From positions 1-64,000 of the forward strand of contig VXNJ01000019.1 in NCBI GenBank assembly GCA_009840625.1: a stretch of 64,000 nt of DNA, in the 5' to 3' direction. This document shows, piece after piece, positions 1 through 64,000 of this stretch (within the stretch, counting starts at the first letter, position 1; every line of letters starts with the position of its first letter). Made by a program: the position numbers and the translations under genes. The DNA is from Chloroflexota bacterium (GTDB lineage Bacteria; Chloroflexota; UBA11872; VXNJ01). The notes beneath the pieces were generated by a model. The model worked only from the letters and a program-made list of their open reading frames with translations, did not search any database and had not been told where the DNA came from.

Positions 1-752
1 ACATGGGTGGGCTAAAGGTGTTGGCGAAGTGGACTATAGGTGGTGATCATTGACACGTTGTCATCGTAGAGGCAAAAAGACTAGGCCGGGACGTCTTGGA
101 TGGGATTTCACAATCTATAAATTACTGCCTAACCCATGGCGTCAAGTACTTTGCTGTAACTGACGGAGACCAGTGGCGTGTATATGAAACGCACAAACCG
201 GTCCCGCTGGATCAAAAACTACTGTTGGATTTCAGCATCTCAAGTGCTTCGCAGCGAACGACTATGACAATGCTCTGGTTTTGGCGAGCAAACTTCAGCA
301 CTGGCGATCCAATTGATGTAGAGTTGCCGCCAGAACCGCCTGGTCCGCGAATACCCGTTGTCGAGACAGGCCCTGATCTATTGGCATTGAGCGAGGTGTC
401 GCCAAAGGCCCATCAGCGCGCACCGCAATCGTTGAAGTTCCCCGACAGTTCCGAAAAAAGAATCAGACGCTGGCGGGAACTGGTGCGAAGCGTGATTGCG
501 TGGTTGGTTGAAACGCGGCGGTTAGCTCTAGTGGATTGCCCGCTAACGTCTCCCCGTGGCACGCATTATGTCCACGTACGGCCGGAGCGCAAAGATGGAA
601 GTCGATTCATTGACCCCATTCAAGTAAAGGGTCTGTGGATTGATGGACACGGTTCAGCTAGCGATCACGTTCGCATATCTAGGTACATACTCAAATCCAG
701 AGGAGTCGACCCGGGCACGGTATTCGTGCGACAACCCAAGCCCATGAACTGA
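1..752 (+). pseudogene. Remnant of HsdR N-terminal-like nuclease protein
   Basis: The open frame from 54 to 752 reads VVIVEAKRLG at about 57-86, followed by a 'DGISQSINYC...GVKYFAVTDGDQWRVYE' pattern. This matches the core of the type I restriction HsdR N-terminal (PD-(D/E)xK, ExK) nuclease domain and its Q-x-x-x-Y segment. The usual preceding D-Y strand (VDYRW, about 29-43) is in a different frame, closed by TGA at 44-46, and the VIVEAK frame itself has a TGA at 51-53. At least one frameshift therefore separates the two halves. A TTG at 96 could start a shortened 218-residue product, but it would lack the catalytic E-x-K. The C-terminal part (residues about 80-218) is not recognised. The gene runs off the left edge, so its full extent is unknown. 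The ABC-3C operon lies about 0.5 kb away. Confidence 0.55.
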
Positions 753-1273
753 ACATAAATCTCATTATGTTGAATGTACTGGCCGCAAAAAGGCGGACAC
801 GTTTCAATCATTACGAGTTGAACCATTGCCGTTAATCCAACAGTTTGGCCGGAATCACTTGCAGGCGTGAAAATTTACAAATCGGCTTAAGGCATTGTTT
901 TCACTGTGGTGGGTAAGGGACGAAGAATCACGCCGAAAGAAGGTAACGAAACATTTGTGTCGGGGACATGTTGTCGGTCAAGCCGTCCCTGGCAATTGCC
1001 CGGAGGATTGATTTTTGTGGATGGCCCTGGCATCGGTACGGTGCTGCGATGGAGCACGCTTCGTTCCCGGTTGACAGTGGGTAGATGTCCTCCGTTTGTT
1101 AGCCGAACCAAGGCATCAGCATTTGTTTCCACTTGTTGGGCGTAATCACTTTTGGATTTCAGACGACCATGCCCACGATGCTTCGGTACGCGAGTCTTGA
1201 ATAGGCGACTTCCGGACTTTCACTTATTGATTTCGTCGCACACGGATTTCGTGGAATCTAACCGGCCAAATTG
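753..1273. other. Gene-free stretch between HsdR-like remnant and ABC-3C operon
   Basis: About 520 bases with no convincing coding sequence. Short overlapping frames occur on both strands at about 887-1145, but they shadow each other, show no family resemblance and have no ribosome binding site. The sequence is visibly more AT-rich than the window average. It looks like decayed island DNA; no insertion-sequence ends or repeats were recognised. Confidence 0.5.
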
Positions 1274-3136
1274 CTACTCTTGAGAACTTCGGATCAGCCG
1301 ATCATCTTCGGACAATTCGAGGCGTACGTAAGGGCGAGCCCTCTCGGGTACCTCGTTGTCGACAACAATGACTTGGATCTCAGCGTGGGTCGACGAAATC
1401 TCAATCAACAAGTCATAGATGGCTTCCAATCGTTGTGGATCCAGCCCTTCGTGTCCGAGGTGTTCGCTCAATCCATCGATGATCAAGATCTGCGGAAGCT
1501 TTAGGTTCAATTCATACGCTGTAAGGTGGTGGGCCAACGCGTGGGAAACATTGATTAGCGTCGCCAAACCTGGTGAACTGACCTCGGCGAATGGCCGTCC
1601 ATAGTAGACAGGCAAATACGTATTGCGATCAATGTCCGAAGACTCTTTCTCTCCAAACTTTGGCGGCCTCAGCCGTTCCAGAATCTCGTTGAATCGGCTT
1701 TTGAGATGGTCCACTTTGTGATAACTGTCGGCGGTCTCCGCCAACGCGGCTTCAAGCTCCTGCTGAAGGGAATCTCGTTCGAATTTGAGTTGAGTTTCCA
1801 ATAACTGGGCGTCATCGAGTTTCGCGAGAACGTTCAAGTACTCTTTCAGTTTTTCGGACTCAGCGTACAGTCGGGCCCTTTGAGCCGACGCAGCAGCGAT
1901 GATTGCTGCCTGCTCGGAGACGTAGCTCTTTGTTTGAAAGTCAAGGTCTTGCCGCTTCTTGACAAGCTCACCACCCGATTCTTCCAACTGACGTTCCAGG
2001 ACGACGGTTCGCGCCTCGCGCTCTCGAAAAAGATCTTGAGTTTCGGACAATTGCTGCTCGACGGCTCCTAGTTCCGAGATCAATATCTCGCGCGAAAACT
2101 CAAGCGAGGGTTCTTGGAGACACAGGTAGCAAGCGTCCTCGGCTTGCCTGCTTGAGGCGAGTTCAGAACCGCAGCGCGGGCACACGACAAACTCGAGATC
2201 CGTCAAGTGCTTGTGCGAGACGACTGATCGAGTCAGCTTGCCGGACTGCGCTTCAAGTTGCTTTGCGAGTTCCTCCAAGTTGCTGAGCGATCGCTTTTCT
2301 GCATCGATCGCCGCCCGGAGTTGAGCGGAGAGATTCTCAAGCTCCAGGATTTCGCTCTGCAGTTGCGCAGTATCTTCAGTCTTCCTAGGCACCTCCGCCA
2401 ATGCCAGAACCTCACCCTCGACACGGCCAAGTTCATCTTCCACTTCCTTCAGTTCGTGCTCGATTCGTACCCTGTTCTCCAACTCTGTACCTTCGAAGAA
2501 AGTGTCAAAAAGAGCTTGGCGAGAACGTATTTCCCTCAGTTGACCTTGAACTTCTCGAATGCGTTCCTGTATCCGTGCTGTATCGAGATCGTAGAAACCA
2601 TATGTGATGTCAAAGACATACTTCCTCTTTATGTTCTTGTGTGTGTCGTGATGACCAAATACCGAAAACCCCAATTCGTTCTGCGCCAAATATGAGTACA
2701 AGAGGTAGTCGTTGATGCTGACTGGAGTTGGATCCGAATCGGGCCGCGTTGGTGCGGAAGGGACGGCGATCCGCGGGAGATTCAATCGCGCGAGCAACCA
2801 ATTCAAGTAAGTGTTGCCATCAGGCGATTCAGATGCTGGCAACCTCCATGTTTCGTCACCGCCTGCAATCTCGACGCGTGCATTCCTAGTAGTCACGGCT
2901 GGCCTCATGACTAAGTACGTCCTGTCGGCAAGCTCCAATGAACCAGTTACCGCGAATACATTTCTTCTCGCTTCGGAAGGAGGGCGTTTTAGTGAACTTC
3001 CAAGTAGGAAGCGGAGGTAGCGGACTAGCGTTGTCTTCCCGGAGGCGATAGGCCCCGTGATGATATTCAGGCCCGGAAAAAAGGCGATAGAACGATTCGC
3101 GCCTTCTAACCTGATTTCGTTTACTTGCACCCTCAC
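1274..3136 (-). CDS. SMC/Rad50-like ABC ATPase of an ABC-three-component (ABC-3C) system
   Basis: Predicted P-loop ATPase of about 620 residues. In order: a Walker A GPIASGKT at residues 28-35, a long coiled coil (about 190-305), a four-cysteine knuckle CPRC...CYLC (about 319-339) like a zinc ribbon or hook at the coiled-coil tip, a second coiled coil (about 355-485), an SSPGLAT signature-like motif (about 520) and a Walker B ending IIDG (about 552-555). The usual DE of Walker B is DG here, which resembles the ABC ATPases of ABC-3C conflict systems. Start choice: GTG at 3136 overlaps the upstream stop as GTGA and follows GGGGAG by 7 bases; a TTG at 3151 is possible but poorer. It is the last gene of a three-gene overlapping operon. 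Its role is inferred: sensing or clamping DNA and licensing the effector nuclease. Confidence 0.8.
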   Translation of the reverse strand: MRVQVNEIRLEGANRSIAFFPGLNIITGPIASGKTTLVRYLRFLLGSSLKRPPSEARRNVFAVTGSLELADRTYLVMRPAVTTRNARVEIAGGDETWRLPASESPDGNTYLNWLLARLNLPRIAVPSAPTRPDSDPTPVSINDYLLYSYLAQNELGFSVFGHHDTHKNIKRKYVFDITYGFYDLDTARIQERIREVQGQLREIRSRQALFDTFFEGTELENRVRIEHELKEVEDELGRVEGEVLALAEVPRKTEDTAQLQSEILELENLSAQLRAAIDAEKRSLSNLEELAKQLEAQSGKLTRSVVSHKHLTDLEFVVCPRCGSELASSRQAEDACYLCLQEPSLEFSREILISELGAVEQQLSETQDLFREREARTVVLERQLEESGGELVKKRQDLDFQTKSYVSEQAAIIAAASAQRARLYAESEKLKEYLNVLAKLDDAQLLETQLKFERDSLQQELEAALAETADSYHKVDHLKSRFNEILERLRPPKFGEKESSDIDRNTYLPVYYGRPFAEVSSPGLATLINVSHALAHHLTAYELNLKLPQILIIDGLSEHLGHEGLDPQRLEAIYDLLIEISSTHAEIQVIVVDNEVPERARPYVRLELSEDDRLIRSSQE

Positions 3137-3648
3137 AGCGACTCTCCCCAAGTCGCGCGAGTCACCTCGGGGAAATGCCGGTAGATGAAATTCTTTAGGT
3201 TGGTTCCAGATAGATCAAAGTGCCGTCGAAGCAGTTTGATTCGATCGGCGGTGTCTCGCCATGCCGCCTCGTCACCTATGGCGACCGCGATTGCGCGCCC
3301 CTCATTCGTCGCCCTATAGCCAATACCGCGATTGAAAGGAGCTGGTTGCACCAATCCTTTTCCGATCAATCTGCCGAGGACAGCGAAGTAAGCCGGGTCC
3401 CACGGACCGTACCGATAGCGAACCATACGCGATTCCAAGTCTGGTTGAGATTGTTCCAGTGCGCCCGACAATTCCGGCCGCCTGATCTGAAGTGCCCGAG
3501 TGAAGTAGCTAGGGTAACGGATTAGAAAATCGAGTTTGGCGAGCTTGGTGCGGCCCTCAAGCACCCTGTTGCCCCGACTGAATGCCTCTATCAGCAGCAG
3601 CAGCCGAGCTTCAGCGTCAAGTGACGGTTGGAATTCGTCAAGGGACAT
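3133..3648 (-). CDS. ABC-3C middle-component-like protein
   Basis: 171-residue soluble protein with no catalytic motif. It is helical and charged, with a YGPWDP motif near residue 100 and a C-terminal 'TNLKNFIYRHFPE' helix. Size, position and overlaps (11 bases with the upstream effector gene, 4 bases with the downstream ATPase gene) fit the middle component of ABC-three-component systems. That component is thought to bridge ATPase and effector. Family assignment rests on gene order and general appearance rather than a diagnostic motif. The ATG at 3648 is preceded by a strong GGGGGGAG ribosome binding site about 8 bases upstream, so translation is probably re-initiated efficiently inside the effector's 3' end. 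Confidence 0.65.
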   Translation of the reverse strand: MSLDEFQPSLDAEARLLLLIEAFSRGNRVLEGRTKLAKLDFLIRYPSYFTRALQIRRPELSGALEQSQPDLESRMVRYRYGPWDPAYFAVLGRLIGKGLVQPAPFNRGIGYRATNEGRAIAVAIGDEAAWRDTADRIKLLRRHFDLSGTNLKNFIYRHFPEVTRATWGESL

Positions 3649-4786
3649 CGATTGACTCCCCCCAACCGAACACGCATTTGTCAGACAAGATGCATCCCTC
3701 GCCCATCAAGAGCATTGGATCTGCGCGGACTAGTTTGTGACGATCTATGGCCGCGGCTTGGGTGCCGAAAGTGTTGAGCAAATGATTCCACATCCCAATA
3801 GCCGGATGCGGTGACGAACCGTGCATTGCCGCCGCTGTGGCTGCATGTGTATGAATGCGTTCTTCCAAGTCAACGACCAAAGCGTCAACGGCGGTGAGAT
3901 TCTGCGCCGAGCGCGATAGGCGATGGTGGCGAGCATTGGCCTGCAAAAAGCGCGCACGTTCGATTAGCTCCGGGGTGGCTCCTCCCAATATGAGCTTTTG
4001 AGTGAGCACAGAGACTGGCCCGCCACCCTTTTCTACGAATCGTTTGAGTAAAGGAATTCCCGAACTGCGTAGCACTTCGGCGACGCCAGGAAGGCATTCA
4101 GCATCCAATCTCTTTGCCTGGATCCTCTCTTCCGTTACGCCAGAGCGGCTCTCTGGGTGAATGACGCTTCGCGGCCAAGCCGCACTCAATCGTTGGCGCT
4201 GCATCCGCGTCTCGATTTCGTTTAGCAAGGACTCATGCAAAGCCTCGAGTTCGGGATGGGTTAGAGACGGAGCATGTTGGTGCAACAACCGCGCGTTTGT
4301 CGCGTGAATGTCAGTTCGATGGGCTGCACTCTCGTTGAGTGTCACTCTACGCAAAAAATCCTCTGCCGATTCGCGGGTTGCCCGGAGCTTTGTCATGACC
4401 ATCGGTACGAGCGGAGAGCGGTCTTGTTGGGGGCGAAGGGCGCCAATTTCGTTACCCGTTTTCACCGCTCCTTCCAGTACAAGCTCCAACGAATGATCTT
4501 GACCTCTGGTCAGCAAATAGGTGCGATAGAGCGAGCGTAGTGCTCCACTTTTCTTGGCGAAAAGGGCAGACGCCGTCCACAGCCCGCGCTCCGGGTTGCG
4601 GCTTTTTACCTGTAGAAACCGCCATCCGGTCTTAGTTTCTAAGGCGATGTCCTCCAGATATTCTGGAATGACTGCCACGATATCGTTTTCGCCCAACAAT
4701 GCCGACACGCAGAACGGAAGAGTCACTTCTGCTTGATAGCGAAATCTCGCAATCGTTTCGCTGCCATGGTCCCCGTCCGATATCAC
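3638..4786 (-). CDS. ABC-3C effector with DUF4297/Cap4-like PD-(D/E)xK nuclease domain
   Basis: 382-residue protein and first gene of the operon. The N-terminal 70 residues read as a restriction-endonuclease fold of the DUF4297/Cap4 type: YQAE (17-20), the acidic pair E45-D46, and the Q59-V60-K61 strand, giving the pattern ED-x12-QVK. Such domains cut double-stranded DNA in CBASS Cap4 and related effectors. The remaining ~300 residues are mostly helical, carry no recognised motif, and probably dock onto the middle component and ATPase. The start is GTG at 4786; the frame is open back to 4861, but no better start exists. AAGG lies about 12 bases upstream. Expected behaviour, by analogy only, is DNA degradation and abortive infection when the ATPase senses invading DNA. 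Confidence 0.7.
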   Translation of the reverse strand: MISDGDHGSETIARFRYQAEVTLPFCVSALLGENDIVAVIPEYLEDIALETKTGWRFLQVKSRNPERGLWTASALFAKKSGALRSLYRTYLLTRGQDHSLELVLEGAVKTGNEIGALRPQQDRSPLVPMVMTKLRATRESAEDFLRRVTLNESAAHRTDIHATNARLLHQHAPSLTHPELEALHESLLNEIETRMQRQRLSAAWPRSVIHPESRSGVTEERIQAKRLDAECLPGVAEVLRSSGIPLLKRFVEKGGGPVSVLTQKLILGGATPELIERARFLQANARHHRLSRSAQNLTAVDALVVDLEERIHTHAATAAAMHGSSPHPAIGMWNHLLNTFGTQAAAIDRHKLVRADPMLLMGEGCILSDKCVFGWGESIDVP

Positions 4787-4915
4787 GCCGGCACATGACC
4801 TTGACCAAGACGATTTGCATTCGACAGCGATCTTGGAAGATCGCTTTGTGCGTTCAGTTCAACGTCAGTTCCGCGAGGTATCAATTCATCTAACCAGATT
4901 GAATAAAGGTTCAAC

Positions 4916-5254
4916 CTAGACCGCCAGAACCATCAATGCCGACGATGATGAATTACCATGGACCACCATCCATGCGATTGCGTCAGAATTCTGACCGATT
5001 CTTCTATCCAGAGTGCCAACTGAGGCCGTTCGGCCGAGCGATGCTACCAAACCTGCGGCCTTGCTCGATTTATTGTCATATGTGCCTTTGAACGGAATAC
5101 ATTTTTGGCGCGATTGACCAATCCCAAAGAACTGGAGCCGTATCCAACGCGTGCCCGCGGCAGGGAGTGTGAGTACGAAGGCACGTCCACGCTTCAGGGG
5201 ACGGTTACCGACAAAGGGAGCAATCCCGCACGCGGTTTCCATGTGCCGCCGCAC
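4916..5254 (-). pseudogene. Possible decayed transposase fragment (IS110-like C-terminus)
   Basis: A 112-codon open frame contains GIAPF followed by K-R-G-R and, about 45 residues later, SSKAAGLVA. This loosely resembles the 'G-(V/L)-A-P-F ... RGRR ... GKPxKVALVA' order of the C-terminal domain of IS110/IS116 transposases. The surrounding residues do not fit well, and no upstream DEDD catalytic domain or element ends are visible. If real it is a heavily eroded relic; chance similarity is equally possible. Confidence 0.22.
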
Positions 5255-5650
5255 CGACTCAGCTCAGTTACGGCGAAGTCAAACGGACGGCCGGGTTCGA
5301 TGTTCTGGGGGAGTCGCTTATTCACTGCGAGCGCGTGAAGTCCAAACTTGCTGAACTCGCCGCATAAACCCGCCGCTTAAACCGCACGTGAATTCGGTCG
5401 ATTTGTTCAATTGCCAAACCCATTTGGTGAGGGAAGTTTTCAAATTGATATGCGGTCGACTCCGCCCAAATCTCAAATCCAATTAACTTTCCTTTGGGAG
5501 GCCCTGGGGGTTGCTTAGCCGTGAATCGACTGTAGTTCCTTGTGAGGGAACCGAGTTGACTAATTCATTTGCGGTTTTCTGTTAAAGCGCGACCGTTGCC
5601 TGACCGACAGCTGCATCGCACCGGGGTTGCGCTTTTGAATGGCGACTTGA

Positions 5651-5941
5651 ATCCGCACAATTCATGAGGTTGATTTTGAGCGGGACAGGCAGTGGCAAAC
5701 GAAGCTACAAGACGGTGACCATTTAAGCGTGTTGTTGGAGCATTTCCATATCGAATTTGAATTGGATATAACCGTGCTTATTACTAATGTCAGCCAAATG
5801 TTTGACAAAATTCCGTGTACAGCAATGGAATTGCGGCTGACAGCGGACCTCAAGTTCGCCCGATTGCAGTTTTTAAAGAACGCCGGCCCAGGCAGGCTTG
5901 ATCTTCTCGTTTCCCGCAAGCTTGCAACGTTTACCGCCTAA
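5651..5941 (+). pseudogene. Unrecognised short open frame, possible gene remnant
   Basis: From 5651 to the TAA at 5939-5941 the plus frame is open for 96 codons. It encodes a plausible globular composition (alternating hydrophobic and charged residues, few rare residues). Within it GTG at 5729 is the only reasonable start, giving 70 residues, without a clear ribosome binding site. No family is recognised. It may be the tail of a gene that has lost its 5' end, in keeping with the degraded surroundings, or simply a chance frame. Confidence 0.22.
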
Positions 5942-6069
5942 GAACTAATTGCATCCTGGTTAGTCGTCCCGGCGCCGCGAATTGGAATCGCATCGGTTGT
6001 CAGCGGAAGCGCCACTACGCCGCCCAATGACTCATATGATGGGGATTCAGTCAAAGCAAGGGGCGGAGG

Positions 6070-6783
6070 ATGACTCCAAATCGAACCGTGTTGATCGGCG
6101 GCGGGACCGCCCGGACCGCCCCGGCAGTTGTTGGTGCATTCCTAGAAGCCGGCTATGCAGTCACGGTTACCGGACGCGACCCGGAACGCTTGCGGGCGGC
6201 CCTCGCGGTGATACCTGGTAGCGAAGCGGTTCACACCGTCATCGCCGAGTTGTCCGAGCCGAACGCGGCCATGGACGCAGTCAACTCAACGCTAGAGCGC
6301 TGGGGGCGGCTCGACTCCATGACTACGTTGGCGCAAACACCCTTCCGGCAAAGTCCCTTTGCCGAGACCTCCCTGGCAGAACTCGAAGAGTTGGTGCTCG
6401 GCAGTTTGTATACGACCTACAACCTGGCGCGAGCGGTATTGCCGCCGATGCTCGAGGCTGGAGGCGGGCACATCGTTACGATTGCCGGCGGCAGTGCAGT
6501 CGACCCGGCGCCGGGGAGGGCGCTGTTTGGGGCGACGAAAGCAGCGATCGTTACGTTGACCAAGGGCATAGCGCGCGACTACAAGCATCGCGGCATCGTG
6601 GCCAACTGTTTGGTGGCGGGCGGCATCGGCACGGAAAGGGCTCGGCAGTACCTTAGTCCGGATGAATTCGCAGCGGCTGCCACGCCGCAGGAATTCGCGA
6701 ACGCGATAGTTTTTCTCGCCTCTGCGGAAGGCTCGGGAATCAATGGTGCCGCGGTCGAGTTGAACGCTCGGGAAGTCGACTGA
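6070..6783 (+). CDS. SDR-fold protein with altered catalytic tyrosine
   Basis: 237-residue Rossmann-fold protein of the short-chain dehydrogenase/reductase superfamily. The nucleotide loop is GGGTARTAPA (residues 10-19) rather than TGxxxGxG, and the NNAG strand is TLAQ. A serine (S142) and the lysine (K157) are present, but the catalytic tyrosine position is Phe153 (LFGATK). It may have lost oxidoreductase activity or work by another mechanism. The C-terminus retains the 'EFANAIVFLASAEGSGINGA' type ending of classical SDRs. GGAGG directly abuts the ATG, which is too close to be ideal; GTG at 6088 is an alternative start. No substrate can be named. Confidence 0.8.
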   Translation: MTPNRTVLIGGGTARTAPAVVGAFLEAGYAVTVTGRDPERLRAALAVIPGSEAVHTVIAELSEPNAAMDAVNSTLERWGRLDSMTTLAQTPFRQSPFAETSLAELEELVLGSLYTTYNLARAVLPPMLEAGGGHIVTIAGGSAVDPAPGRALFGATKAAIVTLTKGIARDYKHRGIVANCLVAGGIGTERARQYLSPDEFAAAATPQEFANAIVFLASAEGSGINGAAVELNAREVD

Positions 6784-6804
6784 CCGCAGGTCCAGCCAGT
6801 CATT

Positions 6805-6826
6805 AGGAGGGGGGGCATGTCCCCTA
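6805..6826. terminator. Weak G/C-rich hairpin after the SDR gene
   Basis: A G-run (within 6808-6815) and CCCCT (6821-6825) can pair around a short loop about 25 bases after the SDR stop. There is no following T-tract, so a terminator role is only possible. Confidence 0.25.
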
Positions 6827-6978
6827 GGTGCCAATTAATACCCCGCTCGAAGCAAAGTCACTTGCGTTGACGTCATTGAGGTATTCGTTGATCTGACGCC
6901 TTAAGGCAGCAGTAGGTCGGATTGCCCGCCGATTTCCGGAGGCGCAGACCCTTACGCGCACCCCGGTTGGGTTAAAAC

Positions 6979-6994
6979 GTCCCGATCGCGGGAC
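6979..6994 (-). terminator. Rho-independent terminator of the esterase gene
   Basis: A perfect 6-bp stem GTCCCG/CGGGAC with a four-base loop lies 20 bases beyond the esterase stop. Read on the minus strand the stem is followed by GTTTTAA. This is a short but standard intrinsic terminator layout. Confidence 0.5.
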
Positions 6995-7013
6995 TAAGTT
7001 CTAAATGTGTTGG

Positions 7014-8222
7014 CTACTTCTGCGACAACAGCCATTCCAGTAACGCATCTATGAATGCGTCGGTGAAAACCATTGAATGGCCGCTGCCCTCGGAGACCCA
7101 CAATTCGATTTCTATTCCTTGGTTGCAGACCGATTCCAGGCTAAAAGCCTGGGTTTCTGCCCCCTGTACGAATTGGTCCACGTCGAGCGAAGCGTATGCG
7201 CTGGTGCCTTCGAGCCAGCCACAACCGGCGCGGTCGCTCCAACGCACAACCATCTCCCTGGCCCCGGCGTAAAACGCCCGCTCATCCTCGCCTGTTTGCG
7301 ACCGCTCGGATTCGTCGCCGGCAAATCTGATCACGCTGTCCTCGGTGCCGTGAATGTGCAGCACCGAAACGGCCGGCGCTCCTTCGCAACTTGAGTCTTC
7401 AACGTAACTCGTACCGGCAACACTGGCGACTGCGCGCAATCCAGGGAGTCCTTTGCAGGCCATGTGGTACGACATGAATCCGCCATTGGAGTAACCAAAG
7501 AAATAAACCGGCCCGAACTCATTGACGTCCATGACCGATGCCACGACTTGAGAAAGGAAGGCGACGTCGTCCTCGCCGGTTTTGCCGCCCGCACAACATC
7601 GGTCAGTCGGATTCCAGAACCGGTTCCCCTCGTCATCGGGCAATCCGTTCGGCAGCAACAGAGCGAACCCGGCGTCGTTGACCCGCTCGTGGAGGGGCAC
7701 ATACTCGGCGTGATCTGCCGAATTCCCGCCGAATCCGTGGAGAGAAACGATAAGCGGCGTTTCGCCGTCGACAAATTGCTGCGGGAGGATCAGTACCGAG
7801 GGCAAATCGCGCCCGGGATGTTCCACGAATTGGACCGACCCACCGAAATGCTCTGCCAGCGCGGCGGTCCTCGCTGCGACTTGGCCCTTCAGCGCCAAGG
7901 CTTGCTCGTCTTTAGGCCATTGACTTTTGGCGGGCTTGGCTGGACTGATCGATTGAGCGTTCGTCCGAGATTCCTGAGACTCTTCGTCGGGACCGTCCGA
8001 CCGGACATCAACGGCGGATTGGTCGGTGTAGACCGGCAGCGATGTTTGACTTCCTAATTCGAGTCCATTCCCAAGTCCGGCACCCGAATCCACCTGGCTG
8101 CGCGCTTGGACTTCCCCGTCACGATCTTGGTTCGAATCGGCGCACGATGAAAGGGCGGCGGCCAGCATCACGCACAGCACGACTGAGCTCAGGCGAAGAA
8201 TTGGGGCCTGGTCCAAGAACAT
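7014..8222 (-). CDS. Lipoprotein esterase, polyhydroxybutyrate depolymerase/LpqC type
   Basis: About 402-residue secreted alpha/beta hydrolase. The ATG at 8222 gives a clean lipoprotein signal with lipobox LSSC (Cys27); longer starts (8252, 8321) would place extra charged residues before it. Residues 30-140 are a low-complexity acidic linker. The catalytic domain has LHGFGG (oxyanion region), the CCAGG motif typical of the PHB-depolymerase/feruloyl-esterase group, the nucleophile elbow GYSNGG (Ser245), Asp295 in HGTEDS and His382 in GSGHSM. It probably hydrolyses an ester (polyester, feruloyl or acetyl ester) at the cell surface. It lies downstream of and co-directional with the ABC-2 exporter genes, with about 95 bases between, and has its own terminator. 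Confidence 0.82.
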   Translation of the reverse strand: MFLDQAPILRLSSVVLCVMLAAALSSCADSNQDRDGEVQARSQVDSGAGLGNGLELGSQTSLPVYTDQSAVDVRSDGPDEESQESRTNAQSISPAKPAKSQWPKDEQALALKGQVAARTAALAEHFGGSVQFVEHPGRDLPSVLILPQQFVDGETPLIVSLHGFGGNSADHAEYVPLHERVNDAGFALLLPNGLPDDEGNRFWNPTDRCCAGGKTGEDDVAFLSQVVASVMDVNEFGPVYFFGYSNGGFMSYHMACKGLPGLRAVASVAGTSYVEDSSCEGAPAVSVLHIHGTEDSVIRFAGDESERSQTGEDERAFYAGAREMVVRWSDRAGCGWLEGTSAYASLDVDQFVQGAETQAFSLESVCNQGIEIELWVSEGSGHSMVFTDAFIDALLEWLLSQK

Positions 8223-8317
8223 GCTTTTTCGCCCCAATTCGGCCCGATACATGTGCCTCCGTGCGCGCTCTTCAGATCCGTATGGGCTTCCCCGGTTCGT
8301 CCCTGTCCGGGCACGGG

Positions 8318-9106
8318 TCATTTGACCAAGCGACGGTGGAGCAATGTCGCTGCTATGGGAATCAAGACGGCGCTCAGGACCAGCATGTAGACGATCGCCA
8401 GCAGGTGCGACATTTCCAGATTGCCGGTGGTGAACCCGCGTGCCAGATGCACGGCGGGCGTGAGCGGTGCGGCCCAGGCAATTGGTTCAACCCAATCCGG
8501 CAACGCCGATATCGGATAGAACGCTCCGCTGAAGAAGTAAAGCGGAGACGCCACGACCGTGAACGTCAGCGACAGGACGTGGATATTCGGGGCCAAAGCG
8601 GCAAAAATCAATCCCAGCGCGCCGAACTGCACCCCGATCAGGGCCGCGGCAAGCAGCACGCCCACGCCATATACGGATTCGATCCAACCGATCGCGGCAG
8701 CGACCGCGCCCACGCATACGGCCGTAATAATCGCCCTGGTCACGGCCCAGGAAATTTCCCCCAGAGCCAATTCGCGCGTACTGACGGGGGCGGTAAGCGT
8801 CGTCTCGAATACGCCTTTTTGGATGCGGAAGAATGCGCCCCAGGAGCACTCAAAGATTGCGTGGAACATCGCCGACCCAGCGATGACACCGGGAGTAAGG
8901 AAGATCGCGTAGGGTATCCCTTCAACGTCCTGTACCAATCTCCCAATACCGATGCCAACGGCGATCAGGGCGACGAAGGGTTCGAGGAAGTACCAGGACA
9001 TGGCGGTTAACCACGTATGCCTTAGTACGAGGGCATGCCGGAACCATATCCCCGCGATGCTGCGGGGCCTGACGCCCGCGATGTAGCTGCCTTGCGCTGC
9101 GGCCAC
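8318..9106 (-). CDS. ABC-2 type transporter permease (NodJ-like)
   Basis: 262-residue integral membrane protein with about six hydrophobic segments and the diagnostic 'YFFSGAFYPISALPDW' motif of the NodJ/ABC-2 permease family before the last helices. It overlaps the end of the ATP-binding gene by one base (ATG at 9106), so the two form one exporter. The family exports lipo-oligosaccharides, drugs or polyketides; the substrate here is unknown. The N-terminus has a short cytoplasmic extension of about 25 residues. Confidence 0.85.
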   Translation of the reverse strand: MAAAQGSYIAGVRPRSIAGIWFRHALVLRHTWLTAMSWYFLEPFVALIAVGIGIGRLVQDVEGIPYAIFLTPGVIAGSAMFHAIFECSWGAFFRIQKGVFETTLTAPVSTRELALGEISWAVTRAIITAVCVGAVAAAIGWIESVYGVGVLLAAALIGVQFGALGLIFAALAPNIHVLSLTFTVVASPLYFFSGAFYPISALPDWVEPIAWAAPLTPAVHLARGFTTGNLEMSHLLAIVYMLVLSAVLIPIAATLLHRRLVK

Positions 9107-10035
9107 TATTCGTCCGCCAACCCTCTCCCTGCCACCGAAAGGAAAACGTCTTCCAGGTTGGCGGGGCGATACGAAACTCGCACTCCGTCAAGAGAAGACA
9201 GGTCCGGGCGCCCCCCATTGGCGGCCGTAACCGTAATCACGGCGCCGGCTTCCCGGTAGTTGAGGCCGCAATTTCGGATCCAGTCAATCGCGTCTTTGCG
9301 CGAGCTATTAGAGGTGCGAACCAGAGCCACTTCATCGCCGGCGTAACTGTTGACCAGTTCGTCCGGTGCCCCTTCGGCCAGGATCTTGCCGTCGTTCATG
9401 ATCGCGAGTCGGTCGCACAAAGCGGATGCCTCGTCCATGTAATGGGTCGACATCAGGATCGTGACCCCGGCCTGTTTCATCGTTTCCAGCTCCTGCCAGA
9501 CACGGTTGCGTCCCTGCGGGTCAAGGCCGGTCGTGGGTTCGTCCAGCACGATGACCTGGGGCGTGGTCATGAATGCCCTGGCGATCGCCAAGCGCCGTTT
9601 CATGCCGCCGGATAGGTTGTCGATTTCGTCGCCGGCGCGGTCGGTGAGATCGAAGTACATCAGCACGGCATCGGCCCTACGGCGAGCCTCCGACCGGGAC
9701 AGCCCGGTCATGTAGCCGTACACGATGAGGTTGTTCCTGGGGTTCAGGTCGGTGTCGAGACCGTCCTGCTGGGTTACAACGCCGAGTACGTTGCGCACCT
9801 CCCGTCCCTGGCGGGCGACATCGATGCCCGCGACGGTCAACGCTCCAGAGGTAAGCGGCGAAAGACCGCTCACCATTCGCATGGTCGTCGTCTTCCCAGC
9901 GCCGTTCGGGCCCAGCAGACCGTACGTTTCGCCGCGTCGCACTTCGAAGGAAATGTCATCCACAGCCGCGACGTTGCCGAATTGCTTGGCTATGCGCGTC
10001 GCGCAAATGACCGCGCGTTCAAGCTGGCCTTGCAA
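9106..10035 (-). CDS. ABC transporter ATP-binding protein (NodI/DrrA-like)
   Basis: About 309-residue ABC ATPase. Visible motifs are Walker A GPNGAGKT, Q-loop TQQDG, signature LSGGMKRR, Walker B VIVLDEPT and H-loop STHYMDEA. The C-terminal ~90 residues are the extra domain found in NodI/DrrA exporters, ending with the usual 'NLEDVFLSVAGR' motif. TTG at 10035 has GGAGG seven bases upstream; TTG at 10041 would be too close to it. It is coupled to the downstream permease and energises the exporter. Confidence 0.88.
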   Translation of the reverse strand: MQGQLERAVICATRIAKQFGNVAAVDDISFEVRRGETYGLLGPNGAGKTTTMRMVSGLSPLTSGALTVAGIDVARQGREVRNVLGVVTQQDGLDTDLNPRNNLIVYGYMTGLSRSEARRRADAVLMYFDLTDRAGDEIDNLSGGMKRRLAIARAFMTTPQVIVLDEPTTGLDPQGRNRVWQELETMKQAGVTILMSTHYMDEASALCDRLAIMNDGKILAEGAPDELVNSYAGDEVALVRTSNSSRKDAIDWIRNCGLNYREAGAVITVTAANGGRPDLSSLDGVRVSYRPANLEDVFLSVAGRGLADE

Positions 10036-10258
10036 CTGCAATCCTCCGGCGCTGGAAATGTTCCATCACTCCAGGCGCGCCTATCAGGAGGGGGACAAGG
10101 ATTCCCGGGTTGCCACCTGCGATTCGGTCAGGCGTGCATTGGGGTGCCAAGTCTATGTAAACGTTCAATTCATGATTCCCATCTGTGGAGAAAGGACTCG
10201 AAATCGCCAATCAAGGGGTGCGATGATGGGCTAAATCTCCCAATGAGCGGCAATCTCG

Positions 10259-11653
10259 GTGGACGAACTGGTTTTTGAGTCCGCGCGCTCCCTTGCGCGA
10301 ATGATTCGGGCGGGCCAGGTTTCCTCGGTCGAGGTGATCCAAGCTCACCTGGACCGAATTGAAGCTGTGAACCCGGTACTCAATTCGGTCGTACTGGTGC
10401 TTGCGGACTCCGCCCTCGACCGCGCCCGCGAACTTGATACGGCCCTTTCTCGCGGAACAGTGGCCGGACCGCTGCACGGTGTTCCGGTGACGATCAAGGA
10501 TGCCGTTGAAACCGCCGGGGTAACCACGACCGGAGGTACGTTAGGTCGCTCAGGATTCGTTCCGGGCGCCGACGCAGCGGTGGTGGCCAGATACAAGCGT
10601 GCCGGCGCGGTCGTAATCGGCAAGACCAACATGCCCGAGCTTTCCGCGGCCGGAGAGACCGACAACTTGGTCTTCGGAAGAACCAACAACCCCTACGACC
10701 CTGAACGACATCCGGGCGGCAGCAGCGGCGGGGAGGGGGCCGCGATCGCGTCCGGTCAATCCCCACTGGGAGTTGGCAGTGATGTGGGCGGGAGCATTCG
10801 CGGGCCGGCGCACTTCTGTGGAATCGCCGGGATCAAACCCACCTCCGGACGCGTTCCCGGAACGGGCCACTTCCCGTCATTTGCCGGAGGTTTCTCCCAC
10901 CTGTGGCAGCTGGGACCGATGGCGCGGTTCGTGGAGGACCTGACCCTTGCATTGCCAATCCTGGCTGGGCCCGACGGCAGGGACCCGACGACGGTTCCCG
11001 TGTCCCTGCAGCGTCCCGCCGATGTCGATCCGGCAGGTCTGCGGGTGGCGTACTACACCGCCCTGCCCGAGGTCCCGGTCACCTCTGACGTCGCCGGCGC
11101 AATAAGAAGCGCGGCGGCCGCAATCGCAGCCGATGGAATCGCGGTCGCCGAGGCCCGGCCCGACTGCCTGGATTCGATCAGGAATCAGATTCACGCGTTC
11201 AACGCCGCGATGAGCGGTGACCAGCTGAGCCGCACCCTCGAGGCGAACCGGACGACCAGATCGCACGCGCTCCTGCAGCAGGCGATTGATTTTCAGCGCG
11301 AATACAGCCTGTCACCGGCCGAGTTGGCCGAGAACCTGGTATGGATTGACGGCTTCAGGAGCCAGATGCTGGCTTTCATGGACGACTTCGATGCGGTGCT
11401 GTGCCCGGCCCATGCCCACCCGTCGATTGCGCACGGCCTTTCCAACACGCCCAGGTACAAGGACGGTTCGATGTACGCGATGGTCTACAACGTGACCGGC
11501 TGGCCCGGGGCGGTGGTTCGGGCGGGTGCGTCCAGCACCGGTTTGCCGATCGGCGTGCAGATAGTCGCCAGGCCCTGGCGGGAAGACATAGCGCTGTCTC
11601 TGGCGCAACGGGTCGAGGACGCGCTGGGCGGCTGGCAACGGCCGCCGCTGTAG
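10259..11653 (+). CDS. Amidase signature family hydrolase
   Basis: 464-residue amidase (AS family) with the complete Ser-cisSer-Lys triad: Lys80 in VTIKDA, Ser155/156 in GGSSGGEGAA and the nucleophile Ser179 in GSDVGGSIR. Substrate-specificity regions do not identify the amide; AS enzymes include GatA, fatty-acid amide hydrolases and many catabolic amidases. No GatB or GatC is nearby, so a catabolic role is more likely. GTG at 10259 is the start; no strong ribosome binding site is visible. It is transcribed divergently from the NodIJ-type exporter and followed after 150 bases by a sulfatase. Confidence 0.88.
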   Translation: MDELVFESARSLARMIRAGQVSSVEVIQAHLDRIEAVNPVLNSVVLVLADSALDRARELDTALSRGTVAGPLHGVPVTIKDAVETAGVTTTGGTLGRSGFVPGADAAVVARYKRAGAVVIGKTNMPELSAAGETDNLVFGRTNNPYDPERHPGGSSGGEGAAIASGQSPLGVGSDVGGSIRGPAHFCGIAGIKPTSGRVPGTGHFPSFAGGFSHLWQLGPMARFVEDLTLALPILAGPDGRDPTTVPVSLQRPADVDPAGLRVAYYTALPEVPVTSDVAGAIRSAAAAIAADGIAVAEARPDCLDSIRNQIHAFNAAMSGDQLSRTLEANRTTRSHALLQQAIDFQREYSLSPAELAENLVWIDGFRSQMLAFMDDFDAVLCPAHAHPSIAHGLSNTPRYKDGSMYAMVYNVTGWPGAVVRAGASSTGLPIGVQIVARPWREDIALSLAQRVEDALGGWQRPPL

Positions 11654-11804
11654 GCGCGTCGGGAGGCGCATCCATGTCGGTCGGGCCCCCGTGGAACGAC
11701 CGGGCCCGGCTGCAAACGCCCGCACAGCGGCAAGTGAGAACGGCCACCATCTGCCACCGAGCGCGCGTTGGGAAACCCGGTCCGGTTTGGCCGGGCCCGA
11801 TCCG

Positions 11805-13217
11805 ATGAGGCCGAACATCCTGGTCGTGATGAGCGATCAGCACGCGCGCCGCTACGCTTCGCCCTACGGTCACGAATTCATCCGGACCCCCAGCATGCAA
11901 CGCCTGGCCGATGAAGGGGTTACGTTCGAGAACGCCTACTGCAACTCGCCGATCTGCGGCCCCTCGCGAGCTTCCTTCATGACCGGTCAGTACGTGCCGG
12001 ACGTGGAGGCCTGGGACAACGCGACCGTCCTGCACAGCGATCTGCCCACCTGGGCCCATCTGCTCAATGCCGCCGGCTATGAGACCGTCTTATCCGGCAA
12101 GATGCACTTCCAGGGGGCAGACCAGCTGCACGGATTCCAGCGCCGCATCCTCTCCGACGTGCATGGCGATTCCAGCCCGGAATTGGCCGCCAACTGGACC
12201 GGATGGTTGACCGAAACCGCCGCCGCCGACTTGTCCATGTTCAAAGAGGTCGGCCCGGGCGAGCACCCTTATTCGGCATACGACGAAATCGCCACCTCTC
12301 AGGCCGGCGCCTACATCCGCTCGCGGCAGGGTTCCAAACGTCCATGGGCTCTTTTGGTCGGGTTAATAACACCGCACTACCCGTTTGTGGTCAGGCCCAA
12401 GTTCTGGGACCTTTACTTTCCGGACCACGTCGACTTGCCCGAGGTTCCGGCCCACAAGGACGATCTGCATCCGCACAACCGCCGCTTGGCCGAATGGTTC
12501 TCGTTCATGGACGTCCCAATTGAGCTGGCGGCCCGGGCCCGGGCCGGCTACTACGGGTTGATCAGCTACACCGACGCGTGCCTGGGTTCGCTGCTGGATG
12601 CAGTCGACCAATCAGGGCAGGCCGATGAAACGGTGGTCGTCTACACATCCGACCACGGCGAGGGCGCCGGCGAGCACGGCATGTGGAACAAGCACAACTT
12701 CTACGAAAACTCGGTCGGCGTACCGTTGCAAATCCGCTGGCCGGACCGAATTCCACCCAGAACGCGCGTGGCCCAGCCCGTGTCGCTGGTGGATCTGACG
12801 CGTACGATCGTTGACGCGGCCGGGTCCGACGCGCCCGATCACTGGACCGGCAATAGCCTGCTGCCGTTGGCCGAAGGCCAAGCCGTCGAGGGCGAGGGGT
12901 TGGTGATTTCTGATTTCCTGGCCGACGGAAGCTGGTCAGCATGCCGAATGGTGCGGGCCGGCAATCTCAAGTACAACTACTACCACGGGGAGCCGGAGGA
13001 GTTGTTTGATTTGGGTGCCGATCCGGTCGAATTGAACGACCAGAGTTCAAATCCGGCCTACGCCAAGGTATTGCAGCGCATGCGGGCCATCGCCATGGCG
13101 AGGTTTGACCCCGAGGAGGTAACTTCCCGCGTATTGCTCTCGCAGCAAAAGCGCAATCTGATTCGCGCCGGTTGCGCGTTTTCCGGCAGCGGTCCGTGGA
13201 CTCCGGGGAATCCGTAA
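11805..13217 (+). CDS. Sulfatase (formylglycine-dependent, type S1)
   Basis: 470-residue alkaline-phosphatase-superfamily hydrolase. The C-x-P-S-R signature is C51-G-P-S-R, so Cys51 is the expected formylglycine residue. Metal ligands lie at D11-Q12 near the N-terminus and in the YTSDHGEGAGEHG segment. No signal peptide is apparent, so it is probably cytoplasmic. The ATG at 11805 places the PNILVVMSDQ strand at the start, as in the family; an upstream in-frame ATG at 11691 would add an unrelated extension. The substrate is presumably a sulfated carbohydrate or small sulfate ester. It requires a formylglycine-generating enzyme, which is not in this window. Confidence 0.9.
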   Translation: MRPNILVVMSDQHARRYASPYGHEFIRTPSMQRLADEGVTFENAYCNSPICGPSRASFMTGQYVPDVEAWDNATVLHSDLPTWAHLLNAAGYETVLSGKMHFQGADQLHGFQRRILSDVHGDSSPELAANWTGWLTETAAADLSMFKEVGPGEHPYSAYDEIATSQAGAYIRSRQGSKRPWALLVGLITPHYPFVVRPKFWDLYFPDHVDLPEVPAHKDDLHPHNRRLAEWFSFMDVPIELAARARAGYYGLISYTDACLGSLLDAVDQSGQADETVVVYTSDHGEGAGEHGMWNKHNFYENSVGVPLQIRWPDRIPPRTRVAQPVSLVDLTRTIVDAAGSDAPDHWTGNSLLPLAEGQAVEGEGLVISDFLADGSWSACRMVRAGNLKYNYYHGEPEELFDLGADPVELNDQSSNPAYAKVLQRMRAIAMARFDPEEVTSRVLLSQQKRNLIRAGCAFSGSGPWTPGNP

Positions 13218-13314
13218 TCCAGGTTCCTTCTTCACCTCTCAACGGTGAGTCTGGTCCACGGGGTCAATCGTTCTGCCAAACCCCTTTTTACGCAGCGGTC
13301 GGTTTACCTCAGTA

Positions 13315-13338
13315 ATCCACGCAATCCGGTTCGTGGAT
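13315..13338. terminator. Hairpin between convergent sulfatase and VOC genes
   Basis: A perfect 7-bp inverted repeat ATCCACG/CGTGGAT with a 10-base loop sits at the convergent junction, touching the stop codon of the VOC gene. It has no T-tract, so it could be a Rho-independent-like or bidirectional stabilising hairpin. Confidence 0.3.
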
Positions 13339-14087
13339 CACTCCTCCTCCATGACGCCGATGAAACGTCCCTCCGGGTCACCGACTATCGAGAACCTTCC
13401 GATCCCTGGAACGGACGCAATCTCCCCCACGTAACTGGCGCCAAGACTGCCGGCCTTCGTGAGCGTCGCCGAGAGGTCGTTCACCTGAACGTAAATCGTC
13501 AGGAACCGGTGGTCGGGGTCCTCGGCCTCGTAAATCCCGCCGTCGATTCCACCTGCACCACCGGTTCGCACCATCGGGTAGTTGAGCGGTGTGTCGGTGT
13601 CGATTGTCCAGCCAAAGAGCGCAGTGTAGAAGGCATGCAGTTCCGCGGGCTCGCCGGAGCCAATTTCCCAGTGCATGACCGGCAATCCACCCTCCTCTTT
13701 GCGCTGTTGTTCGGCGGCCTGTTCGTCCCAATCGGGCGGGGGCTCGATTGCTCCGATGAGAAACCCTTGCGGATCGGTGATGTGCGCGAACGTTCCAACG
13801 CCGGGAATAGGTGTCGGCGGGAATACAGTTTGCCCGCCCAGTTGCTGGGCCCGGTCCAGGGTCGCTTGCAGGTCTTCGACCACCACGTAGAAGACGAGGT
13901 AAGGGGGTATCCCCTCTTCGACCCGCATGATCCCGCCGTTGATGCCGCGCTCGCTGCGCGTGTAGGCGACATGGTAGTCCATGGTCTCCTGCGGTTCGAT
14001 CCGCCATCCGAACAGTCCCGCATAGAACTGACCCAAAGATTCGGGGTCGTGGGATCCAAGCTCCCAGTGCACTACGATGTTTTCCAT
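13338..14087 (-). CDS. Tandem VOC (glyoxalase/bleomycin-resistance fold) protein
   Basis: About 249 residues made of two vicinal-oxygen-chelate domains. Domain 1 starts at VVHWELGSHDPE and domain 2 at VMHWEIGSGEPA; both have the 'FYxxLFGW' and 'GGI' elements. This two-domain arrangement is typical of CFP30/27-kDa-antigen-like proteins of unknown substrate. The ATG at 14087 is preceded by GGAAGGGA and gives the expected N-terminus; the frame extends upstream without homology. No reaction can be assigned from sequence. It is convergent with the sulfatase gene and divergent from the GMC oxidoreductase gene. Confidence 0.85.
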   Translation of the reverse strand: MENIVVHWELGSHDPESLGQFYAGLFGWRIEPQETMDYHVAYTRSERGINGGIMRVEEGIPPYLVFYVVVEDLQATLDRAQQLGGQTVFPPTPIPGVGTFAHITDPQGFLIGAIEPPPDWDEQAAEQQRKEEGGLPVMHWEIGSGEPAELHAFYTALFGWTIDTDTPLNYPMVRTGGAGGIDGGIYEAEDPDHRFLTIYVQVNDLSATLTKAGSLGASYVGEIASVPGIGRFSIVGDPEGRFIGVMEEE

Positions 14088-14351
14088 TGCCGTCCCTTCC
14101 GCTGACGGTGCAAGAGTACCGCGCTCGGGGTTGCGGCGCGATCGCAACGCGAATCCGACTCATAGGTCCCGCAAGTCCCGAGCAGCGCGCGATGATCAAC
14201 TTCCTGGCGAGGCACGATGCCACCCGGCTTCGTCCAGCTTTCGATCGGAGCCAGGCCGCTTCGCGTTTCGTGATGATTCAGGCGTCATACTCCGGCCAAA
14301 ATCCAGTTCCCCCCAACAGGATCTCTGCCCTAATTCCCGCGCGGTGACTAC

Positions 14352-14357
14352 AGGAGG
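14352..14357 (+). promoter_or_regulatory. Consensus ribosome binding site that points to an ATC start
   Basis: AGGAGG at 14352-14357 is followed after exactly 8 bases by ATC at 14366, the codon where family homology begins. No ATG, GTG or TTG is available in the frame between the TGA at 14345 and the dinucleotide-binding motif. Confidence 0.6.
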
Positions 14358-14365
14358 CTTCCAAG

Positions 14366-15931
14366 ATCAGGTACGACACCGTAATCGTTGGCGCCGGTTC
14401 CGCCGGCGCGGTGCTGGCTACCAGGCTTTCGGAGGACCCGGACAGGTCGGTGTTGCTGTTGGAAGCCGGCCCCGACTATCCGGATCTGGAGCAATTGCCG
14501 GACGAGATCAAGTACGGCTACGGCGAACAGAACATCTGGGCCAAAGCGTTCGGCTACGACAGTCCGTACAACTGGGAATATGAGGCTCGGGCCACCGACG
14601 ACCTCCCGGCGATCATGATTCCGCGCGGCAAGGTGGTCGGTGGATCTTCGGCGGTGAACGCCCAGATTTTTCTGCGGGGTATTCCCGAGGACTTTGACAG
14701 TTGGGCGGCGGCCGGAAACGAGGGCTGGGCGTTTGAGGACGTCCTGCCGTACTTCAAGGCGGTCGAATCCGACCGCGACTACGGTGAAACCGATGTCCAC
14801 GGAGCCAGCGGACCCATCATCGCCCGTCGCTGGCCGGAGGAAGAGTGGCTGGCCGACGAGCTCGCGTTCTACACCGCGGCGCGCGAGTCCGGATTCCCGC
14901 ACAGCCCCGATCTGAACGACCCCGGGTCGACCGGGGTCGGACCAATGCCGATGAACAACCCGGGCCGAATCCGCTACAGCACCGCGGTCGGGTATCTGCC
15001 GCAGGCCCGGCATCGCCTAAATTTCACGATCAGGGCCAATTGCCACGTTCACCGGGTGCTCATCTCCGACGGGCGTGCCCACGGAGTGCTGGTCGAGAGC
15101 GGCGGCGAACTGTTCGAGGTGCAGGCCGAAGAGGTGATCCTCTCGGCGGGATCGATCGGTTCACCGCACATCCTGCAACTCTCCGGTGTCGGGCCGGCCG
15201 ACGAATTGGCGGCGGCCGGCGTGTCGGTCGTCCACGACCTTCCCGGCGTCGGCCGCAACCTGCGCGACCACCCGCAGGTGCAGCTGGACTGGCTGGCCCG
15301 GCCCGGTCACAGACTCGATCCGCTGTCGCCGACGATGCAGGTTGGATTGCAGTACACCGCGTCAGGTTCGTCGTTGCGCAACGACATGTTCATCCACGCG
15401 TTTTCCTACGTGACCGATCGGAGTTTCTACCTCTCAACCACCGGCAAGCCAATCGGGATGGGAATGATCGTTGCGCTGTATCTTGCCGAAGGCAGCGGGC
15501 ATCTGCAGCTGCGCTCGGCAAATCCCCACGACAAACCGCTGCTGGACTACAACTACCTGGTTGAAGAATCCGACCGACGGCGCCTGCGCGAGGGAGTGCG
15601 GCTGTGTGCCAGGTTTGGCGAGTGGGATTCTTACGCCGAAGTTATTGAGAGTCCTTTGAACCCGACCGGCGCCGACCTGGTCTCCGACGGCTCGCTGGAT
15701 GCCTGGATCTCCGGCAACATCCGGACCAGCCACCACGTTTCCAGCACGTGCAAGATGGGTCCCTCGTCCGACCCCGGAGCGGTGGTCGACCATACCGGAT
15801 CGGTACACGGAATCGCCGGACTCCGGGTGGCTGACGCGTCGATCATGCCCGATTGCGTGAGGGCAAACACCAATCTGTCGACGATGATGATTGGGGAACG
15901 CATTGCCGCAATCATTCGCGGCGAAAGCTAG
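14366..15931 (+). CDS. GMC family oxidoreductase (choline/alcohol dehydrogenase-like)
   Basis: 521-residue FAD-dependent oxidoreductase. The N-terminal beta-alpha-beta reads YDTVIVGAGSAGAVLATRL, then come the E-A-G ribose-binding end, the GGSSAVNA motif of GMC signature 1, GSIGSPHILQLSGVGP (signature 2) and a C-terminal catalytic pair (His in TSHHVSSTCKMG; Asn in RANTNLSTMMIGE). These enzymes oxidise primary alcohols such as choline or glycolaldehyde-type substrates. The conserved Gly motif lies upstream of the first conventional start (GTG 14411), so the true start is apparently ATC at 14366, 8 bases after AGGAGG. It is followed 72 bases later by the aminotransferase gene, suggesting a common pathway. 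Confidence 0.88.
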   Translation: MRYDTVIVGAGSAGAVLATRLSEDPDRSVLLLEAGPDYPDLEQLPDEIKYGYGEQNIWAKAFGYDSPYNWEYEARATDDLPAIMIPRGKVVGGSSAVNAQIFLRGIPEDFDSWAAAGNEGWAFEDVLPYFKAVESDRDYGETDVHGASGPIIARRWPEEEWLADELAFYTAARESGFPHSPDLNDPGSTGVGPMPMNNPGRIRYSTAVGYLPQARHRLNFTIRANCHVHRVLISDGRAHGVLVESGGELFEVQAEEVILSAGSIGSPHILQLSGVGPADELAAAGVSVVHDLPGVGRNLRDHPQVQLDWLARPGHRLDPLSPTMQVGLQYTASGSSLRNDMFIHAFSYVTDRSFYLSTTGKPIGMGMIVALYLAEGSGHLQLRSANPHDKPLLDYNYLVEESDRRRLREGVRLCARFGEWDSYAEVIESPLNPTGADLVSDGSLDAWISGNIRTSHHVSSTCKMGPSSDPGAVVDHTGSVHGIAGLRVADASIMPDCVRANTNLSTMMIGERIAAIIRGES

Positions 15932-16003
15932 CCGGATTCCCGGCGCCGGCGCACGTAGGTTTGCAAGGGACCCGAGCGGGATTTTTTCCGACCATGGCTG
16001 TTT

Positions 16004-17287
16004 ATGAGTAAGCGATCTACCGCCGAAATGCTGGCTCGCCGCGAATTGCTGCTTGGCACCGGCGTCACCACGTTTTACCGGGATCCGGTCCACATCGTGC
16101 GTGGAGAGGGTGTCTGGCTATATGACGCCGATGGGCGGCGCTACCTCGACGTCTACAACAACGTGCCCTGCGTGGGGCACGCCAATCCCCGTGTCGTAAA
16201 TGCGATGCGACGCCAGACGGAAACCCTCAACGTCCACTCGCGCTACCTGCACGAGGGCGTCCTCGATTACGCTGAGCGCCTGACCGGGTTGCACGCCGAT
16301 CCGATCACGACGGTGGTGTTCACCTGCAGCGGGACCGAGGCCAACGAGGTAGCGATCCAGATGGCGCGCGCCGCGACCGGCGGCAAGGGCCTGGTCTGCA
16401 CTGACGCCGCCTATCACGGCAACTCCACCGAGGTGCGCAAGCTGACCCGGTTGCGCAAACAGGAAAACCCCGAATACCGCTCGATTCCGACACCGCAGCG
16501 CTACCGGCCGGTCCGTGATGGTCTGGCCGACGATGCGTTAACCGATGCCTATCTCGAACTGCTGCAGGAGCAGATCGAAGGGTTTGCCGCCGATGGAGTG
16601 CCGTTTGCCGGGGCGCTGTTCTGTCCGATCCTGGCCAACGAGGGTCTGCCCGACATTCCGCCCCGATTCATGCTCCGGGCGGCCGAATTGGTTAGGGCCG
16701 CCGGCGGACTTCTGATCTGTGATGAGGTGCAGGCCGGGTTCGCGCGCACCGGCCAATGGTGGGGCTATCAGACTTCGGGCTTTGTTCCCGATGTCGCGGT
16801 GATGGGCAAACCGATGGGGAATGGCCTGCCGCTTGCCGGCGTGGCCGCCTCCGGCGAATTGGTCAACGCATTCCGATCCAAGACGCGCTATTTCAACACG
16901 TTCGCCTCAAGCCCCCTACAGGCCGCGGTCGGACAGGCGGTGATCGACGAAATCGAGGAGCGAGACCTTACCGCCAGCGTCGCCGAGATCGGATCTTATC
17001 TGCGAGAGCAGCTGCGCGCCATCGGCAGGGACTGCCCGGCTATCGCCGAGGTGCGCGGCCACGGTCTGTTCGTTGGCATCGAATGGGTCAAGGACCGAGG
17101 TAGCAAGGACCCTGATCCAGACGGGGCCGAGGAAATCATGAATCGGCTGCGCCGGTCCGGTTTTCTGATGGGACGATCCGGACAGCACGGCAACGTGCTG
17201 AAGGTTCGACCCCCGCTGGTGTTTGAGCGCGAACACGCCGACCTTTTTCTGGAGGGGTTCGCGGCCGCCGTCAGCAAGCCGACCTGA
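16004..17287 (+). CDS. Class III PLP aminotransferase or phospho-lyase (AGXT2-like)
   Basis: 427-residue fold-type I PLP enzyme. It has SGTEANEVA (cofactor phosphate site), YHG, the metal-like CDEVQAGFARTG strand with Asp240, and the Schiff-base Lys269 in VMGKPMGNG. The overall look, with 'HVNSRYLHE' and 'VGHANPRVV'-type motifs, is closest to the AGXT2/AGXT2L group. That group includes alanine-glyoxylate aminotransferases and the ethanolamine-phosphate and phosphohydroxylysine phospho-lyases. A kinase-like gene starts 5 bases after its stop, an arrangement seen as APH-aminotransferase pairs or fusions; this supports a phospho-lyase role, but only by context. Confidence 0.87.
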   Translation: MSKRSTAEMLARRELLLGTGVTTFYRDPVHIVRGEGVWLYDADGRRYLDVYNNVPCVGHANPRVVNAMRRQTETLNVHSRYLHEGVLDYAERLTGLHADPITTVVFTCSGTEANEVAIQMARAATGGKGLVCTDAAYHGNSTEVRKLTRLRKQENPEYRSIPTPQRYRPVRDGLADDALTDAYLELLQEQIEGFAADGVPFAGALFCPILANEGLPDIPPRFMLRAAELVRAAGGLLICDEVQAGFARTGQWWGYQTSGFVPDVAVMGKPMGNGLPLAGVAASGELVNAFRSKTRYFNTFASSPLQAAVGQAVIDEIEERDLTASVAEIGSYLREQLRAIGRDCPAIAEVRGHGLFVGIEWVKDRGSKDPDPDGAEEIMNRLRRSGFLMGRSGQHGNVLKVRPPLVFEREHADLFLEGFAAAVSKPT

Positions 17288-17291
17288 GCAC

Positions 17292-18293
17292 TTGCCTGAA
17301 CCGACCAACCTCGGCGCGGCCGAATTCCACGCCATTGCCGAACGCGCGTTGCCCTACTGGGGACTCAAACCCGCCCGCATTGAACTGGTCGCCAACGCCG
17401 AGAACTGCGTGTTTCGGCTGGAGATGCCGGATTCGCGGGCATACGTGCTGCGGATTCACCGCCCCGGTTACCACTCGCTGACCGAGCTCGAATCTGAGCT
17501 GGAGTGGGTACGGGCCCTCGCCGATGCCGGCATCAGCGTGTCGGTCGGCCGCCCGACCCTGGACGGTCGCGCTTACGCGGAAGTCCCGACCCCCGACGGG
17601 GAGTCCTCGCGGTTCGTCGGCCTGATCGATTGGACCGAGGGCCAGATCCTGGATGACGAGATCGAGCTCGAATCCGACCCCGATCGGATCGCGGCCCGCT
17701 TTGAGCAAATCGGCCGCATCGCTGCAAGGATCCACAACCAGGCCAGCCTCTGGTCACCGCCGCCGGGATTCGTCCGTCACGAATTCGACGTGCCCGGATT
17801 TGTCGGCGAGTCCCCGTTCTGGGGTCGGTTCTGGGACGTGCCGGTCCTGCGCCCAGAGCAGCGCGCAATACTGCTCCGCGCCCGCGATGGGGTAGCCAAT
17901 TACCTGGGCGGTTACGGTAAGGATCCCGGCATTTATTCGATGATTCACTCCGACCTTCACCCCAGGAACTTCGTGGTAACCGCATCCGGCGATCTGCACG
18001 TAATCGACTTCGACGATGCTGGTTTCGGTTGGCACCAGTACGAACTGGCGACGGTGCTGTGGGAACTCGAGGGGGAGCCCGGTTTTGAAGAGGTCCGGCA
18101 GGCGTTGCTGACCGGATACCGGTCCTTGCGGCCGATCAGCGACGAAGCGGTGGCTTTAATCCCGCTTTTCCTGGTGATCAGAAGCCTGGCGTCGATCGGC
18201 TGGCGGTGGGAACGTCCCGATCTCGGTCGCGGCGCGACGATCCCGCAGTTGGTTGACGAGGCCTGTCGAAGCGTGGTGGCGTTCGGTTTCTGA
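17292..18293 (+). CDS. APH-like small-molecule kinase coupled to aminotransferase
   Basis: 333-residue aminoglycoside-phosphotransferase/choline-kinase-fold protein. The N-lobe carries a VLRIHRPGY strand with the ATP-binding region. The Brenner motif is HSDLHPRN (about 219-226, catalytic Asp221), and the metal-binding motif is IDFDDAGFG (about 239-246). TTG at 17292 lies 5 bases after the upstream stop, so translation is likely coupled. It is a likely kinase of a hydroxyl group on an amino alcohol (hydroxylysine, ethanolamine or similar) that would feed the adjacent PLP enzyme. Substrate identity is inferred from the pairing. Confidence 0.82.
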   Translation: MPEPTNLGAAEFHAIAERALPYWGLKPARIELVANAENCVFRLEMPDSRAYVLRIHRPGYHSLTELESELEWVRALADAGISVSVGRPTLDGRAYAEVPTPDGESSRFVGLIDWTEGQILDDEIELESDPDRIAARFEQIGRIAARIHNQASLWSPPPGFVRHEFDVPGFVGESPFWGRFWDVPVLRPEQRAILLRARDGVANYLGGYGKDPGIYSMIHSDLHPRNFVVTASGDLHVIDFDDAGFGWHQYELATVLWELEGEPGFEEVRQALLTGYRSLRPISDEAVALIPLFLVIRSLASIGWRWERPDLGRGATIPQLVDEACRSVVAFGF

Positions 18294-18362
18294 CCTTCGT
18301 TGCCTCGGTCCCGACTCGGCGCCAACCCCCGGAGGGGATGACTCCAAACGCCGAAATTGCGC

Positions 18363-19490
18363 CTAGCTACTTTCGAGTTCTCGCAGCCGTTCAACCGATG
18401 GGATTACGTTGTGCAAGGCGGCCTGCTGGTGTGGCTGCAGGTCCTGCCCTCCTCCGGTTGCGATGTGGGTTGCGAAGGGATCGCCGGCGATCGATTTCTT
18501 GCCGCTTAGTTCTTCCATGACGGCAAGTCCGCAAAACGGGACGTAGATCGGGCTGTAACCGCCCTCGTGGCTCATAACCAGTCGCCCAGAACAAAGTTCG
18601 TCGGCGGCCTCCAGCAGCATTCGCGTCATTGCCCGGAAGGTGTCCGAGTGCGCCATCATCCGTGCCAACGGGTCGAAATTGCTGGCATCGAACCCGGACG
18701 GCACGATGATCAGGTCCGGCTTATAAGCCCGCAAGGCCGGGACCACGACCTGGCGGATTGTTTCGGTATAGGCTCCGTGCCCGCTGCCCGGCGGCAGGGG
18801 AATGTTGATGTTGAAGCCGTCGCCGTCGCTTTCACCGTGTTCGCCGATGGTGCCGCTGTCGCGCGGGAAGCACTCGTCCTGGTGAATCGACATCGTCAGA
18901 ACGTCGTTGCGATCGTAAAAAGCCTGCTGCGTGCCGTTCCCGTGGTGGACGTCCCAGTCCAGGGTCGCGATCCTGCTCAATCCGCGCTCGGACAGGGCGT
19001 GCATGGCCGCGATCGCGACGTTGCCGAAGATGCAGAACCCCATTCCCTGGTCGCGCTCGGCGTGATGACCGGGCGGGCGTACCAGCGCGTAGGCGTTGTC
19101 CACCTCGCCGTCGAGCACTGCGTCGACCGCCCTGATCGTTCCGCCGGCGGAAAGCAGCGCGATCTCGAATCCGCCCGTGGAGAACTCGGCGCCTATGCCG
19201 GCATCGCCGCCGCGCGCGGCCGAGAGTTTCCGCACCCGTTCGACGTGGTCGCGCGTATGAAACCGCAGCACCTGTTCGATAGTGGCCGGCTCCGGTTTTA
19301 GCCGGACCAGTTCCTCGGAGAAACCCGAAACTTCCAGGAGGTTGTTGAAGCGTCGCTTCGTATCGGGGTTTTCGTAATGTTCCCAGGCCTGCAGCCAGCG
19401 TCCGTGCTCGGGTCCGAGCGCCTGCCATCGGCCGGTGTCGTGCCACAGGTAGGACTCGTGATAGACCCATCCGGTCCGGCGCTCTGCCAT
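18363..19490 (-). CDS. Histone-deacetylase-fold amidohydrolase (acetylpolyamine amidohydrolase-like)
   Basis: 375-residue zinc hydrolase of the arginase/deacetylase superfamily. Motifs are RPPGHHA (His142-His143, general base pair), the zinc-binding DWDVHHGNG (Asp180, His182), the third ligand in PSGFDAS (Asp268) and the HEGGYSP glycine-rich loop. Bacterial homologues deacetylate N-acetyl polyamines or other acetylated amines. ATG at 19490 has AGGA nine bases upstream; ATG at 19499 is the alternative. It is convergent with the kinase gene and divergent from the second APH-like kinase. The neighbourhood fits removal of an acetyl group from an amine before phosphorylation and PLP-dependent elimination. 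Confidence 0.88.
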   Translation of the reverse strand: MAERRTGWVYHESYLWHDTGRWQALGPEHGRWLQAWEHYENPDTKRRFNNLLEVSGFSEELVRLKPEPATIEQVLRFHTRDHVERVRKLSAARGGDAGIGAEFSTGGFEIALLSAGGTIRAVDAVLDGEVDNAYALVRPPGHHAERDQGMGFCIFGNVAIAAMHALSERGLSRIATLDWDVHHGNGTQQAFYDRNDVLTMSIHQDECFPRDSGTIGEHGESDGDGFNINIPLPPGSGHGAYTETIRQVVVPALRAYKPDLIIVPSGFDASNFDPLARMMAHSDTFRAMTRMLLEAADELCSGRLVMSHEGGYSPIYVPFCGLAVMEELSGKKSIAGDPFATHIATGGGQDLQPHQQAALHNVIPSVERLRELESS

Positions 19491-19606
19491 GGCGGCCATT
19501 CCTGTTCGGTTGCAATCGGGGCCAATCCCCGGGCAGTCTATTCGGCCATACCGCGGGCCTGCCCTGGTGAAACCCGATCTCCGGCGCGCAAGCTTGGCGG
19601 CCGGAA

Positions 19607-20548
19607 TTGAAATCCGGGCGCCCCAGGCCACTGGACTCGGCAGTCGTGCAGCCGCTGCTGGACCGGGTCGCACCCGGTCATCGATTGGCGTCGGTGACCC
19701 CGGCCGGGGCTGCCTACACGAACCGGGTCCACATCGTCAGGGCGGTTTCGCCGCGGGGCCACGAAATCTGCCTGGTGATCAAGCAGTTGACCGATTCACT
19801 TGACGCGGAGCGGGCGACCGCCGAGTTTCGGGGGCTGGAAATCGCCCACCGGCACGGCATCCCGGTCCCGGAGCCGCTGCTACTTGACGCTTCGGGCAGC
19901 GAATTGGGAGTGCCGGGACTGGTAACCGGATTCGTCGCGGGCGCCCAGGTGATGCGCCCCAAAGACGTCGCGGCCTGGGCTGAGGCGATGGCCGATGCCC
20001 TGCTGGCGATTCACGACATCGCCCCTTCGGCAGACGAGCGGGACGGCCTCTATGACGGGGAAGCGATCGGGCTCTATTTCCTTAGCGGTCACTGGCCCGC
20101 CGCCAACGCCCGCCATCCGCTGTCAGAGCAGATTTACGGGGCGATCGAAGAGCTGCGTCCCGAGCTCGAATGCACCCGGCAGGCGTTTCTGCACATGGAC
20201 TTCTGGCCCGGAAACGTCCTGTGGGACCGGGACCGGATTGCGGCAATCGTCGACTGGGACGGTGCCGCGGTGGGAGACCGGGCGGTGGATGTCGGCAACT
20301 TTCGGATGGAGATGCACCTGCGCGGGATCAAGGAGGCCGCCGACATATTCCTGCGGCGCTATGAGGCCGGGGCCGGAGCGGTCAAGAACCTCGCGTTCTG
20401 GGAGCTGGCCGCGGCCGCCCGGCCGCTCCCCGATCCCTTCGCCTGGCTGCTCGATCCCCCCGCTGGCGCGGACAGCCGGGAACTGCTGCGCAATTTCAAT
20501 GAATTCGTCGCCGGGGCCGCGGCGCGGATCCGGCGCGGGCGCGATTGA
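19607..20548 (+). CDS. APH-like phosphotransferase
   Basis: 313-residue kinase-fold protein. The nucleotide-binding N-lobe ends in LVIKQL, the catalytic loop is HMDFWPGNVLW and the metal motif is VDWDGAAVGD. It is distinct in sequence from the kinase at 17292, which has IDFDDAGFG, so the cluster carries two different small-molecule kinases. TTG at 19607 is the earliest start; no good ribosome binding site is visible and the real start could be slightly downstream. The 116 bases between it and the divergent amidohydrolase start should hold both promoters. Confidence 0.8.
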   Translation: MKSGRPRPLDSAVVQPLLDRVAPGHRLASVTPAGAAYTNRVHIVRAVSPRGHEICLVIKQLTDSLDAERATAEFRGLEIAHRHGIPVPEPLLLDASGSELGVPGLVTGFVAGAQVMRPKDVAAWAEAMADALLAIHDIAPSADERDGLYDGEAIGLYFLSGHWPAANARHPLSEQIYGAIEELRPELECTRQAFLHMDFWPGNVLWDRDRIAAIVDWDGAAVGDRAVDVGNFRMEMHLRGIKEAADIFLRRYEAGAGAVKNLAFWELAAAARPLPDPFAWLLDPPAGADSRELLRNFNEFVAGAAARIRRGRD

Positions 20549-20604
20549 AGGACAGGCGGTCCCTCAAGTTGGATCGCTGCTGAAACCACCGAAGGGCGTC
20601 GCGA

Positions 20605-21483
20605 TCAGTGCGCGCTGGCACCCTCGAGCATTCTGAGAATCTCCCCCGACGCCGGGCTGCCGTCGCGGCAGGCTTCGGCCCAGCCTTTGGCATCGGCCCC
20701 GAATAAGTCGTCCCGGATCGAAACATCTGCGGTTCGATCCAGCAGGTTTCTGACCATTTCAGGGCGGTGGAACTGGACGGCGAAGTGCAGGGCGGTGGTG
20801 TTGCGGTAGGGGCGGGAGTCGACGTCGATGCCGATTTGGAGCAGGTAATCAACCACGCTGCGCCGGTCGTTCAAAGCGGCAAAGACTAAGGCTTCGCCGA
20901 TGATTTCAAGGTCATCCGCCGACGCGGGCTCCCCCGCGGGTCGACCCACGTCGGCCCAGTTTGGCCGGTAGGGACCTGGGTCGCGACGGAGAGTCAGGTC
21001 CGGCGACACCCAGTCGCGCACGGCCTCCAGCTGCCCGGCCGCCGCGGCCAGCCAGAGCGAGGGTCGGTGCAGGCCGTGATCAACCAGCACGTCGGCGGCT
21101 TCTTTGGAGCTGTGCATCGCCGCCGATTCGAGAGGGGTGATTCCGGCGTCGGCGCGGGCCGAAGGGTCGGCGCCGGCTGCCAGCAGTTGCCTGCACATTT
21201 CGGGCAGGTTCCAACATCCGGCCAGGTTCAGCGCCCGGTCCACTTCCGAGCCGGCCTTGATCAGGAGATCTACCACCGCCGGGTCGGGCGGAGCGAAGCC
21301 GGGTTGGGTGAGCCACTCCAGAGTCGTGTTACCGCTTGCGCGAGCGTGCACCAATCGGGGTTCTGATTCAAGTAATGCGCCAAGTTCGCTCACATTGCCC
21401 GTACGGGCGGCCCGCAGGGCGCGGGTGCTGCGGCGCGGGTCGATCATTGCCGCGGCCCCGATCAACAGCTCACGAAGGCCCAT
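20605..21483 (-). CDS. Ankyrin-repeat protein coupled to nuclease-helicase gene
   Basis: 292-residue protein with several ankyrin-like repeats: VSELGALLES, LPEMCRQLLAAGADP, TPLESAAMHSSKEAADVLVDHG, RSVVDYLLQIGIDVD, TALHFAVQFHRPEMVRNLLD. It has no enzyme domain, signal peptide or membrane segment. The start ATG at 21483 lies 14 bases inside the 3' end of the upstream TM0106-type gene, so the two are very likely co-translated. A protein-protein interaction role is expected from the fold; the overlap suggests it binds or regulates the nuclease-helicase, but this is inference. Confidence 0.78.
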   Translation of the reverse strand: MGLRELLIGAAAMIDPRRSTRALRAARTGNVSELGALLESEPRLVHARASGNTTLEWLTQPGFAPPDPAVVDLLIKAGSEVDRALNLAGCWNLPEMCRQLLAAGADPSARADAGITPLESAAMHSSKEAADVLVDHGLHRPSLWLAAAAGQLEAVRDWVSPDLTLRRDPGPYRPNWADVGRPAGEPASADDLEIIGEALVFAALNDRRSVVDYLLQIGIDVDSRPYRNTTALHFAVQFHRPEMVRNLLDRTADVSIRDDLFGADAKGWAEACRDGSPASGEILRMLEGASAH

Positions 21484-24400
21484 TTCGGTCCACGTCGGGC
21501 TTGTCTGACTCCCTGCCGACCGACCCATCCGGAGGGAGTTCCGCCAGTTCGAAAAATCGGGCCATCGCATTCGCGAGCCGCATTTGCCGTGGCGTGCGGC
21601 AGCGGACTTGGACCAGGTCCGGATTGGCAATTACTGCAGTCAGGCACTGGGCCCTGCTAGTGGCTACGTTTAGTCGGTTGAGGCTGTAGAGAAACTCCAT
21701 TCCTCGCGGGGCGTCGGCGGGGCTGCTAGTGGCCATCGAGTAGATGGACACCGGAGCTTCCTGACCCTGAAACTTGTCGACCGTTCCCACCCGCGCTCCG
21801 GGCATGGCATCCTCAATTTGGGCAACCTGGGCGTTGTAGGGAGTGATTATCAGGACGTCTTCGTCAGTTATTGGCCTCATGGACCCGGAAGGATCGCGGC
21901 AGCGCGGCCCGGACGCAAGCAGACTGCCTACGATCCGAGACAGCTCGCGGGCCTCTTCGGCTGATTTGTTCGAATTGCCAGCGTGGCTCACCGGAACCAA
22001 TCTGATTCCGGCCCCAGACAACGGGCCCGCACCCTCGAGCAACCACTTCTCGCGATCGGGGCGCGAACGCAATTGACCCTCGTAGAAGACTTCGGATGTA
22101 AAGCAACAGATCCGCGGGTGCAGCCGCCAGGTCCCGTCAAGAAAGACGCCCATCTCAGGGGAGATTACCCGATCGCCGTCGAGGATGTGACCCATGGCCG
22201 AACGCTCGGCCCCGGGCGGGTGAACGCCTTTCAGCGGTTGATTGAGCTGCTGCGGGTCTCCTAGCAGAACCAGATTCCGGGCACAGGCCGAAGCGGCCAG
22301 CGCGTCGGCCAGCGACATTTGACCAGCTTCGTCGATCACCAATACGTCTATACAGTCGATCAATTCTCCGCGGGCCCATAGCCAGGTCGTTCCACCGATG
22401 ACGTCGTAGGCGCCGCCAAGCAAAGCCTTGACTGCGTCGCCGGTCTCTAGCCTGTCGGCATAAGTAATCGACTGGTCCGGTGAACGCTGCCCCATGCGCA
22501 GGCGGCGGCCGCGTTTTTCTGCCGCCGCCGCGACCTTGGCCATCAGTTCGCCGTATACCTTGTGGCTGTTCGCAGTTACTCCAACCCGTAGCCCCGACTC
22601 GACCAGGTCGACGATGATCTCGGCCCCGGTGGTGCTCTTTCCTGAGCCCGGCGGTCCCTGAATTGCCAGATAACTCTCGTCAAGTCCCAGAGCCAGTTGC
22701 CGCGCCACCTCTGCCGGGTCCTGCCCCGGCAAGTGCAGCGGCTGGCCCGGTTTGTTGCCCAGCCGCGGAGGAACCCGCCGCAATAGGTCCCTACCGGCCC
22801 GGTTGGGGCCAGATGCCTGGATTCCGCGCTCTTGTGTCCAGCGGGCAAGCTGCCGGAGCCGTTCCGGTTTCGGTCCAGGATTGACGTGATCGAAAGGAAT
22901 CAGGGAGTTTGGCCGGGGGGCAGGACGACTGCTGCCGCGGCGGATTTGGATCTGGCGCCGGCGGTCGTCGACGCTAACGACGCTGCCCGCGGCTTTTCCG
23001 GTCGCGGGGTCGTGGGGCGAAGTATCCAGCTCAATTGCGTGTTCCTGGGCCGGATAGCTGAAGGCGTATATGGTCGACCTGGAGCGGGGTCGGGGATCAG
23101 GCCAGGACCCGGCTGGGCTGAGCCCGCCCAGCGTTGACGAGTCGATGATCCGTTCGGCATCGTCGAGTTCGTCGCGAAGCCTGAAGTACTCCCACCAGAA
23201 GGACTTGTCCTCGCGCCGGTGCCAGTTCAGCAGCTGTGCCAACAGCCAAGTCGCACGCTGATCGGAGTCCATCTCGGCGGTATTGGTTGGCAGGTTCGCC
23301 AACAACGCGTCGACCAGGCGGTTCACCCCCTGCTGCTGCTCCGAATCGCCGGTCTCTTCCGGCCGCGGTGCAGCCGGACGTGGGAGCTCGCGCCCCAGTT
23401 CGTCCCGTAGTTTTGAGCGCTCACGCTCCAGAAAATCACGCAACCGAAGCGTGGAAATGCAGTCGTCGCGGTTGTAGTCCTGAATCGCCTGCCGGAGGGA
23501 TTCGCGTTCCCTGCCCGCCTCCTCGTTGTCCAGTTCCAACCAGGTTTCGAATTCGACCAGGCTCTGGCCAGCCTCGCGTAGGTCTACTTTGCGGTCAAAG
23601 CCGTAAAGCGGTTCGAGTTTTTTGATCGAATAGCTCTCCACCGACGCGCGGATACCCTGGCGCACGGCCCGGTAAAGATCGACAAACACCCGGCCGCGCA
23701 ACAGGCGGTCAACCTCCTCTTCGCGGGTGTTGTGGCGTCCCGCCAGACGTCGTACTGCCGCCGGTTCGTACGGGGAGTAATGGTAGACGTGCAGATCGGG
23801 GTTCTTCTCGAGCCGCCCCGTGAGCAGGTCGATGAACTCCTCGAACGCGCGGCGTTCGGCGGCGGTCGTGACCGTACCCCGCTCGATCGACCAGAAAGCG
23901 TGAAATTTGAGGTCGTCCGCGGCGCCGGCCTCCAAGGCTCCGAATAGGTACTCGATTCCGTCGAATTCGCTTGATTCGAAGAATGGGTCGCCTTCGAAAT
24001 CGACGAAGAGGTCATCAGGGGTCGGCTCCGGCAACATCAGCAGGCCATGATCCTCCAACAACCCACCATCGCGGCCGGCCGGCGGCCCTATCCTCTCCGA
24101 AATCACCTCTCCTATCCGGTCGCCCCTGACCTGGATCTCGGCCTGATCGCGGGCCCGCGTCAGGGAGTGTCGGCCGATATCTTCGATTTCCGAGAGTTGG
24201 GCGTCCGCGAGCCGGGCAAGACCTGTGCGTGTTGTTATGCCGGATTGGCGTAGCCGCAACCGGTGCCGTGTATCCAGGTTCGCCACCAGCGCCAAGTCGT
24301 CTGATTCGCGCCAGCGTCGCCGGCAATTCACGCTCCAGCGGCAAACCTCGCAGTGCGCGACCGGATCCGGCGTCGATTTGGGTGGAAGATCGGAACCGTC

Positions 24401-25021
24401 CTCCAGGAACCGTTCGAAGGAGCCGGCCACGAGTCGGAAGTAGGCTGAGTAATCGGCGACCCTGAAACGGGCCTCTTCTCTCGCAAACCCGCCCAGCGCC
24501 AGGTACATGTTTTGCGGCTGGGTTCCCTGGATCCCTGCGACCAGGTCCGAATAAAAACACAGTTGCAGGACCGCCGAGGCTTTGGGCGAGCGGGCAAGTT
24601 TGGTGTCCCACACTTCGTAACCCCACAGGCCCAGATTGCTGGGCTCCTCGACCCTCCGCAAAAAGTCGGCAAATCCGAGGCGGCGACCGTCGTACAAAAC
24701 AGCCTGGTAAATGACCCCCGCCCCGGCTCGCATCGCTGCAATCGTGGCGTCGCGGCCGGCCCGCAGGCGCCCCTCGGTGGAAAGACTCTCGTCAAATTCG
24801 ATTTCGGTGACGCATGCACCGTTTTCCCTGAGCGTCCCGAGGAACCGACGTTCGTGCAATTCGCCGCGCTTGGCGATTCTTTCCAGCACGGGATCGTCTT
24901 CCAGCGGTGGATTCAGTAGCCCTGCCGCCAACGCCCGATCGAGCCGGGTTAAGTATTCACACTCCAGGTAACCCACCAGGTCGGTGGCCGAGTAAACGAA
25001 TTCCCCGCCCCGTTTACGCAT
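21470..25021 (-). CDS. TM0106-family RecB-like nuclease fused to SF1 helicase
   Basis: 1183-residue protein. Domains: an N-terminal RecB/Cas4-type nuclease (residues about 1-250) with VWDTKLA and the QLCFYSDL Q-x-x-x-Y motif, and the CEVC...C cysteine cluster near 225 that in Cas4/AddB relatives holds an Fe-S cluster; an RNase-H-like exonuclease domain beginning DLFVDFEGDPF (about 335); and a superfamily 1 helicase (about 770-1150). The helicase has Walker A GPPGSGKST (about 790), VIDEAGQM, GDPQQLNQP, ITPYNAQ, TVDKFQGQE and LNVATSRA. This is the full TM0106 architecture plus helicase. Such proteins are implicated in DNA end processing or defence; the function is not established. ATG at 25021. 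It overlaps the ankyrin gene. Confidence 0.9.
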   Translation of the reverse strand: MRKRGGEFVYSATDLVGYLECEYLTRLDRALAAGLLNPPLEDDPVLERIAKRGELHERRFLGTLRENGACVTEIEFDESLSTEGRLRAGRDATIAAMRAGAGVIYQAVLYDGRRLGFADFLRRVEEPSNLGLWGYEVWDTKLARSPKASAVLQLCFYSDLVAGIQGTQPQNMYLALGGFAREEARFRVADYSAYFRLVAGSFERFLEDGSDLPPKSTPDPVAHCEVCRWSVNCRRRWRESDDLALVANLDTRHRLRLRQSGITTRTGLARLADAQLSEIEDIGRHSLTRARDQAEIQVRGDRIGEVISERIGPPAGRDGGLLEDHGLLMLPEPTPDDLFVDFEGDPFFESSEFDGIEYLFGALEAGAADDLKFHAFWSIERGTVTTAAERRAFEEFIDLLTGRLEKNPDLHVYHYSPYEPAAVRRLAGRHNTREEEVDRLLRGRVFVDLYRAVRQGIRASVESYSIKKLEPLYGFDRKVDLREAGQSLVEFETWLELDNEEAGRERESLRQAIQDYNRDDCISTLRLRDFLERERSKLRDELGRELPRPAAPRPEETGDSEQQQGVNRLVDALLANLPTNTAEMDSDQRATWLLAQLLNWHRREDKSFWWEYFRLRDELDDAERIIDSSTLGGLSPAGSWPDPRPRSRSTIYAFSYPAQEHAIELDTSPHDPATGKAAGSVVSVDDRRRQIQIRRGSSRPAPRPNSLIPFDHVNPGPKPERLRQLARWTQERGIQASGPNRAGRDLLRRVPPRLGNKPGQPLHLPGQDPAEVARQLALGLDESYLAIQGPPGSGKSTTGAEIIVDLVESGLRVGVTANSHKVYGELMAKVAAAAEKRGRRLRMGQRSPDQSITYADRLETGDAVKALLGGAYDVIGGTTWLWARGELIDCIDVLVIDEAGQMSLADALAASACARNLVLLGDPQQLNQPLKGVHPPGAERSAMGHILDGDRVISPEMGVFLDGTWRLHPRICCFTSEVFYEGQLRSRPDREKWLLEGAGPLSGAGIRLVPVSHAGNSNKSAEEARELSRIVGSLLASGPRCRDPSGSMRPITDEDVLIITPYNAQVAQIEDAMPGARVGTVDKFQGQEAPVSIYSMATSSPADAPRGMEFLYSLNRLNVATSRAQCLTAVIANPDLVQVRCRTPRQMRLANAMARFFELAELPPDGSVGRESDKPDVDRNGPS

Positions 25022-25134
25022 CGTTTAAACCCGCCAAGAAGGGCGTCCATCGGCCCGCCGGATAGCGCCAAACCTCTTCGCCGTCGCCGCGAATCCAAAC
25101 ACGGCCAGGGGCTGGTTCCGGGCGATTCGCCGTT

Positions 25135-26292
25135 TCAAGGGCCACCCGCGAACAGATCCGTGTATGGCTTGTACTGGAACAACCGGTTGCGTTTGTTCCC
25201 GGTGATTTCTGCCAGCAAACCTTCTTCCACAAATCGGGCGATCAAGAGATTGGCTGGGCCAAAGCCGATCTTTGTGTTGCGGCTCACCAGGTTCACATTA
25301 ACGACCGGGAACTTGTACAGGAGTTCCAATATGCGCAATCCGTTGGCGGCCGAGCGCCCGAAGTTCTCGGTAACTTTTTGCCTGTGCTCTTCGCGAAGAG
25401 CGACAACCTCGGCCGCTGCCAATGCGGCCTGGTCGCTGACCTGCAACACACCTCTGAGGAAGAACATAACCCATTCCTCCCAGGCGCCCTCATCCCGTAC
25501 CGCCTGTAGGCGGAGGTAGTATTCGTCCCGGCGCCGGATGAAGTACTCCGAAAGAAACAACGCGGGTTTGCGCAGGGTCCGTGAAATGATCAGCAAGAAC
25601 GTGACCAGAAGCCGCCCGATTCGCCCATTTCCATCGAGGAATGGATGAATGGTTTCAAATTGCGCGTGCACCAGTGCGACCTTGACCAATATCGGCAAGT
25701 CCGACATTGAATGCCAGAACTTTTCCAGTTCCCCAAGCGCAGTCTGCATCTCGTGCGGCGGGGGAGGCACGAATACCGCTTCGTTTATGGTGCTGCCCGC
25801 AGCTCCAATCCAGTTTTGGGATGTCCTGAATTCCCCCGGACGGTATTGCGATCCGCGAACGTCCTTGATCAAAACGCCGTGGATTTCCTTGATTAAGCGC
25901 ATCGATAGCGGCAACGTTTCGAGGCGCTCCAGCCCGTGATTGAGTGCCTGGACGTGGTTAATCACTTCCCAGACATCGTCGCGTTCGTGCAGCCCGAAAA
26001 GCTTGGCCTCCGCGGCCAGCAAATCATTTAGCGAACTTTGCGTTCCTTCGATTTGGCTAGACAGTACGGCTTCTTTACGGATGAACATGTACATGAACAG
26101 GTCGGCGTCCGGCAAGATTTGGATTGATCCGTCAAGGCGGCCAAGCGCGATTCCGGCTTCTGAAAGCAGAGAGTGTCCGGTCTCGTCCAGTTGCAGAGGT
26201 GGGTCTGGTGGCAACGAGCGTGGGATGAACGCCCGGTATCCGGCGGGCTGGGAAATGTATCGACCTGCGCGGCCGATGGCAGTCGAGCTCAA
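25135..26292 (-). CDS. Fic/DOC family protein with N-terminal inhibitory motif
   Basis: About 385-residue class II Fic protein. It carries the catalytic HPFLDGNGRIGR loop (near residue 215; His is the general base for AMP transfer) and an in-cis autoinhibitory helix SSQIEGT (near residue 77), matching (S/T)xxxE(G/N). The C-terminal ~110 residues form a winged-helix-like domain ('VNLVSRNTKIGFGPANLLIARFVEEG'). Family members AMPylate proteins and are held inactive by the inhibitory glutamate. The start is uncertain: the frame is open far upstream, but homology begins at GRYISQPAGY, so TTG at 26292, with GAGAG upstream, is preferred. A short hairpin (TTGCC/GGCAA, 26324-26337) lies just upstream. 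Confidence 0.86.
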   Translation of the reverse strand: MSSTAIGRAGRYISQPAGYRAFIPRSLPPDPPLQLDETGHSLLSEAGIALGRLDGSIQILPDADLFMYMFIRKEAVLSSQIEGTQSSLNDLLAAEAKLFGLHERDDVWEVINHVQALNHGLERLETLPLSMRLIKEIHGVLIKDVRGSQYRPGEFRTSQNWIGAAGSTINEAVFVPPPPHEMQTALGELEKFWHSMSDLPILVKVALVHAQFETIHPFLDGNGRIGRLLVTFLLIISRTLRKPALFLSEYFIRRRDEYYLRLQAVRDEGAWEEWVMFFLRGVLQVSDQAALAAAEVVALREEHRQKVTENFGRSAANGLRILELLYKFPVVNVNLVSRNTKIGFGPANLLIARFVEEGLLAEITGNKRNRLFQYKPYTDLFAGGP

Positions 26293-26599
26293 ATTCGATG
26301 CTCTCGTCAAATGATTCTTGTTGTTGCCTGAGGGCAATAAAGAGTTGAAATTCCTTCCATATTGTCGCCAGCATGCAATAAGGACGATAATCGGCGCCGT
26401 TATTTTGACGGAATTGAATATGGATCGCCGCCCATCACCGCAGGGCTGTGATGTCGCGATTGCGCACCCGGACACATAGGGAAAGGCACGCCCAGCGATC
26501 ATCTAGCTCGCGCATTGCGGCCCCAACTCGGTCGCGATGTGAAGCGCCTCCGGAATTCAAAATCAGCTAACTTGGGCCCTCCTGGTATTGGAGATTGAC
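26293..26599. other. AT-rich divergent intergenic region (Fic / SDR)
   Basis: About 300 bases between divergent starts. The minus-strand Fic frame stays open across most of it but shows no family resemblance before residue GRYIS. The part next to the Fic gene is clearly AT-richer than its surroundings and contains a 5-bp hairpin TTGCC-TGAG-GGCAA at 26324-26337. It presumably holds both promoters; no consensus pair could be fixed. Confidence 0.4.
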
Positions 26600-27391
26600 T
26601 TGGATTTGGAACTTGGTGGCCGAGTAGCGGTAGTCACCGGCGGAAGCATGGGGATTGGCAAAGCGATCGCGATTGAACTTGCCCGCGAAGGTGTCGACCT
26701 GGCCCTGGCTGCCCGAACCGCCGGCCCGCTGGAGGCAACCGTCAAGGAGATTGCCGCATCGACCGGGCGCCGGGTGATTGGAGTACCGACGGATACGACC
26801 AGCACCGCAGCCGTCCAGAATCTGGTGGACAAGACGATTACCGAATTTGGACGCATCGACATCCTGGTCAACTCGGCCGCCATGGCCGGCGGCCAGGTCA
26901 CTGGCGACCTGGACGAGGCCCAGGAGAAGGACCTGATCGAAGACTTGGACACCAAGGTGGTCGGTTACTTCCGCACCATCAAGGCGGTTGCGCCGCACAT
27001 GCGGGCCCGCAAATGGGGGCGGATCATCAGCATCGGCGGGCTGTCGGCGCGCAGCTCGTCGATCTACGGCCTCCGCAACGCAGCGGTCGTCCACATGTCC
27101 AAGACCCTGTCTGACGAACTGGGTGCGGACGGGATTACGCTCAACGTGATTCACCCCGGCCTCACCGTGACCGAGGCCGTCGACGCACGGTTGGACAGGC
27201 AGGCTGCCGAGCGGGGCATCTCGCGCCAGGAGCTGGAGCGCGAATCGGCCGCCGGCGTGGCTATCAGGCGACTGCCGCGGCCGCAGGACCTGGCCTGGCT
27301 GGCCGCCTATCTTGCCTCGCCCAAGTCCGAATGCGTCACTGGGGAAGTGATCGCCGCCGGAGGTGGGTCGCAGCGCTCGGTGCACACCTGA
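26600..27391 (+). CDS. Short-chain dehydrogenase-like protein with atypical active site
   Basis: About 263-residue classical SDR. It has the TGGSMGIG cofactor loop, NSAA, the catalytic serine region SIGGLSARSS and a C-terminal 'TGEVIAAGGG'. The active-site segment reads Y-G-L-R-N, so the usual YxxxK lysine is Asn, which should weaken cofactor-assisted catalysis. The TTG at 26600 is six bases after GGAG and gives the N-terminus DLELGGRVAVVTGG; TTG at 26588 lies before the ribosome binding site. The next gene begins 37 bases downstream, so the pair may be one operon. Substrate unknown. Confidence 0.82.
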   Translation: MDLELGGRVAVVTGGSMGIGKAIAIELAREGVDLALAARTAGPLEATVKEIAASTGRRVIGVPTDTTSTAAVQNLVDKTITEFGRIDILVNSAAMAGGQVTGDLDEAQEKDLIEDLDTKVVGYFRTIKAVAPHMRARKWGRIISIGGLSARSSSIYGLRNAAVVHMSKTLSDELGADGITLNVIHPGLTVTEAVDARLDRQAAERGISRQELERESAAGVAIRRLPRPQDLAWLAAYLASPKSECVTGEVIAAGGGSQRSVHT

Positions 27392-27428
27392 TTCGGCGCC
27401 GGCCAACGCCCGCCGCCCGACCGTCGGG

Positions 27429-28688
27429 ATGAGCACCCCGGCTCAGGATTCGAGCCGGCGATACCACGGGCTGGACGGCCTGCGCGGGTTCGCGATGCTG
27501 CTCGGCATAGTCGTGCACGCGTCACTTCCCTATTTTTCGCGTTTGCTCCGATTCGAGTTCGCCTGGCCGGCCGACGACGATCAGTCGCTGCTACTGTTCC
27601 TGGTGTTCGACTTCATTCACGCTTGGCGGATGCCGGTGTTTTTTCTCATGGCCGGATTCTTCGCCCATCTGGTGCTCAGTCGCCGCGCGATGAAGATCTT
27701 TGCCGTGGACCGACTGAAGCGTGTCGGCCTGCCGCTGGTGCTGTTCGGCGCCGTGATGACGGTATTGATCCCGCCGATCTGGGTATACGGGTGGACCGGC
27801 AAGATGTCGGTCGAAACATTCTGGGTAGTGGTTCGGGGGTCACAGGACCTGGGTTCGAGCGGTGAACTGGTCGCCCACCTCTGGTTCCTCTACCAGCTCT
27901 TGCTCATGTACGCCGCGTTGCTGGCGTTTCGATTGCTGGCAAGTACGGGAATGGCCCAGCATGTGCTGCGCTCGGCTGAATTGAAGAAATGGTGCGGGCG
28001 CGCAGGAATTGCGGTTTACGCGCGATTTCCGCTGCTTCTTGCGCTGGCCGGCATCGCGCTGCTGGTTTTTCGCGGCGGCGACGAGTCCAAACCGATCTGG
28101 CCGCTCAACTGGCCGGACTTGTTGTACGGCGCACTGTTTTTCTTCTACGGATACGGACTGTTTGCCCGCCGCCATTTGATCGAACGGTGGAAAGACCCTG
28201 TTGTCCTGGCCGCTCTCTGGGTCACGGCGCTGGCGGCATTCTTGGCCCATTTCGTGCTGCTCGGGGCGCTTGACGATGCCTCGAACCGGGGCGCCGCCCA
28301 AGAGGAGATTGAATCCATCTGGCTGCTGGGTACGATCTTCTACGGAGCCGCCGGGGCCCTGATTTGCGCCGGGTTGATCGGATTGTTCGAACGGGTCTTG
28401 CAGCGTCCGCTGGAATGGGTCCGCTGGCTCGCCGACTCCGCCTACTGGGTATACATCCTCCATTTGCCGCTGGTGGCTTTCCTGACCTTCTGGTTCGCCC
28501 ACCGTGACCGGCAGGGAAGGTTGGATTTCGGAATTGGCCTGGAATTCGGCGCCGAGGCAAAGTTCCTGATTGCCTGCGCCCTGACCGGCGCCGTGACCCT
28601 GGTCAGCTATCGTTACCTGGTCCGCTATTCGCTGCTGGGATCGATGCTCAACGGTCCGCGTTCGAGGGTCCCGCCCAGACCGCGGTAA
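27429..28688 (+). CDS. Membrane acyltransferase, acyltransferase-3/OpgC type
   Basis: 419-residue integral membrane protein with about ten hydrophobic segments. The N-terminal LDGLRGFAMLLGIVVHA motif contains the conserved Arg and His of acyltransferase family 3, followed by 'RMPVFFLMAGFFAHLV'. The last third has 'YWVYILHLPLVAFL', also typical. These proteins transfer acyl groups (acetyl, succinyl) to extracytoplasmic glycans or lipids. The ATG at 27429 puts the motif 20 residues in, as expected. Substrate unknown. Confidence 0.85.
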   Translation: MSTPAQDSSRRYHGLDGLRGFAMLLGIVVHASLPYFSRLLRFEFAWPADDDQSLLLFLVFDFIHAWRMPVFFLMAGFFAHLVLSRRAMKIFAVDRLKRVGLPLVLFGAVMTVLIPPIWVYGWTGKMSVETFWVVVRGSQDLGSSGELVAHLWFLYQLLLMYAALLAFRLLASTGMAQHVLRSAELKKWCGRAGIAVYARFPLLLALAGIALLVFRGGDESKPIWPLNWPDLLYGALFFFYGYGLFARRHLIERWKDPVVLAALWVTALAAFLAHFVLLGALDDASNRGAAQEEIESIWLLGTIFYGAAGALICAGLIGLFERVLQRPLEWVRWLADSAYWVYILHLPLVAFLTFWFAHRDRQGRLDFGIGLEFGAEAKFLIACALTGAVTLVSYRYLVRYSLLGSMLNGPRSRVPPRPR

Positions 28689-28729
28689 ACCGGATTCGGA
28701 TGACTTCCAGGGGGGGCTCGGGCCGCCTG

Positions 28730-29212
28730 CTATTCGCTGCTCGCGTGGTCCGGGCCGCGCTGGATGACGAAGTCATGCTCATGCATTTCGAACACGGCCG
28801 CGGTGATACCAAAGCTCTCGTAGGCGGCTTTGGCCGCTACGTTTTCGCGTTCGACGTACAGCCGGATTCCGCACACGTTGCGCTCGTCGGCCAGCTCCAG
28901 CACACGCCCGTACAGGGCTTTGAGGACGCCCTGGCGCCGGAATTCGGGCCTTACGAACACGCTCTGGAGCCACCAGAACTCACCGTCGCGCCAGTCGCTC
29001 CACTCGTAGGTGATCATCAGCTGCCCGATAGGAGCACCATCTGACTCGGCGATCAGGTAAAACGCGCGGCGCTCGTCGGCGAGCGCGTTGGCAACCCCGG
29101 AGCGCAGGCGGTCGCGATCGAGTTCCACGCCCTCGGATTCATCGGCCAGCCGAACGTTGAAATCCACGATCGTTTCCAGATCCCGCGGTCGGGCGCGCCG
29201 GATAGTGATCAT
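28730..29212 (-). CDS. GNAT family N-acetyltransferase
   Basis: About 160-residue acetyltransferase. Motif A is QSVFVRPEFRRQGVLKALY, with the acetyl-CoA pyrophosphate loop R-x-Q-G; a C-terminal 'AKAAYESFGI' helix-strand completes the fold. The ATG at 29212 starts directly before ITIRRARPRD, as usual for the family; TTG at 29248 would add 12 residues. It is co-directional with and 66 bases after the broken lipocalin-like gene. Substrate unknown. Confidence 0.83.
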   Translation of the reverse strand: MITIRRARPRDLETIVDFNVRLADESEGVELDRDRLRSGVANALADERRAFYLIAESDGAPIGQLMITYEWSDWRDGEFWWLQSVFVRPEFRRQGVLKALYGRVLELADERNVCGIRLYVERENVAAKAAYESFGITAAVFEMHEHDFVIQRGPDHASSE

Positions 29213-29278
29213 CGATGGCCCGGGCAGCCCGTATTGACTCTCAGGCAAGGGTGCGGCGCCGTCCTTCCATAGCCGGCA

Positions 29279-29707
29279 CTAGCGGGCGCGCTCCCAATGG
29301 ATGTGGCCTATTTTTTCCACGCCCTTGATCATCATCGGAGGAGTCGTAAGCAGCAGGCGGTCGCCTTCCAGGCGGAAGTAGCGCCGCTGCGAGGAACCTA
29401 TTCGGTTTGGGAAAAAGGCCACGTCGATGTGGTGGAGCACCGAATCGCCGTCGATTTCGTAGCGCCCGCAGTAGGAGAAGAATCCCTCCGCCGCGGCCAG
29501 TTTTTCGGCGTCGGTCCCGCCCAGCAGGTCCTCCTGGGCGTAGCCTTGCCGGCCGGCCGACATCATCGCCACCGACATGAACCCATCGTCGGTGTAAATA
29601 AGCTAGCCGTCTGCGTCCGGACCGAGCGGGCTGCTGACCGACCCGTCCGCGCCGCGGGCTTCGTATTTGGTCAGACGCCAGGTCCCGGCAATCGATCCAT
29701 CTTGCAT
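29279..29707 (-). pseudogene. Lipocalin-like domain gene interrupted by an amber codon
   Basis: From ATG at 29707 the frame encodes IAGTWRLTKYEARGADG, reaches TAG at 29605-29603 (codon 35), then continues LIYTDDGFMSVAMM to the end at 29279. Both halves fit one bacterial lipocalin-like domain of about 142 residues ('GTWRL...GYLIYTDDGYMS...HHIDVAFFPNRIG...RYFRLEGDRLLLTTPP'). In relatives the residue at the stop is usually aromatic, so a single base change (TAC or TAT to TAG) explains it. A shortened protein could start at ATG 29578 but would lack the first strands. It is either a recent pseudogene or a sequencing error. The function of intact relatives is ligand binding, otherwise unknown. Confidence 0.7.
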
Positions 29708-29879
29708 GCGCGCTCACAGCCTTTGCAACGGAGCAGCTATTGAGAATCTGGCCGCATTTGTCCGGATCGAGACCCAATCGCGGCGAGCCGGGTCGCGGCG
29801 GCCAGAGCCTCCGGCAGAGGTCGTCATTTGCGGCCAAATATAGTATGTGACTCGCGAGCTTTCGGGGGTGGGAGCACGG

Positions 29880-30812
29880 TTGACTGGAACCAAACGCATG
29901 GTGTCCCTGCGCCGTCGCCTGGGCCTGACTACCCGGGGCGGCTTTACCGCCTACCTGTTCGTGCTGCCGTCGGTGGTTTTCATCGGGATTTACGTGATCG
30001 TCCCGATATTCGGTGCCGTCTACTACTCCTTCACCTCCTACGACCTTCTGACGGCTCCCGAATGGACCGGGGCAAGCAACTACACCGACATCCGGAGCGA
30101 CCCGCAGTTTTACCCGGCAATGCGCAACACCCTGGTTTTTGCGCTAGGCACGGTTCCGGCCGGGGTGATCAGCTCGCTGCTCCTGGCGGTCCTGATCGAC
30201 CGGTCCATTCGCGGCATCTATTTCTTCCGGGCCATGTTCTACATGCCGGTCGTTTCCTCGTTCGTGGCGGTTTCGGTCATCTTTCTCTGGATCTACGAAC
30301 CCCAATTCGGAGTCGGCAACCAGATCCTGCGGTTTGTGGGGTTTCCCGGCCTGAAGTGGCTGCGCAGCGCCGACACCGCCCTGCTCTCGATCATCCTGAT
30401 GAGCATCTGGAAGAACATGGGCCTGAACATGGTCATCTACCTGGCCGGCCTGCAGTCGATACCGCCGCACCTTTACGAGGCGGCCGAGATCGACGGCGCC
30501 GGGCGGATATCGAAGATGTTCCGGATCACCATTCCGCTGCTGGGTCCGACCACGTACTTCGTGGTGATCGTCTACTTCATCGGCGCGCTGCAGATGTTCA
30601 CGCAGGTGTTCGTCTTGGCCTGCCTGAGTGTCGACTCGATCTGCGGCGGCCCTTTGGATTCGACGATCACAATCGTGATGCACATTTACTTCGAGGCGCT
30701 CGTAAACCTGCAAATGGGTTATGGGTCGGCAATGTCAGTGGTGCTTTTCGTGGTGATTGCCGCCATCACCGTCATAAACGCCCGCCTTCTGTCGTACGAC
30801 ATCGTCTATTGA
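29880..30812 (+). CDS. Sugar ABC transporter permease (MalF/UgpA family)
   Basis: About 310-residue binding-protein-dependent permease with six predicted membrane segments and the EAA loop EAAEIDGAGRISKMFRITIPLLGPT-like region that contacts the ATPase (near residue 215). The family imports sugars or glycerol-3-phosphate. TTG at 29880 has GGAG six bases upstream; GTG at 29847 and ATG at 29898 are alternatives. Unusually, no partner permease, solute-binding protein or ATPase gene is adjacent, and a hairpin follows immediately. It may use components encoded elsewhere. Confidence 0.87.
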   Translation: MTGTKRMVSLRRRLGLTTRGGFTAYLFVLPSVVFIGIYVIVPIFGAVYYSFTSYDLLTAPEWTGASNYTDIRSDPQFYPAMRNTLVFALGTVPAGVISSLLLAVLIDRSIRGIYFFRAMFYMPVVSSFVAVSVIFLWIYEPQFGVGNQILRFVGFPGLKWLRSADTALLSIILMSIWKNMGLNMVIYLAGLQSIPPHLYEAAEIDGAGRISKMFRITIPLLGPTTYFVVIVYFIGALQMFTQVFVLACLSVDSICGGPLDSTITIVMHIYFEALVNLQMGYGSAMSVVLFVVIAAITVINARLLSYDIVY

Positions 30813-30828
30813 GCTAGATAACGCAACC

Positions 30829-30849
30829 TGCCGCTTCGGCGCGGCATTT
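30829..30849 (+). terminator. Probable intrinsic terminator after the ABC permease
   Basis: TGCCGC-TTCGGC-GCGGCA, a perfect 6-bp G/C stem with a six-base loop, lies 17 bases after the permease stop and is followed by TTT. It isolates the permease gene from the rhodanese gene. Confidence 0.45.
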
Positions 30850-31017
30850 GAACCCAACCGCGGCCCTGCGGACTCCGCAGCGTTCTCCCCCGCGGCTCCC
30901 TCATGCAGACTGCCGCGAATCTCCTCCGGTTCGGCGACCCAATCCGCGACTTTTGTGATCACAATGGCTGAGCAAATTGAACGGCCACTTCGCCATCCGA
31001 GATAGAGCGAGCATCCC

Positions 31018-31449
31018 ATGAATGCCAACGTCGACCAACTTGGTCATCTGCAACGCAAACTCGCCTATGAGACCGATTCGGCCGATCTGCACGCGGCGCT
31101 GGATCGTGGCGAACCGATCACCGTAATCGACGGCCGCTCGGCCGAGGCTCATTCAGCCGAACACATCCCTGGCGCGATCAGCCTCCCACACCGATCGATC
31201 AGCGCTGCTACTGCGGCCGCGCTGGACAAATCCAGCGTGCTGGTGTGCTACTGCGACGGCATCGGCTGCAACGCTTCGACCAAGACCGCGCTTAAGCTAC
31301 TTGAGCTCGGGTTCCAGGTGCGCGAGCTCATCGGCGGCCTGGACTGGTGGAAGCGAGACGGATATCCCACTCATGGGTCGAACGGGAGTATCCCGGTCCC
31401 CTCTGCGATCAACATTGTGGAGTCGTCAACCGGGCGGGCCGCCCGGTAG
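31018..31449 (+). CDS. Single-domain rhodanese-like protein
   Basis: 143-residue rhodanese domain with 'VIDGRSAEAHSAEHIPGAISLPH', the CH2A-like strand, and the active-site loop CDGIGCNAS with the nucleophile Cys79. Single-domain rhodaneses carry sulfane sulfur as cysteine persulfide. The C-terminal 25 residues extend past the domain and are not conserved in appearance. It precedes the YhfX-like PLP gene by 94 bases and may be co-transcribed with it, without an evident shared pathway. Confidence 0.84.
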   Translation: MNANVDQLGHLQRKLAYETDSADLHAALDRGEPITVIDGRSAEAHSAEHIPGAISLPHRSISAATAAALDKSSVLVCYCDGIGCNASTKTALKLLELGFQVRELIGGLDWWKRDGYPTHGSNGSIPVPSAINIVESSTGRAAR

Positions 31450-31543
31450 GCGAACGCACGTCCGCGAGCATTTCGAGCTGGCTGCCGGGGGGCGTCTCGG
31501 GAAATACCGGCGCGACCTGCGTTGCCGGGTCTAGTCTGGCAGC

Positions 31544-32737
31544 ATGCTGGAAATCGTCGAGCGAACCAATCCCGCCCTGATTGAGTCCACCTGCCGCCTG
31601 CATCAACGCGGCGATATACCTCCGGACTGCTACGTGGTGGACCTGGAAGTCGTCAGGGAGAGCGCCGCCCGGCTGGCCGAGCGCGCCGAGGCCAACGATC
31701 TGCGGATCTATGCCATGACCAAGCAGTTCAACCGCAATCCCTCAATCCTTGAGGCGATCTCCTCGGCCGGAGTCGAAAAGTTCGTTGCCGTCGACATTGA
31801 AGGGGCCCGTGCCATCAGCGCCCAGGGACTCGACGTAGCCCACGTGGGGCATCTTTCCCAGATTCCCCGCTTTTGGATTCCGGAAGTCCTGTCTATGCGG
31901 CCGGACGTTTGGACGGTGTACGGCCACGAGAACGCAAAGGCGATCTCCGAAGCGGCAACGGCCAGAGTCATTCGTCAGGACCTCTTGTTGAAAGTCACCG
32001 GACCGGATGATTTCACGTTTGCGGGCCAAGAGGGCGGAATTCCCGTCAAGCAGGTGGTGGATTTCGCCCGCAATATCCGGGACCTGCCGGGTGTTCGTAT
32101 CGTCGGCGTCACCGGTTTTCCGACCGTTGACTACGACCATGACGCGAACCGGTTGACGGCGCTGCCCAACATGGCCACGGTTGTAGACGCGGCGCGCCGG
32201 GTTCAGGAGGAACTGGGCATCGAAATGCCTCAGATCAACTGTCCGGGCAACTCTTCGTGCGCGTCAATGGACCTGATCGCGGCCCATGGCGGTACGGACG
32301 CCGAGCCCGGTTCCGCCTTCTGGGGAATGGCCCCCCAGCAATTGTTCGGCGATGATGTCGGTCGGCCCGGACAGGTCTATCTGACAGAGGTGTCGCACCG
32401 GGCTCGCGACCGGGTGATGGTCTATGGCGGCGGGTTCTACCCTGCCCGCCAGGACGGACCATGGGCGGTTTCGGCCGCGCTGGTAGGCGATCAACCGGAT
32501 TCACTTTCCGGCAACAGGGTGCCCGCCGAGATTCCCGCAGCGCGCTGGATCGACTACTACGCCTGGCTATACCCTGATGCCGGCCAAATAGTCCGGCCGG
32601 GAGATTCGGCAATCTTCTTTTTCAGGCCGCAGGTGTTTAATTCGCGCTCTGCTCACGTGGCCGCAATTGAAGGCGTGCAGCAGGGAGAACCGACCGTGAT
32701 TTCAGTCCACGACAAGGCCAACCGCCGAATCAGGTAA
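31544..32737 (+). CDS. YhfX-like PLP-dependent enzyme (alanine racemase fold)
   Basis: 397-residue protein resembling the YhfX group of fold-type III PLP enzymes. It has an N-terminal alanine-racemase TIM barrel with YAMTKQFNRNP (Lys60 as the Schiff-base candidate), VAVDIEGARAI, VGVTGFPTVDY and a C-terminal beta domain with 'VMVYGGGFYPA'. In E. coli yhfX sits in an uncharacterised metabolic cluster, and its substrate is not established. None of the other yhf-type genes is next to it here. ATG at 31544; ribosome binding site weak. Confidence 0.78.
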   Translation: MLEIVERTNPALIESTCRLHQRGDIPPDCYVVDLEVVRESAARLAERAEANDLRIYAMTKQFNRNPSILEAISSAGVEKFVAVDIEGARAISAQGLDVAHVGHLSQIPRFWIPEVLSMRPDVWTVYGHENAKAISEAATARVIRQDLLLKVTGPDDFTFAGQEGGIPVKQVVDFARNIRDLPGVRIVGVTGFPTVDYDHDANRLTALPNMATVVDAARRVQEELGIEMPQINCPGNSSCASMDLIAAHGGTDAEPGSAFWGMAPQQLFGDDVGRPGQVYLTEVSHRARDRVMVYGGGFYPARQDGPWAVSAALVGDQPDSLSGNRVPAEIPAARWIDYYAWLYPDAGQIVRPGDSAIFFFRPQVFNSRSAHVAAIEGVQQGEPTVISVHDKANRRIR

Positions 32738-32900
32738 CGAATTCAAATCCGGGACGCGGTGTCGATTGATCTACTGCTGCGCAGGCTGTTCCGCCACCGC
32801 CACGGTATTTGGATCCAGGAGTACTTATTCAGAAGCTTTTGCGTACGTGACGCCTGCGGTAGCGGGAAATCACAGAACGCGCACCCACTTTCATCGTTGG

Positions 32901-32919
32901 AACCATCCAACCGATGGTT
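32901..32919. terminator. Inverted repeat between convergent YhfX-like and sulfatase genes
   Basis: AACCATC-CAACC-GATGGTT is a perfect 7-bp repeat with a five-base loop, 21 bases beyond the sulfatase stop on the minus side. It could terminate either transcript but lacks a long T-tract. Confidence 0.35.
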
Positions 32920-32939
32920 TGTAGTGGCAATGCGGCAGT

Positions 32940-34556
32940 TCAGGGTGCCTCGTTTCCGTACACCATCGCGTACACCCTCGGATCTTTCGCAAAGAGCAGC
33001 CGCTTGTTTTCGGCATGCCACGCTTCGGGCACGGGCCCCCCGTAGGGCGGGAACTCAAACCTCGGCGGTGACTCGACCACGCGCGGATCATCCTGTTCCT
33101 CCAGGACCGCCATGAGGCGGGCGTTCAAGTCGGCGCGCACCGGCTCGTATTCGTCTTCGTAAGCCACGTTTTTCATGTAGTCGGGATCCACGCGCAGGTC
33201 GTAGAGCTCTTCCCGCGGCCTCTTGCCGAAGCCCAACTCAAATAGCGGCTTGACGTCTTCCCGGGCCCGGTTGCGGATCATCCACAACTTCGTGGGACCC
33301 AGGTCCAGGTCTCCGTACACCGCCAGGTAATTCGACAGGATGTCCTCGTCCGGCGGCGGCAGTGCCGCATCATCGTCCAGGCCGCCCGGATCCCCGGCCG
33401 GCCAGCGGTCGGGCTCGAAGTTGTGGATGTACAGGAAGCAGTCGGTGCGAATCGCCCGCTGCGGGTACGGCAGATATCCCTCCCTGGCGAGCATGTGCCG
33501 TTCCCGGCCGGTTACGACGAAGTCCCTTTCCTCCTCAATGCGCCCGCTCTTGTCGGAGTCCAGTAGGGGCATAAGGCTGCGCGCCACCATCCCGTCGGGG
33601 TATTCCACCCCACCGGCGTCCAGAAAGGTGGGCGCCAAGTCCATCAAGTTCACGAAATCGCTGATGACGCGACCCGGCTTTACGTGCCCCGGCCAGCGAA
33701 CCGACATGGCCACTTCGGTCCCGAAGTCGTAGAGGTTGCACTTGCCCCGCGGGAATCCCGGGATGCCGTGGTCGCCGCTGACGACCAGCAAAGTGTTTTC
33801 GAGTTCGCCGATCGACTCCAAACGTTCGATGATGACTCCCAGTCCCGCATCGAAGGCCAGGCATTCGCCGAGATAGTCGTTGAAGTCCTCGCGTATCTCG
33901 TGCACGTCGGGGAGGAACTCGGGCATGCGGCCGGAAAGTTCGTCGGGGTCGAGGCCCCAGAGCTGCTCGCCGGAGCCGCGCTGCCAGGTGCGGTGGGTGT
34001 TGGTGGGCCCCCACCAATAGCAGAACGGTGCATCGGAAGGCCTCGCGGCGATAAAGCTGTCGAAGTTGCCGCCGACCTCGTCCAGCAGTTCCTGCTTGGC
34101 CGATTCGATGGAAACGCTGTTGAGTCGCTGCGTCGCCTCTTCGGAAAAGTTGTTGAACCTGATGCCGGCCGACTCGTAGGCGGTGCGCTCCCCGCCGTAG
34201 GGGGCGTGCTCGACCAGCCCGGGCATCCAGACCTTGTACGTGTAGCCGATGTGGTAGCCGGCCTCTTCCAGGATGAGGGGGTAGCTCGGAATGCTCTCAT
34301 CCCACCTGGCGCCGGCCAGGATCGCTCCTAGGCCGGTCTGCCAGAAGTACCTGCCCGAGAGTATTGAGCTCCGGCAGGGAGTGCAGCTTGGCGCCGGCAC
34401 GTGCGCGTTGAGGAAAAGCGCGCCCTCGTCGGCCACCCGGTCGAAGTTGGGGGTGTCGATGAGTTCGTGGAGGGTGCCTTCGCCGGGCCGGTCGCGGTAG
34501 GCGCTGGCGTATCTGCCCCAGTCGTCGGCGAATGCGAAAACGATGTTTGGTTTCAA
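32940..34556 (-). CDS. Sulfatase with CTPCR active-site motif
   Basis: 538-residue type I sulfatase. N-terminal metal ligands are Asp11-Asp12 (FAFADDWGR). The formylglycine site is S-C58-T-P-C61-R62, where the usual Ser is Cys, a variant seen in some heparan-sulfamidase-like subfamilies. Further metal ligands lie in VVSGDHGIPG. Several long insertions and the 'WWGPTNTHRTW' segment also point to the N-sulfoglucosamine-sulfohydrolase-like group. TTG at 34556 is preceded five bases away by GAGGA. No signal peptide. Substrate: probably a sulfated amino sugar or glycan, by subfamily resemblance only. Confidence 0.88.
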   Translation of the reverse strand: MKPNIVFAFADDWGRYASAYRDRPGEGTLHELIDTPNFDRVADEGALFLNAHVPAPSCTPCRSSILSGRYFWQTGLGAILAGARWDESIPSYPLILEEAGYHIGYTYKVWMPGLVEHAPYGGERTAYESAGIRFNNFSEEATQRLNSVSIESAKQELLDEVGGNFDSFIAARPSDAPFCYWWGPTNTHRTWQRGSGEQLWGLDPDELSGRMPEFLPDVHEIREDFNDYLGECLAFDAGLGVIIERLESIGELENTLLVVSGDHGIPGFPRGKCNLYDFGTEVAMSVRWPGHVKPGRVISDFVNLMDLAPTFLDAGGVEYPDGMVARSLMPLLDSDKSGRIEEERDFVVTGRERHMLAREGYLPYPQRAIRTDCFLYIHNFEPDRWPAGDPGGLDDDAALPPPDEDILSNYLAVYGDLDLGPTKLWMIRNRAREDVKPLFELGFGKRPREELYDLRVDPDYMKNVAYEDEYEPVRADLNARLMAVLEEQDDPRVVESPPRFEFPPYGGPVPEAWHAENKRLLFAKDPRVYAMVYGNEAP

Positions 34557-34684
34557 GACATTCCTCTGTAAAACCGGGTCTGTGCGTCGTAGACCGGCAA
34601 GGATTTCACCTTGTTTAAGAGCACCGCGTGGGTACGCGGCAGTCTATGCGGCCGTGGCTCGCACCTGGAGCGAGGTGCAGGACC

Positions 34685-36646
34685 CTAGCGGAGGCGACGA
34701 AATCCGCTGTCCAACAGGAACCGCATCGTCTCGTCCAGTTCCTCAAGTGGGGGCATGAACACCACGTGGGCGTCGCGTCCGCGAGTCAGCAGCACGCGGT
34801 AGGCGTTGGCGCGCAGTGCCGCCGGATCCTTGACTGTTGAGTGCCCTGAAGGGCGGTACTTCCTGGCGCGGTCGATCGACCAGCTCCCATTTACGATCCG
34901 AAAATCGGTCCCCCAGGCCAGCAGGACCGCATCCAATTCGAGACCCTGGGCGCCGAATTCGGTAACGGCCTCTTCAAGATGGCGACAGGACTGCCCGGCC
35001 GGGTCGTCCTCGCGATCGTTGTACCAGGGTCCGTAGCGGACCCGACGGGTGGACTGCCAGTCGTTTGGTATGCCGAATCCGGCAAGATCCCGATCCCGGC
35101 TGGATGCGATCAGTCCGTATCTCGCCTCGGGATCATCGGCGTAACGCTCACGCAAGTACCGTTTGGCTTTTTCCAGGTCGCGGGTAATGCGCAGATCGTG
35201 GCCTTCGCGCTCCAGTCTGGCAGCCAGCGCCCGCATCCCCGTTCCGGATTGTTCGGGTCCGGCCACGATCCGGGCGACGTATTCGTGCAGCCGTGAGGCA
35301 AAGTGTGAACGGATCGTCTCGTCGAGACTGAGTTCGGGCTGCGCCGAGAAGTCCAACCCTTCGAATTGCCCGGCCATTGCTTGGGGACCGTGTACCCGCC
35401 AGGATTTGGTTTGCGGGCTCTGACGCAAGGCGGTTGCCCACAGCGCAAGGCCCGATTCCTCGCCGAGGTGGATTTCCTGCCCGTCGCCTATCAGCCCGAC
35501 TACGACCGACCAGTCCGGCTGCCGTTCGGCGAACTCGATGAAATGTTCCGGTTCGGATCTTGCAACCTGCGGAGGAGTCTTGTGCACATCGGCGACCCTG
35601 GCGCGATCATGCGCGCGCTGGGCCTCGTCGAATACCACCAGCCGCTCTCCGGGAACAACCTTGGAATTGCGGGAGAAGCGCTTTACATAGTCGCGGATCG
35701 GACGAACGAATGTTTTGCCGCCGCCTCCTCCGGGTTTGAGGACGTACTGGAGAACCTCGACTAGTGGGCCGTTGCCGGACAGAAAAATCGCCTGCGGGCC
35801 ATCGCCATCGGCGGCATATTCGCCCGGCCGCGGTGAATGGGCCAGTCGCAGGCCGACCAGCGTCTTGCCCGACCCGGGCGCCCCTCGGACAAGGACCAGG
35901 TGCCTGGTTCCTTTCTGATATGCCTGTCGGACGATCGTCTGCACGCATTCGACCGCTGCGTCGGTGTTTGCAGCTGCCCGCCAGAGCTGCGGGGGGCGTT
36001 TGTGCCGAAAGAGTTCACGGGCGGCTCGGACCAGCGACGGCATCGGTCGGTAGGCGTCGGAATCTAGGAATCGCGAGGCCACCAGCGGGTCCGGCGTAGC
36101 CGCGTCCGATAGATCGGCGATCAATCCATCCAAGAGATCGGGTGGGCAGATCGTCACGCCGCGCTCGGTGCGAACTGGGCCCGGCATGCGGGTTGGAACA
36201 AGCACCGCATGAACGGGGCGGGAATGGCAATCGCGGTGATAGCACGACAAGTCGCGCGAATAGGCGTGCGCCTGATCGATGTCGGCGTCGGAGGGAGCCA
36301 CCTTACCCTTCAACTCCAGTACGACAACTGCTGCGCCCACCAACAGGACTACATCGGCGCGCCGCGATTCCATCGGCAGCTCGTACTCCATGACCGCGGT
36401 GAAATCGGCGGCGTCGGTTTGGATTCTGACGACTTCGCTGACTTCGCGCTGCAGCTCAGGGACGTTGCGTCGCCAAGAATCGACTTCTTGGGGAGAAGAC
36501 TCCGGATACGCCCGCCGCAGTTGGGAGAGAACCTCGGAACGGGGCGCGGTTCCAAACTCTGGGAAAGTCGAATCCCATCCGCGGCGCGCACCGGGTGTCA
36601 CTGTCGGATCTGCCCTTTGTTCTGATGGCCGCATGCCCTTCGGCAC
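34685..36646 (-). CDS. DUF2075 helicase with N-terminal PD-(D/E)xK nuclease-like domain
   Basis: 653-residue protein. Residues about 60-140 resemble a restriction-endonuclease core: RRADVVLLV (Asp98), then ELK (Glu111-Lys113), then the Q125-x-x-x-Y129 helix. Residues about 240-640 form a DUF2075 P-loop NTPase: Walker A GAPGSGKT (255-262), Walker B VVFDEAQR, GDGQEI, and C-terminal 'EFGAQGLELDAVLLAWG' and 'RVLLTRGRDAHVV' motifs of superfamily 1 helicases. GTG 36646 or ATG 36634 (with AAGGG close by) can start it. It lies 46 bases downstream of an HNH endonuclease gene on the same strand. Nuclease-DUF2075 proteins are frequent in defence loci; function unproven. Confidence 0.85.
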   Translation of the reverse strand: MPKGMRPSEQRADPTVTPGARRGWDSTFPEFGTAPRSEVLSQLRRAYPESSPQEVDSWRRNVPELQREVSEVVRIQTDAADFTAVMEYELPMESRRADVVLLVGAAVVVLELKGKVAPSDADIDQAHAYSRDLSCYHRDCHSRPVHAVLVPTRMPGPVRTERGVTICPPDLLDGLIADLSDAATPDPLVASRFLDSDAYRPMPSLVRAARELFRHKRPPQLWRAAANTDAAVECVQTIVRQAYQKGTRHLVLVRGAPGSGKTLVGLRLAHSPRPGEYAADGDGPQAIFLSGNGPLVEVLQYVLKPGGGGGKTFVRPIRDYVKRFSRNSKVVPGERLVVFDEAQRAHDRARVADVHKTPPQVARSEPEHFIEFAERQPDWSVVVGLIGDGQEIHLGEESGLALWATALRQSPQTKSWRVHGPQAMAGQFEGLDFSAQPELSLDETIRSHFASRLHEYVARIVAGPEQSGTGMRALAARLEREGHDLRITRDLEKAKRYLRERYADDPEARYGLIASSRDRDLAGFGIPNDWQSTRRVRYGPWYNDREDDPAGQSCRHLEEAVTEFGAQGLELDAVLLAWGTDFRIVNGSWSIDRARKYRPSGHSTVKDPAALRANAYRVLLTRGRDAHVVFMPPLEELDETMRFLLDSGFRRLR

Positions 36647-36692
36647 GCGTTTACGCCCGGTTGCAATCGGGCGTTCTCGGCCTTCTCCCGAT

Positions 36693-37640
36693 TCAGCGGA
36701 AAACGTGCGAAGCGTGCCAGTCCAGGGCGCTCCGGCTTGGCGCTAGGCGGGGATCCCCAGGCACGATGATCTGCTTCCCCTGCAAATCGTAATAGCGTTT
36801 GCCGTTATTGAATTCATCGCGCAGCCGCTGGCTGACTTCCAACTCCAGGTCCGGGGTAATCGTCAAATAACCACGGTCATAGAGCCGGTGGAGATCAGAC
36901 CGCAGGATGATGCCGTTCTGAGGGTGATCGGAATCCCGGCCCCGGTAAGGCTGGATGTGCGCAGCATCCAGCACCGGCAATGCGTGCTCGGTAGTGACCG
37001 CGCATTGCCTGTCGTAGGCGGCAAGCAGCTGTAATTTGAACGCTCGTTGGCCCGGGCGCTCGGCGCGAGGCACGAACTTGTAGTTTCTGTCGTCCACGGC
37101 CAGCGGTTCGAATTCGTGCCCAAATACAGGCAGCGGTTGATGGTCGCAGGTGGCGAGGATATCGGCCAACTGTCGACCTGAACTATCTGCCAAGTCAAAT
37201 TTCTTGAAACTGACAAGATTGCGGCTCCACCCCTGGGAATCGCCCCACGGAACCCAAGCCGTTGATGGCAGGAACACGACCTCGCCCAGCACGATGCAAT
37301 TCAAATCCCGCCCCAAGGGGACATTCATCCTTCGTCGGTAATCTGCCAGCGCGTTGCGGAACGACGCCTCGTCGGCAAATCCGTTGCGTTGGCCGAATAC
37401 GTCCCAGGCCAGTCCCACTGGCAGGCGGTCGAATCTGGCGAACAGGCCGAATCCGGCGATAGCGTAATGGGGCTTCTTGAGGCGGAAAAAGAACGGCTGG
37501 CCGCGCTGAAGGGCCCCGAATGAATGGCGTGCGGTGGGTTGCCAGAAATTGACCTCGTCGACTTGCACCAGTCGATCGACGGGACGAAAGTGCGAGAACC
37601 AACCGAGATCTGTGTTGGCTACGACGCTTGGTTGATCCAC
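36693..37640 (-). CDS. HNH endonuclease with N-terminal recognition-like domain
   Basis: 315-residue protein. The C-terminal HNH domain (about 195-290) reads C213, AAHIQPY (His228), NGIILRSDLHRLYDRGYL (Asn242, His251), the HNH_2 restriction type. The N-terminal ~150 residues contain 'PFFFRLKKPHYAIAGFGLFARFDRLP', resembling PUA/EVE-like nucleobase-reading folds that in other HNH enzymes recognise modified bases; this is a resemblance, not a demonstrated match. Start GTG at 37640. It is the first gene of a probable operon with the DUF2075 nuclease-helicase and lacks a cognate methylase, so a modification-dependent or single-protein restriction role is conceivable. Confidence 0.82.
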   Translation of the reverse strand: MDQPSVVANTDLGWFSHFRPVDRLVQVDEVNFWQPTARHSFGALQRGQPFFFRLKKPHYAIAGFGLFARFDRLPVGLAWDVFGQRNGFADEASFRNALADYRRRMNVPLGRDLNCIVLGEVVFLPSTAWVPWGDSQGWSRNLVSFKKFDLADSSGRQLADILATCDHQPLPVFGHEFEPLAVDDRNYKFVPRAERPGQRAFKLQLLAAYDRQCAVTTEHALPVLDAAHIQPYRGRDSDHPQNGIILRSDLHRLYDRGYLTITPDLELEVSQRLRDEFNNGKRYYDLQGKQIIVPGDPRLAPSRSALDWHASHVFR

Positions 37641-37913
37641 GTTTTCAGGTTCAAGGTCGGAGACGGGCGCAATTTAATCCAGATCGATTGCCAGGCTGCA
37701 TCGCCATCCTATGATGCCCTTCCCCCAAGCGGATCCGAGCGTTCCGGGCATGCAAAGTTCCAGTAGTTTCGAGCACTCGCGGGCAACTAACCTAAACCTC
37801 ACCTGGCCGGCCTGGCGATTCGTGAGCCCGACCGGACCGGATCGCTCCGATGGTGGGCACGGGCGGGCAACAATTGAGTAGTCGCAATTCCGCCACTAGT
37901 CATAAAGAGCCTT

Positions 37914-39359
37914 ATGTCCAATCGCCCCAACATCCTCTGGATTTGTACCGACCAGCAGCGTTGGGACACGCTGGGGGTCTACGGCAACGAATGGGTCAAC
38001 ACGCCCAACATTGACCGCCTGGCCGAACGGGGCATGACCTTCGACTACTGCTTCTCGCAGAGCTCGGTCTGCACTCCGAGCCGGGCCAGCTTTCTGACCG
38101 GGCGCTACCCGCGGACTTGCCGGGGACGTCAGAACGGGGCCAACATCCCTGCCGATGAGCTCCTGATCACCAAGATCATGGCCGAAGAAGGTTATTACTG
38201 CGGGCTCTCTGGCAAATTGCACATCTCAGCCTGCAACGAGACTGCCGCCCCCATGGGCGAACGCCGCATCGACGATGGTTACGCGGTTTTTGACTGGTCG
38301 CACCACCCGGGACGCAACTGGCCCAACAACCAGTACATCAACTGGCTCGAGCAAAACGGACGCGAATACTCGACCCAGCCGTACGAAGGCAATGAACACG
38401 TCCAGGCGGGCATGGACGCCGAGTGGCACCAGACCACCTGGTGCGTGAACAAAGCGATGGACTTTATCAACTCGCGGGCCGGATTCGATGCGCCTTGGCT
38501 GTATTCGATCAACATCTTCGACCCCCACCACAGCTTCGACCCTCCGCGCGACTACCTGGAGCGATACCTGGACCGCCTGGACGACCTGCCGCTGCCAAAT
38601 TACGTCGAAGGGGAGCTTGACAGCAAGCCCGAGTTCCAGCGCATCGACCACGAAGGGGCCTACGCTTCCAGCAAGGCCCACGTATATCCGGAGATGTCAG
38701 ATTACGACCACCGCCTGATCAAGGCCGCCTACTACGCGATGTGCGATCTGATCGACGACCAGGTTGGAAGGTTGCTGGACCACTTGGAGGCCTCCGGCCA
38801 AGCGGAGAACACGATCGTAATCTTCATGTCCGACCACGGCGAGATGCTGGGCGACCACGGCATCTACTGGAAGGGGCCCTACATGTACGAATGCGCAATC
38901 CGGGTCCCCTTCATCGTCTCTTGGCCCGGCCATATCCCGGAAGGCGTCCGCTCGAGCGCGCTGATCGAACTTTCCGACATCGCCCCCACCATCCTGGACG
39001 CCTGCGGCATCGCCCACCCGTCGGGCATGCAGGCAAAGTCCCTCTGGCCGATCCTGACCGGGCGGGCCGACCTGAATTCCCACCGCGAGGACATTTATTC
39101 CGAGTACTACAACGCCATGCCCTGGCACCTGGAGCCCAGCGCCCAGGTGACCGTGGTGCGCACCCGCGATGCCAAGCTGGTGGCCGCCCACGGCACCGGC
39201 GGCGGCGAACTCTACGACCTGGCGGCCGACCCGGGCGAGAACGTGAACCTGTGGAACAGCCCCGATCACCGCGAACTAAAACTCGAACTCTACGAGCGGC
39301 TCGCCGACCGGATGGCGTTCACCGTCGATCCGCTCCCCGAGCGCCTCTCGGTCTGGTAG
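37914..39359 (+). CDS. Sulfatase (type S1, CTPSR)
   Basis: 481-residue sulfatase with the canonical C53-T-P-S-R formylglycine motif, N-terminal metal ligands D13-Q14 in WICTDQQRWDT, FMSDHGEMLGDHG and a terminal 'ELYDLAADPGENVNLWN' segment typical of choline-sulfatase/arylsulfatase-like enzymes. No signal peptide. It is followed after 18 bases by an aldo/keto reductase with its own strong ribosome binding site, so the two are likely one operon. Desulfation followed by reduction or oxidation of the released sugar is a reasonable but unproven link. Confidence 0.92.
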   Translation: MSNRPNILWICTDQQRWDTLGVYGNEWVNTPNIDRLAERGMTFDYCFSQSSVCTPSRASFLTGRYPRTCRGRQNGANIPADELLITKIMAEEGYYCGLSGKLHISACNETAAPMGERRIDDGYAVFDWSHHPGRNWPNNQYINWLEQNGREYSTQPYEGNEHVQAGMDAEWHQTTWCVNKAMDFINSRAGFDAPWLYSINIFDPHHSFDPPRDYLERYLDRLDDLPLPNYVEGELDSKPEFQRIDHEGAYASSKAHVYPEMSDYDHRLIKAAYYAMCDLIDDQVGRLLDHLEASGQAENTIVIFMSDHGEMLGDHGIYWKGPYMYECAIRVPFIVSWPGHIPEGVRSSALIELSDIAPTILDACGIAHPSGMQAKSLWPILTGRADLNSHREDIYSEYYNAMPWHLEPSAQVTVVRTRDAKLVAAHGTGGGELYDLAADPGENVNLWNSPDHRELKLELYERLADRMAFTVDPLPERLSVW

Positions 39360-39377
39360 CCGCACAGGAGGAAACGT

Positions 39378-40250
39378 ATGGAAAAAAGAAGGCTTGGCCG
39401 CACCGGCCACGAAAGCACCATAATCACCGTCGGCACCGCCGGATTCGGGCCGGAGTCGCAAGCGGCGGTCGATGAGGCAATGGAACATTTCCTGGCCCAC
39501 GGGGTCAACCACGTCGACATCGCCCCGACTTACGGACAGGCGTTGGAGCGATTCCGGGACTGGCTGCCGAAGATCCGGGACCAGATATTTCTTGGTTCCA
39601 AGACCCAGGGCCGCAGCCGTACCGAGGCCTGGACCGACATCCACTCGACGTTCAAGCGCCTGGGAACCGACCGATTCGATCTCTTTCAGTTGCACGCGGT
39701 TACCACGATGGCCGAGTTAGACGCCGCGCTCGCTCCGCACGGTGCGATCCGGGCCCTTGAGGAGATGCGTGAACAGGGGCAGACCCGCTGGATCGGGATA
39801 ACCAGTCACGGCCCATACGCGCCCCGTGTTTTCCTGAACGCCTTGGAGCGCTATGACTTCGATACGGTCATGTTTCCGGTGGCCAAGGCGCTCTGGCGCA
39901 GCCGGGAATACCGGGAGGACACCCAGCGCCTGCTGGATCTGTGCCATGAGCGCGACGTGGGCATCCAGTGCATCAAGATCCTGGCGGGCGGTGGCTGGGG
40001 GTCGGCTGAAAAGGACTGCCGCACCTGGTACGATCCGGTGCGCGAGCAGGAGGAAATCCAAGACTGCGTCAACTGGCTTTTCTCCCAAGACGTTCACACC
40101 GCGCCCTCGACCGGCGAGGTGACTTTAGTTCCCAAGCTCCTGGAGGCGGCGGAGGAATTCCGCCCGATTTCGACCCAAGAGCAAGCCGCGATTGTGGATG
40201 CGCACCGACCGCGTTTCCCTGAGCCGCGATTGGCGATCCTGCCCGCTTAA
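39378..40250 (+). CDS. Aldo/keto reductase family oxidoreductase
   Basis: 290-residue (alpha/beta)8 barrel with a complete catalytic tetrad: Asp47, Tyr52, Lys75 (FLGSKTQ) and His106 (FQLHAV). The N-terminus MEKRRLGRTGHESTIITVGT is typical of the subgroup acting on sugars or other aldehydes with NAD(P)H. The ATG follows GGAGG by six bases. Co-transcribed with the upstream sulfatase. The C-terminal half has 'NWLFSQDVHTAPSTGEVTLVPKLLEAA', as in predicted AKRs with cysteine-rich tails, but that tail is absent here. Confidence 0.9.
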   Translation: MEKRRLGRTGHESTIITVGTAGFGPESQAAVDEAMEHFLAHGVNHVDIAPTYGQALERFRDWLPKIRDQIFLGSKTQGRSRTEAWTDIHSTFKRLGTDRFDLFQLHAVTTMAELDAALAPHGAIRALEEMREQGQTRWIGITSHGPYAPRVFLNALERYDFDTVMFPVAKALWRSREYREDTQRLLDLCHERDVGIQCIKILAGGGWGSAEKDCRTWYDPVREQEEIQDCVNWLFSQDVHTAPSTGEVTLVPKLLEAAEEFRPISTQEQAAIVDAHRPRFPEPRLAILPA

Positions 40251-40383
40251 AGTTCGCTGCCGAGCAACTCCCGCGGCGCCAGTTGGCGGGTGCAATCCCT
40301 CAATTTCGATTTGGACCCGAATCGGCTTTTGGAACCAATGGGTGCGATGAAGCGCCGACAAACGAAAGCGACCTTCCGGCGGG

Positions 40384-40803
40384 CTAATTGAGATCCAGGA
40401 ACGGATTCCGGATGGTGACGGTGTCGACGACTTGTCCGTGTTGCAAGTCTTCCGAATACAAAAAGTCGCAGCCGTACTCGAGAGCGGCAGCAATCACAAG
40501 CGAATCGTAGAAACCAAATCGGTAACGTTCGCTGACTGCGACTGCGCGACGATACAAATCGGCAGTCGGAGGAATACGCCACAGAGTGCAAAGGACGTTG
40601 TCGAAGATTTCCAGTTGCTGTCCGGCCGTAGCTCCGAGCTTGCTTGCTAATACGTTCAGCGCTTCCTGGACCACTTGGTGAGAGATCACGCCCTCGCCTG
40701 AACCGATCGCGTCACCGACTAGCTGCCTGGCCCGGTCGCGCTTGCCGGTATTGACGTCGTCGAACATGTACACGACGACGTTGGTGTCAAGCAAGTGCGT
40801 CAA
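40384..40803 (-). CDS. PIN-domain ribonuclease toxin (VapC-like)
   Basis: 139-residue PIN domain. Acidic residues are in place: Asp6 (LLDTNVV), Glu in HQVVQEALNVL (near 47), Asp in FGFYDSLVIAAA and Asp in LYSEDLQHG. VapC-type toxins cleave tRNA or rRNA. The TTG start overlaps the upstream antitoxin stop as TTGA, the usual tight coupling of VapBC pairs, so toxin translation depends on antitoxin translation. Confidence 0.88.
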   Translation of the reverse strand: MTHLLDTNVVVYMFDDVNTGKRDRARQLVGDAIGSGEGVISHQVVQEALNVLASKLGATAGQQLEIFDNVLCTLWRIPPTADLYRRAVAVSERYRFGFYDSLVIAAALEYGCDFLYSEDLQHGQVVDTVTIRNPFLDLN

Positions 40804-41024
40804 CGTTCGTTCAATTCTTCACGGGTAAAACGACGCCCCCCAGTACGCAAATTCGCCGACAACCGATCGACCGTCTCCATCGCCTTAAACGCTTGTCGGT
40901 CTCGCCCTACGTACTCTTCAAGCCATGAGCGGAATTGCGCATTCAACGTCGAGTTGTTGGCCAAAGCCCGGCGCCGGGCCGCGTCGATGAGCGCTTCGTC
41001 GGCGCTCAAGGTGATGTTTCGCAT
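40800..41024 (-). CDS. VapB-like antitoxin (ribbon-helix-helix type)
   Basis: 74-residue protein beginning MRNITLSADEALIDAARRRA, a ribbon-helix-helix DNA-binding N-terminus, followed by an acidic, flexible tail expected to wrap the PIN toxin. Antitoxins of this type repress their own promoter with the toxin; two palindromes at 41053-41082 upstream are candidate operators. ATG at 41024. Confidence 0.83.
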   Translation of the reverse strand: MRNITLSADEALIDAARRRALANNSTLNAQFRSWLEEYVGRDRQAFKAMETVDRLSANLRTGGRRFTREELNER

Positions 41025-41052
41025 TGCTGAATCCGCCGAAAGTCAATTGAAT

Positions 41053-41082
41053 ACACTAAAACAGTGTGCACTATTGTAGTGC
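41053..41082. promoter_or_regulatory. Two adjacent palindromes, candidate VapBC operator
   Basis: ACACT-AAAAC-AGTGT (41053-41067) is followed without a gap by GCACTA-TTG-TAGTGC (41068-41082), both perfect inverted repeats. They lie 29-58 bases upstream of the antitoxin start in an AT-rich patch, where a self-repressing ribbon-helix-helix antitoxin would bind. Confidence 0.55.
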
Positions 41083-41174
41083 CACTTGAATTCATGAACT
41101 GCCAGGCTCGGGATCGGCCGGAGCTGCCGGTGACGCTTGGGTAGCTGGCCGTGATCGTTGACGCCGAATCCGAC

Positions 41175-42872
41175 CTAGATCTCGTGGCCCTTGGCTGAAT
41201 CGACGATCATTTCCAGCACCTCGGTGCTGGCAATCGAACCGATGAATTCATCCGATTCACGCTCTGCAACGGGGAGCGTTGATACCGAACTCTCGGTCAT
41301 GCGCTGCAGCACGTCCTCAACGTATTCGTCGGTGTAGGCGAAGACCACCCGGTCGCGCAGCACCCTTTCGAGCGGGGTATCGTCCCACTCGGTGCGCGGC
41401 AGGTAACGCAGCATGCTCAGCGACACCATTCCGGCGACCTGGCCTTCGTCGACGATCACGTAGTCGTTCTGTTCCGGCAGAAGGTAGTGCTCGGCGAATG
41501 TCTTCACCGACATTCCTTTGTCGGCGTGGCTGCGCGAGCGGTCGAGGATGTCGTTAACCTGGATGCCCTCCAGGGCGAATCGGCCGAAGGAACTCGGAAT
41601 CTCGCCGACCGGGACGGCCTGCTTCGGGGTCTTGAGCCGCCGAACCGAAAAACTGATCCCGAGCGGGGTGATGAGCATGTAGCCGAGCATCACCAGCGCC
41701 AGCAGCGAAAAAACGGCCTGGTTGATGGCCCCGGTCTGGAGCAGCAGAAGTAGCAGCGCAACCTCGGCCACGCCCTTGGCCATCAGCCCAGTCGCGGTGG
41801 CAAAGGGCGCTTCCAGGCGGGTGACGTAGGCGCCGAAGATCGAGCCGAGGAATTTGCCAAATAGCGGCAGGAACACCAGCGCCACGATCGTCTGCGGGGG
41901 AAGTTCCAGGAAGTCAGGGCTCAGGTAGAGACCGGCAGAGGCGAAGAACAGCGGCACAAAGAAGCCCTCGGCGGTACCCCGCATGCCGGGCATGATGTCG
42001 CGTCGCACCTGGTAAGGAAGAGTCGAGAGGGCGGCGCCGAACAGCAGCGCGCCCAGCGACCCGTGCAGGCCGGCCCGCTCGGCGGCGACCACGACCAGGA
42101 ACAGACTGCCCAGCAGCAGGCCGAACGAAAGCTGCGGCACCCTCAAGAAGCGCTGCAACCAGACGATTACCCTTGGCAGGACCTTGGTGGAAACCAGCCA
42201 GGTGACGGCGGCAAAGGCCAGGATCTGCCCGATCAGCAACAGCACCTCGAGCGCGTCGAGTCCGGGGTTGCTGCCGGAAATGTGGATGTGCTCGCTGATG
42301 GAGAACCCGACCACGAACAGCGCCACCAGCTCGGCCAGGATCACTACCGTGAAGATCTGCACGCCGACCCGGTCGTTGACCCGCCCCTCGTCGACGAGTA
42401 CCTTGGCGACCACCCCCAGGCTCGATAGGGAAAGCACGCCGGCCAACCCCAGCGCGTGCGTGAATTCCAGGCCCAGTTCCAGGTCGATTACGGTGTCGGT
42501 GGTTACCGCCAGAGCCGCCAGCAGCGAAATGGTTACCGACAGCACTGCCGCGACCAAAATTCGGCCGCGCGCGGCCGCCACGAATCCCTTGATGTCCAGC
42601 TCTTCCAGGCCGATCAGGAAGAACAGCATGAAGATGCCGATCCCGAGGATGATCTCCAGGCTCGGGCCCGGATGGGCCAGGCCGGTCAACGGCCCCATCA
42701 GCACGCCGGCGGTGGCATAGGCCACGATCGCGTTCAGGCCGAACCGCTTGAACACCCCTTCCAGGAGCTTGGCCGTAACTATCAGCAGGCCGATCGAGAG
42801 CAGTGCTTCAGTTAGTTCCAAACCGCTGATTCGCTCCTCTGTGTTGCCGCGGTCATCCGGTCGCCGCTGCAT
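41175..42872 (-). CDS. CPA2-family cation/proton antiporter with CBS domains
   Basis: 565-residue membrane protein. The first ~400 residues form a Kef/NapA-type antiporter of about 12 helices ('GLNAIVAYATAGVLMGP', 'MLFFLIGLEELDIKG', 'FVPLFFASAGLYL'). The C-terminal ~130 residues hold a CBS pair ('MSVKTFAEHYLLPEQNDYVIVDEGQVAGMVS', 'ERVLRDRVVFAYTDEYVEDVLQRM...STLPV'), likely nucleotide-responsive regulation. There is no TrkA-N/RCK domain. Expected role is K+ or Na+ exchange for H+ at the inner membrane. ATG at 42872. Confidence 0.88.
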   Translation of the reverse strand: MQRRPDDRGNTEERISGLELTEALLSIGLLIVTAKLLEGVFKRFGLNAIVAYATAGVLMGPLTGLAHPGPSLEIILGIGIFMLFFLIGLEELDIKGFVAAARGRILVAAVLSVTISLLAALAVTTDTVIDLELGLEFTHALGLAGVLSLSSLGVVAKVLVDEGRVNDRVGVQIFTVVILAELVALFVVGFSISEHIHISGSNPGLDALEVLLLIGQILAFAAVTWLVSTKVLPRVIVWLQRFLRVPQLSFGLLLGSLFLVVVAAERAGLHGSLGALLFGAALSTLPYQVRRDIMPGMRGTAEGFFVPLFFASAGLYLSPDFLELPPQTIVALVFLPLFGKFLGSIFGAYVTRLEAPFATATGLMAKGVAEVALLLLLLQTGAINQAVFSLLALVMLGYMLITPLGISFSVRRLKTPKQAVPVGEIPSSFGRFALEGIQVNDILDRSRSHADKGMSVKTFAEHYLLPEQNDYVIVDEGQVAGMVSLSMLRYLPRTEWDDTPLERVLRDRVVFAYTDEYVEDVLQRMTESSVSTLPVAERESDEFIGSIASTEVLEMIVDSAKGHEI

Positions 42873-42920
42873 GCAATTTACGCATTAAGGCCCTGCGGCC
42901 GGCGGTATTGCGCCTACTGG

Positions 42921-43910
42921 CTATTCGTGCCGATCGGCGTCGGCGGTCCGCGCCGGGCGGGGCTCACGGCCGTTTTCGGCATCCAGCGGGCGGGCGATCA
43001 CCAGGATCTCGCCGGCATAGGAAATGTGGGCGCGAATTTCCTCGGCCACCCGGTTCTCGAGTTCTCGGGCGGTGGCGACCGTTTTCTCGCCGGCGATGTC
43101 GATGCGAACTTCGGCCTGCAGCCGATGGCCGATCCAGCGCGCCCGGGCCCGGATCGGCACGTCGGCCCCGGCAACGTGTGACGCCAGGTGCTCGATTTGA
43201 TCCAGGACTTCGGGTTCGACGCCGTCGAGCATGCGTCCGAAGACCGATTTCGCCGAATCGATGACTATCTTGACTATCACCACAGTAATGATCAGTCCGG
43301 CGATCGGGTCGGCCAGCGGGAATCCGGCCCAGACCGCCACTGCGCCGACCAGAACCGCCAGGCTGGTCAGGCCGTCGATGCGGGCGTGCTGCCCGTCGGC
43401 GATTAGCGCGGCGCTGTTGATCTCGCGCCCGATCCTGATCCGGAAGAGCGCGACGGCCTCATTGCCGAGAAAGCCGATCGCTCCGCCAGCCGCGACCGCG
43501 CCAACGTACTGGATATCGCGGGGGTTGATCAGGCGTTCTACCGACTGGTATCCGGCGACCGCGGCGCTGAACGCGATCACCAGGACGATCACCGCCCCGG
43601 CCAGGTCCTCGACCCGCCCGAACCCGAAATTGAATCGTCGCGAGGCGGCCCGGCGCGCGAACAGGAACGCGATCCACAGCGGCACCGCGGTCATGGCGTC
43701 GCCAATGTTGTGGATGGTGTCGGCCAGCAGCGAAACGCTGTCGGTCAGGATGACGATGACTATTTGGATCGCGGCGGTCATTGCCAAACCGACGAACGAC
43801 CATTTGATCGCCCAGATTCCGCGCGAGGTGGTGGCGATCGTCGCGTCGACGACCCCGTGGGTATGGCCGTGGGAATCTCCATCACCATGGTGGTGGTGGT
43901 GATGCGCCAT
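42921..43910 (-). CDS. Cation diffusion facilitator with histidine-rich N-terminus
   Basis: 329-residue CDF transporter for divalent metals (Zn2+, Fe2+, Co2+ or Mn2+). The N-terminus begins with six consecutive histidines and continues H-G-D-G-D-S-H-G-H-T-H-G, a presumed metal-sensing segment. Membrane domain: 'SLLADTIHNIGDAMTAVPLW' (TM2, with the H-x-x-x-D site) and 'NSAALIADGQHARIDGLTSLAV' (TM5, D-x-x-x-H-x-x-x-D-type). The C-terminal ~90 residues are the cytoplasmic dimerisation domain. It is co-directional with, and 48 bases upstream of, the CPA2 antiporter gene. Confidence 0.92.
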   Translation of the reverse strand: MAHHHHHHGDGDSHGHTHGVVDATIATTSRGIWAIKWSFVGLAMTAAIQIVIVILTDSVSLLADTIHNIGDAMTAVPLWIAFLFARRAASRRFNFGFGRVEDLAGAVIVLVIAFSAAVAGYQSVERLINPRDIQYVGAVAAGGAIGFLGNEAVALFRIRIGREINSAALIADGQHARIDGLTSLAVLVGAVAVWAGFPLADPIAGLIITVVIVKIVIDSAKSVFGRMLDGVEPEVLDQIEHLASHVAGADVPIRARARWIGHRLQAEVRIDIAGEKTVATARELENRVAEEIRAHISYAGEILVIARPLDAENGREPRPARTADADRHE

Positions 43911-44051
43911 TGCCCGCCCCGCTGCTTCGCGCTCTGCGTCGCCGGACCATCGGGCGATCGCCGATTCCGAGGCCCCGCCCGCTTGGGCAGCCCCGCGTCC
44001 GGTTCCGCAGTCTAAATCCGGCCCCGCAATCGGAGCCCGGCCGGTCCCGGG

Positions 44052-44918
44052 CTAGGCGCCGGCGGCTTCCCGCAGCGCGCGAACCTGACGCATGCTGATG
44101 GCGGCGGCGCGGGCCGGGTCGTTACCCAGCACCCGCTCGGAATAGGCCCAGCTTTCGAATTCGACCGAGGCGAACCCGTCGTAATCGCGATCGGCCAGGC
44201 CGCGGAAGAACGCTGTCCAATTGACCCGGCCTTCGCCCAGCAGCGGGAAGATGAACTCTCCCGGTCGCTGCGAGATGCCGACTGCGTCCTTCAGGTGGCA
44301 GTGCAGGATCTTATCGCCCCATTGGTCGATCAGCCAGGCGATGTCGAAATTCCCGCTCAGGATCCCGTGCGAGGGATCGAAATTGACCCCCAGGGCCGCC
44401 GAGGGGATCTGGTCGAGCAGATACCGGTGCGAGTAGAAGTCGTGCGCCAGCATGCCGAAGACGCCTTCAGAGGAGATCGTGGTGCCGGAGTTTTCGGCGA
44501 CGGCGACTATGCGGCGGTGCGCGTCCAGCGCCATCTCCCAGGCCTCGCCTTCGGAAATGTCCGCGGGGATGCGCGGGGCCCGCTCGTCCCACGGCGCCGG
44601 TCCGGTCATGGACCCCACCGTCGGCACGCCCAGTTCGCCGGCCAGCTGCACCACGCCGACCACCCCGTCGATTCGGCGCTCGCGCTCGCGATCGTCCAGG
44701 CACACGAAATCTTCGTGCGCCATGATGCGCGAGACCTCCAGGCCGGCGTCACGGGTCAGTTCCACCGCCCGCCGCGCCTTGTCGGGATCTGCGGCCGAGA
44801 AATGCGCGGTGGTCCACTCGATGCCGTCGTAGCCCAGGTCGCCAAGCGCCTTGACCACCTTGTCGGCCGGCCAGCAGACGAACCCGAGCCCGGCCAGGAA
44901 TGCGATCCGGGTGCTCAT
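44052..44918 (-). CDS. Sugar phosphate isomerase/epimerase-like TIM-barrel protein
   Basis: 288-residue xylose-isomerase-like (AP endonuclease 2 fold) protein with the metal-binding pattern spread over 'YDGIEWTTAHF', 'GTTISSEGVF', 'VNFDPSHGILSG', 'HCHLKDAV' and 'FASVEFESWAY'. The family includes hydroxypyruvate isomerases, tagatose epimerases and inositol enzymes; the exact reaction cannot be read. Its ATG overlaps the upstream epimerase stop by four bases (ATGA), so the two are translationally coupled in a sugar pathway. Confidence 0.86.
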   Translation of the reverse strand: MSTRIAFLAGLGFVCWPADKVVKALGDLGYDGIEWTTAHFSAADPDKARRAVELTRDAGLEVSRIMAHEDFVCLDDRERERRIDGVVGVVQLAGELGVPTVGSMTGPAPWDERAPRIPADISEGEAWEMALDAHRRIVAVAENSGTTISSEGVFGMLAHDFYSHRYLLDQIPSAALGVNFDPSHGILSGNFDIAWLIDQWGDKILHCHLKDAVGISQRPGEFIFPLLGEGRVNWTAFFRGLADRDYDGFASVEFESWAYSERVLGNDPARAAAISMRQVRALREAAGA

Positions 44919-45814
44919 TGGCGCTTGATTCCGAACTGCTCCCGTAGGTCGCCGACGCCGGTCGTCGGCTCGTAGCCGAGCGAGCGCCGGGCCTTGGAAA
45001 TGTCAAACAGCGAAGCCCTGGGGTTTTTTCTATAGAGCCCCGGTTTGCGCACCCGGGGCGGGTCCTGGGGCCAGTGCTTTGCGACCAGGTCCAGCGAATC
45101 CAGGTCGGTGAAGTTGTCGCGCGCGGTCAGATAGAAGCTCTCGAATCGCGGTGGCGGGTCGGGGAATTGGTATTCGCAGGCTAGGCGCGCCGCCTGGGCG
45201 ATGTCGGCATGGGCGATCCAGGCGCCCAGCCAGTCCTTTTCGCCCCCGCCGGAACCGTGTCGAAGAATCCTGAACCAGTCCTCGCGGTTGCGCCGTCCGC
45301 CCCAGGCCCAGGCGTAGCGCAGCGATATGAACTCGATGTCGTAGGCGAACGCGTATTGGCGCCCTAGTATTTCGCCCAGCAGCTTGCTGGACCCGTAGGC
45401 CTCGTGCGGGAGCGAGGGATGGGATTCGTCGATCGGAAAGTAGTCGGGTTTGAAGCGGCGATTGTGGATCCCGAACCCGGAAGCCGACTCCGAGCATCCG
45501 TAGACGACTCGGGCGATCCGGTTGCTGCGGGCAGCTTCCAGGAGGTTGTAGGTGGCCTGCATGTTGACCCGAAAGACCACGTCGCCGGGGTCGGAAAAGG
45601 GGTCGGGAATTGCCGCAAGGTGCACCAGGCAGTCGAATCCTCGCACCAGGCTGGCGGTCATCCGGGCGTTTTCCAGATCGACTTTGAGCAACCCCAGCTC
45701 GGGGTGATCCTCGGACGGTTGCCGGTCCAGGATCGAAACCTCGTGCCGCCCTTTGAGCGCCGAAACCACCGCCGAGCCGATGTCGCCGGACCCGCCGGCC
45801 ACCAGGATCTTCAT
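44915..45814 (-). CDS. NAD-dependent epimerase/dehydratase
   Basis: 299-residue extended SDR. The cofactor loop is GGSGDIG at residues 7-13, the substrate motif HLAAIPDP follows, and the active site has YGCSES plus YGSSK (Tyr/Lys couple). Relatives act on nucleotide sugars or on uronates (uronate dehydrogenase-like). Coupled with the downstream isomerase gene; these two plus the GH51 and DUF1932 genes form a probable carbohydrate block. ATG at 45814. Confidence 0.87.
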   Translation of the reverse strand: MKILVAGGSGDIGSAVVSALKGRHEVSILDRQPSEDHPELGLLKVDLENARMTASLVRGFDCLVHLAAIPDPFSDPGDVVFRVNMQATYNLLEAARSNRIARVVYGCSESASGFGIHNRRFKPDYFPIDESHPSLPHEAYGSSKLLGEILGRQYAFAYDIEFISLRYAWAWGGRRNREDWFRILRHGSGGGEKDWLGAWIAHADIAQAARLACEYQFPDPPPRFESFYLTARDNFTDLDSLDLVAKHWPQDPPRVRKPGLYRKNPRASLFDISKARRSLGYEPTTGVGDLREQFGIKRQ

Positions 45815-45912
45815 GCGGTCCGGCCGTTCCGGCCCGCGGCATGGAGGCTGGCGGCCAACCCTGATCCTGCCGGTTTCATCAACTCCTCCGACCCGGTTCG
45901 AGCCGGTATGGT

Positions 45913-46305
45913 TCAGGCGAGTTCGTACTCAAACACATAGGTGTGCCCCGCCTCTTCGCTGTTTAGCTCCAGCGTTCCCGCAATGCCCGCCAGTTCGCCG
46001 GTTCCGGAGTCAGGCACGACGGTAACCGTCAGGCTGGCCTCCCCCCGGTCCATCGTCCCGCTGTGTTGGAGGGCCAGTGAACCACTCTTCCCGTTAACTG
46101 TGCCGGAAAAGTGTTCGATCGCGACGTATCCGGCCGAACCGGGTGTGGTCGTGTAGGCGGCCAGCATGTGCGCCCGGGCGCTGCCGACCATATCGCCCGA
46201 ATACTGCTTTTCGACCCGGTTCAGGTTCAGTTTCACTCCGCCGTCTTCCAGGTACGGCGGCTCCGGCTCGATGTTCACTTCGAACGACCCGCGGGCGGAC
46301 GGCAT
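45913..46305 (-). CDS. DUF3224-like beta-barrel protein
   Basis: 130-residue protein. The segments 'EHFSGTVNGKSGSLALQHSGTM', 'LTVTVVPDSGTGELAGIAGTLEL' and the closing 'GHTYVFEYEL' match the DUF3224 family (small all-beta, allene-oxide-cyclase-like appearance) of unknown function. The ATG overlaps the upstream dehydrogenase stop as TGATG, indicating coupling. No signal peptide. Confidence 0.82.
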   Translation of the reverse strand: MPSARGSFEVNIEPEPPYLEDGGVKLNLNRVEKQYSGDMVGSARAHMLAAYTTTPGSAGYVAIEHFSGTVNGKSGSLALQHSGTMDRGEASLTVTVVPDSGTGELAGIAGTLELNSEEAGHTYVFEYELA

Positions 46306-47192
46306 CAGGTCGCTTCCCGGGGCGAACCCGTCATTTTCGGCGCGCCGGAATTGATCGCCGCCAGGACCTCGGCCAGGGGCGGTGGTTCGGGAACGTCCTT
46401 GAACTCGGCAAGGCGCCTGAAGATTTCGGCTGCCGCGCGGTGAAACCCGTCCGGCAGGTCGGCCCCGGCGAAGGTGTCGGCTATTTCCTCCATCTCGCCG
46501 GCCCAGCGCCAGGCCTTGGCCGAGCCGCTGACCGCGCGGCGGCGGCCGCGCGCGGCAAGGTCGGGTTGCGAGAGCGCCCATTCCTCGGCCAGCGGTTCGC
46601 CCACGCCTTCGGCCTCGGCCAGCGCCAGTATCCCGGCCAGCAGCGCGGCCGACCCCTTCGTAAACGCCGCGTAGGCCATCTTCAATGCCGAGGCCGCGCC
46701 TTCGCCGCCGGCGATCGGGACGGCCCCAAGGACGCTGCCGTCAAATAGCGCGGCCACGCTGGGGGCCCGGTCCCCGGAGAGATAGAGGCGGGTGGTGCCG
46801 GGCTCGCTCGGCGGGAGCCCGATGATCCCGCCGTCGACGAAACCGGCCGCCCCGCCGGCCAGGGCCGCCGCCGCGACCGCCCGGGCGGTCGCGGGAGAGA
46901 CCGCGTTGGCGTCCACGTATGTGCCCCCGAATCCCGCCGCCGCCGCCTGCTCGGCCACCTCGAGAGCGAAGTCGGGAGGGCAGACGCTCAGCAGAACGTC
47001 GCATTGCCGGGCTACCGATCCGGGCGTGCCGGCGTCATCCAGGCCGGCTTCGGCGGCGCGCTGGCGGGTGGCCCGGCTGCGACCCTGCGAGGCCCACAGA
47101 ACCCGGTGGCCGTTGCCGGCGAGGGCGGCGCCCACCTTGGAGCCCATCGCGCCCGGGTGAAGCAGGCCGACTGTACTGCTTGCCAGGTTCAC
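46305..47192 (-). CDS. 6-phosphogluconate-dehydrogenase-like protein (DUF1932)
   Basis: 295-residue beta-hydroxyacid dehydrogenase-like protein. The Rossmann loop is GLLHPGAMGSKV (residues 9-20), 'DVLLSVCPPDFALEVAEQ' follows, the 'DGGIIGLPPSEPGTTRLYLSG' strand, and a C-terminal helical DUF1932 domain with conserved 'KMAYAAFTKGSAAL' (Lys). Such enzymes oxidise a beta-hydroxyacid with NAD(P)+. GTG at 47192 has AGGGG upstream. It lies 30 bases after the GH51 gene and is coupled to the DUF3224 gene. Confidence 0.84.
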   Translation of the reverse strand: MNLASSTVGLLHPGAMGSKVGAALAGNGHRVLWASQGRSRATRQRAAEAGLDDAGTPGSVARQCDVLLSVCPPDFALEVAEQAAAAGFGGTYVDANAVSPATARAVAAAALAGGAAGFVDGGIIGLPPSEPGTTRLYLSGDRAPSVAALFDGSVLGAVPIAGGEGAASALKMAYAAFTKGSAALLAGILALAEAEGVGEPLAEEWALSQPDLAARGRRRAVSGSAKAWRWAGEMEEIADTFAGADLPDGFHRAAAEIFRRLAEFKDVPEPPPLAEVLAAINSGAPKMTGSPREAT

Positions 47193-47222
47193 GGGTTCAG
47201 ACCCCTGCCGGCAGGTATCGGA

Positions 47223-48713
47223 TCAGGCGAGCAGTTCAAGGTCTGCCTGGACAGTTGAGTGGGCCGGAATCTCCAGCACCAGGCATCCGTCCTCGGTCCT
47301 GACCGGATGATCGGAGGCATGCACCCGGTCCGGATCGCGCGCGATGTTGTGGGATTGCGGGCTGGCGCCGGTTAGCACCCGGGCACCCGCCGAGGCAATC
47401 TGGGCCTCGACGACACGGGCGCGGACAGATAGCGGCTCGGTCAGGTGCAGATTCGTCAGGCAGACCGCCGCGCTTGAGGTGTCGGGGGCGACCGATGCCG
47501 AAACGGATAGCTGCTGGACCGGCCGGCCGGCGTCGCCCCGCTCGGCCAACAGCGGGGCGTCGGCGATCCCCACCGGAACCGCGTCATTGCCCACGTGGGC
47601 CCGGTAGAACTCGAAGATGTCGAGGTTCGGCGTGGTCCAGTTGTCGGGACCGTCGACCTTGACCAGGCACTGCAGGACGTTGACCGTCTGGGCCACGTTG
47701 CTCATGACCACGCGGTGCGACCAGTTGGTGAAGTAGTCCAAGATCACCGCCCCGCAGATTGCTTCGCGAACGGTGTTTACCTGCTCTATGCCCGAATCCA
47801 GGTTGGCCGCCGAACGACACCAAACGCCCCATTCGTCGAACACGATGCCGACCGGACTCTGCGGCAGTTCGTGGTGCGAGAGGATTCCGTCGGCGCGGAT
47901 GATGTCGTCCTCGACGACCTGCAGTTCGCTCATCAGGGCGTAGTAGTCGGCGTCGGAGAACCCGATGTCCGGGCCGCCGTTGAAGAGGTAGCGGTGCAGG
48001 GAGAGGTTGTGCAGGGTCGGCAGGGCCCGCTCCAGCTGCATGGCTTCCATGAATTCGCGGTTCCAGTCCGGAGTGTGCCCGACGCCAACCAGCTGAACGC
48101 CCAGGTCCATCCGGTCCAGGTAGTTGGCGTAGCGCCGGTAGGCGGCGGCGTATTCGGCGGCGGTCATGTTGCCGCCGCAGCCCCAGTTCTCGTTGCCGAC
48201 CCCCCACCACTTCACGCCGAACGGGGCGGGGTGGCCGTTGCCGGCGCGCTCGTGCGCCCAAGAGTTCTCGCCTTCGGCGGCGTTGCAGTACTCGAGCCAG
48301 CTCATCATCTCGGCCTCGCTGCCCGAACCCAGGTTGCCGCAGATGTAGGTGTCGGCGCCCAGCTCGGCAGCAAATCGAACGAACTCGTGGGTGCCGAACT
48401 GGTTTGTCTCGGGACCGCCCCACCAGATGTTGCGGGTCACCGGTCGGCCGCCTGGGTCGCCCACGCCGTCGCGCCAGTGGTAGTGATCGGCGAAGCACCC
48501 GCCCGGCCAGCGGTAGACGGTCCCTTCGCTCACGCTCCGGAGGCGGTCAAGGGTGTACTTGCGCAGGCCGTTTAGGTTTTCGATCGCCGAGTCCGGACCC
48601 ACCCACATTCCCGGATAGGTGCAGTTGCCCAGGTGCTCGACGAAGTGGGAGTAGAGCCTCGCCCTGATCCGGGCAATCGGGGCCAGCCGCTTGATCAGGA
48701 GGTTGGTTTGCAC
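47223..48713 (-). CDS. Alpha-L-arabinofuranosidase, GH51 family
   Basis: 496-residue glycoside hydrolase. The barrel has 'RWPGGCFADHYHWRDGVG', the acid/base glutamate in GVGNENWGCGG and the nucleophile glutamate in VFDEWGVW, both typical of GH51; a C-terminal jelly-roll-like beta domain follows. It should release terminal arabinofuranose from oligosaccharides. There is no signal peptide, so it acts inside the cell on imported oligomers. GTG at 48713 follows AAGG by 8 bases. First gene of a probable five-gene carbohydrate operon running down to 44052. Confidence 0.93.
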   Translation of the reverse strand: MQTNLLIKRLAPIARIRARLYSHFVEHLGNCTYPGMWVGPDSAIENLNGLRKYTLDRLRSVSEGTVYRWPGGCFADHYHWRDGVGDPGGRPVTRNIWWGGPETNQFGTHEFVRFAAELGADTYICGNLGSGSEAEMMSWLEYCNAAEGENSWAHERAGNGHPAPFGVKWWGVGNENWGCGGNMTAAEYAAAYRRYANYLDRMDLGVQLVGVGHTPDWNREFMEAMQLERALPTLHNLSLHRYLFNGGPDIGFSDADYYALMSELQVVEDDIIRADGILSHHELPQSPVGIVFDEWGVWCRSAANLDSGIEQVNTVREAICGAVILDYFTNWSHRVVMSNVAQTVNVLQCLVKVDGPDNWTTPNLDIFEFYRAHVGNDAVPVGIADAPLLAERGDAGRPVQQLSVSASVAPDTSSAAVCLTNLHLTEPLSVRARVVEAQIASAGARVLTGASPQSHNIARDPDRVHASDHPVRTEDGCLVLEIPAHSTVQADLELLA

Positions 48714-48918
48714 GGGCGATGCCTTGGCGAATTGGGCCGCTGCGCGGGTGCGCGCTCCTCACATATTGCCAATTGCGTGGCCCGATCAGGGGCATATTCG
48801 AATTCGCAACCGGGGCTGGCGGCCGTGGCGGGTCGGCAAACTGCGAAAATCGCCCGAACGCTCCCGGATTGGCCCGCATTGCAAAGCTCCGCCAACCCGC
48901 GCTTGCTGCGAGCCGCGG

Positions 48919-49839
48919 GTGCCAGGTAACGATCTGACGATTAAGGCCCGCGGCCTGCACAAGCGCTATGGCAAGGTGCACGCCCTGGCCGGCATGGACC
49001 TGGACGTCCCCACCGGCAGCGTCTACGGGCTGCTCGGTCCCAACGGGGCCGGCAAGACCACCTTCCTGGGGATCCTGCTGGGCCTGATCAAACCCAATTC
49101 GGGTTCGCTCGAACTTTTCGGCCAACCGGCCTCCCGGGATCGCCCGCAGGCGTTGCGGCGGGTCGGCGCGGTCATTGAAACGCCGCTGTTCTACCCTTAT
49201 CTCTCGGGTCGGCGGAACCTGGAGGTGATGGGAAGGTACTGGGGGTCGATCGAACCGGCGCGAATCGACGAGGTGCTGGAAACGGTCGGTCTGACCGACC
49301 GCGCCGACTCCAAATTCAAGACCTATTCGAGCGGCATGCGCCAGCGCCTGGGGCTGGCCAACGCGCTGCTGGTGGATCCGGATCTGCTGGTGCTGGACGA
49401 GCCGACCGCCGGCCTGGACCCGGCCGGGGCCTATGAATTCAGGAATCTGATCCGCAGCGTCGCACAGCGCGCCGACGCCACGGTGGTGCTCTCTTCGCAC
49501 CTGTTGGCCGAGGTCGAGCAGGTGTGCGACCGGGTGGGGATCCTGGTAGCCGGCAACACGGTCGTCCAGGGCGACGTTGCAACGCTGCTAGCCGGAGGGC
49601 GCGGTGTGCGCTACCGTGTCGGCGACTCCGGGCGGGCACTGGATCTGCTGTCGGGTTCCGACTACGCCGCGACTGCCACCGGCGACGGCGAACTGGTCGT
49701 CCAGATCGAACCCGAGGACGCCGGCAAGGTAAACCAGTTGCTCGTGCAAGGCGGGATCGAGGTCACCGCCATTGCGACGGTGAGCATCGACCTGGAAACG
49801 TTTTTCCTGGACAAGGTCAGGGCCGGGGAAGCGTCATGA
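48919..49839 (+). CDS. ABC-2 exporter ATP-binding protein
   Basis: About 306-residue ABC ATPase: Walker A GPNGAGKT, signature YSSGMRQRL, Walker B LLVLDEPTAGLD and H-loop SSHLLAEV. The C-terminal ~90 residues are a variable accessory domain. The GTG at 48919 gives the normal N-terminus before 'TIKARGLHKRYG'; the frame is open upstream without homology and no strong ribosome binding site is seen. Its stop overlaps the permease start (ATGA). Family substrates include antibiotics, lipids and peptides. Confidence 0.88.
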   Translation: MPGNDLTIKARGLHKRYGKVHALAGMDLDVPTGSVYGLLGPNGAGKTTFLGILLGLIKPNSGSLELFGQPASRDRPQALRRVGAVIETPLFYPYLSGRRNLEVMGRYWGSIEPARIDEVLETVGLTDRADSKFKTYSSGMRQRLGLANALLVDPDLLVLDEPTAGLDPAGAYEFRNLIRSVAQRADATVVLSSHLLAEVEQVCDRVGILVAGNTVVQGDVATLLAGGRGVRYRVGDSGRALDLLSGSDYAATATGDGELVVQIEPEDAGKVNQLLVQGGIEVTAIATVSIDLETFFLDKVRAGEAS

Positions 49840-50702
49840 AACAGCTGGTGGCGGCCGAATTCCAAAAGATTCTGGGCCGGCGGATGACCTGGATCCTGCT
49901 TATCCTGCTGCAGCTGGTCGGGCCGGTCACGATCCTGCTTTTCAAGCTGATTTCACAGGTCCAGCTCGACGACGTCGGGCTGACCGAGGCGCTCGGTTCG
50001 CTGATCGGATTCCCCAACGGCTATCTTGCGGTGTTGGCGCTGAACGTCGAATTCGGGTCGCTGTTGGTGATCGTCTTCGCCGCATTCTTTGTCGGATCGG
50101 AGTTCGGTTGGGGTACGATCCGCCAGCTATTTGCGCGCGGACCCCAGCGGCACGAGGTGATCCTGGCCAAGCTGCTGGCGCTGATCGGCTCGGTGGCGGC
50201 GGCCGTCACCTTGACGATGCTGATTTCGGGCGTGGTGATGTGGGTGGCCGACCTTGCATTTGGCACCATCGCGGTCGCCCCGCCCAACAACTTCGGCCTG
50301 GACCTGCTGGACCGGTACCTGGGGACGATTGGCTTGCTGCTCTTTTACGGAACGGTGGCCTTCGCCGTGGCGATATTGACCCGGTCGGCGGCCGCCGGCA
50401 TGGCGATCCCGCTGGTTTTTGGCTTTTTTACCCCGTTCATCACCGAAATAGCGTCCGCGGTTGGCGACGGGTTCTGGGACGAGCTGCCCAATTACCTGCC
50501 GCACCGCCTCGAGCCCACCGCCTATGGCCAGGAAACTCTGATGGCGGTTTTTTCGGGGCTGTCCGCCGAAGGAGATTTTTCGGTCCAGTACGAGGGGCCC
50601 ACCCGGGCCGAGTCGATCGGGTTGCTCTCTCTCTACGCGCTGGTGCTGCTGGGGCTCGGTTTCCTGGCCACCGCGCGGCGCGATTTTCCGCAGTCGGGTT
50701 AA
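49836..50702 (+). CDS. ABC-2 type permease
   Basis: 288-residue permease with six hydrophobic segments ('ILLILLQLVGPVTILLFKL', 'SLLVIVFAAFFVGSEFGWGTIRQLFARG', 'IGLLLFYGTVAFAVAIL'). The EFGWGTIRQ motif is common in ABC-2/NatB-BcrB-like permeases. The ATG at 49836 follows GGGGAA and overlaps the ATPase stop, so the two genes are coupled. Substrate unknown. Confidence 0.86.
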   Translation: MKQLVAAEFQKILGRRMTWILLILLQLVGPVTILLFKLISQVQLDDVGLTEALGSLIGFPNGYLAVLALNVEFGSLLVIVFAAFFVGSEFGWGTIRQLFARGPQRHEVILAKLLALIGSVAAAVTLTMLISGVVMWVADLAFGTIAVAPPNNFGLDLLDRYLGTIGLLLFYGTVAFAVAILTRSAAAGMAIPLVFGFFTPFITEIASAVGDGFWDELPNYLPHRLEPTAYGQETLMAVFSGLSAEGDFSVQYEGPTRAESIGLLSLYALVLLGLGFLATARRDFPQSG

Positions 50703-50721
50703 ACGCCGCCGCCGGACCGCC

Positions 50722-51189
50722 TCAGAGCCCCTCGGTGTCGGCGTTAACGGCCTCGAGCAATTGCCGGTACTGGTCTTCGTTGCGGGGGTCGAGCTTGTGG
50801 ATCGCAAATTCGATCCTGCGTCCCGGTCCGATCACGTAGACGTCGCGTTCGGCCTTTCCGGAATCGCGCAGACAGTCGAGGGCTTGCGCGGCGGTCTGAT
50901 CATCGGCCAGTAGTTCGAACGGCAGGCCCAGAGTCTTCTTGAACCGCTGCTGGGTCTGCAGGTTGTCGACCGAAACCCCAAGGATGCTGACCCCCGCGCC
51001 GGCAAAACGCGGATGCAGGAACCGCAGCACCTCCATCTCGTGGGTGCAACCGCTGGTAAACGACTTGGGGTAGAAGGCCAGCAGCACGCGGCCGGCGGTC
51101 ACCCCGTCAGCCAGCGAAAAATCGCCTCCACCGGTTGATGGGACCTGAAAATCGGGTGCGGTATCGCCAACGTCCAATCGCAAATCCAA
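50722..51189 (-). CDS. Peroxiredoxin (BCP/AhpC-TSA family)
   Basis: 155-residue thioredoxin-fold peroxidase with the P-x-x-x-T-x-x-C motif P41-K-S-F-T45-S-G-C48 (peroxidatic Cys48), 'GDTAPDFQVPSTGG' at the N-terminus and the 'FELLADD' strand. A further cysteine (near 105) could be a resolving residue. It reduces hydroperoxides using thioredoxin or a similar donor. TTG at 51189; ribosome binding site weak. Convergent with the ABC-2 permease gene. Confidence 0.9.
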   Translation of the reverse strand: MDLRLDVGDTAPDFQVPSTGGGDFSLADGVTAGRVLLAFYPKSFTSGCTHEMEVLRFLHPRFAGAGVSILGVSVDNLQTQQRFKKTLGLPFELLADDQTAAQALDCLRDSGKAERDVYVIGPGRRIEFAIHKLDPRNEDQYRQLLEAVNADTEGL

Positions 51190-51285
51190 TCATTGAGCGG
51201 TTGTTGATCGGTCAAGACTTATTTTCGGGCCGCATCCCAGCCCGAGGTGCGATGATGGCGAGATGGAAAGGGCGGGGATGAGACG

Positions 51286-52254
51286 ATGCGCTACTTGCCG
51301 GTTGCCGGGATCGAGCGACCGATGGCCCGGGCGGTGCTGGGCACCGAGGATTACTACCTGGCCGAATACGACGCCCGCGCCGAGATCCTGGACGCCTACC
51401 TGGCCGGCGGCGGGAACGTTTTGGACACTGCCCGCACGTACGGGATCGGGGCCCCAGTCGGCCCGCACGCGCACGGCGAATCCGAGCTGCTCCTGGGCCG
51501 TTGGATCAAGGAGCGCGGTGTCCGCGACCAGGTCGTAATCGTTACCAAGGGCGCGCACCGCCTGCCGAAAGGGCGCGGGCTCGCGCGCATGACCAAGGCC
51601 TACGTCGATTACGACATCCGCACCAGTCTCGAGCGTCTGGACACCGACCGGGTCGAGGTCTGGATGTTCCATCGCGACAACCCCAACGTCGATGTGGCCC
51701 CGATAGTCAATTGGGTCAACGCGAACATCGATGCCGGCTTGATCGGGGCCGTCGGGGCGTCCAACTGGAGCATCGAACGGCTGGAAGCGGCCAACCGCTA
51801 CGCGGCGGCGAACGGGTTGCAGGGGTTCTCGCTGCTTTCCAACCAATTCGGGCTGGCCACCCCATGCCGGCCGCGCTGGCCGGGAACCAGGAGCGTGGCG
51901 CCCGAAGAAAGGGCCCGGCTGGCCGCCCTGGGAGTGGCCAACCAGGCCTGGTCGGCCCAGTGCAGCGGCTTCTTCGCCATTGCCCAGGGAAAGCCTGAGC
52001 ACCCCGATCCGGAATTTCGGCGCGCGTTCCATACACCCGAGAACTTCGCCCGGCGCGAACGCGCCCGCAGCCTGGCCGGCGAGCTGGGATTGGCGCCCAC
52101 CCAGGTGGCGCTGGCCTACACGCTCAATCAGGACTTTTTGTCGCTCGGAGTCTTCTGGCCGGCCGATCTGGGTGAATTGGATCAGTGCCTGGTTGCGGCT
52201 GACCTGGTGCTCTCACCCGCGCAACTCAGATTCCTTGAACAAGGGGAGCGCTGA
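51286..52254 (+). CDS. Aldo/keto reductase, paralogue 1
   Basis: 322-residue AKR barrel with tetrad Asp47, Tyr52, Lys88 (VTKGAH) and His129 (WMFHRDNPNV). It is clearly paralogous to the gene at 53745: both begin MR-x-x-x-(V/I)AGI-(E/N)-RP and share 'MFHRDNPNV', 'GASNW' and 'FSLLSN'. Enzymes of this group reduce or oxidise sugars and other small carbonyl compounds. GGGATGAG precedes the ATG. The histidine-phosphatase gene follows 39 bases after its stop. Confidence 0.9.
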   Translation: MRYLPVAGIERPMARAVLGTEDYYLAEYDARAEILDAYLAGGGNVLDTARTYGIGAPVGPHAHGESELLLGRWIKERGVRDQVVIVTKGAHRLPKGRGLARMTKAYVDYDIRTSLERLDTDRVEVWMFHRDNPNVDVAPIVNWVNANIDAGLIGAVGASNWSIERLEAANRYAAANGLQGFSLLSNQFGLATPCRPRWPGTRSVAPEERARLAALGVANQAWSAQCSGFFAIAQGKPEHPDPEFRRAFHTPENFARRERARSLAGELGLAPTQVALAYTLNQDFLSLGVFWPADLGELDQCLVAADLVLSPAQLRFLEQGER

Positions 52255-52293
52255 CCGGGTGGAGCCGCCGACCGGGATCCACGAAAGCGGCTG

Positions 52294-52830
52294 ATGCGGA
52301 CCCTAGTCGTGCGTCGACATACGATGCGGCGCAAGCCCGGCCAGCATCTTTCGCAGCCGGGGATCGAACTGGCGCGCCTGGTGGGAGACCGATCGGGCCC
52401 CTACCAATGGGTTGCTGCCAGCCCACTTCCGCGGGCGGTCGAAACGGCGGTCGCGATGGGATTCGAGGTCAATCAGACCGTGGAGGATCTGGCCCGGATG
52501 CCGTCGGGGGCACTTGACGGCTGGCCGCTTCCCTTCGCGGCCGTATCCAAGCTGGTAAGCGCGGGCGGCGCAGCGGCCGAATTTGCCGACCGGACGCTGG
52601 CCGTCTGGCGCGAAATCGTCGAAAAGATCCCGGAGTCGGGGAAGGCGTTGATCGTTACCCACGGGGGGATCGTCGAATTGGGTGCGGTGGCTGCCGTTCC
52701 AGGCGGGCCGCACCGGGCCTGGGGTGGGCCCATCGGCTACCTGGAGGGCGTGCGGCTCACCTTTGCGGGCGACACGTGCCGTTGCCGGGTGCTGCGCTTG
52801 CCGGAGGATCAGCGCCAGATCAGTAACTAG
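52294..52830 (+). CDS. Histidine phosphatase superfamily protein
   Basis: 178-residue phosphoglycerate-mutase-like phosphatase. The N-terminal R-H motif is VVRRHTMR (RHT in place of the usual RHG), the phosphate arginine is in ASPLPRAVETA, and the second histidine is in VTHGGIVEL. The active-site histidine and key arginine are kept, so activity is plausible on a small phosphate ester. Downstream of and co-directional with the first AKR paralogue. Confidence 0.8.
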   Translation: MRTLVVRRHTMRRKPGQHLSQPGIELARLVGDRSGPYQWVAASPLPRAVETAVAMGFEVNQTVEDLARMPSGALDGWPLPFAAVSKLVSAGGAAAEFADRTLAVWREIVEKIPESGKALIVTHGGIVELGAVAAVPGGPHRAWGGPIGYLEGVRLTFAGDTCRCRVLRLPEDQRQISN

Positions 52831-53006
52831 CCAGAATCCGCCCCGCCGGGAAGCTCCGGCAGGGGCAAGCATGGCAGGTTGGCAGCAATCTTCGCCCGCC
52901 CGGCAATGCGCCACTTTCAGCGGCCCGGCGTGATCGGGGATCGGCGAACCGGTTTGACCCGGCGCACGGCTTCTAGACTTTCCGCAACCGACCAGCAGAT
53001 TGCGCG

Positions 53007-53660
53007 ATGGAGCCCCCCGTGCCGCAGCCGCCACCTTTCCCGCCCGGCCAGACTGCGCTGCTGCTTGTTGACGCCCTGAACGAATTCCTCAAACCCGGCG
53101 GGAAGCTGTACGAGCGGACCAGGGCGACCGCGCAGTCGGCCGACACCGTGGCCAACCTGGAACGGGTCACCGCGGCCGCGCGCGAGGCCGGGATGCTTGT
53201 CGTCTATGCCAACCACCACAGCAATCGCGGTGGCGATTACGACGGCTGGAAGCATCCGACGCCGTCACACCGCCGAATCGCCGAATTCGGCCTTTTTGCA
53301 AAGGACAGCTTCGGCGCCCGGGTGATCGACGAAGTGACTCCGCAGCCGGGCGATGTGATCGCCCAGGAGCACTGGACTTCGAGCGGTTTTGCCAACACCG
53401 ACCTTGAGTACTTGCTCAATCAGCGAGGGATCGAACGCGTCGTTGTTGCCGGCAACCGGGCCAATACCTGTATCGATTCGACCGGTCGCTACGCGGTCGA
53501 ACTCGGATTCCATGCCACCCTTATCGCGGATGCGATCGCGGCCTTCTCGGAGGCCGAGATGGAGGCCACGATAAACGTCAACTGGCCGGCCTTCGCCCAC
53601 GCGGTCGTCACCAGCGACGAGTTCATCGCCGCCGTTGCGGGGGATTGCGGCAACACATAG
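53007..53660 (+). CDS. Isochorismatase-like cysteine hydrolase
   Basis: 217-residue hydrolase. The acid is Asp in LLLVDALNEF (near 22), the nucleophile Cys is in GNRANTCIDST (near 155), and 'QEHWTSSGFANTDL' contains the middle part of the triad. In many relatives a lysine precedes the EHW-type motif; here it is Gln, so the third catalytic residue is not certain. Members hydrolyse amides or vinyl ethers (nicotinamidase, isochorismatase, carbamoylase). ATG at 53007. Sits between the two AKR paralogues. Confidence 0.82.
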   Translation: MEPPVPQPPPFPPGQTALLLVDALNEFLKPGGKLYERTRATAQSADTVANLERVTAAAREAGMLVVYANHHSNRGGDYDGWKHPTPSHRRIAEFGLFAKDSFGARVIDEVTPQPGDVIAQEHWTSSGFANTDLEYLLNQRGIERVVVAGNRANTCIDSTGRYAVELGFHATLIADAIAAFSEAEMEATINVNWPAFAHAVVTSDEFIAAVAGDCGNT

Positions 53661-53744
53661 ACGCGACACCGGTGCCGCGCCGGCCGGGCGGCACAATTAA
53701 ATTCCATTGCGGAACGCGCTCAAGTAGCAGGCGGGAGGACGCTA

Positions 53745-54698
53745 ATGCGGTTTACCAGCATTGCCGGCATCAACCGGCCGGTCTCGCGGGTGGTCCTGGG
53801 CACTGAAGACTATTTCCTACACCAGTACGATCACCATGCCCGGATCCTGGACGCCTGGATCGCCGGCGGCGGGACAGCGCTGGATACGGCGCGACTGTAC
53901 GCCACGTTGGACGGGGTGCCCAACTCGGAACTGGTGGTGGGCAGGTGGCTGGCCGAACGCGGCAACCGCGAGCAGGTCACCATCATCACCAAAGGCGCCC
54001 ATCCGCGCGGCGGGGATGACTCCGGTCTGGGTTGGGTGAGCAAAGCGGTGATCGACTCCGACGTGCTCGCCTCGCTCGAGGCCCTGCGGACCGAATGGAT
54101 CGACATCTGGCTGTTCCATCGCGACAACCCCAACGTCGAAGTGGCCCCGATCATGGACTGCATCAACGCCCACATCGCCGACGGCCGGATCAAGGCGATC
54201 GGGGCGTCCAACTGGACCCTGGACCGCTTCGAGGAAGCTAATCAATACGCGGCCGACAACGGCCTGCAGGGTTTCTCGCTGCTCTCCAACCACTTCGGTC
54301 TGGCGACCCAGCAGGCCCCGCGCTGGCCCGGCTGCGTCAGCCTTCTGCCCGATCAGCGCCGGCGACTGATCGCCAGCGGCCGACCAAACCTTGCCTGGTC
54401 GTCACAGTGCGGCGGATTCTTCGCCGGCATCTACGACCCCGCCGACCGGTCCAACGAACCGATGGTGGCGACCTACTACTCAGACGAAAACTTCGCCCGG
54501 CTGGACCGGGCCCGGGAGCTGGCCGCCGAAATCGGGATCTCGCCGATGCAGGTGGCGCTCAGCTACACGCTGAGCCAGGAATTTGATTCGCTGGGAGTCT
54601 TCTGGTCGGCCAATGAGCGCGAACTTGCCGAGACGCTGGCGGCGGTCGACCTGGTGCTTTCGCCGGATCAGATCGGCTTTCTCGAAGGCGCAGCCTAG
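53745..54698 (+). CDS. Aldo/keto reductase, paralogue 2
   Basis: 317-residue AKR with Asp47, Tyr52, Lys83 (ITKGAH) and His125 (WLFHRDNPNV). It is closely related along its whole length to the AKR at 51286, so the pair arose by duplication. GGGAGG lies seven bases before the ATG. It is convergent with the SDR gene downstream. Substrate unknown; likely overlapping but distinct from the first copy. Confidence 0.9.
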   Translation: MRFTSIAGINRPVSRVVLGTEDYFLHQYDHHARILDAWIAGGGTALDTARLYATLDGVPNSELVVGRWLAERGNREQVTIITKGAHPRGGDDSGLGWVSKAVIDSDVLASLEALRTEWIDIWLFHRDNPNVEVAPIMDCINAHIADGRIKAIGASNWTLDRFEEANQYAADNGLQGFSLLSNHFGLATQQAPRWPGCVSLLPDQRRRLIASGRPNLAWSSQCGGFFAGIYDPADRSNEPMVATYYSDENFARLDRARELAAEIGISPMQVALSYTLSQEFDSLGVFWSANERELAETLAAVDLVLSPDQIGFLEGAA

Positions 54699-54711
54699 CG
54701 GGCGCGGCGCC

Positions 54712-55488
54712 CTAGGTCCGCTGGGCGCCGCCGGTCAGGGCCATTTTTGAGGTCAGTCCAGCGTCGACATAAAGGATTTCGCCGCTGATGTAGTCGGCCT
54801 CTGGATCGGCCAGAAACGCGGCGGTGCGGCCGATGTCATCCACGTCGCCCAGCTGGCCGTTGGGCACGGTGGCGGCCATCGTCGACTTGTCGGCGCCGAC
54901 CCGGTCGTAGCGCGGAACGTATATGGCGCCCGGGGCTATCACGTTGGCGGTGATGCCGTGCGGACCCAGTTCGACGGCCAGGCCGCGGGTGAACTCGTTG
55001 ATGCCGCCCTTGGTCGCCCCGTAGAGGACCATGTTCTGGATGTGCTGAACACCGTGCACCGACGAAATGTTGATGATTCGGCCGTAACCGCGCTCGATCA
55101 TGGCCGGGGCGGCGGCCCGGCAGGTTACGAACATCGAGCGCAGGTTGATAGAAAAAAGATCGTCCCAGTCGCGTTCGCTGCATTCGACGAACGGTTTGGC
55201 GAGGGTGAATCCGGCGTTGTTGACCAGGATGTCGATCTTGCCCCAGCGCTCGGTGGCGGCGTCAACGAGCTGGGTCGCGTCCGATGAACCGCGCAGGTCG
55301 ACTTTGATCGCGATCGCGTCGGTGCCGGCCGCGGCGAGTTCGCGCTGCAGATCCTGGCATCCCGAAAAGCTGTTGTAGGCCGAAAGCACCAGCGAGGCCC
55401 CGGCCGAGGCCAGGTGGCGCGCGATGCCGACTCCAATCCCGGTGCCGGCGCCGGTGACTATCGCGGTGTGTCCGTCGAGTGATCCCAT
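54712..55488 (-). CDS. Short-chain dehydrogenase/reductase
   Basis: 258-residue classical SDR with intact motifs: TGAGTGIG cofactor loop (12-19), NNAG, catalytic Ser in INISSVHG, and Tyr-x-x-x-Lys in LYGATKGGI. The C-terminal 'YISGEILYVDAGLTSKMAL' is standard for the glucose-dehydrogenase/FabG-like group. ATG at 55488. Divergently transcribed from another SDR across about 110 bases, so both may share a regulatory region. Confidence 0.9.
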   Translation of the reverse strand: MGSLDGHTAIVTGAGTGIGVGIARHLASAGASLVLSAYNSFSGCQDLQRELAAAGTDAIAIKVDLRGSSDATQLVDAATERWGKIDILVNNAGFTLAKPFVECSERDWDDLFSINLRSMFVTCRAAAPAMIERGYGRIINISSVHGVQHIQNMVLYGATKGGINEFTRGLAVELGPHGITANVIAPGAIYVPRYDRVGADKSTMAATVPNGQLGDVDDIGRTAAFLADPEADYISGEILYVDAGLTSKMALTGGAQRT

Positions 55489-55601
55489 CTGGCTACTGCC
55501 TCTTTCAAATGCCGAAATCCCCGTCGGCGCCGCCGGATCCTCTTTAAGTATTAGCCCGTCGCGCCCGGGAACCGAAGCAGTGCTTCTGCAAAAATTTGCC
55601 C

Positions 55602-56462
55602 ATGCGTCACAATGACCGCGTCGCCATCGTAACCGGGGCCGCTCAGAACATCGGGCTGGCCACCGCCGAGCGCCTGATCAGCGAGGGCGCGGCGGTACTG
55701 TTGGTCGACGTTCAGGAGGAAAAAGGCCGCGCCCAGGCCGAGCGCCTGATTGCGGACGGTGCCCGCGCCGCCTACCTTGACGCCGATCTGAGCGATCCGG
55801 AGGCACCGGAACGGATCATCGACACCGCCCTGGAAAACTTCGGCCGGCTGGACATCCTGGTCAACAACGCCGCGCCGATGCGGCCGTTGGTGCGGATCGC
55901 CGAAATCGAGGCTGCCGACTGGGACGAGCAGTTCAAGGTGATGATCGTTGCGACCCAGTTGCTGATCCGCCACGCCACCGAGCCGCTCTGCCGTCAGGAG
56001 GGTTCGGCGATCGTGAATGTGGCCTCGGTGCACGGTCTCATGGCGGCCGCCGATCGGACGATCTACGACACCTGCAAGCACGCCGTGATCGGGCTGACTC
56101 GGGTAGCGGCGGTCGACTTGGGCCCGCGCGGAGTGCGCGTAAACGCGCTCTGTCCCGGGCTGATCATTACCGACCGGATGATGGCGGCAATCGCCAACGA
56201 ACCCGGGATCATGGAAACGTGGGGCCAGATCTACCCGCTGCGACGCGGCGGGCAGCCATCCGAGATGGCTGCGGTGATTTCCTTCCTGACCAGCGCGGAC
56301 GCCTCGTACATGACCGGTTCGGTGGTGGTCGCCGACGGCGGGATGACCGCCCAGCTGCAGGAGAACGCGGCCTGGCACATGTTCGAGTGGGCGCGCAACT
56401 GCGGCCAGGGCGAACCGCTGCTGGACCGCCTTATCGACGAGAGCTTCGTCAACCGCGACTAG
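55602..56462 (+). CDS. Short-chain dehydrogenase/reductase
   Basis: 286-residue SDR: TGAAQNIGLA (cofactor loop, slightly unusual), NNAA, Ser in VASVHGL and Tyr-x-x-x-Lys in IYDTCKHAVI. The C-terminus is about 30 residues longer than typical ('MFEWARNCGQGEPLLDRLIDESF'). ATG at 55602 is preferred to TTG at 55596; neither has a clear ribosome binding site. It precedes the arylsulfotransferase-like gene by 84 bases on the same strand. Confidence 0.88.
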   Translation: MRHNDRVAIVTGAAQNIGLATAERLISEGAAVLLVDVQEEKGRAQAERLIADGARAAYLDADLSDPEAPERIIDTALENFGRLDILVNNAAPMRPLVRIAEIEAADWDEQFKVMIVATQLLIRHATEPLCRQEGSAIVNVASVHGLMAAADRTIYDTCKHAVIGLTRVAAVDLGPRGVRVNALCPGLIITDRMMAAIANEPGIMETWGQIYPLRRGGQPSEMAAVISFLTSADASYMTGSVVVADGGMTAQLQENAAWHMFEWARNCGQGEPLLDRLIDESFVNRD

Positions 56463-56546
56463 CCGAGTGACCGGCGCGATTCCCGGCTGCCGGCGCGGCG
56501 CGGTCCACCCAACCCTTTCGGTTACCAGCCAAAGCAGGAGTTGATC

Positions 56547-57677
56547 ATGCCCAAGCCCCGCCACCGCCTGTCCTACCGTGTCGGCATGGGGACCGAGCGC
56601 GAACCCGGACGCGACTACGGGCCGCCGGCCGAAGCCAAGCGGGCCCGGGTTCACCAGGGACCGGTCGGATTGCGCCACTGGGACCGGGACCGAGCGTTCT
56701 ATGGCTACACGCTGTTTTCCAGCGCGTTCGGCAACAGTCAGTACCTGGTGGACATGAACGGGCGCGTCGTGCACGAGTGGCCGGTGGTCCACTCGCAGTG
56801 GGCCGAGCTCGATGACGACGGGACCCTCTTCTGGGACAACTACTTCGGCGGGATCTTCGAATCCGACGTGGACGGAAACGTGACCTGGGGCTGGCACGGC
56901 CGAACCCACCACGACTTTCACCGCTACGGGGACGGTTCCATCCTGACGCTTTACCAGAAAGACCGCTGGCGGGAAGAAATCTTCGCGGGCGGCCCGATCC
57001 AGGACGACCTGCTCATCAAGCTGGACCGTGACACCCGCGTGCACTGGGAGTGGTGGCTTTCGGACCACGTTGACGAGCTCTGCGCGTTGAGCGGGTTGGA
57101 ATTGCCGCAATTGCGCGCCGACTGGGCCCACACCAACACGATCACCGTTCTGCCCGATACGCCGGTGGGCCGGGCCGACGGGCGCTTCCGGGCCGGCAAC
57201 TTCCTGCTCTCGCACCGCCAGCTGGATGTCGTTTCGGTGGTCGACCAGGACTCGCATGCGATCGTCTGGGCCTGGGGACTGGGCACCCTGGACGGCCAGC
57301 ACCAGTCGCAGATGACGCCGGAAGGGAACATTCTGCTGTTTGACAACGGCACCCGGCGGGGCTGGTCCAGCGTGCGCGAATTCGACCCCCGCGATCCCGA
57401 CAAAATGATCTGGGAATACTCCGACGGGGAGAATTTCTTCTCGCCGTTCCGGGCCGGCCAACAGCGCCTGCCCAACGGCAACACCCTTATCTGCGAATCC
57501 GACTGCGGGCACCTGTTCGAAGTAACCCGGTCGGGCGAGATTGTCTGGGACTACTACAGTCCCTTCTTCGGCGGCCAATACATAAACGTTTACCGCGCCA
57601 CGCGCTACCCGCCCGAACACGTCGAGCCCTGGCTGGAGCCGGAAATCGTGGCCTATTCACGCCACGGCAGGCGCTGA
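56547..57677 (+). CDS. Arylsulfotransferase (ASST)-like beta-propeller protein
   Basis: 376-residue protein resembling bacterial arylsulfate sulfotransferases/ASST-like propellers: repeated 'GNxxW' blades such as 'DGTLFWDNYFGG', 'VTWGWHGRTHHDFHRYGDGS', 'ADWAHTNTITVLPD', 'GNFLLSHRQLDVV' and 'LPNGNTLICESDCGHLFEV'. The H-D-F and H-T-N positions fit the histidines of the ASST active site. There is no signal peptide, unlike the periplasmic E. coli enzyme. AGGAG is six bases from the ATG at 56547. Role may be sulfate transfer between phenolic or other esters; not proven. Confidence 0.8.
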   Translation: MPKPRHRLSYRVGMGTEREPGRDYGPPAEAKRARVHQGPVGLRHWDRDRAFYGYTLFSSAFGNSQYLVDMNGRVVHEWPVVHSQWAELDDDGTLFWDNYFGGIFESDVDGNVTWGWHGRTHHDFHRYGDGSILTLYQKDRWREEIFAGGPIQDDLLIKLDRDTRVHWEWWLSDHVDELCALSGLELPQLRADWAHTNTITVLPDTPVGRADGRFRAGNFLLSHRQLDVVSVVDQDSHAIVWAWGLGTLDGQHQSQMTPEGNILLFDNGTRRGWSSVREFDPRDPDKMIWEYSDGENFFSPFRAGQQRLPNGNTLICESDCGHLFEVTRSGEIVWDYYSPFFGGQYINVYRATRYPPEHVEPWLEPEIVAYSRHGRR

Positions 57678-57696
57678 TCGCCGGGCCCGACCCTTC

Positions 57697-58563
57697 ATCG
57701 GGCCGCGCCCCTGGCCGGCGATCCTTTACCTTTCGGTCCGGGCTTACCTTGATCGCGGTTGCTACAGCCACGCCGCCGCGATCGCCTTCCACGCCAGCTT
57801 CGCCATATTTCCCATGCTGCTGGCCCTGGCCGCGCTGCTGGCCACCTTCGACGAAAGCGGACAGGTCTACCGCCGCCTGCTGACCTTGGCCGAATCAAAC
57901 CTGAATTTGGACCTTTCGATCCTGCCGGAGAATTCGGTTTTTTCGCCGGCCGGCACCCCGGCCGCCCTAGCCCTGGCCGCCGCGGCGCTCATCTGGACGG
58001 CGTTGCAGATAGTCAGCGCCGCGCGGCGCGGCCTGGAAGCGGCCTGGCGGGTGCCCAACCGATCGTTCCTGGCCGATTTCGGCGCCGAACTGGGCGGGTC
58101 GCTGGCCATGCTGGCCATCGCGATCCTGGCCGGCGGTCTGATCTCGCTGCTCGAGTTGCCGCGGCTGCTGATCGGCGAGGTATTCGGCCGCGGCGACATG
58201 GTGGCCGTCTTCGAGAGCTGGCTGTATCGGGGTCTGGTCGAAGTCCTCTCGGTGGCCTTGGCGTTCGCCGCCACCTGGGTGCTGTACCTGATCCTGGCGG
58301 GGCGTAGCTCGAACGCACGCACTTCGCTGCCGGGCGCAATTTTCTTCGCCGCCAGCATCCCGGTCCTAAAAATCGGCTTCTGGGCCTACTTCGAGTTGTT
58401 CGACCAATTCGAGGTCATCTACGGATCGATCGCCTCGTTCGTGGCGGTGCTCTTGTGGATATTCCTGATCGCGCACGTTTTCCTGCTCGGCGGGGTAATC
58501 AGCGAGGTCGCCAGCGGTTCTTCGCCGGTTGCGGAGAGGGCTTCCGGGGCGGGCGGTTCCTAG
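57697..58563 (+). CDS. YihY/BrkB family membrane protein without a canonical start
   Basis: Integral membrane protein of the YihY/virulence-factor-BrkB family with about six helices ('LALAALLATFDESG', 'ALAAAALIWTALQIVSAARRGLEAAW', 'VAVLLWIFLIAHVFLLGGVISEV'). Family homology reaches upstream of the first ATG (57814) to at least the 'YSHAAAIAFHASFAIFP' first helix (from about 57763). In this frame no ATG, GTG or TTG exists back to the stop at 57583-57585; only ATT/ATC codons (57655, 57697, 57721) are available. The listed start (ATC 57697) is therefore tentative. It follows the ASST-like gene almost directly. Function of the family is unknown. Confidence 0.72.
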   Translation: MGPRPWPAILYLSVRAYLDRGCYSHAAAIAFHASFAIFPMLLALAALLATFDESGQVYRRLLTLAESNLNLDLSILPENSVFSPAGTPAALALAAAALIWTALQIVSAARRGLEAAWRVPNRSFLADFGAELGGSLAMLAIAILAGGLISLLELPRLLIGEVFGRGDMVAVFESWLYRGLVEVLSVALAFAATWVLYLILAGRSSNARTSLPGAIFFAASIPVLKIGFWAYFELFDQFEVIYGSIASFVAVLLWIFLIAHVFLLGGVISEVASGSSPVAERASGAGGS

Positions 58564-58621
58564 AATCTGATTCGCTTTCAAAAGTCTGATCCCACTGATA
58601 TGGAAAAGGGGCGGTAGCCGT

Positions 58622-60112
58622 ATGATCCAGACCAGCTCGCGAGTATTGGCGGCGGCCGACCCGCAGGCCGCTCTCTACAACTTCGTCGGCGGCGAATGGG
58701 TCGCGGCCTCGGCGGCCGAGAAGATCGTGGTCGAGAACCCCGCAACCGGGGTCCCGATCGCGGCCGTGCCCGATTCGAACCGCGACGACGTGGACGCCTG
58801 CGTGGCCGCCGCGCTTGATGCCTTCTCGCGCTGGCGCAAGGTGCCGGCAGTCGATCGCGCCCAGCACCTCTTCCGGTTCAAGCACCTGCTCGAGGAAGAA
58901 TTCGAGGAGATTGCCCGAATCGTGACCCTGGAGCACGGCAAAACTTTGGCCGAATCGCGCGGCGAGGTGCGGCGGGCGATCGAAAACGTCGATGTGGCGG
59001 TCGGAGTGCCGACGATGATGCAGGGGCGCAACCTGGAGGATGTCGCCCGCGGGATCGACGAATACGCGGTCCGCCAGCCGCTGGGCGTGTTTGCCGCGAT
59101 TGCCCCCTTCAACTTCCCGGCGATGGTGCCCTTCTGGTTCGTCCCCTACGCCATCGCCACCGGCAATTCGTTCATCGTCAAACCTTCCGAGCAGACACCG
59201 CTGTCGCAGGTTTTCCTGGCCGAACTGGCCGACCGGGCCGGGCTGCCGGGCGGAGTGCTCAGCATCCTCCACGGCGGGCGCCGCACCGGCGAGGCGCTGC
59301 TAGAGCATCCCGACGTCCAGGGAATCTCGTTCGTCGGCTCCACTCCGGTGGCGCGCTCGGTCTACCAATCCGGCACCGCCAACGGCAAGCGGGTGCAGGC
59401 CCAGGGCGGGGCCAAGAACTACATCGTGCTCATGCCCGACGCCGAGATGGAACCTTCGCTCGACAACATCCTCGAGTCGGCTTACGGCTGCGCCGGACAG
59501 CGCTGCCTCGCCGGATCGGTCGTGGTAGCGGTCGGCGACGCATACGAGGTGGCCCGCCGGCGACTGACCGAGAAGGCCGAGGCTCTGGTGGTCGGCGACG
59601 GCTTCGAGGATGAGACCGGCATGGGACCGGTGATCTCGGCGAAGAGCCGGGCGCGCATCCTCGAATACATCGACGCCGGAGTCCGCGAGGGAGCCGAGCT
59701 CCTGGTTGACGGGCGCGGCCAGGCGGTGGCCGGCCGCGACGGCGGACACTTTCTGGGCCCGACCCTGATGGCCGGGGTCAATCCCGACATGGTGGTGGCC
59801 AACGACGAGATCTTCGGCCCGGTGCTTTGCCTGATGCCGGCCGGCGATCTGGACGAGGCGATCGAGGTGATCGACCGGGTGCCATTCGGCAACATGGCCT
59901 GCATCTTCACCGGTTCCGGCAAGGCGGCGCGCCAGTTCTCGTCCGAGGTCCGCGCCGGCAACATCGGGGTCAACATCGGAGTCGCCGCGCCGATGGCGTT
60001 TTTCCACTTCGGCGGAATGAAGGACTCTTTCTTCGGCGACCTGCACGCCCAGGCCGAGGATTCGATACGCTTCTTCACCGAGGACAAGATCGTAGTCTCG
60101 CGCTGGTTCTAG
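58622..60112 (+). CDS. mmsA: Methylmalonate-semialdehyde dehydrogenase (CoA-acylating)
   Basis: 496-residue aldehyde dehydrogenase. The subgroup-specific 'AQGGAKNY' replaces the usual ELGGK, FNFPAM holds the oxyanion Asn164, and GQRCLAGS holds the nucleophile Cys295. This pattern and length match MmsA, which converts methylmalonate or malonate semialdehyde to propionyl- or acetyl-CoA in valine, inositol and related catabolism. ATG at 58622. A hairpin (60119-60138) follows, then an MBL-fold hydrolase gene. Confidence 0.9.
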   Translation: MIQTSSRVLAAADPQAALYNFVGGEWVAASAAEKIVVENPATGVPIAAVPDSNRDDVDACVAAALDAFSRWRKVPAVDRAQHLFRFKHLLEEEFEEIARIVTLEHGKTLAESRGEVRRAIENVDVAVGVPTMMQGRNLEDVARGIDEYAVRQPLGVFAAIAPFNFPAMVPFWFVPYAIATGNSFIVKPSEQTPLSQVFLAELADRAGLPGGVLSILHGGRRTGEALLEHPDVQGISFVGSTPVARSVYQSGTANGKRVQAQGGAKNYIVLMPDAEMEPSLDNILESAYGCAGQRCLAGSVVVAVGDAYEVARRRLTEKAEALVVGDGFEDETGMGPVISAKSRARILEYIDAGVREGAELLVDGRGQAVAGRDGGHFLGPTLMAGVNPDMVVANDEIFGPVLCLMPAGDLDEAIEVIDRVPFGNMACIFTGSGKAARQFSSEVRAGNIGVNIGVAAPMAFFHFGGMKDSFFGDLHAQAEDSIRFFTEDKIVVSRWF

Positions 60113-60118
60113 CGCGGA

Positions 60119-60138
60119 CCGGGCAAGTGCCTGCCCGG
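60119..60138. terminator. Hairpin between mmsA and the MBL-fold gene
   Basis: CCGGGCA-AGTGCC-TGCCCGG, a perfect 7-bp G/C stem with a six-base loop, 7 bases after the mmsA stop. No T-tract follows, so it may act as an mRNA-end stabiliser or processing site rather than an intrinsic terminator. Confidence 0.35.
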
Positions 60139-60168
60139 ACCAACTAGTAGTAGGGAAAGAATCCGGCG

Positions 60169-60912
60169 ATGAAACTGCGCGAGAACGTCTACCTGGTCGG
60201 CGGCGGCTACATGGGGATGGGGATCTCCTACGTCGGCGACTGTCACATCTACCTTTTGCACGACGGGAACGCGGGCGCGCTGATCGATGCCGGCTACGGG
60301 TTCGAACCCGAGCAGATCATGCAAAACATCCGCGTCGACGGGATCGACCCGGATTCGGTCGAATCGCTGATCCTCACCCATTGCCACGGCGACCATTCGG
60401 GCGGAGCGGCCTGGCTCATGGAAAACCTGGGCCTGCGGGCGATCGTTCCCGGCGGGACGCGGGCCTGGCTCGAGGAGGGGGACGAGGACGCGATCAACCT
60501 GACCAGGGCGCGCGCGGCGGGACGCTACCCGCCCGACTACCGCTTCCAGACTTTTCCGGTCGAGCGCGAAGTCGGCGCCGGCGACCGGATCGCGGTGGGG
60601 AACCTGGACCTGGAGGTTTTCGCAACTCCGGGACACGCCAACCCGCACAACGCCTATCTGCTGCGGGACGGGTCAGAGACCTTTCTTTTCTCCGGCGACC
60701 TGGTATTTGCAAACGGCGACGTGGTGCTCAATTTCGCTCCTGAGACTTCCCCCTGGCAGCTCGGCAACAGCCTCGGTCAGTTCCGCGACTTCGGTCTGAC
60801 CGGGTTATTTCCGGGACATCACGGGATTTCGCTCAAGTACGGCCAGCAGCACATCGACGCGGCATTGGCCAAGTTCGACACCCTGACCGTGCCCCGCAAC
60901 ATGATGAGTTGA
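60169..60912 (+). CDS. MBL-fold metallohydrolase
   Basis: 247-residue metallo-beta-lactamase-fold protein. The metal site is THCHGDHSGG (H-x-H-x-D-H), the third-strand histidine is in ATPGHANPHN, the bridging aspartate is in FSGDLVF, and PGHHG supplies the last histidine. It resembles glyoxalase-II-like or other small-molecule hydrolases; the substrate is unknown. ATG at 60169 with GGGAAAG upstream. Followed by tRNA-Arg. Confidence 0.88.
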   Translation: MKLRENVYLVGGGYMGMGISYVGDCHIYLLHDGNAGALIDAGYGFEPEQIMQNIRVDGIDPDSVESLILTHCHGDHSGGAAWLMENLGLRAIVPGGTRAWLEEGDEDAINLTRARAAGRYPPDYRFQTFPVEREVGAGDRIAVGNLDLEVFATPGHANPHNAYLLRDGSETFLFSGDLVFANGDVVLNFAPETSPWQLGNSLGQFRDFGLTGLFPGHHGISLKYGQQHIDAALAKFDTLTVPRNMMS

Positions 60913-60969
60913 CCGCGCCCGGCGGCACGCCAGAATCCGGCAGCGTGCGGAACTAGCCCTAGACGCTTG

Positions 60970-61041
60970 CCCCCCATAGCTCAGGGGAAAGAGCAGTGGT
61001 TTCCTAAACCATGCGCGCAGGTTCGAATCCTGCTGGGGGGA
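60970..61041 (+). tRNA. tRNA-Arg (anticodon CCU)
   Basis: A 72-base cloverleaf folds completely: acceptor stem CCCCCCA/TGGGGGG (7 bp), D-stem GCTC/GAGC, anticodon stem GTGGT/ACCAT with loop TTCCTAA (anticodon CCT), a four-base variable region, T-stem GCAGG/CCTGC with loop TTCGAAT, and discriminator A. The 3' CCA is not encoded. It would read AGG arginine codons. The minus-strand 'GFEPA'-type peptide of this region is the usual artefact of translating a tRNA. Confidence 0.93.
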
Positions 61042-61142
61042 CCTCATAGCGATGCCACTCGGGTCGGAGACGCCCGCGCCCTCGGGTTCGATCCGGGCGG
61101 AAGGACATCTCCGGCCGGATCCAAGCTCGGCAAACCCTCGGG

Positions 61143-62417
61143 CTAGGTAACGCGGACCGGGTGCGGGAGGGGTTGGTTGAACAGGTACCCCTTGGCGTTG
61201 AACGGCACTTCGGCAGGTTGGAAATTGCCCGCCGCATCGGTTGCCCGGGTCATGATCGAATGCTCGCCCGGGGTCGCGTTCCAGTAGAACTCGAATCGGG
61301 CCCACGAATAGTCCGGCTGCGAGTCGGTCAGCTCCGCCTCGAACCAATTGGCCCCGGAATCGGGACTCCATTGCACGCGCTCGATCGGGCCCATCGGGGA
61401 TTGGGCGAATCCGCGCAAGCGGGTCCGGCCGGCGGCGAGCCGGGCCGGCCAGGGCAGCGCCAGGGCGCTCTTTATCACCTGGTCGTGGACCGGATCGCCT
61501 TGCGCCGGCGCGCGGGCCGGAAAGCGGTCGCCGATGAGCACGTAGGAGGTCGTGTTGGTACGGCCGAATATCGGTCGGCGCGCGACCTCGATCCGGCCGA
61601 GCCACTTGACGCTGGCGGCCCCCACCCAGCCCGGCACCAGGGCGCGCAGCGGAAAGCCGTGATCGCGCGGCAGCGGCTGCCCGTTAAGCGAGTAGGCCAC
61701 CAGCGTGTCTGGATGCATCGCCTTCGCCATCGGCAGCACGTAGCGGAACCCCTGCTCGGGGGATTCCAGGTCAAGTCCCACCAGCTGGGCGCTCACCGCC
61801 CGGTCGCTGACGCCGGCCAGAGTGAGCACCTCGCGCAGCGGAGTCCCAGCCCATTCGCCATTACCGATGGCCCCGGTCATCCACTGCGTGCCGGAAGCCA
61901 TTTGGCCGTTGATTAGATCGAACATCGCGCGGTGATTGCCGGCGCACTCCAAGTAGGCGGTTAGTTTGCGGACCGGCAGTTCGCGAATCTGATCGTAGGA
62001 GAGCTCCAAGGGCGTGCCGACCGCGTCGCCGGCAATCTGCAGCCGCCACTCGGACGCGGCCAGATCCAGACTGCGGGAGTTGTTGCGCACGAAGAATTGG
62101 TGCGCGGGCGTGATGAGGCCCTGCAGGCTCGCCAGCCGGGCCTCCAGGTTTTGCCCGTCGTGCTGAATGAACGGCGCCGGGTCCTTGAACCAGCCTTCGG
62201 GCGAGTCGGCGACGCCATCGGCGGGCGGCTCGGTATGTCGCGGCTGGGGATCGGATTGGCAGGCGGCAATCACTGCGGCGGCCCCGCCGATCGACAACAG
62301 CCGCAGGAACGAACGGCGACTCATCCCGTGCGCCCGCGCCAATTCCCACAATTGCCTGTGCCGACCGCCTCGTCGATTGTCAGATTGGACCTGGGGGCCT
62401 TCCGGCTTATGGAGCAT
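61143..62417 (-). CDS. Tat-exported sulfite-oxidase-fold molybdopterin protein
   Basis: 424-residue protein. A twin-arginine signal SRRSFLRLLS begins at residue 33 and is followed by a hydrophobic stretch ending AAC (Cys53), so it may be a Tat lipoprotein. The molybdopterin domain has the invariant cysteine in YLECAGNHR (Cys158) and 'GAIGNGEWAGTPLREVL'. The C-terminal ~110 residues form the Mo-co oxidoreductase dimerisation domain ('VQWSPDSGANWFEAEL'). Expected outer-membrane-side or cell-surface reductase or oxidase; no heme domain or YedZ partner is adjacent. ATG at 62417 has GAGGG close by and overlaps the upstream gene's stop by 11 bases; ATG 62324 is an alternative. Confidence 0.88.
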   Translation of the reverse strand: MLHKPEGPQVQSDNRRGGRHRQLWELARAHGMSRRSFLRLLSIGGAAAVIAACQSDPQPRHTEPPADGVADSPEGWFKDPAPFIQHDGQNLEARLASLQGLITPAHQFFVRNNSRSLDLAASEWRLQIAGDAVGTPLELSYDQIRELPVRKLTAYLECAGNHRAMFDLINGQMASGTQWMTGAIGNGEWAGTPLREVLTLAGVSDRAVSAQLVGLDLESPEQGFRYVLPMAKAMHPDTLVAYSLNGQPLPRDHGFPLRALVPGWVGAASVKWLGRIEVARRPIFGRTNTTSYVLIGDRFPARAPAQGDPVHDQVIKSALALPWPARLAAGRTRLRGFAQSPMGPIERVQWSPDSGANWFEAELTDSQPDYSWARFEFYWNATPGEHSIMTRATDAAGNFQPAEVPFNAKGYLFNQPLPHPVRVT

Positions 62418-64000
62418 CTGCCCTCGGCATGCTGTAGCCGACCCGCGGCTTGGTGAAGATGTATTTCGGATTGTCGGCGTCGTCGCCTAGTTTGTTGCGG
62501 ATTGCGCTAATGGCGGTGCGCATCGGTCGAATGTCGGCGTCGCCGGAAGAGCCCCATACCCGCCGCAGCAGGTGCTGATAGGTGAGGATTCGACCCGGGT
62601 TGGCCGACAGCTCGGCCAGCAACTGGTACTGTTTCGGGGTCAGCTCGACCGGTTCCCCTTCAAGCGAAACGACCCTTTCCGCGTGGTCGATGACCAAGGC
62701 TCCCGCCTTATACGGGAATGGCGAAACGGCGGTAGTCCGCCTTTGCAACGCCGCCTTGATGCGCGCCACGATCTCGGTGGGCGAGAAGGGCTTAACCACG
62801 TAATCGTCGGCGCCCAATTCAAACGCCCTGGCAACGAGTTGGTCCTGGCCGTACGCGGACACGAATATCACCGGTATGTCGCTGAATTCCTTGATGCGCT
62901 TCATCAGTTCGGTGCCGTCGGTTCCGGAGAGCATCAAGTCCAGGAGCGCCAAGTGGGGGGAATGCTCCTCGGCGAGAAGGAGCGCGTTGTGCGGATCCCC
63001 GGTCGCCACGACCTCGTATCCCGATTTGACTAGGGCGTCACGAACGTATCTGAGCGCCTGGTTGTCGCTGTCGACGGCCAGGATGCGCACCGGTTCTCGA
63101 TCCGAACCGCGGGCCGGCCGATGCGATGTCTCCGGAATCTGAGTCGGCGCAAATAAGCGCGGTTCGTTTACCGTCGGCAGTGTAAATGTAAAGCTGGCGC
63201 CCAACCCCGGCCCGGAGCTCTCGGCCCAAATCCGGCCGCCGTGCGCCTCCACTATGCCCTTGCAAACCGCCAGGCTCAGTCCGGTGTCGGGCATCTGCTT
63301 CTCGCCCCTGGTAAGGGAAAACTTGCGAAACAGGTGCGGCAAGCTTTCGCCCGCAATCCCGGTGCCCTCGTCTGCGACCGATACCAATACGTGCAGATCG
63401 CCCGGCGCCGCGCCGATCCTTATCGTGGACGACTGCGGCGAGTGCCTTACCGAGTTGGTCAGAAGGGTGTCGATCACTTGGGCAATTCGCGATCTGTCGG
63501 CCATCACCAGGGGCAGGTCCGGGTGGACCTCGGTTAGGAGGTCGTGCCGACTGTCGCCGGCGCGGAACCTCTGCTCCAGCTCCGCCAGCAGGGCGGCCAG
63601 GTCGGTCGGCACCGGGGCGATTGGCAGTGAACCCGTCTCGATGTGGGCCACGTCGAGCAAGTCGGCGATCAGCGCCCGAATCCGCTCCGACTGTTCGAGG
63701 ATGATTTGATGAAACTGCCCGATCTCGGCCGGGTGCAGATCCGTCGACTCGTTCAGCAGGGTCGACGCCGAACCCCTGACCGCGGCCAGCGGCGTGCGCA
63801 GCTCGTGACTTACCCGCGCCAGGAATTCGGCCCGCATCCGCTCGAGCTCTTCCAGCGGCGACATGTCTTGCACGGTCACGACATATGTCTCGACCTCGCC
63901 GGTCCCGGAATGGGTCGGGGTCGCATTCACGAGGGCGGTCAGGTTCCGCCCGTCGGGCACCTGGAAGTACAACTCCTCGGCGCGGACCGTCTCCCCGGAG
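62407..64000 (-). CDS. Histidine kinase fused to receiver and OmpR-type DNA-binding domain (5' end outside window)
   Basis: At least 530 codons; the frame is open to the right edge, so the N-terminus is missing. Domains in order (numbered from the TTG at 63972): end of a PAS domain (1-38), HisKA with the phosphorylatable His56 in RVSHELRTPL, an HATPase with TNSVRHSP (N box), DEGTGI and TGLSLAVCKG, a receiver (about 296-410) with Asp301/Asp303 and phospho-acceptor Asp345 in LLDLMLSG plus VKPF, and an OmpR/PhoB winged helix (about 425-521) ending 'NPKYIFTKPRVGYSMPRA'. A single chain can thus sense, relay and bind DNA. It overlaps the downstream sulfite-oxidase-like gene by 11 bases, which is the likely target or partner. 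Confidence 0.9.
   Translation of the reverse strand, partial: SGETVRAEELYFQVPDGRNLTALVNATPTHSGTGEVETYVVTVQDMSPLEELERMRAEFLARVSHELRTPLAAVRGSASTLLNESTDLHPAEIGQFHQIILEQSERIRALIADLLDVAHIETGSLPIAPVPTDLAALLAELEQRFRAGDSRHDLLTEVHPDLPLVMADRSRIAQVIDTLLTNSVRHSPQSSTIRIGAAPGDLHVLVSVADEGTGIAGESLPHLFRKFSLTRGEKQMPDTGLSLAVCKGIVEAHGGRIWAESSGPGLGASFTFTLPTVNEPRLFAPTQIPETSHRPARGSDREPVRILAVDSDNQALRYVRDALVKSGYEVVATGDPHNALLLAEEHSPHLALLDLMLSGTDGTELMKRIKEFSDIPVIFVSAYGQDQLVARAFELGADDYVVKPFSPTEIVARIKAALQRRTTAVSPFPYKAGALVIDHAERVVSLEGEPVELTPKQYQLLAELSANPGRILTYQHLLRRVWGSSGDADIRPMRTAISAIRNKLGDDADNPKYIFTKPRVGYSMPRADAP

What the first reader, a model, noticed from the sequence alone, without database searches (positions are those of the whole stretch)
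1274..4786. Three-gene overlapping operon with ABC-3C architecture and a Cap4-like nuclease effector
Seen: an operon of nuclease-like protein (ED-x12-QVK), 171-residue middle protein and SMC-like ATPase, with 11- and 4-base overlaps, in AT-rich decayed surroundings next to a restriction-protein relic. Known: ABC-three-component conflict systems combine an ABC ATPase, a middle component and a variable effector, some with PD-(D/E)xK domains. Inference: this is an anti-phage or anti-plasmid system whose combination of effector and zinc-knuckle ATPase may be uncharacterised.
Basis: partly seen in the sequence, partly recalled or inferred. Interest (0 to 1): 0.75.

Follow-up and report, generated by a model that had tools for sequence, protein, structure and literature searches.

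The report
Ordinary Lamassu (LmuACB) phage-defence operon
The three overlapping genes look like a Lamassu defence system, a known bacterial alarm thought to cut DNA when it senses an invading phage or plasmid, seen here as a new copy with small sequence differences in its sensor.

Summary
In detail: three intact, overlapping minus-strand genes lie at 4786-1274. They encode a Cap4-type PD-(D/E)xK nuclease (382 aa), a 171-aa middle protein and a 620-aa Rad50/SMC-like ATPase. Profiles identify them as LmuA, LmuC and LmuB (LmuB E = 1.6e-90). The six best Foldseek hits of the predicted ATPase are chains of Lamassu complexes. The three genes occur together in the same order in 13 of 13 loci read, window included. 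Vibrio Lamassu (DdmABC) already pairs a Cap4 effector with an SMC-like ATPase, and CPxCG-type zinc motifs are reported for many LmuB proteins. What differs is minor: the Walker B aspartate is followed by Gly where a review reports Gln, the H-loop His is missing, and the coiled-coil tip has four cysteines where the Gln-type LmuB rows have two. The 'restriction relic' is only weakly supported. Verdict: new member of a known kind, low interest.

The parts
3638..4786 (-). lmuA: Cap4-type (DUF4297) PD-(D/E)xK nuclease effector, 382 aa
   Evidence: Pfam Cap4_nuclease E 1.5e-10, 42.1 bits against a cut-off of 26.2; PADLOC LmuA E 3.1e-16 over residues 8-373; 11 of 11 rows of A1, window included, match Cap4_nuclease
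4604..4663 (-). nuclease core Glu42 to Lys61 (E42, D46, Q59-V60-K61)
   Evidence: E42, D46, K61 invariant in 13 of 13 rows; aligned with E, D and QVK of 8zue chain A
3133..3648 (-). lmuC: middle component, 171 aa
   Evidence: PADLOC LmuC E 1.5e-9; 11 of 11 rows of A3, window included, match LmuC models; Pfam MC2 only sub-threshold, 16.1 bits against 26.9
1274..3136 (-). lmuB: Rad50/SMC-like ATPase, 620 aa (GTG start)
   Evidence: PADLOC LmuB PDLC03862 E 1.6e-90 over residues 3-609; first six Foldseek hits are chains of Lamassu complexes
3032..3055 (-). Walker A of LmuB, residues 28-35 GPIASGKT
   Evidence: aligned; G28, G33, K34 invariant in the 10 rows of A2
2120..2182 (-). four-cysteine tip motif C319-P-x-C322 ... 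C336-x-x-C339 of LmuB
   Evidence: all four Cys invariant in the 10 rows of A2; two-Cys form in Gln-type LmuB
1472..1489 (-). Walker B of LmuB, residues 550-555 ILIIDG (Gly in place of the catalytic Glu)

Best explanation
This is a three-gene Lamassu (LmuACB) defence operon with a Cap4 nuclease effector. Inferred from studied relatives: a dimer of the Rad50-like LmuB, with LmuC, holds LmuA in an inactive state and senses DNA ends or hairpin structures made by phages and plasmids. Activation releases LmuA, which assembles into a tetramer and cuts double-stranded DNA. This clears the invader or kills the infected cell. Shown here: the family assignment, intact genes, retained nuclease residues, retained Walker A, and co-occurrence of the genes. 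Not shown: any activity, the trigger, or the assembly.
For: Profile matches for all three proteins. The LmuB model (mean pLDDT 80.7) has chains of Lamassu complexes (9uxh, 9hqx, 9hqu, 9nyg; lengths fit LmuB) as the first six Foldseek hits, E 5.8e-19 to 1.0e-14, and Lamassu chains take VIA-align ranks 1-4, Z 28-33. The A2 profile matches chain D of 9ny5, a Lamassu entry, at E 1.1e-8 over residues 1-214. The LmuA model is poor (mean pLDDT 53.6); its first three Foldseek hits are chains of Lamassu entries, but at weak E of 0.17-0.27; VIA-align gives Cap4 and LmuA chains Z 8-9 over residues 2-243. A-C-B order in 13 of 13 loci. Mechanism from passages of PMC10586767, PMC12409362 and PMC12904381.
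Against: LmuC misses the Pfam MC2 cut-off. No LmuA Foldseek match reaches E 0.001, and the first VIA-align row for LmuA is a HerA-DUF chain, tied with the Cap4 and LmuA rows. Walker B has Gly where the review reports Gln. Nothing was tested in cells. The operon sits near the end of a contig of a draft genome, so the context beyond it is cut off.
Confidence: 0.95

Rival explanations
1. It is a distinct, uncharacterised ABC-3C conflict system that only resembles Lamassu, with a different trigger or output.
For: Single-sequence searches with LmuA and LmuB found no PDB chain. Walker B, H-loop and zinc motif differ from the Gln-type LmuB rows.
Against: PADLOC LmuA, LmuC and LmuB models match the three proteins along most of their length, and the LmuB model is nearest to Lamassu chains. 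The review counts ABC-3C within the Lamassu superfamily.
Confidence: 0.04
2. A CBASS or Hachiman nuclease module in which the Cap4-like protein is run by other partners.
For: The nuclease domain is shared with CBASS Cap4 and with 8zue, titled Hachiman; weak HamA match, E 0.034 for the window protein, and 1 of 11 rows of A1 matches each of two HamA models at 3.4e-4 and 9.9e-4.
Against: The Pfam scan reports no SAVED domain for the protein; the adjoining genes encode LmuC and an SMC-like ATPase, not a helicase; the LmuA models score far better.
Confidence: 0.01
3. A decaying, non-functional remnant of a Lamassu operon in a degraded island.
For: Flanking ORFs scanned have no Pfam match; low-GC block at a contig end. 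One relative, L005, has its LmuB in two pieces.
Against: All three window genes are open, with E42, D46, K61 and Walker A kept; divergence is biased to third codon positions.
Confidence: 0.05

Closest known systems
Three-gene (type II) Lamassu LmuACB, including DdmABC of Vibrio cholerae and the Salmonella enterica complex (Lamassu entries 9hqu, 9hqx, 9ny5, 9nyg, 9uxh in the PDB)
   Same: Cap4 effector (Vibrio), small middle protein, Rad50/SMC-like ATPase, in one operon; zinc motif in many LmuB
   Different: Low identity to the solved LmuB chains (15-16% in the first four rows); Walker B Asp-Gly where the review reports Gln; H-loop His absent and four-Cys tip, against His and two Cys in the seven Gln-type rows read
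Lamassu operons on Streptomyces plasmids (e.g. NZ_CP108307.1, L044)
   Same: Same gene order in L044; LmuB 36-37% identical over 99% of the query in the best seven plasmids; Walker B Asp-Gly and four-Cys tip in L044
   Different: LmuA only 27-29% identical
CBASS Cap4 effector
   Same: Cap4 dsDNA endonuclease domain
   Different: No SAVED domain found; no cyclic-nucleotide sensing expected (inference)
Mre11-Rad50 / SbcCD
   Same: ABC head and coiled coil of the ATPase; Cys motif at the tip (zinc hook of Rad50)
   Different: The adjoining genes are LmuC and LmuA, not Mre11; shorter coiled coil (review)

Membership tests
Lamassu (LmuACB) | SMC/Rad50-like LmuB with Walker A, coiled coil and C-terminal Walker B | tested here: met
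Lamassu (LmuACB) | Small middle component LmuC | tested here: met
   PADLOC LmuC E 1.5e-9; 11 of 11 rows of A3, window included; Pfam MC2 sub-threshold for the window, reached at E up to 0.1 by 9 of 11 rows, MC4 by 2 of 11
Lamassu (LmuACB) | LmuA with an N-terminal effector domain such as Cap4 and a variable C-terminal domain | tested here: met
Lamassu (LmuACB) | The three genes travel together | tested here: met
   A-C-B order in 13 of 13 loci read, window included; some of these loci are near-copies of each other
Lamassu (LmuACB) | Zinc motif (CPxCG or similar); reported for many, not all | tested here: met
   CPRCG at 319-323 plus CYLC at 336-339; definition
Lamassu (LmuACB) | Glu to Gln change in Walker B (reported as general, not universal) | tested here: not met
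   Gly in this protein; of 22 LmuB rows readable there: 10 Gly, 4 Ser, 7 Gln, 1 Thr, 0 Glu. The catalytic Glu is absent as in the review, but the replacement differs; the review words this as a general, not a defining, feature
Lamassu (LmuACB) | Protection against phage or plasmid; LmuA tetramer on activation | not testable with these tools
   needs experiment
CBASS with Cap4 | SAVED cyclic-nucleotide sensor domain fused to the nuclease | tested here: not met
   Pfam scan of the 382-aa protein at E up to 1 gives only Cap4_nuclease
CBASS with Cap4 | Neighbouring CD-NTase | not tested
   no profile search was run for it
Hachiman (HamAB) | HamA with an adjoining HamB helicase | tested here: not met
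   the two downstream genes are LmuC and LmuB; upstream ORFs scanned up to 6783 give only a short-chain dehydrogenase

The most novel reading that the evidence does not exclude
The operon belongs to a Lamassu sub-type in which three features go together: Walker B Asp-Gly or Asp-Ser, no H-loop His, and a four-cysteine tip. Its LmuB would not hydrolyse ATP, and each chain would hold its own zinc ribbon instead of sharing one zinc between two chains, so activation would be a one-shot, binding-driven switch with a different kind of tip contact.
Probability: 0.25. Interest if true: 0.35.

Novelty: new member of a known kind. Interest (0 to 1): 0.15.

Why it matters
It adds a well-preserved Lamassu operon in a genome of an unnamed bacterium. 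Its closest relatives found here are in records titled Acidobacteria, Holophagales, Alpha- and Gammaproteobacteria, which suggests movement between phyla. The Walker B, H-loop and four-Cys differences could help ask whether Lamassu needs ATP hydrolysis at all, but the system itself is already understood in outline.

Tried and rejected
Single-sequence searches of LmuB (E up to 0.01) and LmuA (E up to 0.1) against the PDB found nothing; profiles were needed. Besides the Lamassu chains, the LmuB profile matched designed coiled coils and nucleoporins, which I take as coiled-coil noise. The LmuC profile matched Atherin, a MarR regulator and an uncharacterised archaeal protein (named AF_1382; archaeal is recalled) at E 0.0012 to 0.48 over 36-51 residues; I draw nothing from it. 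NCBIfam gave no match for LmuA or LmuC and only matches far below cut-off for LmuB. LmuB had no match in the phage collection.

Of 151 genomes (the host and its relatives) only the host matched LmuB by sequence; for LmuA one further genome gave a marginal match at E 9.7e-4. By the PADLOC profile a genome of the host's family (G004, L012) does carry an LmuB, of the Gln type. That family search matched 146 of 400 genomes of the phylum, but the same search rings in 9 of 14 control genomes and many matches are short or weak, so I do not use the 146 as a count of Lamassu. In the loci from that search, with flanks of at most 1.5 kb, only L010 gave a marginal LmuA match (E 1.2e-4, 18.2 bits) and only L018 an LmuC match. 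The flanks are too short to say whether effectors differ there.

Rows dropped before alignment: copies of the window (L001, L007, L009) and hits of 200 bits or less (LmuA, LmuB) or 100 bits or less (LmuC). L002 and L003 are 98-99% identical in all three proteins, and L039 and L040 97-98%; L041 looks close to these two but was not measured. The 13 loci are therefore fewer independent cases. L039-L043 were fetched with LmuC, L002-L006 and the two plasmids with LmuB. Of 31 plasmids with a LmuB match I read the surroundings of two.

One Lamassu structure paper (PMC12663957) is not held; I saw only its citation. PMC10586767, PMC12409362 and PMC12904381 were seen as found passages, not whole. Searches for Lamassu papers were seen as listings with starts of abstracts; none of these shows the Asp-Gly/four-Cys difference, but that library lacks most structure papers, so this does not show it is unpublished. 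A guess that the near relatives are sponge symbionts (from bin names, recalled) found no support in one search.
Full report
What is there. On the minus strand, three genes overlap by 11 and 4 bases: 4786-3638 (382 aa), 3648-3133 (171 aa) and 3136-1274 (620 aa from the GTG; the mechanical ORF starts 15 bases earlier at a TTG). The longest open run is 646 codons, against a maximum of 233 in 300 shuffles. GC differs by codon position in all three. Purine runs like ribosome-binding sites precede the second and third genes (by eye, sequence). The consensus scan of 900-5200 shows no minus-strand promoter-like or terminator-like site; the plus-strand ones are no more than in shuffles.

What it is. 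The first protein matches Pfam Cap4_nuclease (E 1.5e-10, above the cut-off) and PADLOC LmuA (E 3.1e-16, residues 8-373). The second matches PADLOC LmuC (E 1.5e-9) and, below cut-off, Pfam MC2, the ABC-3C middle component 2. The third matches PADLOC LmuB (E 1.6e-90 over residues 3-609). Of the 11 LmuA rows of A1 (window included) 11 match Cap4_nuclease and LmuA models, and of the 11 LmuC rows of A3, 11 match LmuC models. Pfam MC2 is reached at E up to 0.1 by 9 of 11 LmuC rows, MC4 by 2 of 11.

Structure. The LmuB model (mean pLDDT 80.7) has a split head and about 260 residues in long helices between; the stretch with the cysteines is poorly predicted (block means 52-53). Its first six Foldseek hits are chains of Lamassu complexes 9uxh, 9hqx, 9hqu and 9nyg, of lengths that fit LmuB. 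VIA-align puts Lamassu chains at ranks 1-4 with Z 28-33, with Rad50 heads from about Z 23 downwards. Three of these four have an rmsd of 42-45 A, probably because of the bent coiled coil; the 9hqx row aligns 412 residues at 4.9 A. The LmuA model is poor (mean pLDDT 53.6). In residues 11-60 (block means 65-78) it shows a helix, a strand ending at E42, a strand from D46 and a strand to Q59, the order expected of a PD-(D/E)xK core (recalled). Its Foldseek hits are weak: the first three are chains of Lamassu entries at E 0.17-0.27, and none of 67 reaches 0.001. VIA-align lists a HerA-DUF chain first (Z 9.4), then Cap4, LmuA and Hachiman-titled chains at Z 8-9 over residues 2-243; this is near the level its notes call common. 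The profile of 11 LmuA proteins matches 8zue chain A at E 6.8e-4, with E42, D46 and QVK aligned.

Relatives. Five genome contigs encode all three proteins at 64-77% identity; their titles name Acidobacteria, Holophagales, Alphaproteobacteria and two Gammaproteobacteria. In one of them, L005, LmuB is in two pieces. Five IMG/VR contigs fetched with LmuC also carry LmuA and LmuB. Two Streptomyces plasmids were read, both with a 'dsDNA nuclease domain-containing protein' as first gene. That makes 13 of 13 loci, window included, with A-C-B order, though several are near-copies of each other. The seven plasmids with a LmuA match are the seven with the best LmuB matches (31 plasmids match LmuB in all). 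L003 has type I restriction genes (HsdR, HsdS) next door. Of 151 genomes searched (host and relatives) only the host has this LmuB by sequence; a genome of its family has a different, Gln-type LmuB (L012). The block holding the operon is 11 points lower in GC than the rest of the window. The operon was probably acquired horizontally (inference).

Residues. In LmuA, D6, G8, R14, Y17, Q18, E42, D46, K61 and C-terminal L360, G362, C371 are among the 15 invariant positions in 13 of 13 rows; Glu45 is not invariant. In LmuB, of 22 rows readable at Walker B, none has Glu after the Asp: 10 Gly, 4 Ser, 7 Gln, 1 Thr. The review gives Gln as the general state. In the aligned stretch, 14 of 14 rows with Gly or Ser have two CxxC pairs at the tip; the 7 Gln rows, the Thr row and one row cut short have only CPxC. 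None of the 14 Gly/Ser rows has the H-loop His, while 7 of 7 Gln rows have a His there. The role of the H-loop and the Walker B Glu in hydrolysis is recalled, apart from what the review says of the Gln change. Rows are related, so these are not 22 independent cases.

Mechanism. From passages read: LmuB is the likely sensor and LmuA the putative effector; all components are essential where tested; action is thought to be by abortive infection (PMC10586767). On activation LmuA is reported to be liberated and to form a homotetramer that activates the Cap4 nuclease (addendum of PMC12409362). DNA hairpins or ends are the proposed trigger (PMC12904381). I infer that this operon works the same way. 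Without the Walker B Glu, LmuB may bind but barely hydrolyse ATP, as the review argues for Vibrio Lamassu.

Verdict. The Walker B/H-loop/four-Cys pattern is a small extra that I could not trace in the listings and passages seen; the library lacks a main structure paper.

Noticed in passing
window 96-752 (+): 218-aa ORF at the contig end with no Pfam match; residues 96-211 match part of a 296-aa Thermomicrobium plasmid protein that has a sub-threshold HSDR_N match and lies next to ParB. It may be the cut or shortened end of a small HsdR_N-like gene.
   Followed up: partly
window 1-5900: Low-GC block (52.6% against 63.6% for the rest of the window) at the start of a 66,283-base contig, probably an acquired island cut by the contig end.
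   Followed up: partly
L005 5500-7860: Relative of the operon in which LmuB is read in two pieces: a decayed copy or an assembly error.
   Followed up: no
L002 and L003: Operons 98-99% identical at protein level in two separate MAGs titled Acidobacteria and Holophagales.
   Followed up: no
L010 1306-3165 (-): LmuB-like protein with a degenerate Walker A and Asp-Ser Walker B, in a genome of the host's phylum.
   Followed up: no
LmuA residues 357-375 (window 3662-3718): Conserved C-terminal motif around L360, G362 and C371, kept even in rows 17-20% identical; no Pfam domain is reported there.
   Followed up: no

What the first reader, a model, noticed from the sequence alone, without database searches (positions are those of the whole stretch)
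14366..20548. Candidate amino-alcohol pathway: GMC oxidase, PLP phospho-lyase-like enzyme, two kinases, deacetylase
A class III PLP enzyme is coupled (5-base gap) to an APH-like kinase, next to an acetylpolyamine-amidohydrolase-like enzyme and another APH-like kinase, after a choline-dehydrogenase-like flavoenzyme. Known: AGXT2L-type enzymes eliminate phosphate from phosphorylated amino alcohols made by APH-fold kinases. Inference: an acetylated hydroxy-amine is deacetylated, phosphorylated and cleaved to an aldehyde and ammonia. The combination with a deacetylase seems unusual.
Basis: partly seen in the sequence, partly recalled or inferred. Interest (0 to 1): 0.6.

Follow-up and report, generated by a model that had tools for sequence, protein, structure and literature searches.

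The report
Amino-alcohol kinase and phospholyase gene pair
Two neighbouring genes encode a kinase and a vitamin-B6 enzyme that very probably break an amino alcohol down to an aldehyde and ammonia, a known kind of pathway, while the deacetylase and second kinase beside them look like unrelated neighbours.

Summary
The five genes are real, and the core of the finding holds. The class III PLP enzyme (16004-17287) is a phospholyase, not a transaminase: its best solved relatives are phospholyase 5g4i (333 bits) and human ETNPPL 6tor (281 bits), against 172 bits for the next class III enzyme. It carries all 12 lyase-specific residues checked and groups with lyases in a tree. The kinase 4 bases downstream (17292-18293) is its partner: such a kinase lies within one gene of the lyase in 57 of 59 relatives, and the two protein trees agree.

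The rest of the proposed pathway does not hold. The deacetylase is on the other strand and is HdaH/PA3774-like; PA3774 does not act on acetylpolyamines. Close relatives carry deacetylase and pair more than 100 kb apart, or the deacetylase alone. The second kinase is unrelated and not conserved near the pair. The flavoenzyme is co-directional but not conserved there.

A side result: the wider lyase clade, including 5g4i, repeatedly sits beside phenylacetate, homoprotocatechuate or tyramine catabolic genes, which suggests aryl-ethanolamine substrates (octopamine, noradrenaline). The window's own subclade lacks such neighbours, so its substrate is open.

The parts
16004..17287 (+). PLP-dependent phospholyase (class III aminotransferase fold), proposed to eliminate phosphate and ammonia from an O-phospho-amino-alcohol
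   Evidence: best PDB hits 5g4i phospholyase E 2e-98 and 6tor ETNPPL E 1e-82; 12 lyase-specific residues and catalytic Lys269 present; tree places it inside the lyases
17292..18293 (+). APH-fold amino-alcohol kinase (kinase 1), TTG start 4 bases after the lyase stop
   Evidence: PF01636; best PDB hit 6ef6, E 3e-44; motifs HSDLHPRN and DFD intact; adjacency conserved
14366..15931 (+). GMC-family FAD oxidoreductase, co-directional 72 bases upstream of the lyase; optional or uncertain member (apparent ATC start after AGGAGG)
   Evidence: not conserved beside the pair in G233/G387
18363..19490 (-). HdaH/PA3774-type Zn-dependent deacylase; neighbour, judged not part of the pathway
   Evidence: orthologs 74-78% identical lie elsewhere in G233, G387 and G320
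19607..20548 (+). second APH-fold kinase (kinase 2), not related to kinase 1 beyond the fold; judged not part of the pathway

Best explanation
The functional unit is the lyase-kinase pair 16004-18293. Kinase 1 uses ATP to phosphorylate the hydroxyl of a 1,2-amino alcohol. The PLP enzyme then binds the product as an aldimine, removes a proton next to the amine, expels phosphate, and releases an enamine that collapses to an aldehyde and ammonia. Shown here: family membership, intact catalytic residues, conserved pairing and matching trees. Inferred: the reaction itself and the substrate. The substrate is probably a substituted ethanolamine. Relatives in the wider clade sit beside arylacetate pathways, so an aryl-ethanolamine is one candidate, but the window's subclade has no such neighbours and its own genome lacks the two aromatic-degradation enzyme families searched. 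The GMC oxidoreductase may be co-transcribed and oxidise a related alcohol (weak). The deacetylase and kinase 2 are unrelated neighbours.
For: PDB sequence search: phospholyase 5g4i 333 bits, ETNPPL 281 bits, next class III enzymes 172 bits. Columns conserved in 52 lyases but absent from class III transaminase-like sequences and a racemase (R13, N52, N53, V54, N76, L82, W253, P270, N273, Y296, F297, K400) are all present in the window. IQ-TREE: window inside the lyases, joined at 99/99 with Chloroflexota orthologs 70-72% identical. Kinase within one gene in 57 of 59 relatives, 4-10 bases apart in two other Chloroflexota, and fused into one 800-1200 residue frame in many more. Lyase and kinase distance matrices agree (Mantel r 0.65, 0 of 5000 permutations). 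The pair and the deacetylase lie on different contigs in G233 and G387, and G320 has the deacetylase without the pair.
Against: No activity is shown for these proteins. Kinase 1 does not fall in the clade of the kinase 6ef6, so its substrate cannot be copied from it. The lyase scores below every NCBIfam equivalog cut-off. No dedicated aldehyde dehydrogenase lies next to the pair; the nearest one found is at 58622-60112 and matches methylmalonate-semialdehyde dehydrogenase. Mantel agreement can partly reflect shared species history.
Confidence: 0.82

Rival explanations
1. One reading: the deacetylase frees an acetylated hydroxy-amine, one or both kinases phosphorylate it, the lyase cleaves it, and the GMC enzyme acts before or after.
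For: All five genes lie within 6.2 kb. A Chelatococcus plasmid has a histone-deacetylase-family gene three genes from a kinase-lyase pair, and three sphingomonads have an HdaH-like gene 6-8 kb from the pair.
Against: Opposite strand. In G233 and G387 the deacetylase ortholog is on another contig, more than 100 kb away at least; G320 has it without the pair. The Chelatococcus protein is only 37% identical over 200 residues and its pair is in another lyase clade. The three sphingomonads are one lineage. Kinase 2 is found near no other pair.
Confidence: 0.08
2. The pair works on ethanolamine or 1-amino-2-propanol, as in the aminoacetone-utilisation (RMM) microcompartment, giving acetaldehyde or propionaldehyde.
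For: The best kinase relative of known structure is 6ef6, by my recollection the M. smegmatis (S)-1-amino-2-propanol kinase; that enzyme and compartment are cited in PMC8007038. R. jostii RHA1 has kinase, PLP enzyme, aldehyde dehydrogenase and shell proteins together.
Against: The RHA1 shell-linked lyase falls in the other, kinase-first clade and 6ef6 in a separate kinase clade. No shell-protein gene was among the window genes scanned.
Confidence: 0.3
3. The pair works on an aryl-ethanolamine (phenylethanolamine, octopamine or noradrenaline), giving an arylacetaldehyde.
For: The 39-row lyase clade that holds the window (0.998) includes pairs next to paa genes (Mesorhizobium, Pseudomonas insulae), hpa genes (Agrobacterium, Rhizobium, Roseateles), hpa plus phenylacetaldehyde dehydrogenase (A. 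aurescens pTC2, the 5g4i gene), and tyramine oxidase (Phyllobacterium). 12 of 29 rows against 0 of 15 in the kinase-first clade, p 0.003, rows not independent.
Against: The window's nine-row subclade shows no aromatic neighbours. Its own genome has no PaaA/PaaC or LigB-type match.
Confidence: 0.25
4. An ordinary class III transaminase beside a resistance-type phosphotransferase.
For: Automatic annotation of relatives reads 'aspartate aminotransferase family protein' and 'phosphotransferase'.
Against: Residues, tree, PDB scores and conserved pairing.
Confidence: 0.04

Closest known systems
Phospholyase A1RDF1 of Paenarthrobacter aurescens TC1 (PDB 5g4i)
   Same: Same lyase family and wider clade; lyase-specific residues shared (F for Y at 296); a kinase gene and an amino acid permease lie near it
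   Different: About 41% identical to the window lyase; on a plasmid beside hpa and phenylacetaldehyde dehydrogenase genes. The name A1RDF1 and its reported phosphoethanolamine activity are from my memory
Human ETNPPL (AGXT2L1, PDB 6tor) and PHYKPL (AGXT2L2)
   Same: PLP phospholyase fold and signature residues; the phosphohydroxylysine lyase works after an APH-fold kinase (PMC8154272, PMC9283133 and references there)
   Different: A separate clade that also holds the fused Chloroflexota proteins
(S)-1-amino-2-propanol kinase of the RMM/Aaum microcompartment (6ef6)
   Same: Closest solved kinase, E 3e-44; same kinase-plus-lyase logic
   Different: Different kinase and lyase clades; no shell genes here
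Fused kinase-aminotransferase proteins (NF004799/PRK06148, NF004800/PRK06149)
   Same: Same two enzyme activities inferred, in one chain; best NCBIfam matches of the lyase
   Different: Here the genes are separate and the lyase comes first; scores far below the cut-offs
HdaH / PA3774 deacylases
   Same: The deacetylase neighbour matches them over its full length, E 1e-111
   Different: PA3774 does not hydrolyse acetylpolyamines (PMC4784309); cluster 1b includes lysine deacetylases and amide hydrolases (PMC11532494)

Membership tests
PLP phospholyases (ETNPPL/PHYKPL/A1RDF1 group) | Class III fold with catalytic lysine | tested here: met
   PF00202 245 bits; K269 in GKPMGNG
PLP phospholyases (ETNPPL/PHYKPL/A1RDF1 group) | Closer to known lyases than to transaminases | tested here: met
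   333 and 281 bits versus 172; tree
PLP phospholyases (ETNPPL/PHYKPL/A1RDF1 group) | Lyase-specific residues | tested here: met
   12 of 12 present
PLP phospholyases (ETNPPL/PHYKPL/A1RDF1 group) | Phosphate and ammonia release, no transamination | not testable with these tools
   needs enzyme assay
APH-fold amino-alcohol kinases | Catalytic HxDxxxxN and DFD motifs and conserved pairing with a phospholyase | tested here: met
   HSDLHPRN at 219, DFD at 239; pairing
(S)-1-amino-2-propanol kinase (RMM type) | Falls in the 6ef6 clade | tested here: not met
   6ef6 groups with L050, L132, L213, L214 at 98/94, without the window
RMM/Aaum microcompartment | BMC shell genes beside the pair | tested here: not met
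   none among the neighbouring genes scanned; compare RHA1
PbfA (1-hydroxy-2-aminoethylphosphonate ammonia-lyase) | NCBIfam NF049939 cut-off 525 bits | tested here: not met
   202 bits
Acetylpolyamine amidohydrolase (deacetylase neighbour) | Closest to ApaH rather than HdaH | tested here: not met
   PA3774, HDAH and propanil hydrolase chains at E 1e-107 to 1e-112, ApaH 6phr at 5e-39
HdaH-type Zn deacylase (deacetylase neighbour) | Catalytic His-His, Zn ligands and Tyr | tested here: met
   GHH, DWDVHHGNG, SGFDA and GGYS present; residue roles from PMC4784309
Choline dehydrogenase BetA (GMC neighbour) | TIGR01810 cut-off 732 bits | tested here: not met
   335 bits
Choline sulfatase (gene 11691-13217) | TIGR03417 cut-off 433 bits | tested here: not met
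   405.5 bits, a near miss

The most novel reading that the evidence does not exclude
The wider lyase-kinase clade that includes this pair is an undescribed phosphorylative route for aryl-ethanolamines: octopamine, noradrenaline or phenylethanolamine is phosphorylated on its benzylic hydroxyl and cleaved to an arylacetaldehyde that feeds phenylacetate or homoprotocatechuate catabolism. The window's Chloroflexota subclade would use the same chemistry on a related, still unidentified substituted ethanolamine.
Probability: 0.35. Interest if true: 0.6.

Novelty: new member of a known kind. Interest (0 to 1): 0.38.

Why it matters
It gives a firm function class to a gene pair that databases label 'aspartate aminotransferase family protein' and 'phosphotransferase', in many soil and plant-associated bacteria. 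If the aryl-ethanolamine reading of the wider clade is right, it names a testable bacterial route for octopamine and noradrenaline, and it suggests a physiological role for the solved phospholyase 5g4i.

Tried and rejected
Deacetylase as a pathway member: rejected on strand, HdaH affinity, unlinked orthologs and occurrence without the pair.

Kinase 2 as a pathway member: best Chloroflexota relative 38% identical with no pair genes beside it; an APH-family gene next to the lyase in Phenylobacterium is only 25% identical to it.

GMC as a conserved member: only 44-46% homologs, elsewhere, in G233, G387 and G320. A GMC gene does lie beside the pair in A. leguminum and one lies about 3 kb upstream in G386, so I left it as uncertain.

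Aromatic catabolism in the window's own genome: no PaaA/PaaC and no LigB match.

Literature searches for a bacterial aryl-ethanolamine kinase-phospholyase route found nothing in the held library, which is not proof that none exists. Structure prediction was not run: sequence relatives of known structure already settle the folds, and no tool here compares pockets. A first automatic gene calling in high-GC loci picked antisense frames and was redone with codon-position GC.
Full report
WHAT IS THERE. The five reported genes are open frames with strong family matches. Reading the sequence, the PLP enzyme stops at 17287 and the kinase starts with TTG at 17292, a gap of 4 bases. The deacetylase (18363-19490) is on the minus strand, convergent with kinase 1 and divergent from kinase 2. 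Only the GMC gene, the PLP gene and kinase 1 run the same way without interruption. The simple terminator and promoter scan was no better than shuffles, so it says nothing about transcription.

THE PLP ENZYME IS A PHOSPHOLYASE. Against all PDB chains its best matches are 5g4i, named phospholyase (333 bits), and 6tor, human ethanolamine-phosphate phospho-lyase (281 bits); the next class III enzymes drop to 172 bits. I aligned 52 lyase-type sequences with five other class III family sequences from the window's own GTDB family and one racemase. Twelve positions checked are conserved in the lyases (5g4i has F for Y at position 296) and absent from the others. The window has all twelve. A maximum-likelihood tree puts the window with two Chloroflexota orthologs (72% and 70% identical; 99/99), sister to proteobacterial sequences at 56-58% (100/100), inside the lyases.

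THE KINASE IS ITS PARTNER. The best solved relative of kinase 1 is 6ef6 (E 3e-44), which I recall as the aminopropanol kinase of the M. smegmatis microcompartment; that enzyme is cited in PMC8007038, but the PDB code itself was not checked in a paper. In the 59 genome loci that encode a lyase at 39% identity or more, a kinase of one of two types lies within one gene of the lyase in 57, and within about 5 kb in the other two. In the two closest Chloroflexota genomes (G233, G387) the pair is intact, 10 and 4 bases apart. Most other Chloroflexota matches lie in frames of about 800-1200 residues, with a kinase upstream where fetched, which means fused proteins. Kinase and lyase distance matrices correlate (r 0.65; 0 of 5000 permutations; 30 non-redundant loci). 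The kinase-lyase logic is known: the vertebrate lyases and hydroxylysine kinase were identified together (Veiga-da-Cunha 2012, cited in PMC8154272 and, among gene-fusion references, in PMC12138971; the paper itself was not held).

THE NEIGHBOURS ARE NOT PART OF IT. Deacetylase orthologs 74-78% identical occur in three genomes of one Chloroflexota genus. In G233 and G387 they are on a different contig from the pair: from contig lengths and positions the distance is at least about 120 kb. G320 has the deacetylase but no lyase or kinase 1 match. None of the other window genes lies beside these three orthologs. The protein groups with PA3774, HDAH and propanil/dimethoate hydrolases. PA3774 does not hydrolyse acetylpolyamines (PMC4784309), and among the bacterial enzymes assayed polyamine deacetylation was found only in another cluster (PMC11532494). 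Against this, a Chelatococcus plasmid has a histone-deacetylase-family gene near a kinase-lyase pair and three related sphingomonads have an HdaH-like gene 6-8 kb away. These are two lineages in about 80 loci, and the Chelatococcus protein is only distantly similar. I count this as weak evidence only. Kinase 2 is not a relative of kinase 1 beyond the fold and was found near no other pair. The GMC enzyme's best relatives in G233, G387 and G320 are 44-46% identical and elsewhere; it misses the choline dehydrogenase cut-off by a wide margin and the MftG cut-off narrowly.

WHERE THE PAIR COMES FROM. None of the other 40 genomes of the window's class has a comparable lyase, while another Chloroflexota family does at 70-72%. 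This suggests horizontal acquisition. The phylum is inferred: G386, in the same phylum, has a contig of 11,527 bases, the length of the Anaerolineae contig JASJYH010000087.1 fetched by name, with the same match.

WHICH SUBSTRATE. Annotated plasmid records gave a lead. In the lyase clade that contains the window (39 rows, 0.998), pairs lie next to homoprotocatechuate genes (Agrobacterium, Rhizobium, Roseateles), phenylacetate genes (Mesorhizobium; Pseudomonas insulae), tyramine oxidase (Phyllobacterium), and, for the gene of 5g4i itself, hpa genes and phenylacetaldehyde dehydrogenase on pTC2. A kinase-lyase step on an aryl-ethanolamine would yield exactly the arylacetaldehyde these routes use. 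Excluding the window's subclade and L132, 12 of 29 rows in this clade have such neighbours, against 0 of 15 in the kinase-first clade, which holds the microcompartment lyase of R. jostii RHA1. Fisher p is 0.003, but rows are not independent, and I formed the idea from some of the same loci; perhaps five independent lineages stand behind it. The window's own nine-row subclade shows no aromatic neighbours, its kinase groups with neither the aminopropanol nor the aromatic-linked kinases, and its genome has no match to PaaA/PaaC or LigB. I therefore leave its substrate as an unidentified substituted ethanolamine.

VERDICT. New member of a known kind: a separate-gene lyase-kinase pair of the ETNPPL/A1RDF1 type. 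The unusual combination with a deacetylase is best explained as chance neighbourhood. The aromatic link of the sister groups is the part most worth testing.

Noticed in passing
L207 (P. aurescens pTC2), L202, L204, L206, L211, L219, L220, L222-L224: Lyase-kinase pairs related to the window's lie beside hpa, paa, phenylacetaldehyde dehydrogenase or tyramine oxidase genes, which suggests aryl-ethanolamine substrates, also for the solved phospholyase 5g4i.
   Followed up: partly
window 1274-4786 (-): Three adjacent genes match LmuB (302 bits), LmuC (weak) and LmuA with a Cap4 nuclease domain: a probable Lamassu anti-phage system.
   Followed up: partly
window 34685-37640 (-): Schlafen group 3 helicase (PADLOC PDC-S41, 391 bits) next to an HNH endonuclease: a possible defence pair.
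   Followed up: no
window 14352-14368: The GMC gene seems to start at ATC, 8 bases after AGGAGG; no ATG, GTG or TTG lies at that spot. Rare start codon or assembly error.
   Followed up: no
window 11691-13217, 32940-34556, 37914-39359: Three sulfatases in one window; the first just misses the choline-sulfatase cut-off (405.5 of 433 bits).
   Followed up: no
L212 (Chelatococcus pCO-6) 3813-9257: Histone-deacetylase-family gene, regulator, Zn hydrolase, kinase and phospholyase in a row beside ectoine catabolic genes: a better candidate for a deacetylase-kinase-lyase pathway than the window.
   Followed up: partly
L208 (E. coli plasmid NZ_CP107722.1): Kinase-lyase pair with a GABA transaminase, succinate-semialdehyde dehydrogenase and ABC transporter; a hydroxyputrescine-like substrate would fit. 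39 Klebsiella plasmid records also match the lyase.
   Followed up: no
window 21470-26502 (-): A 1183-residue helicase/RNase H-like protein (weak MkoA match) beside a Fic protein (SoFic, 373 bits).
   Followed up: no
L130 10503-11810 and L131 7425-8822: In both close Chloroflexota relatives a divergent amidase gene lies next to the pair; the window has a 32% identical amidase 4.3 kb upstream.
   Followed up: partly
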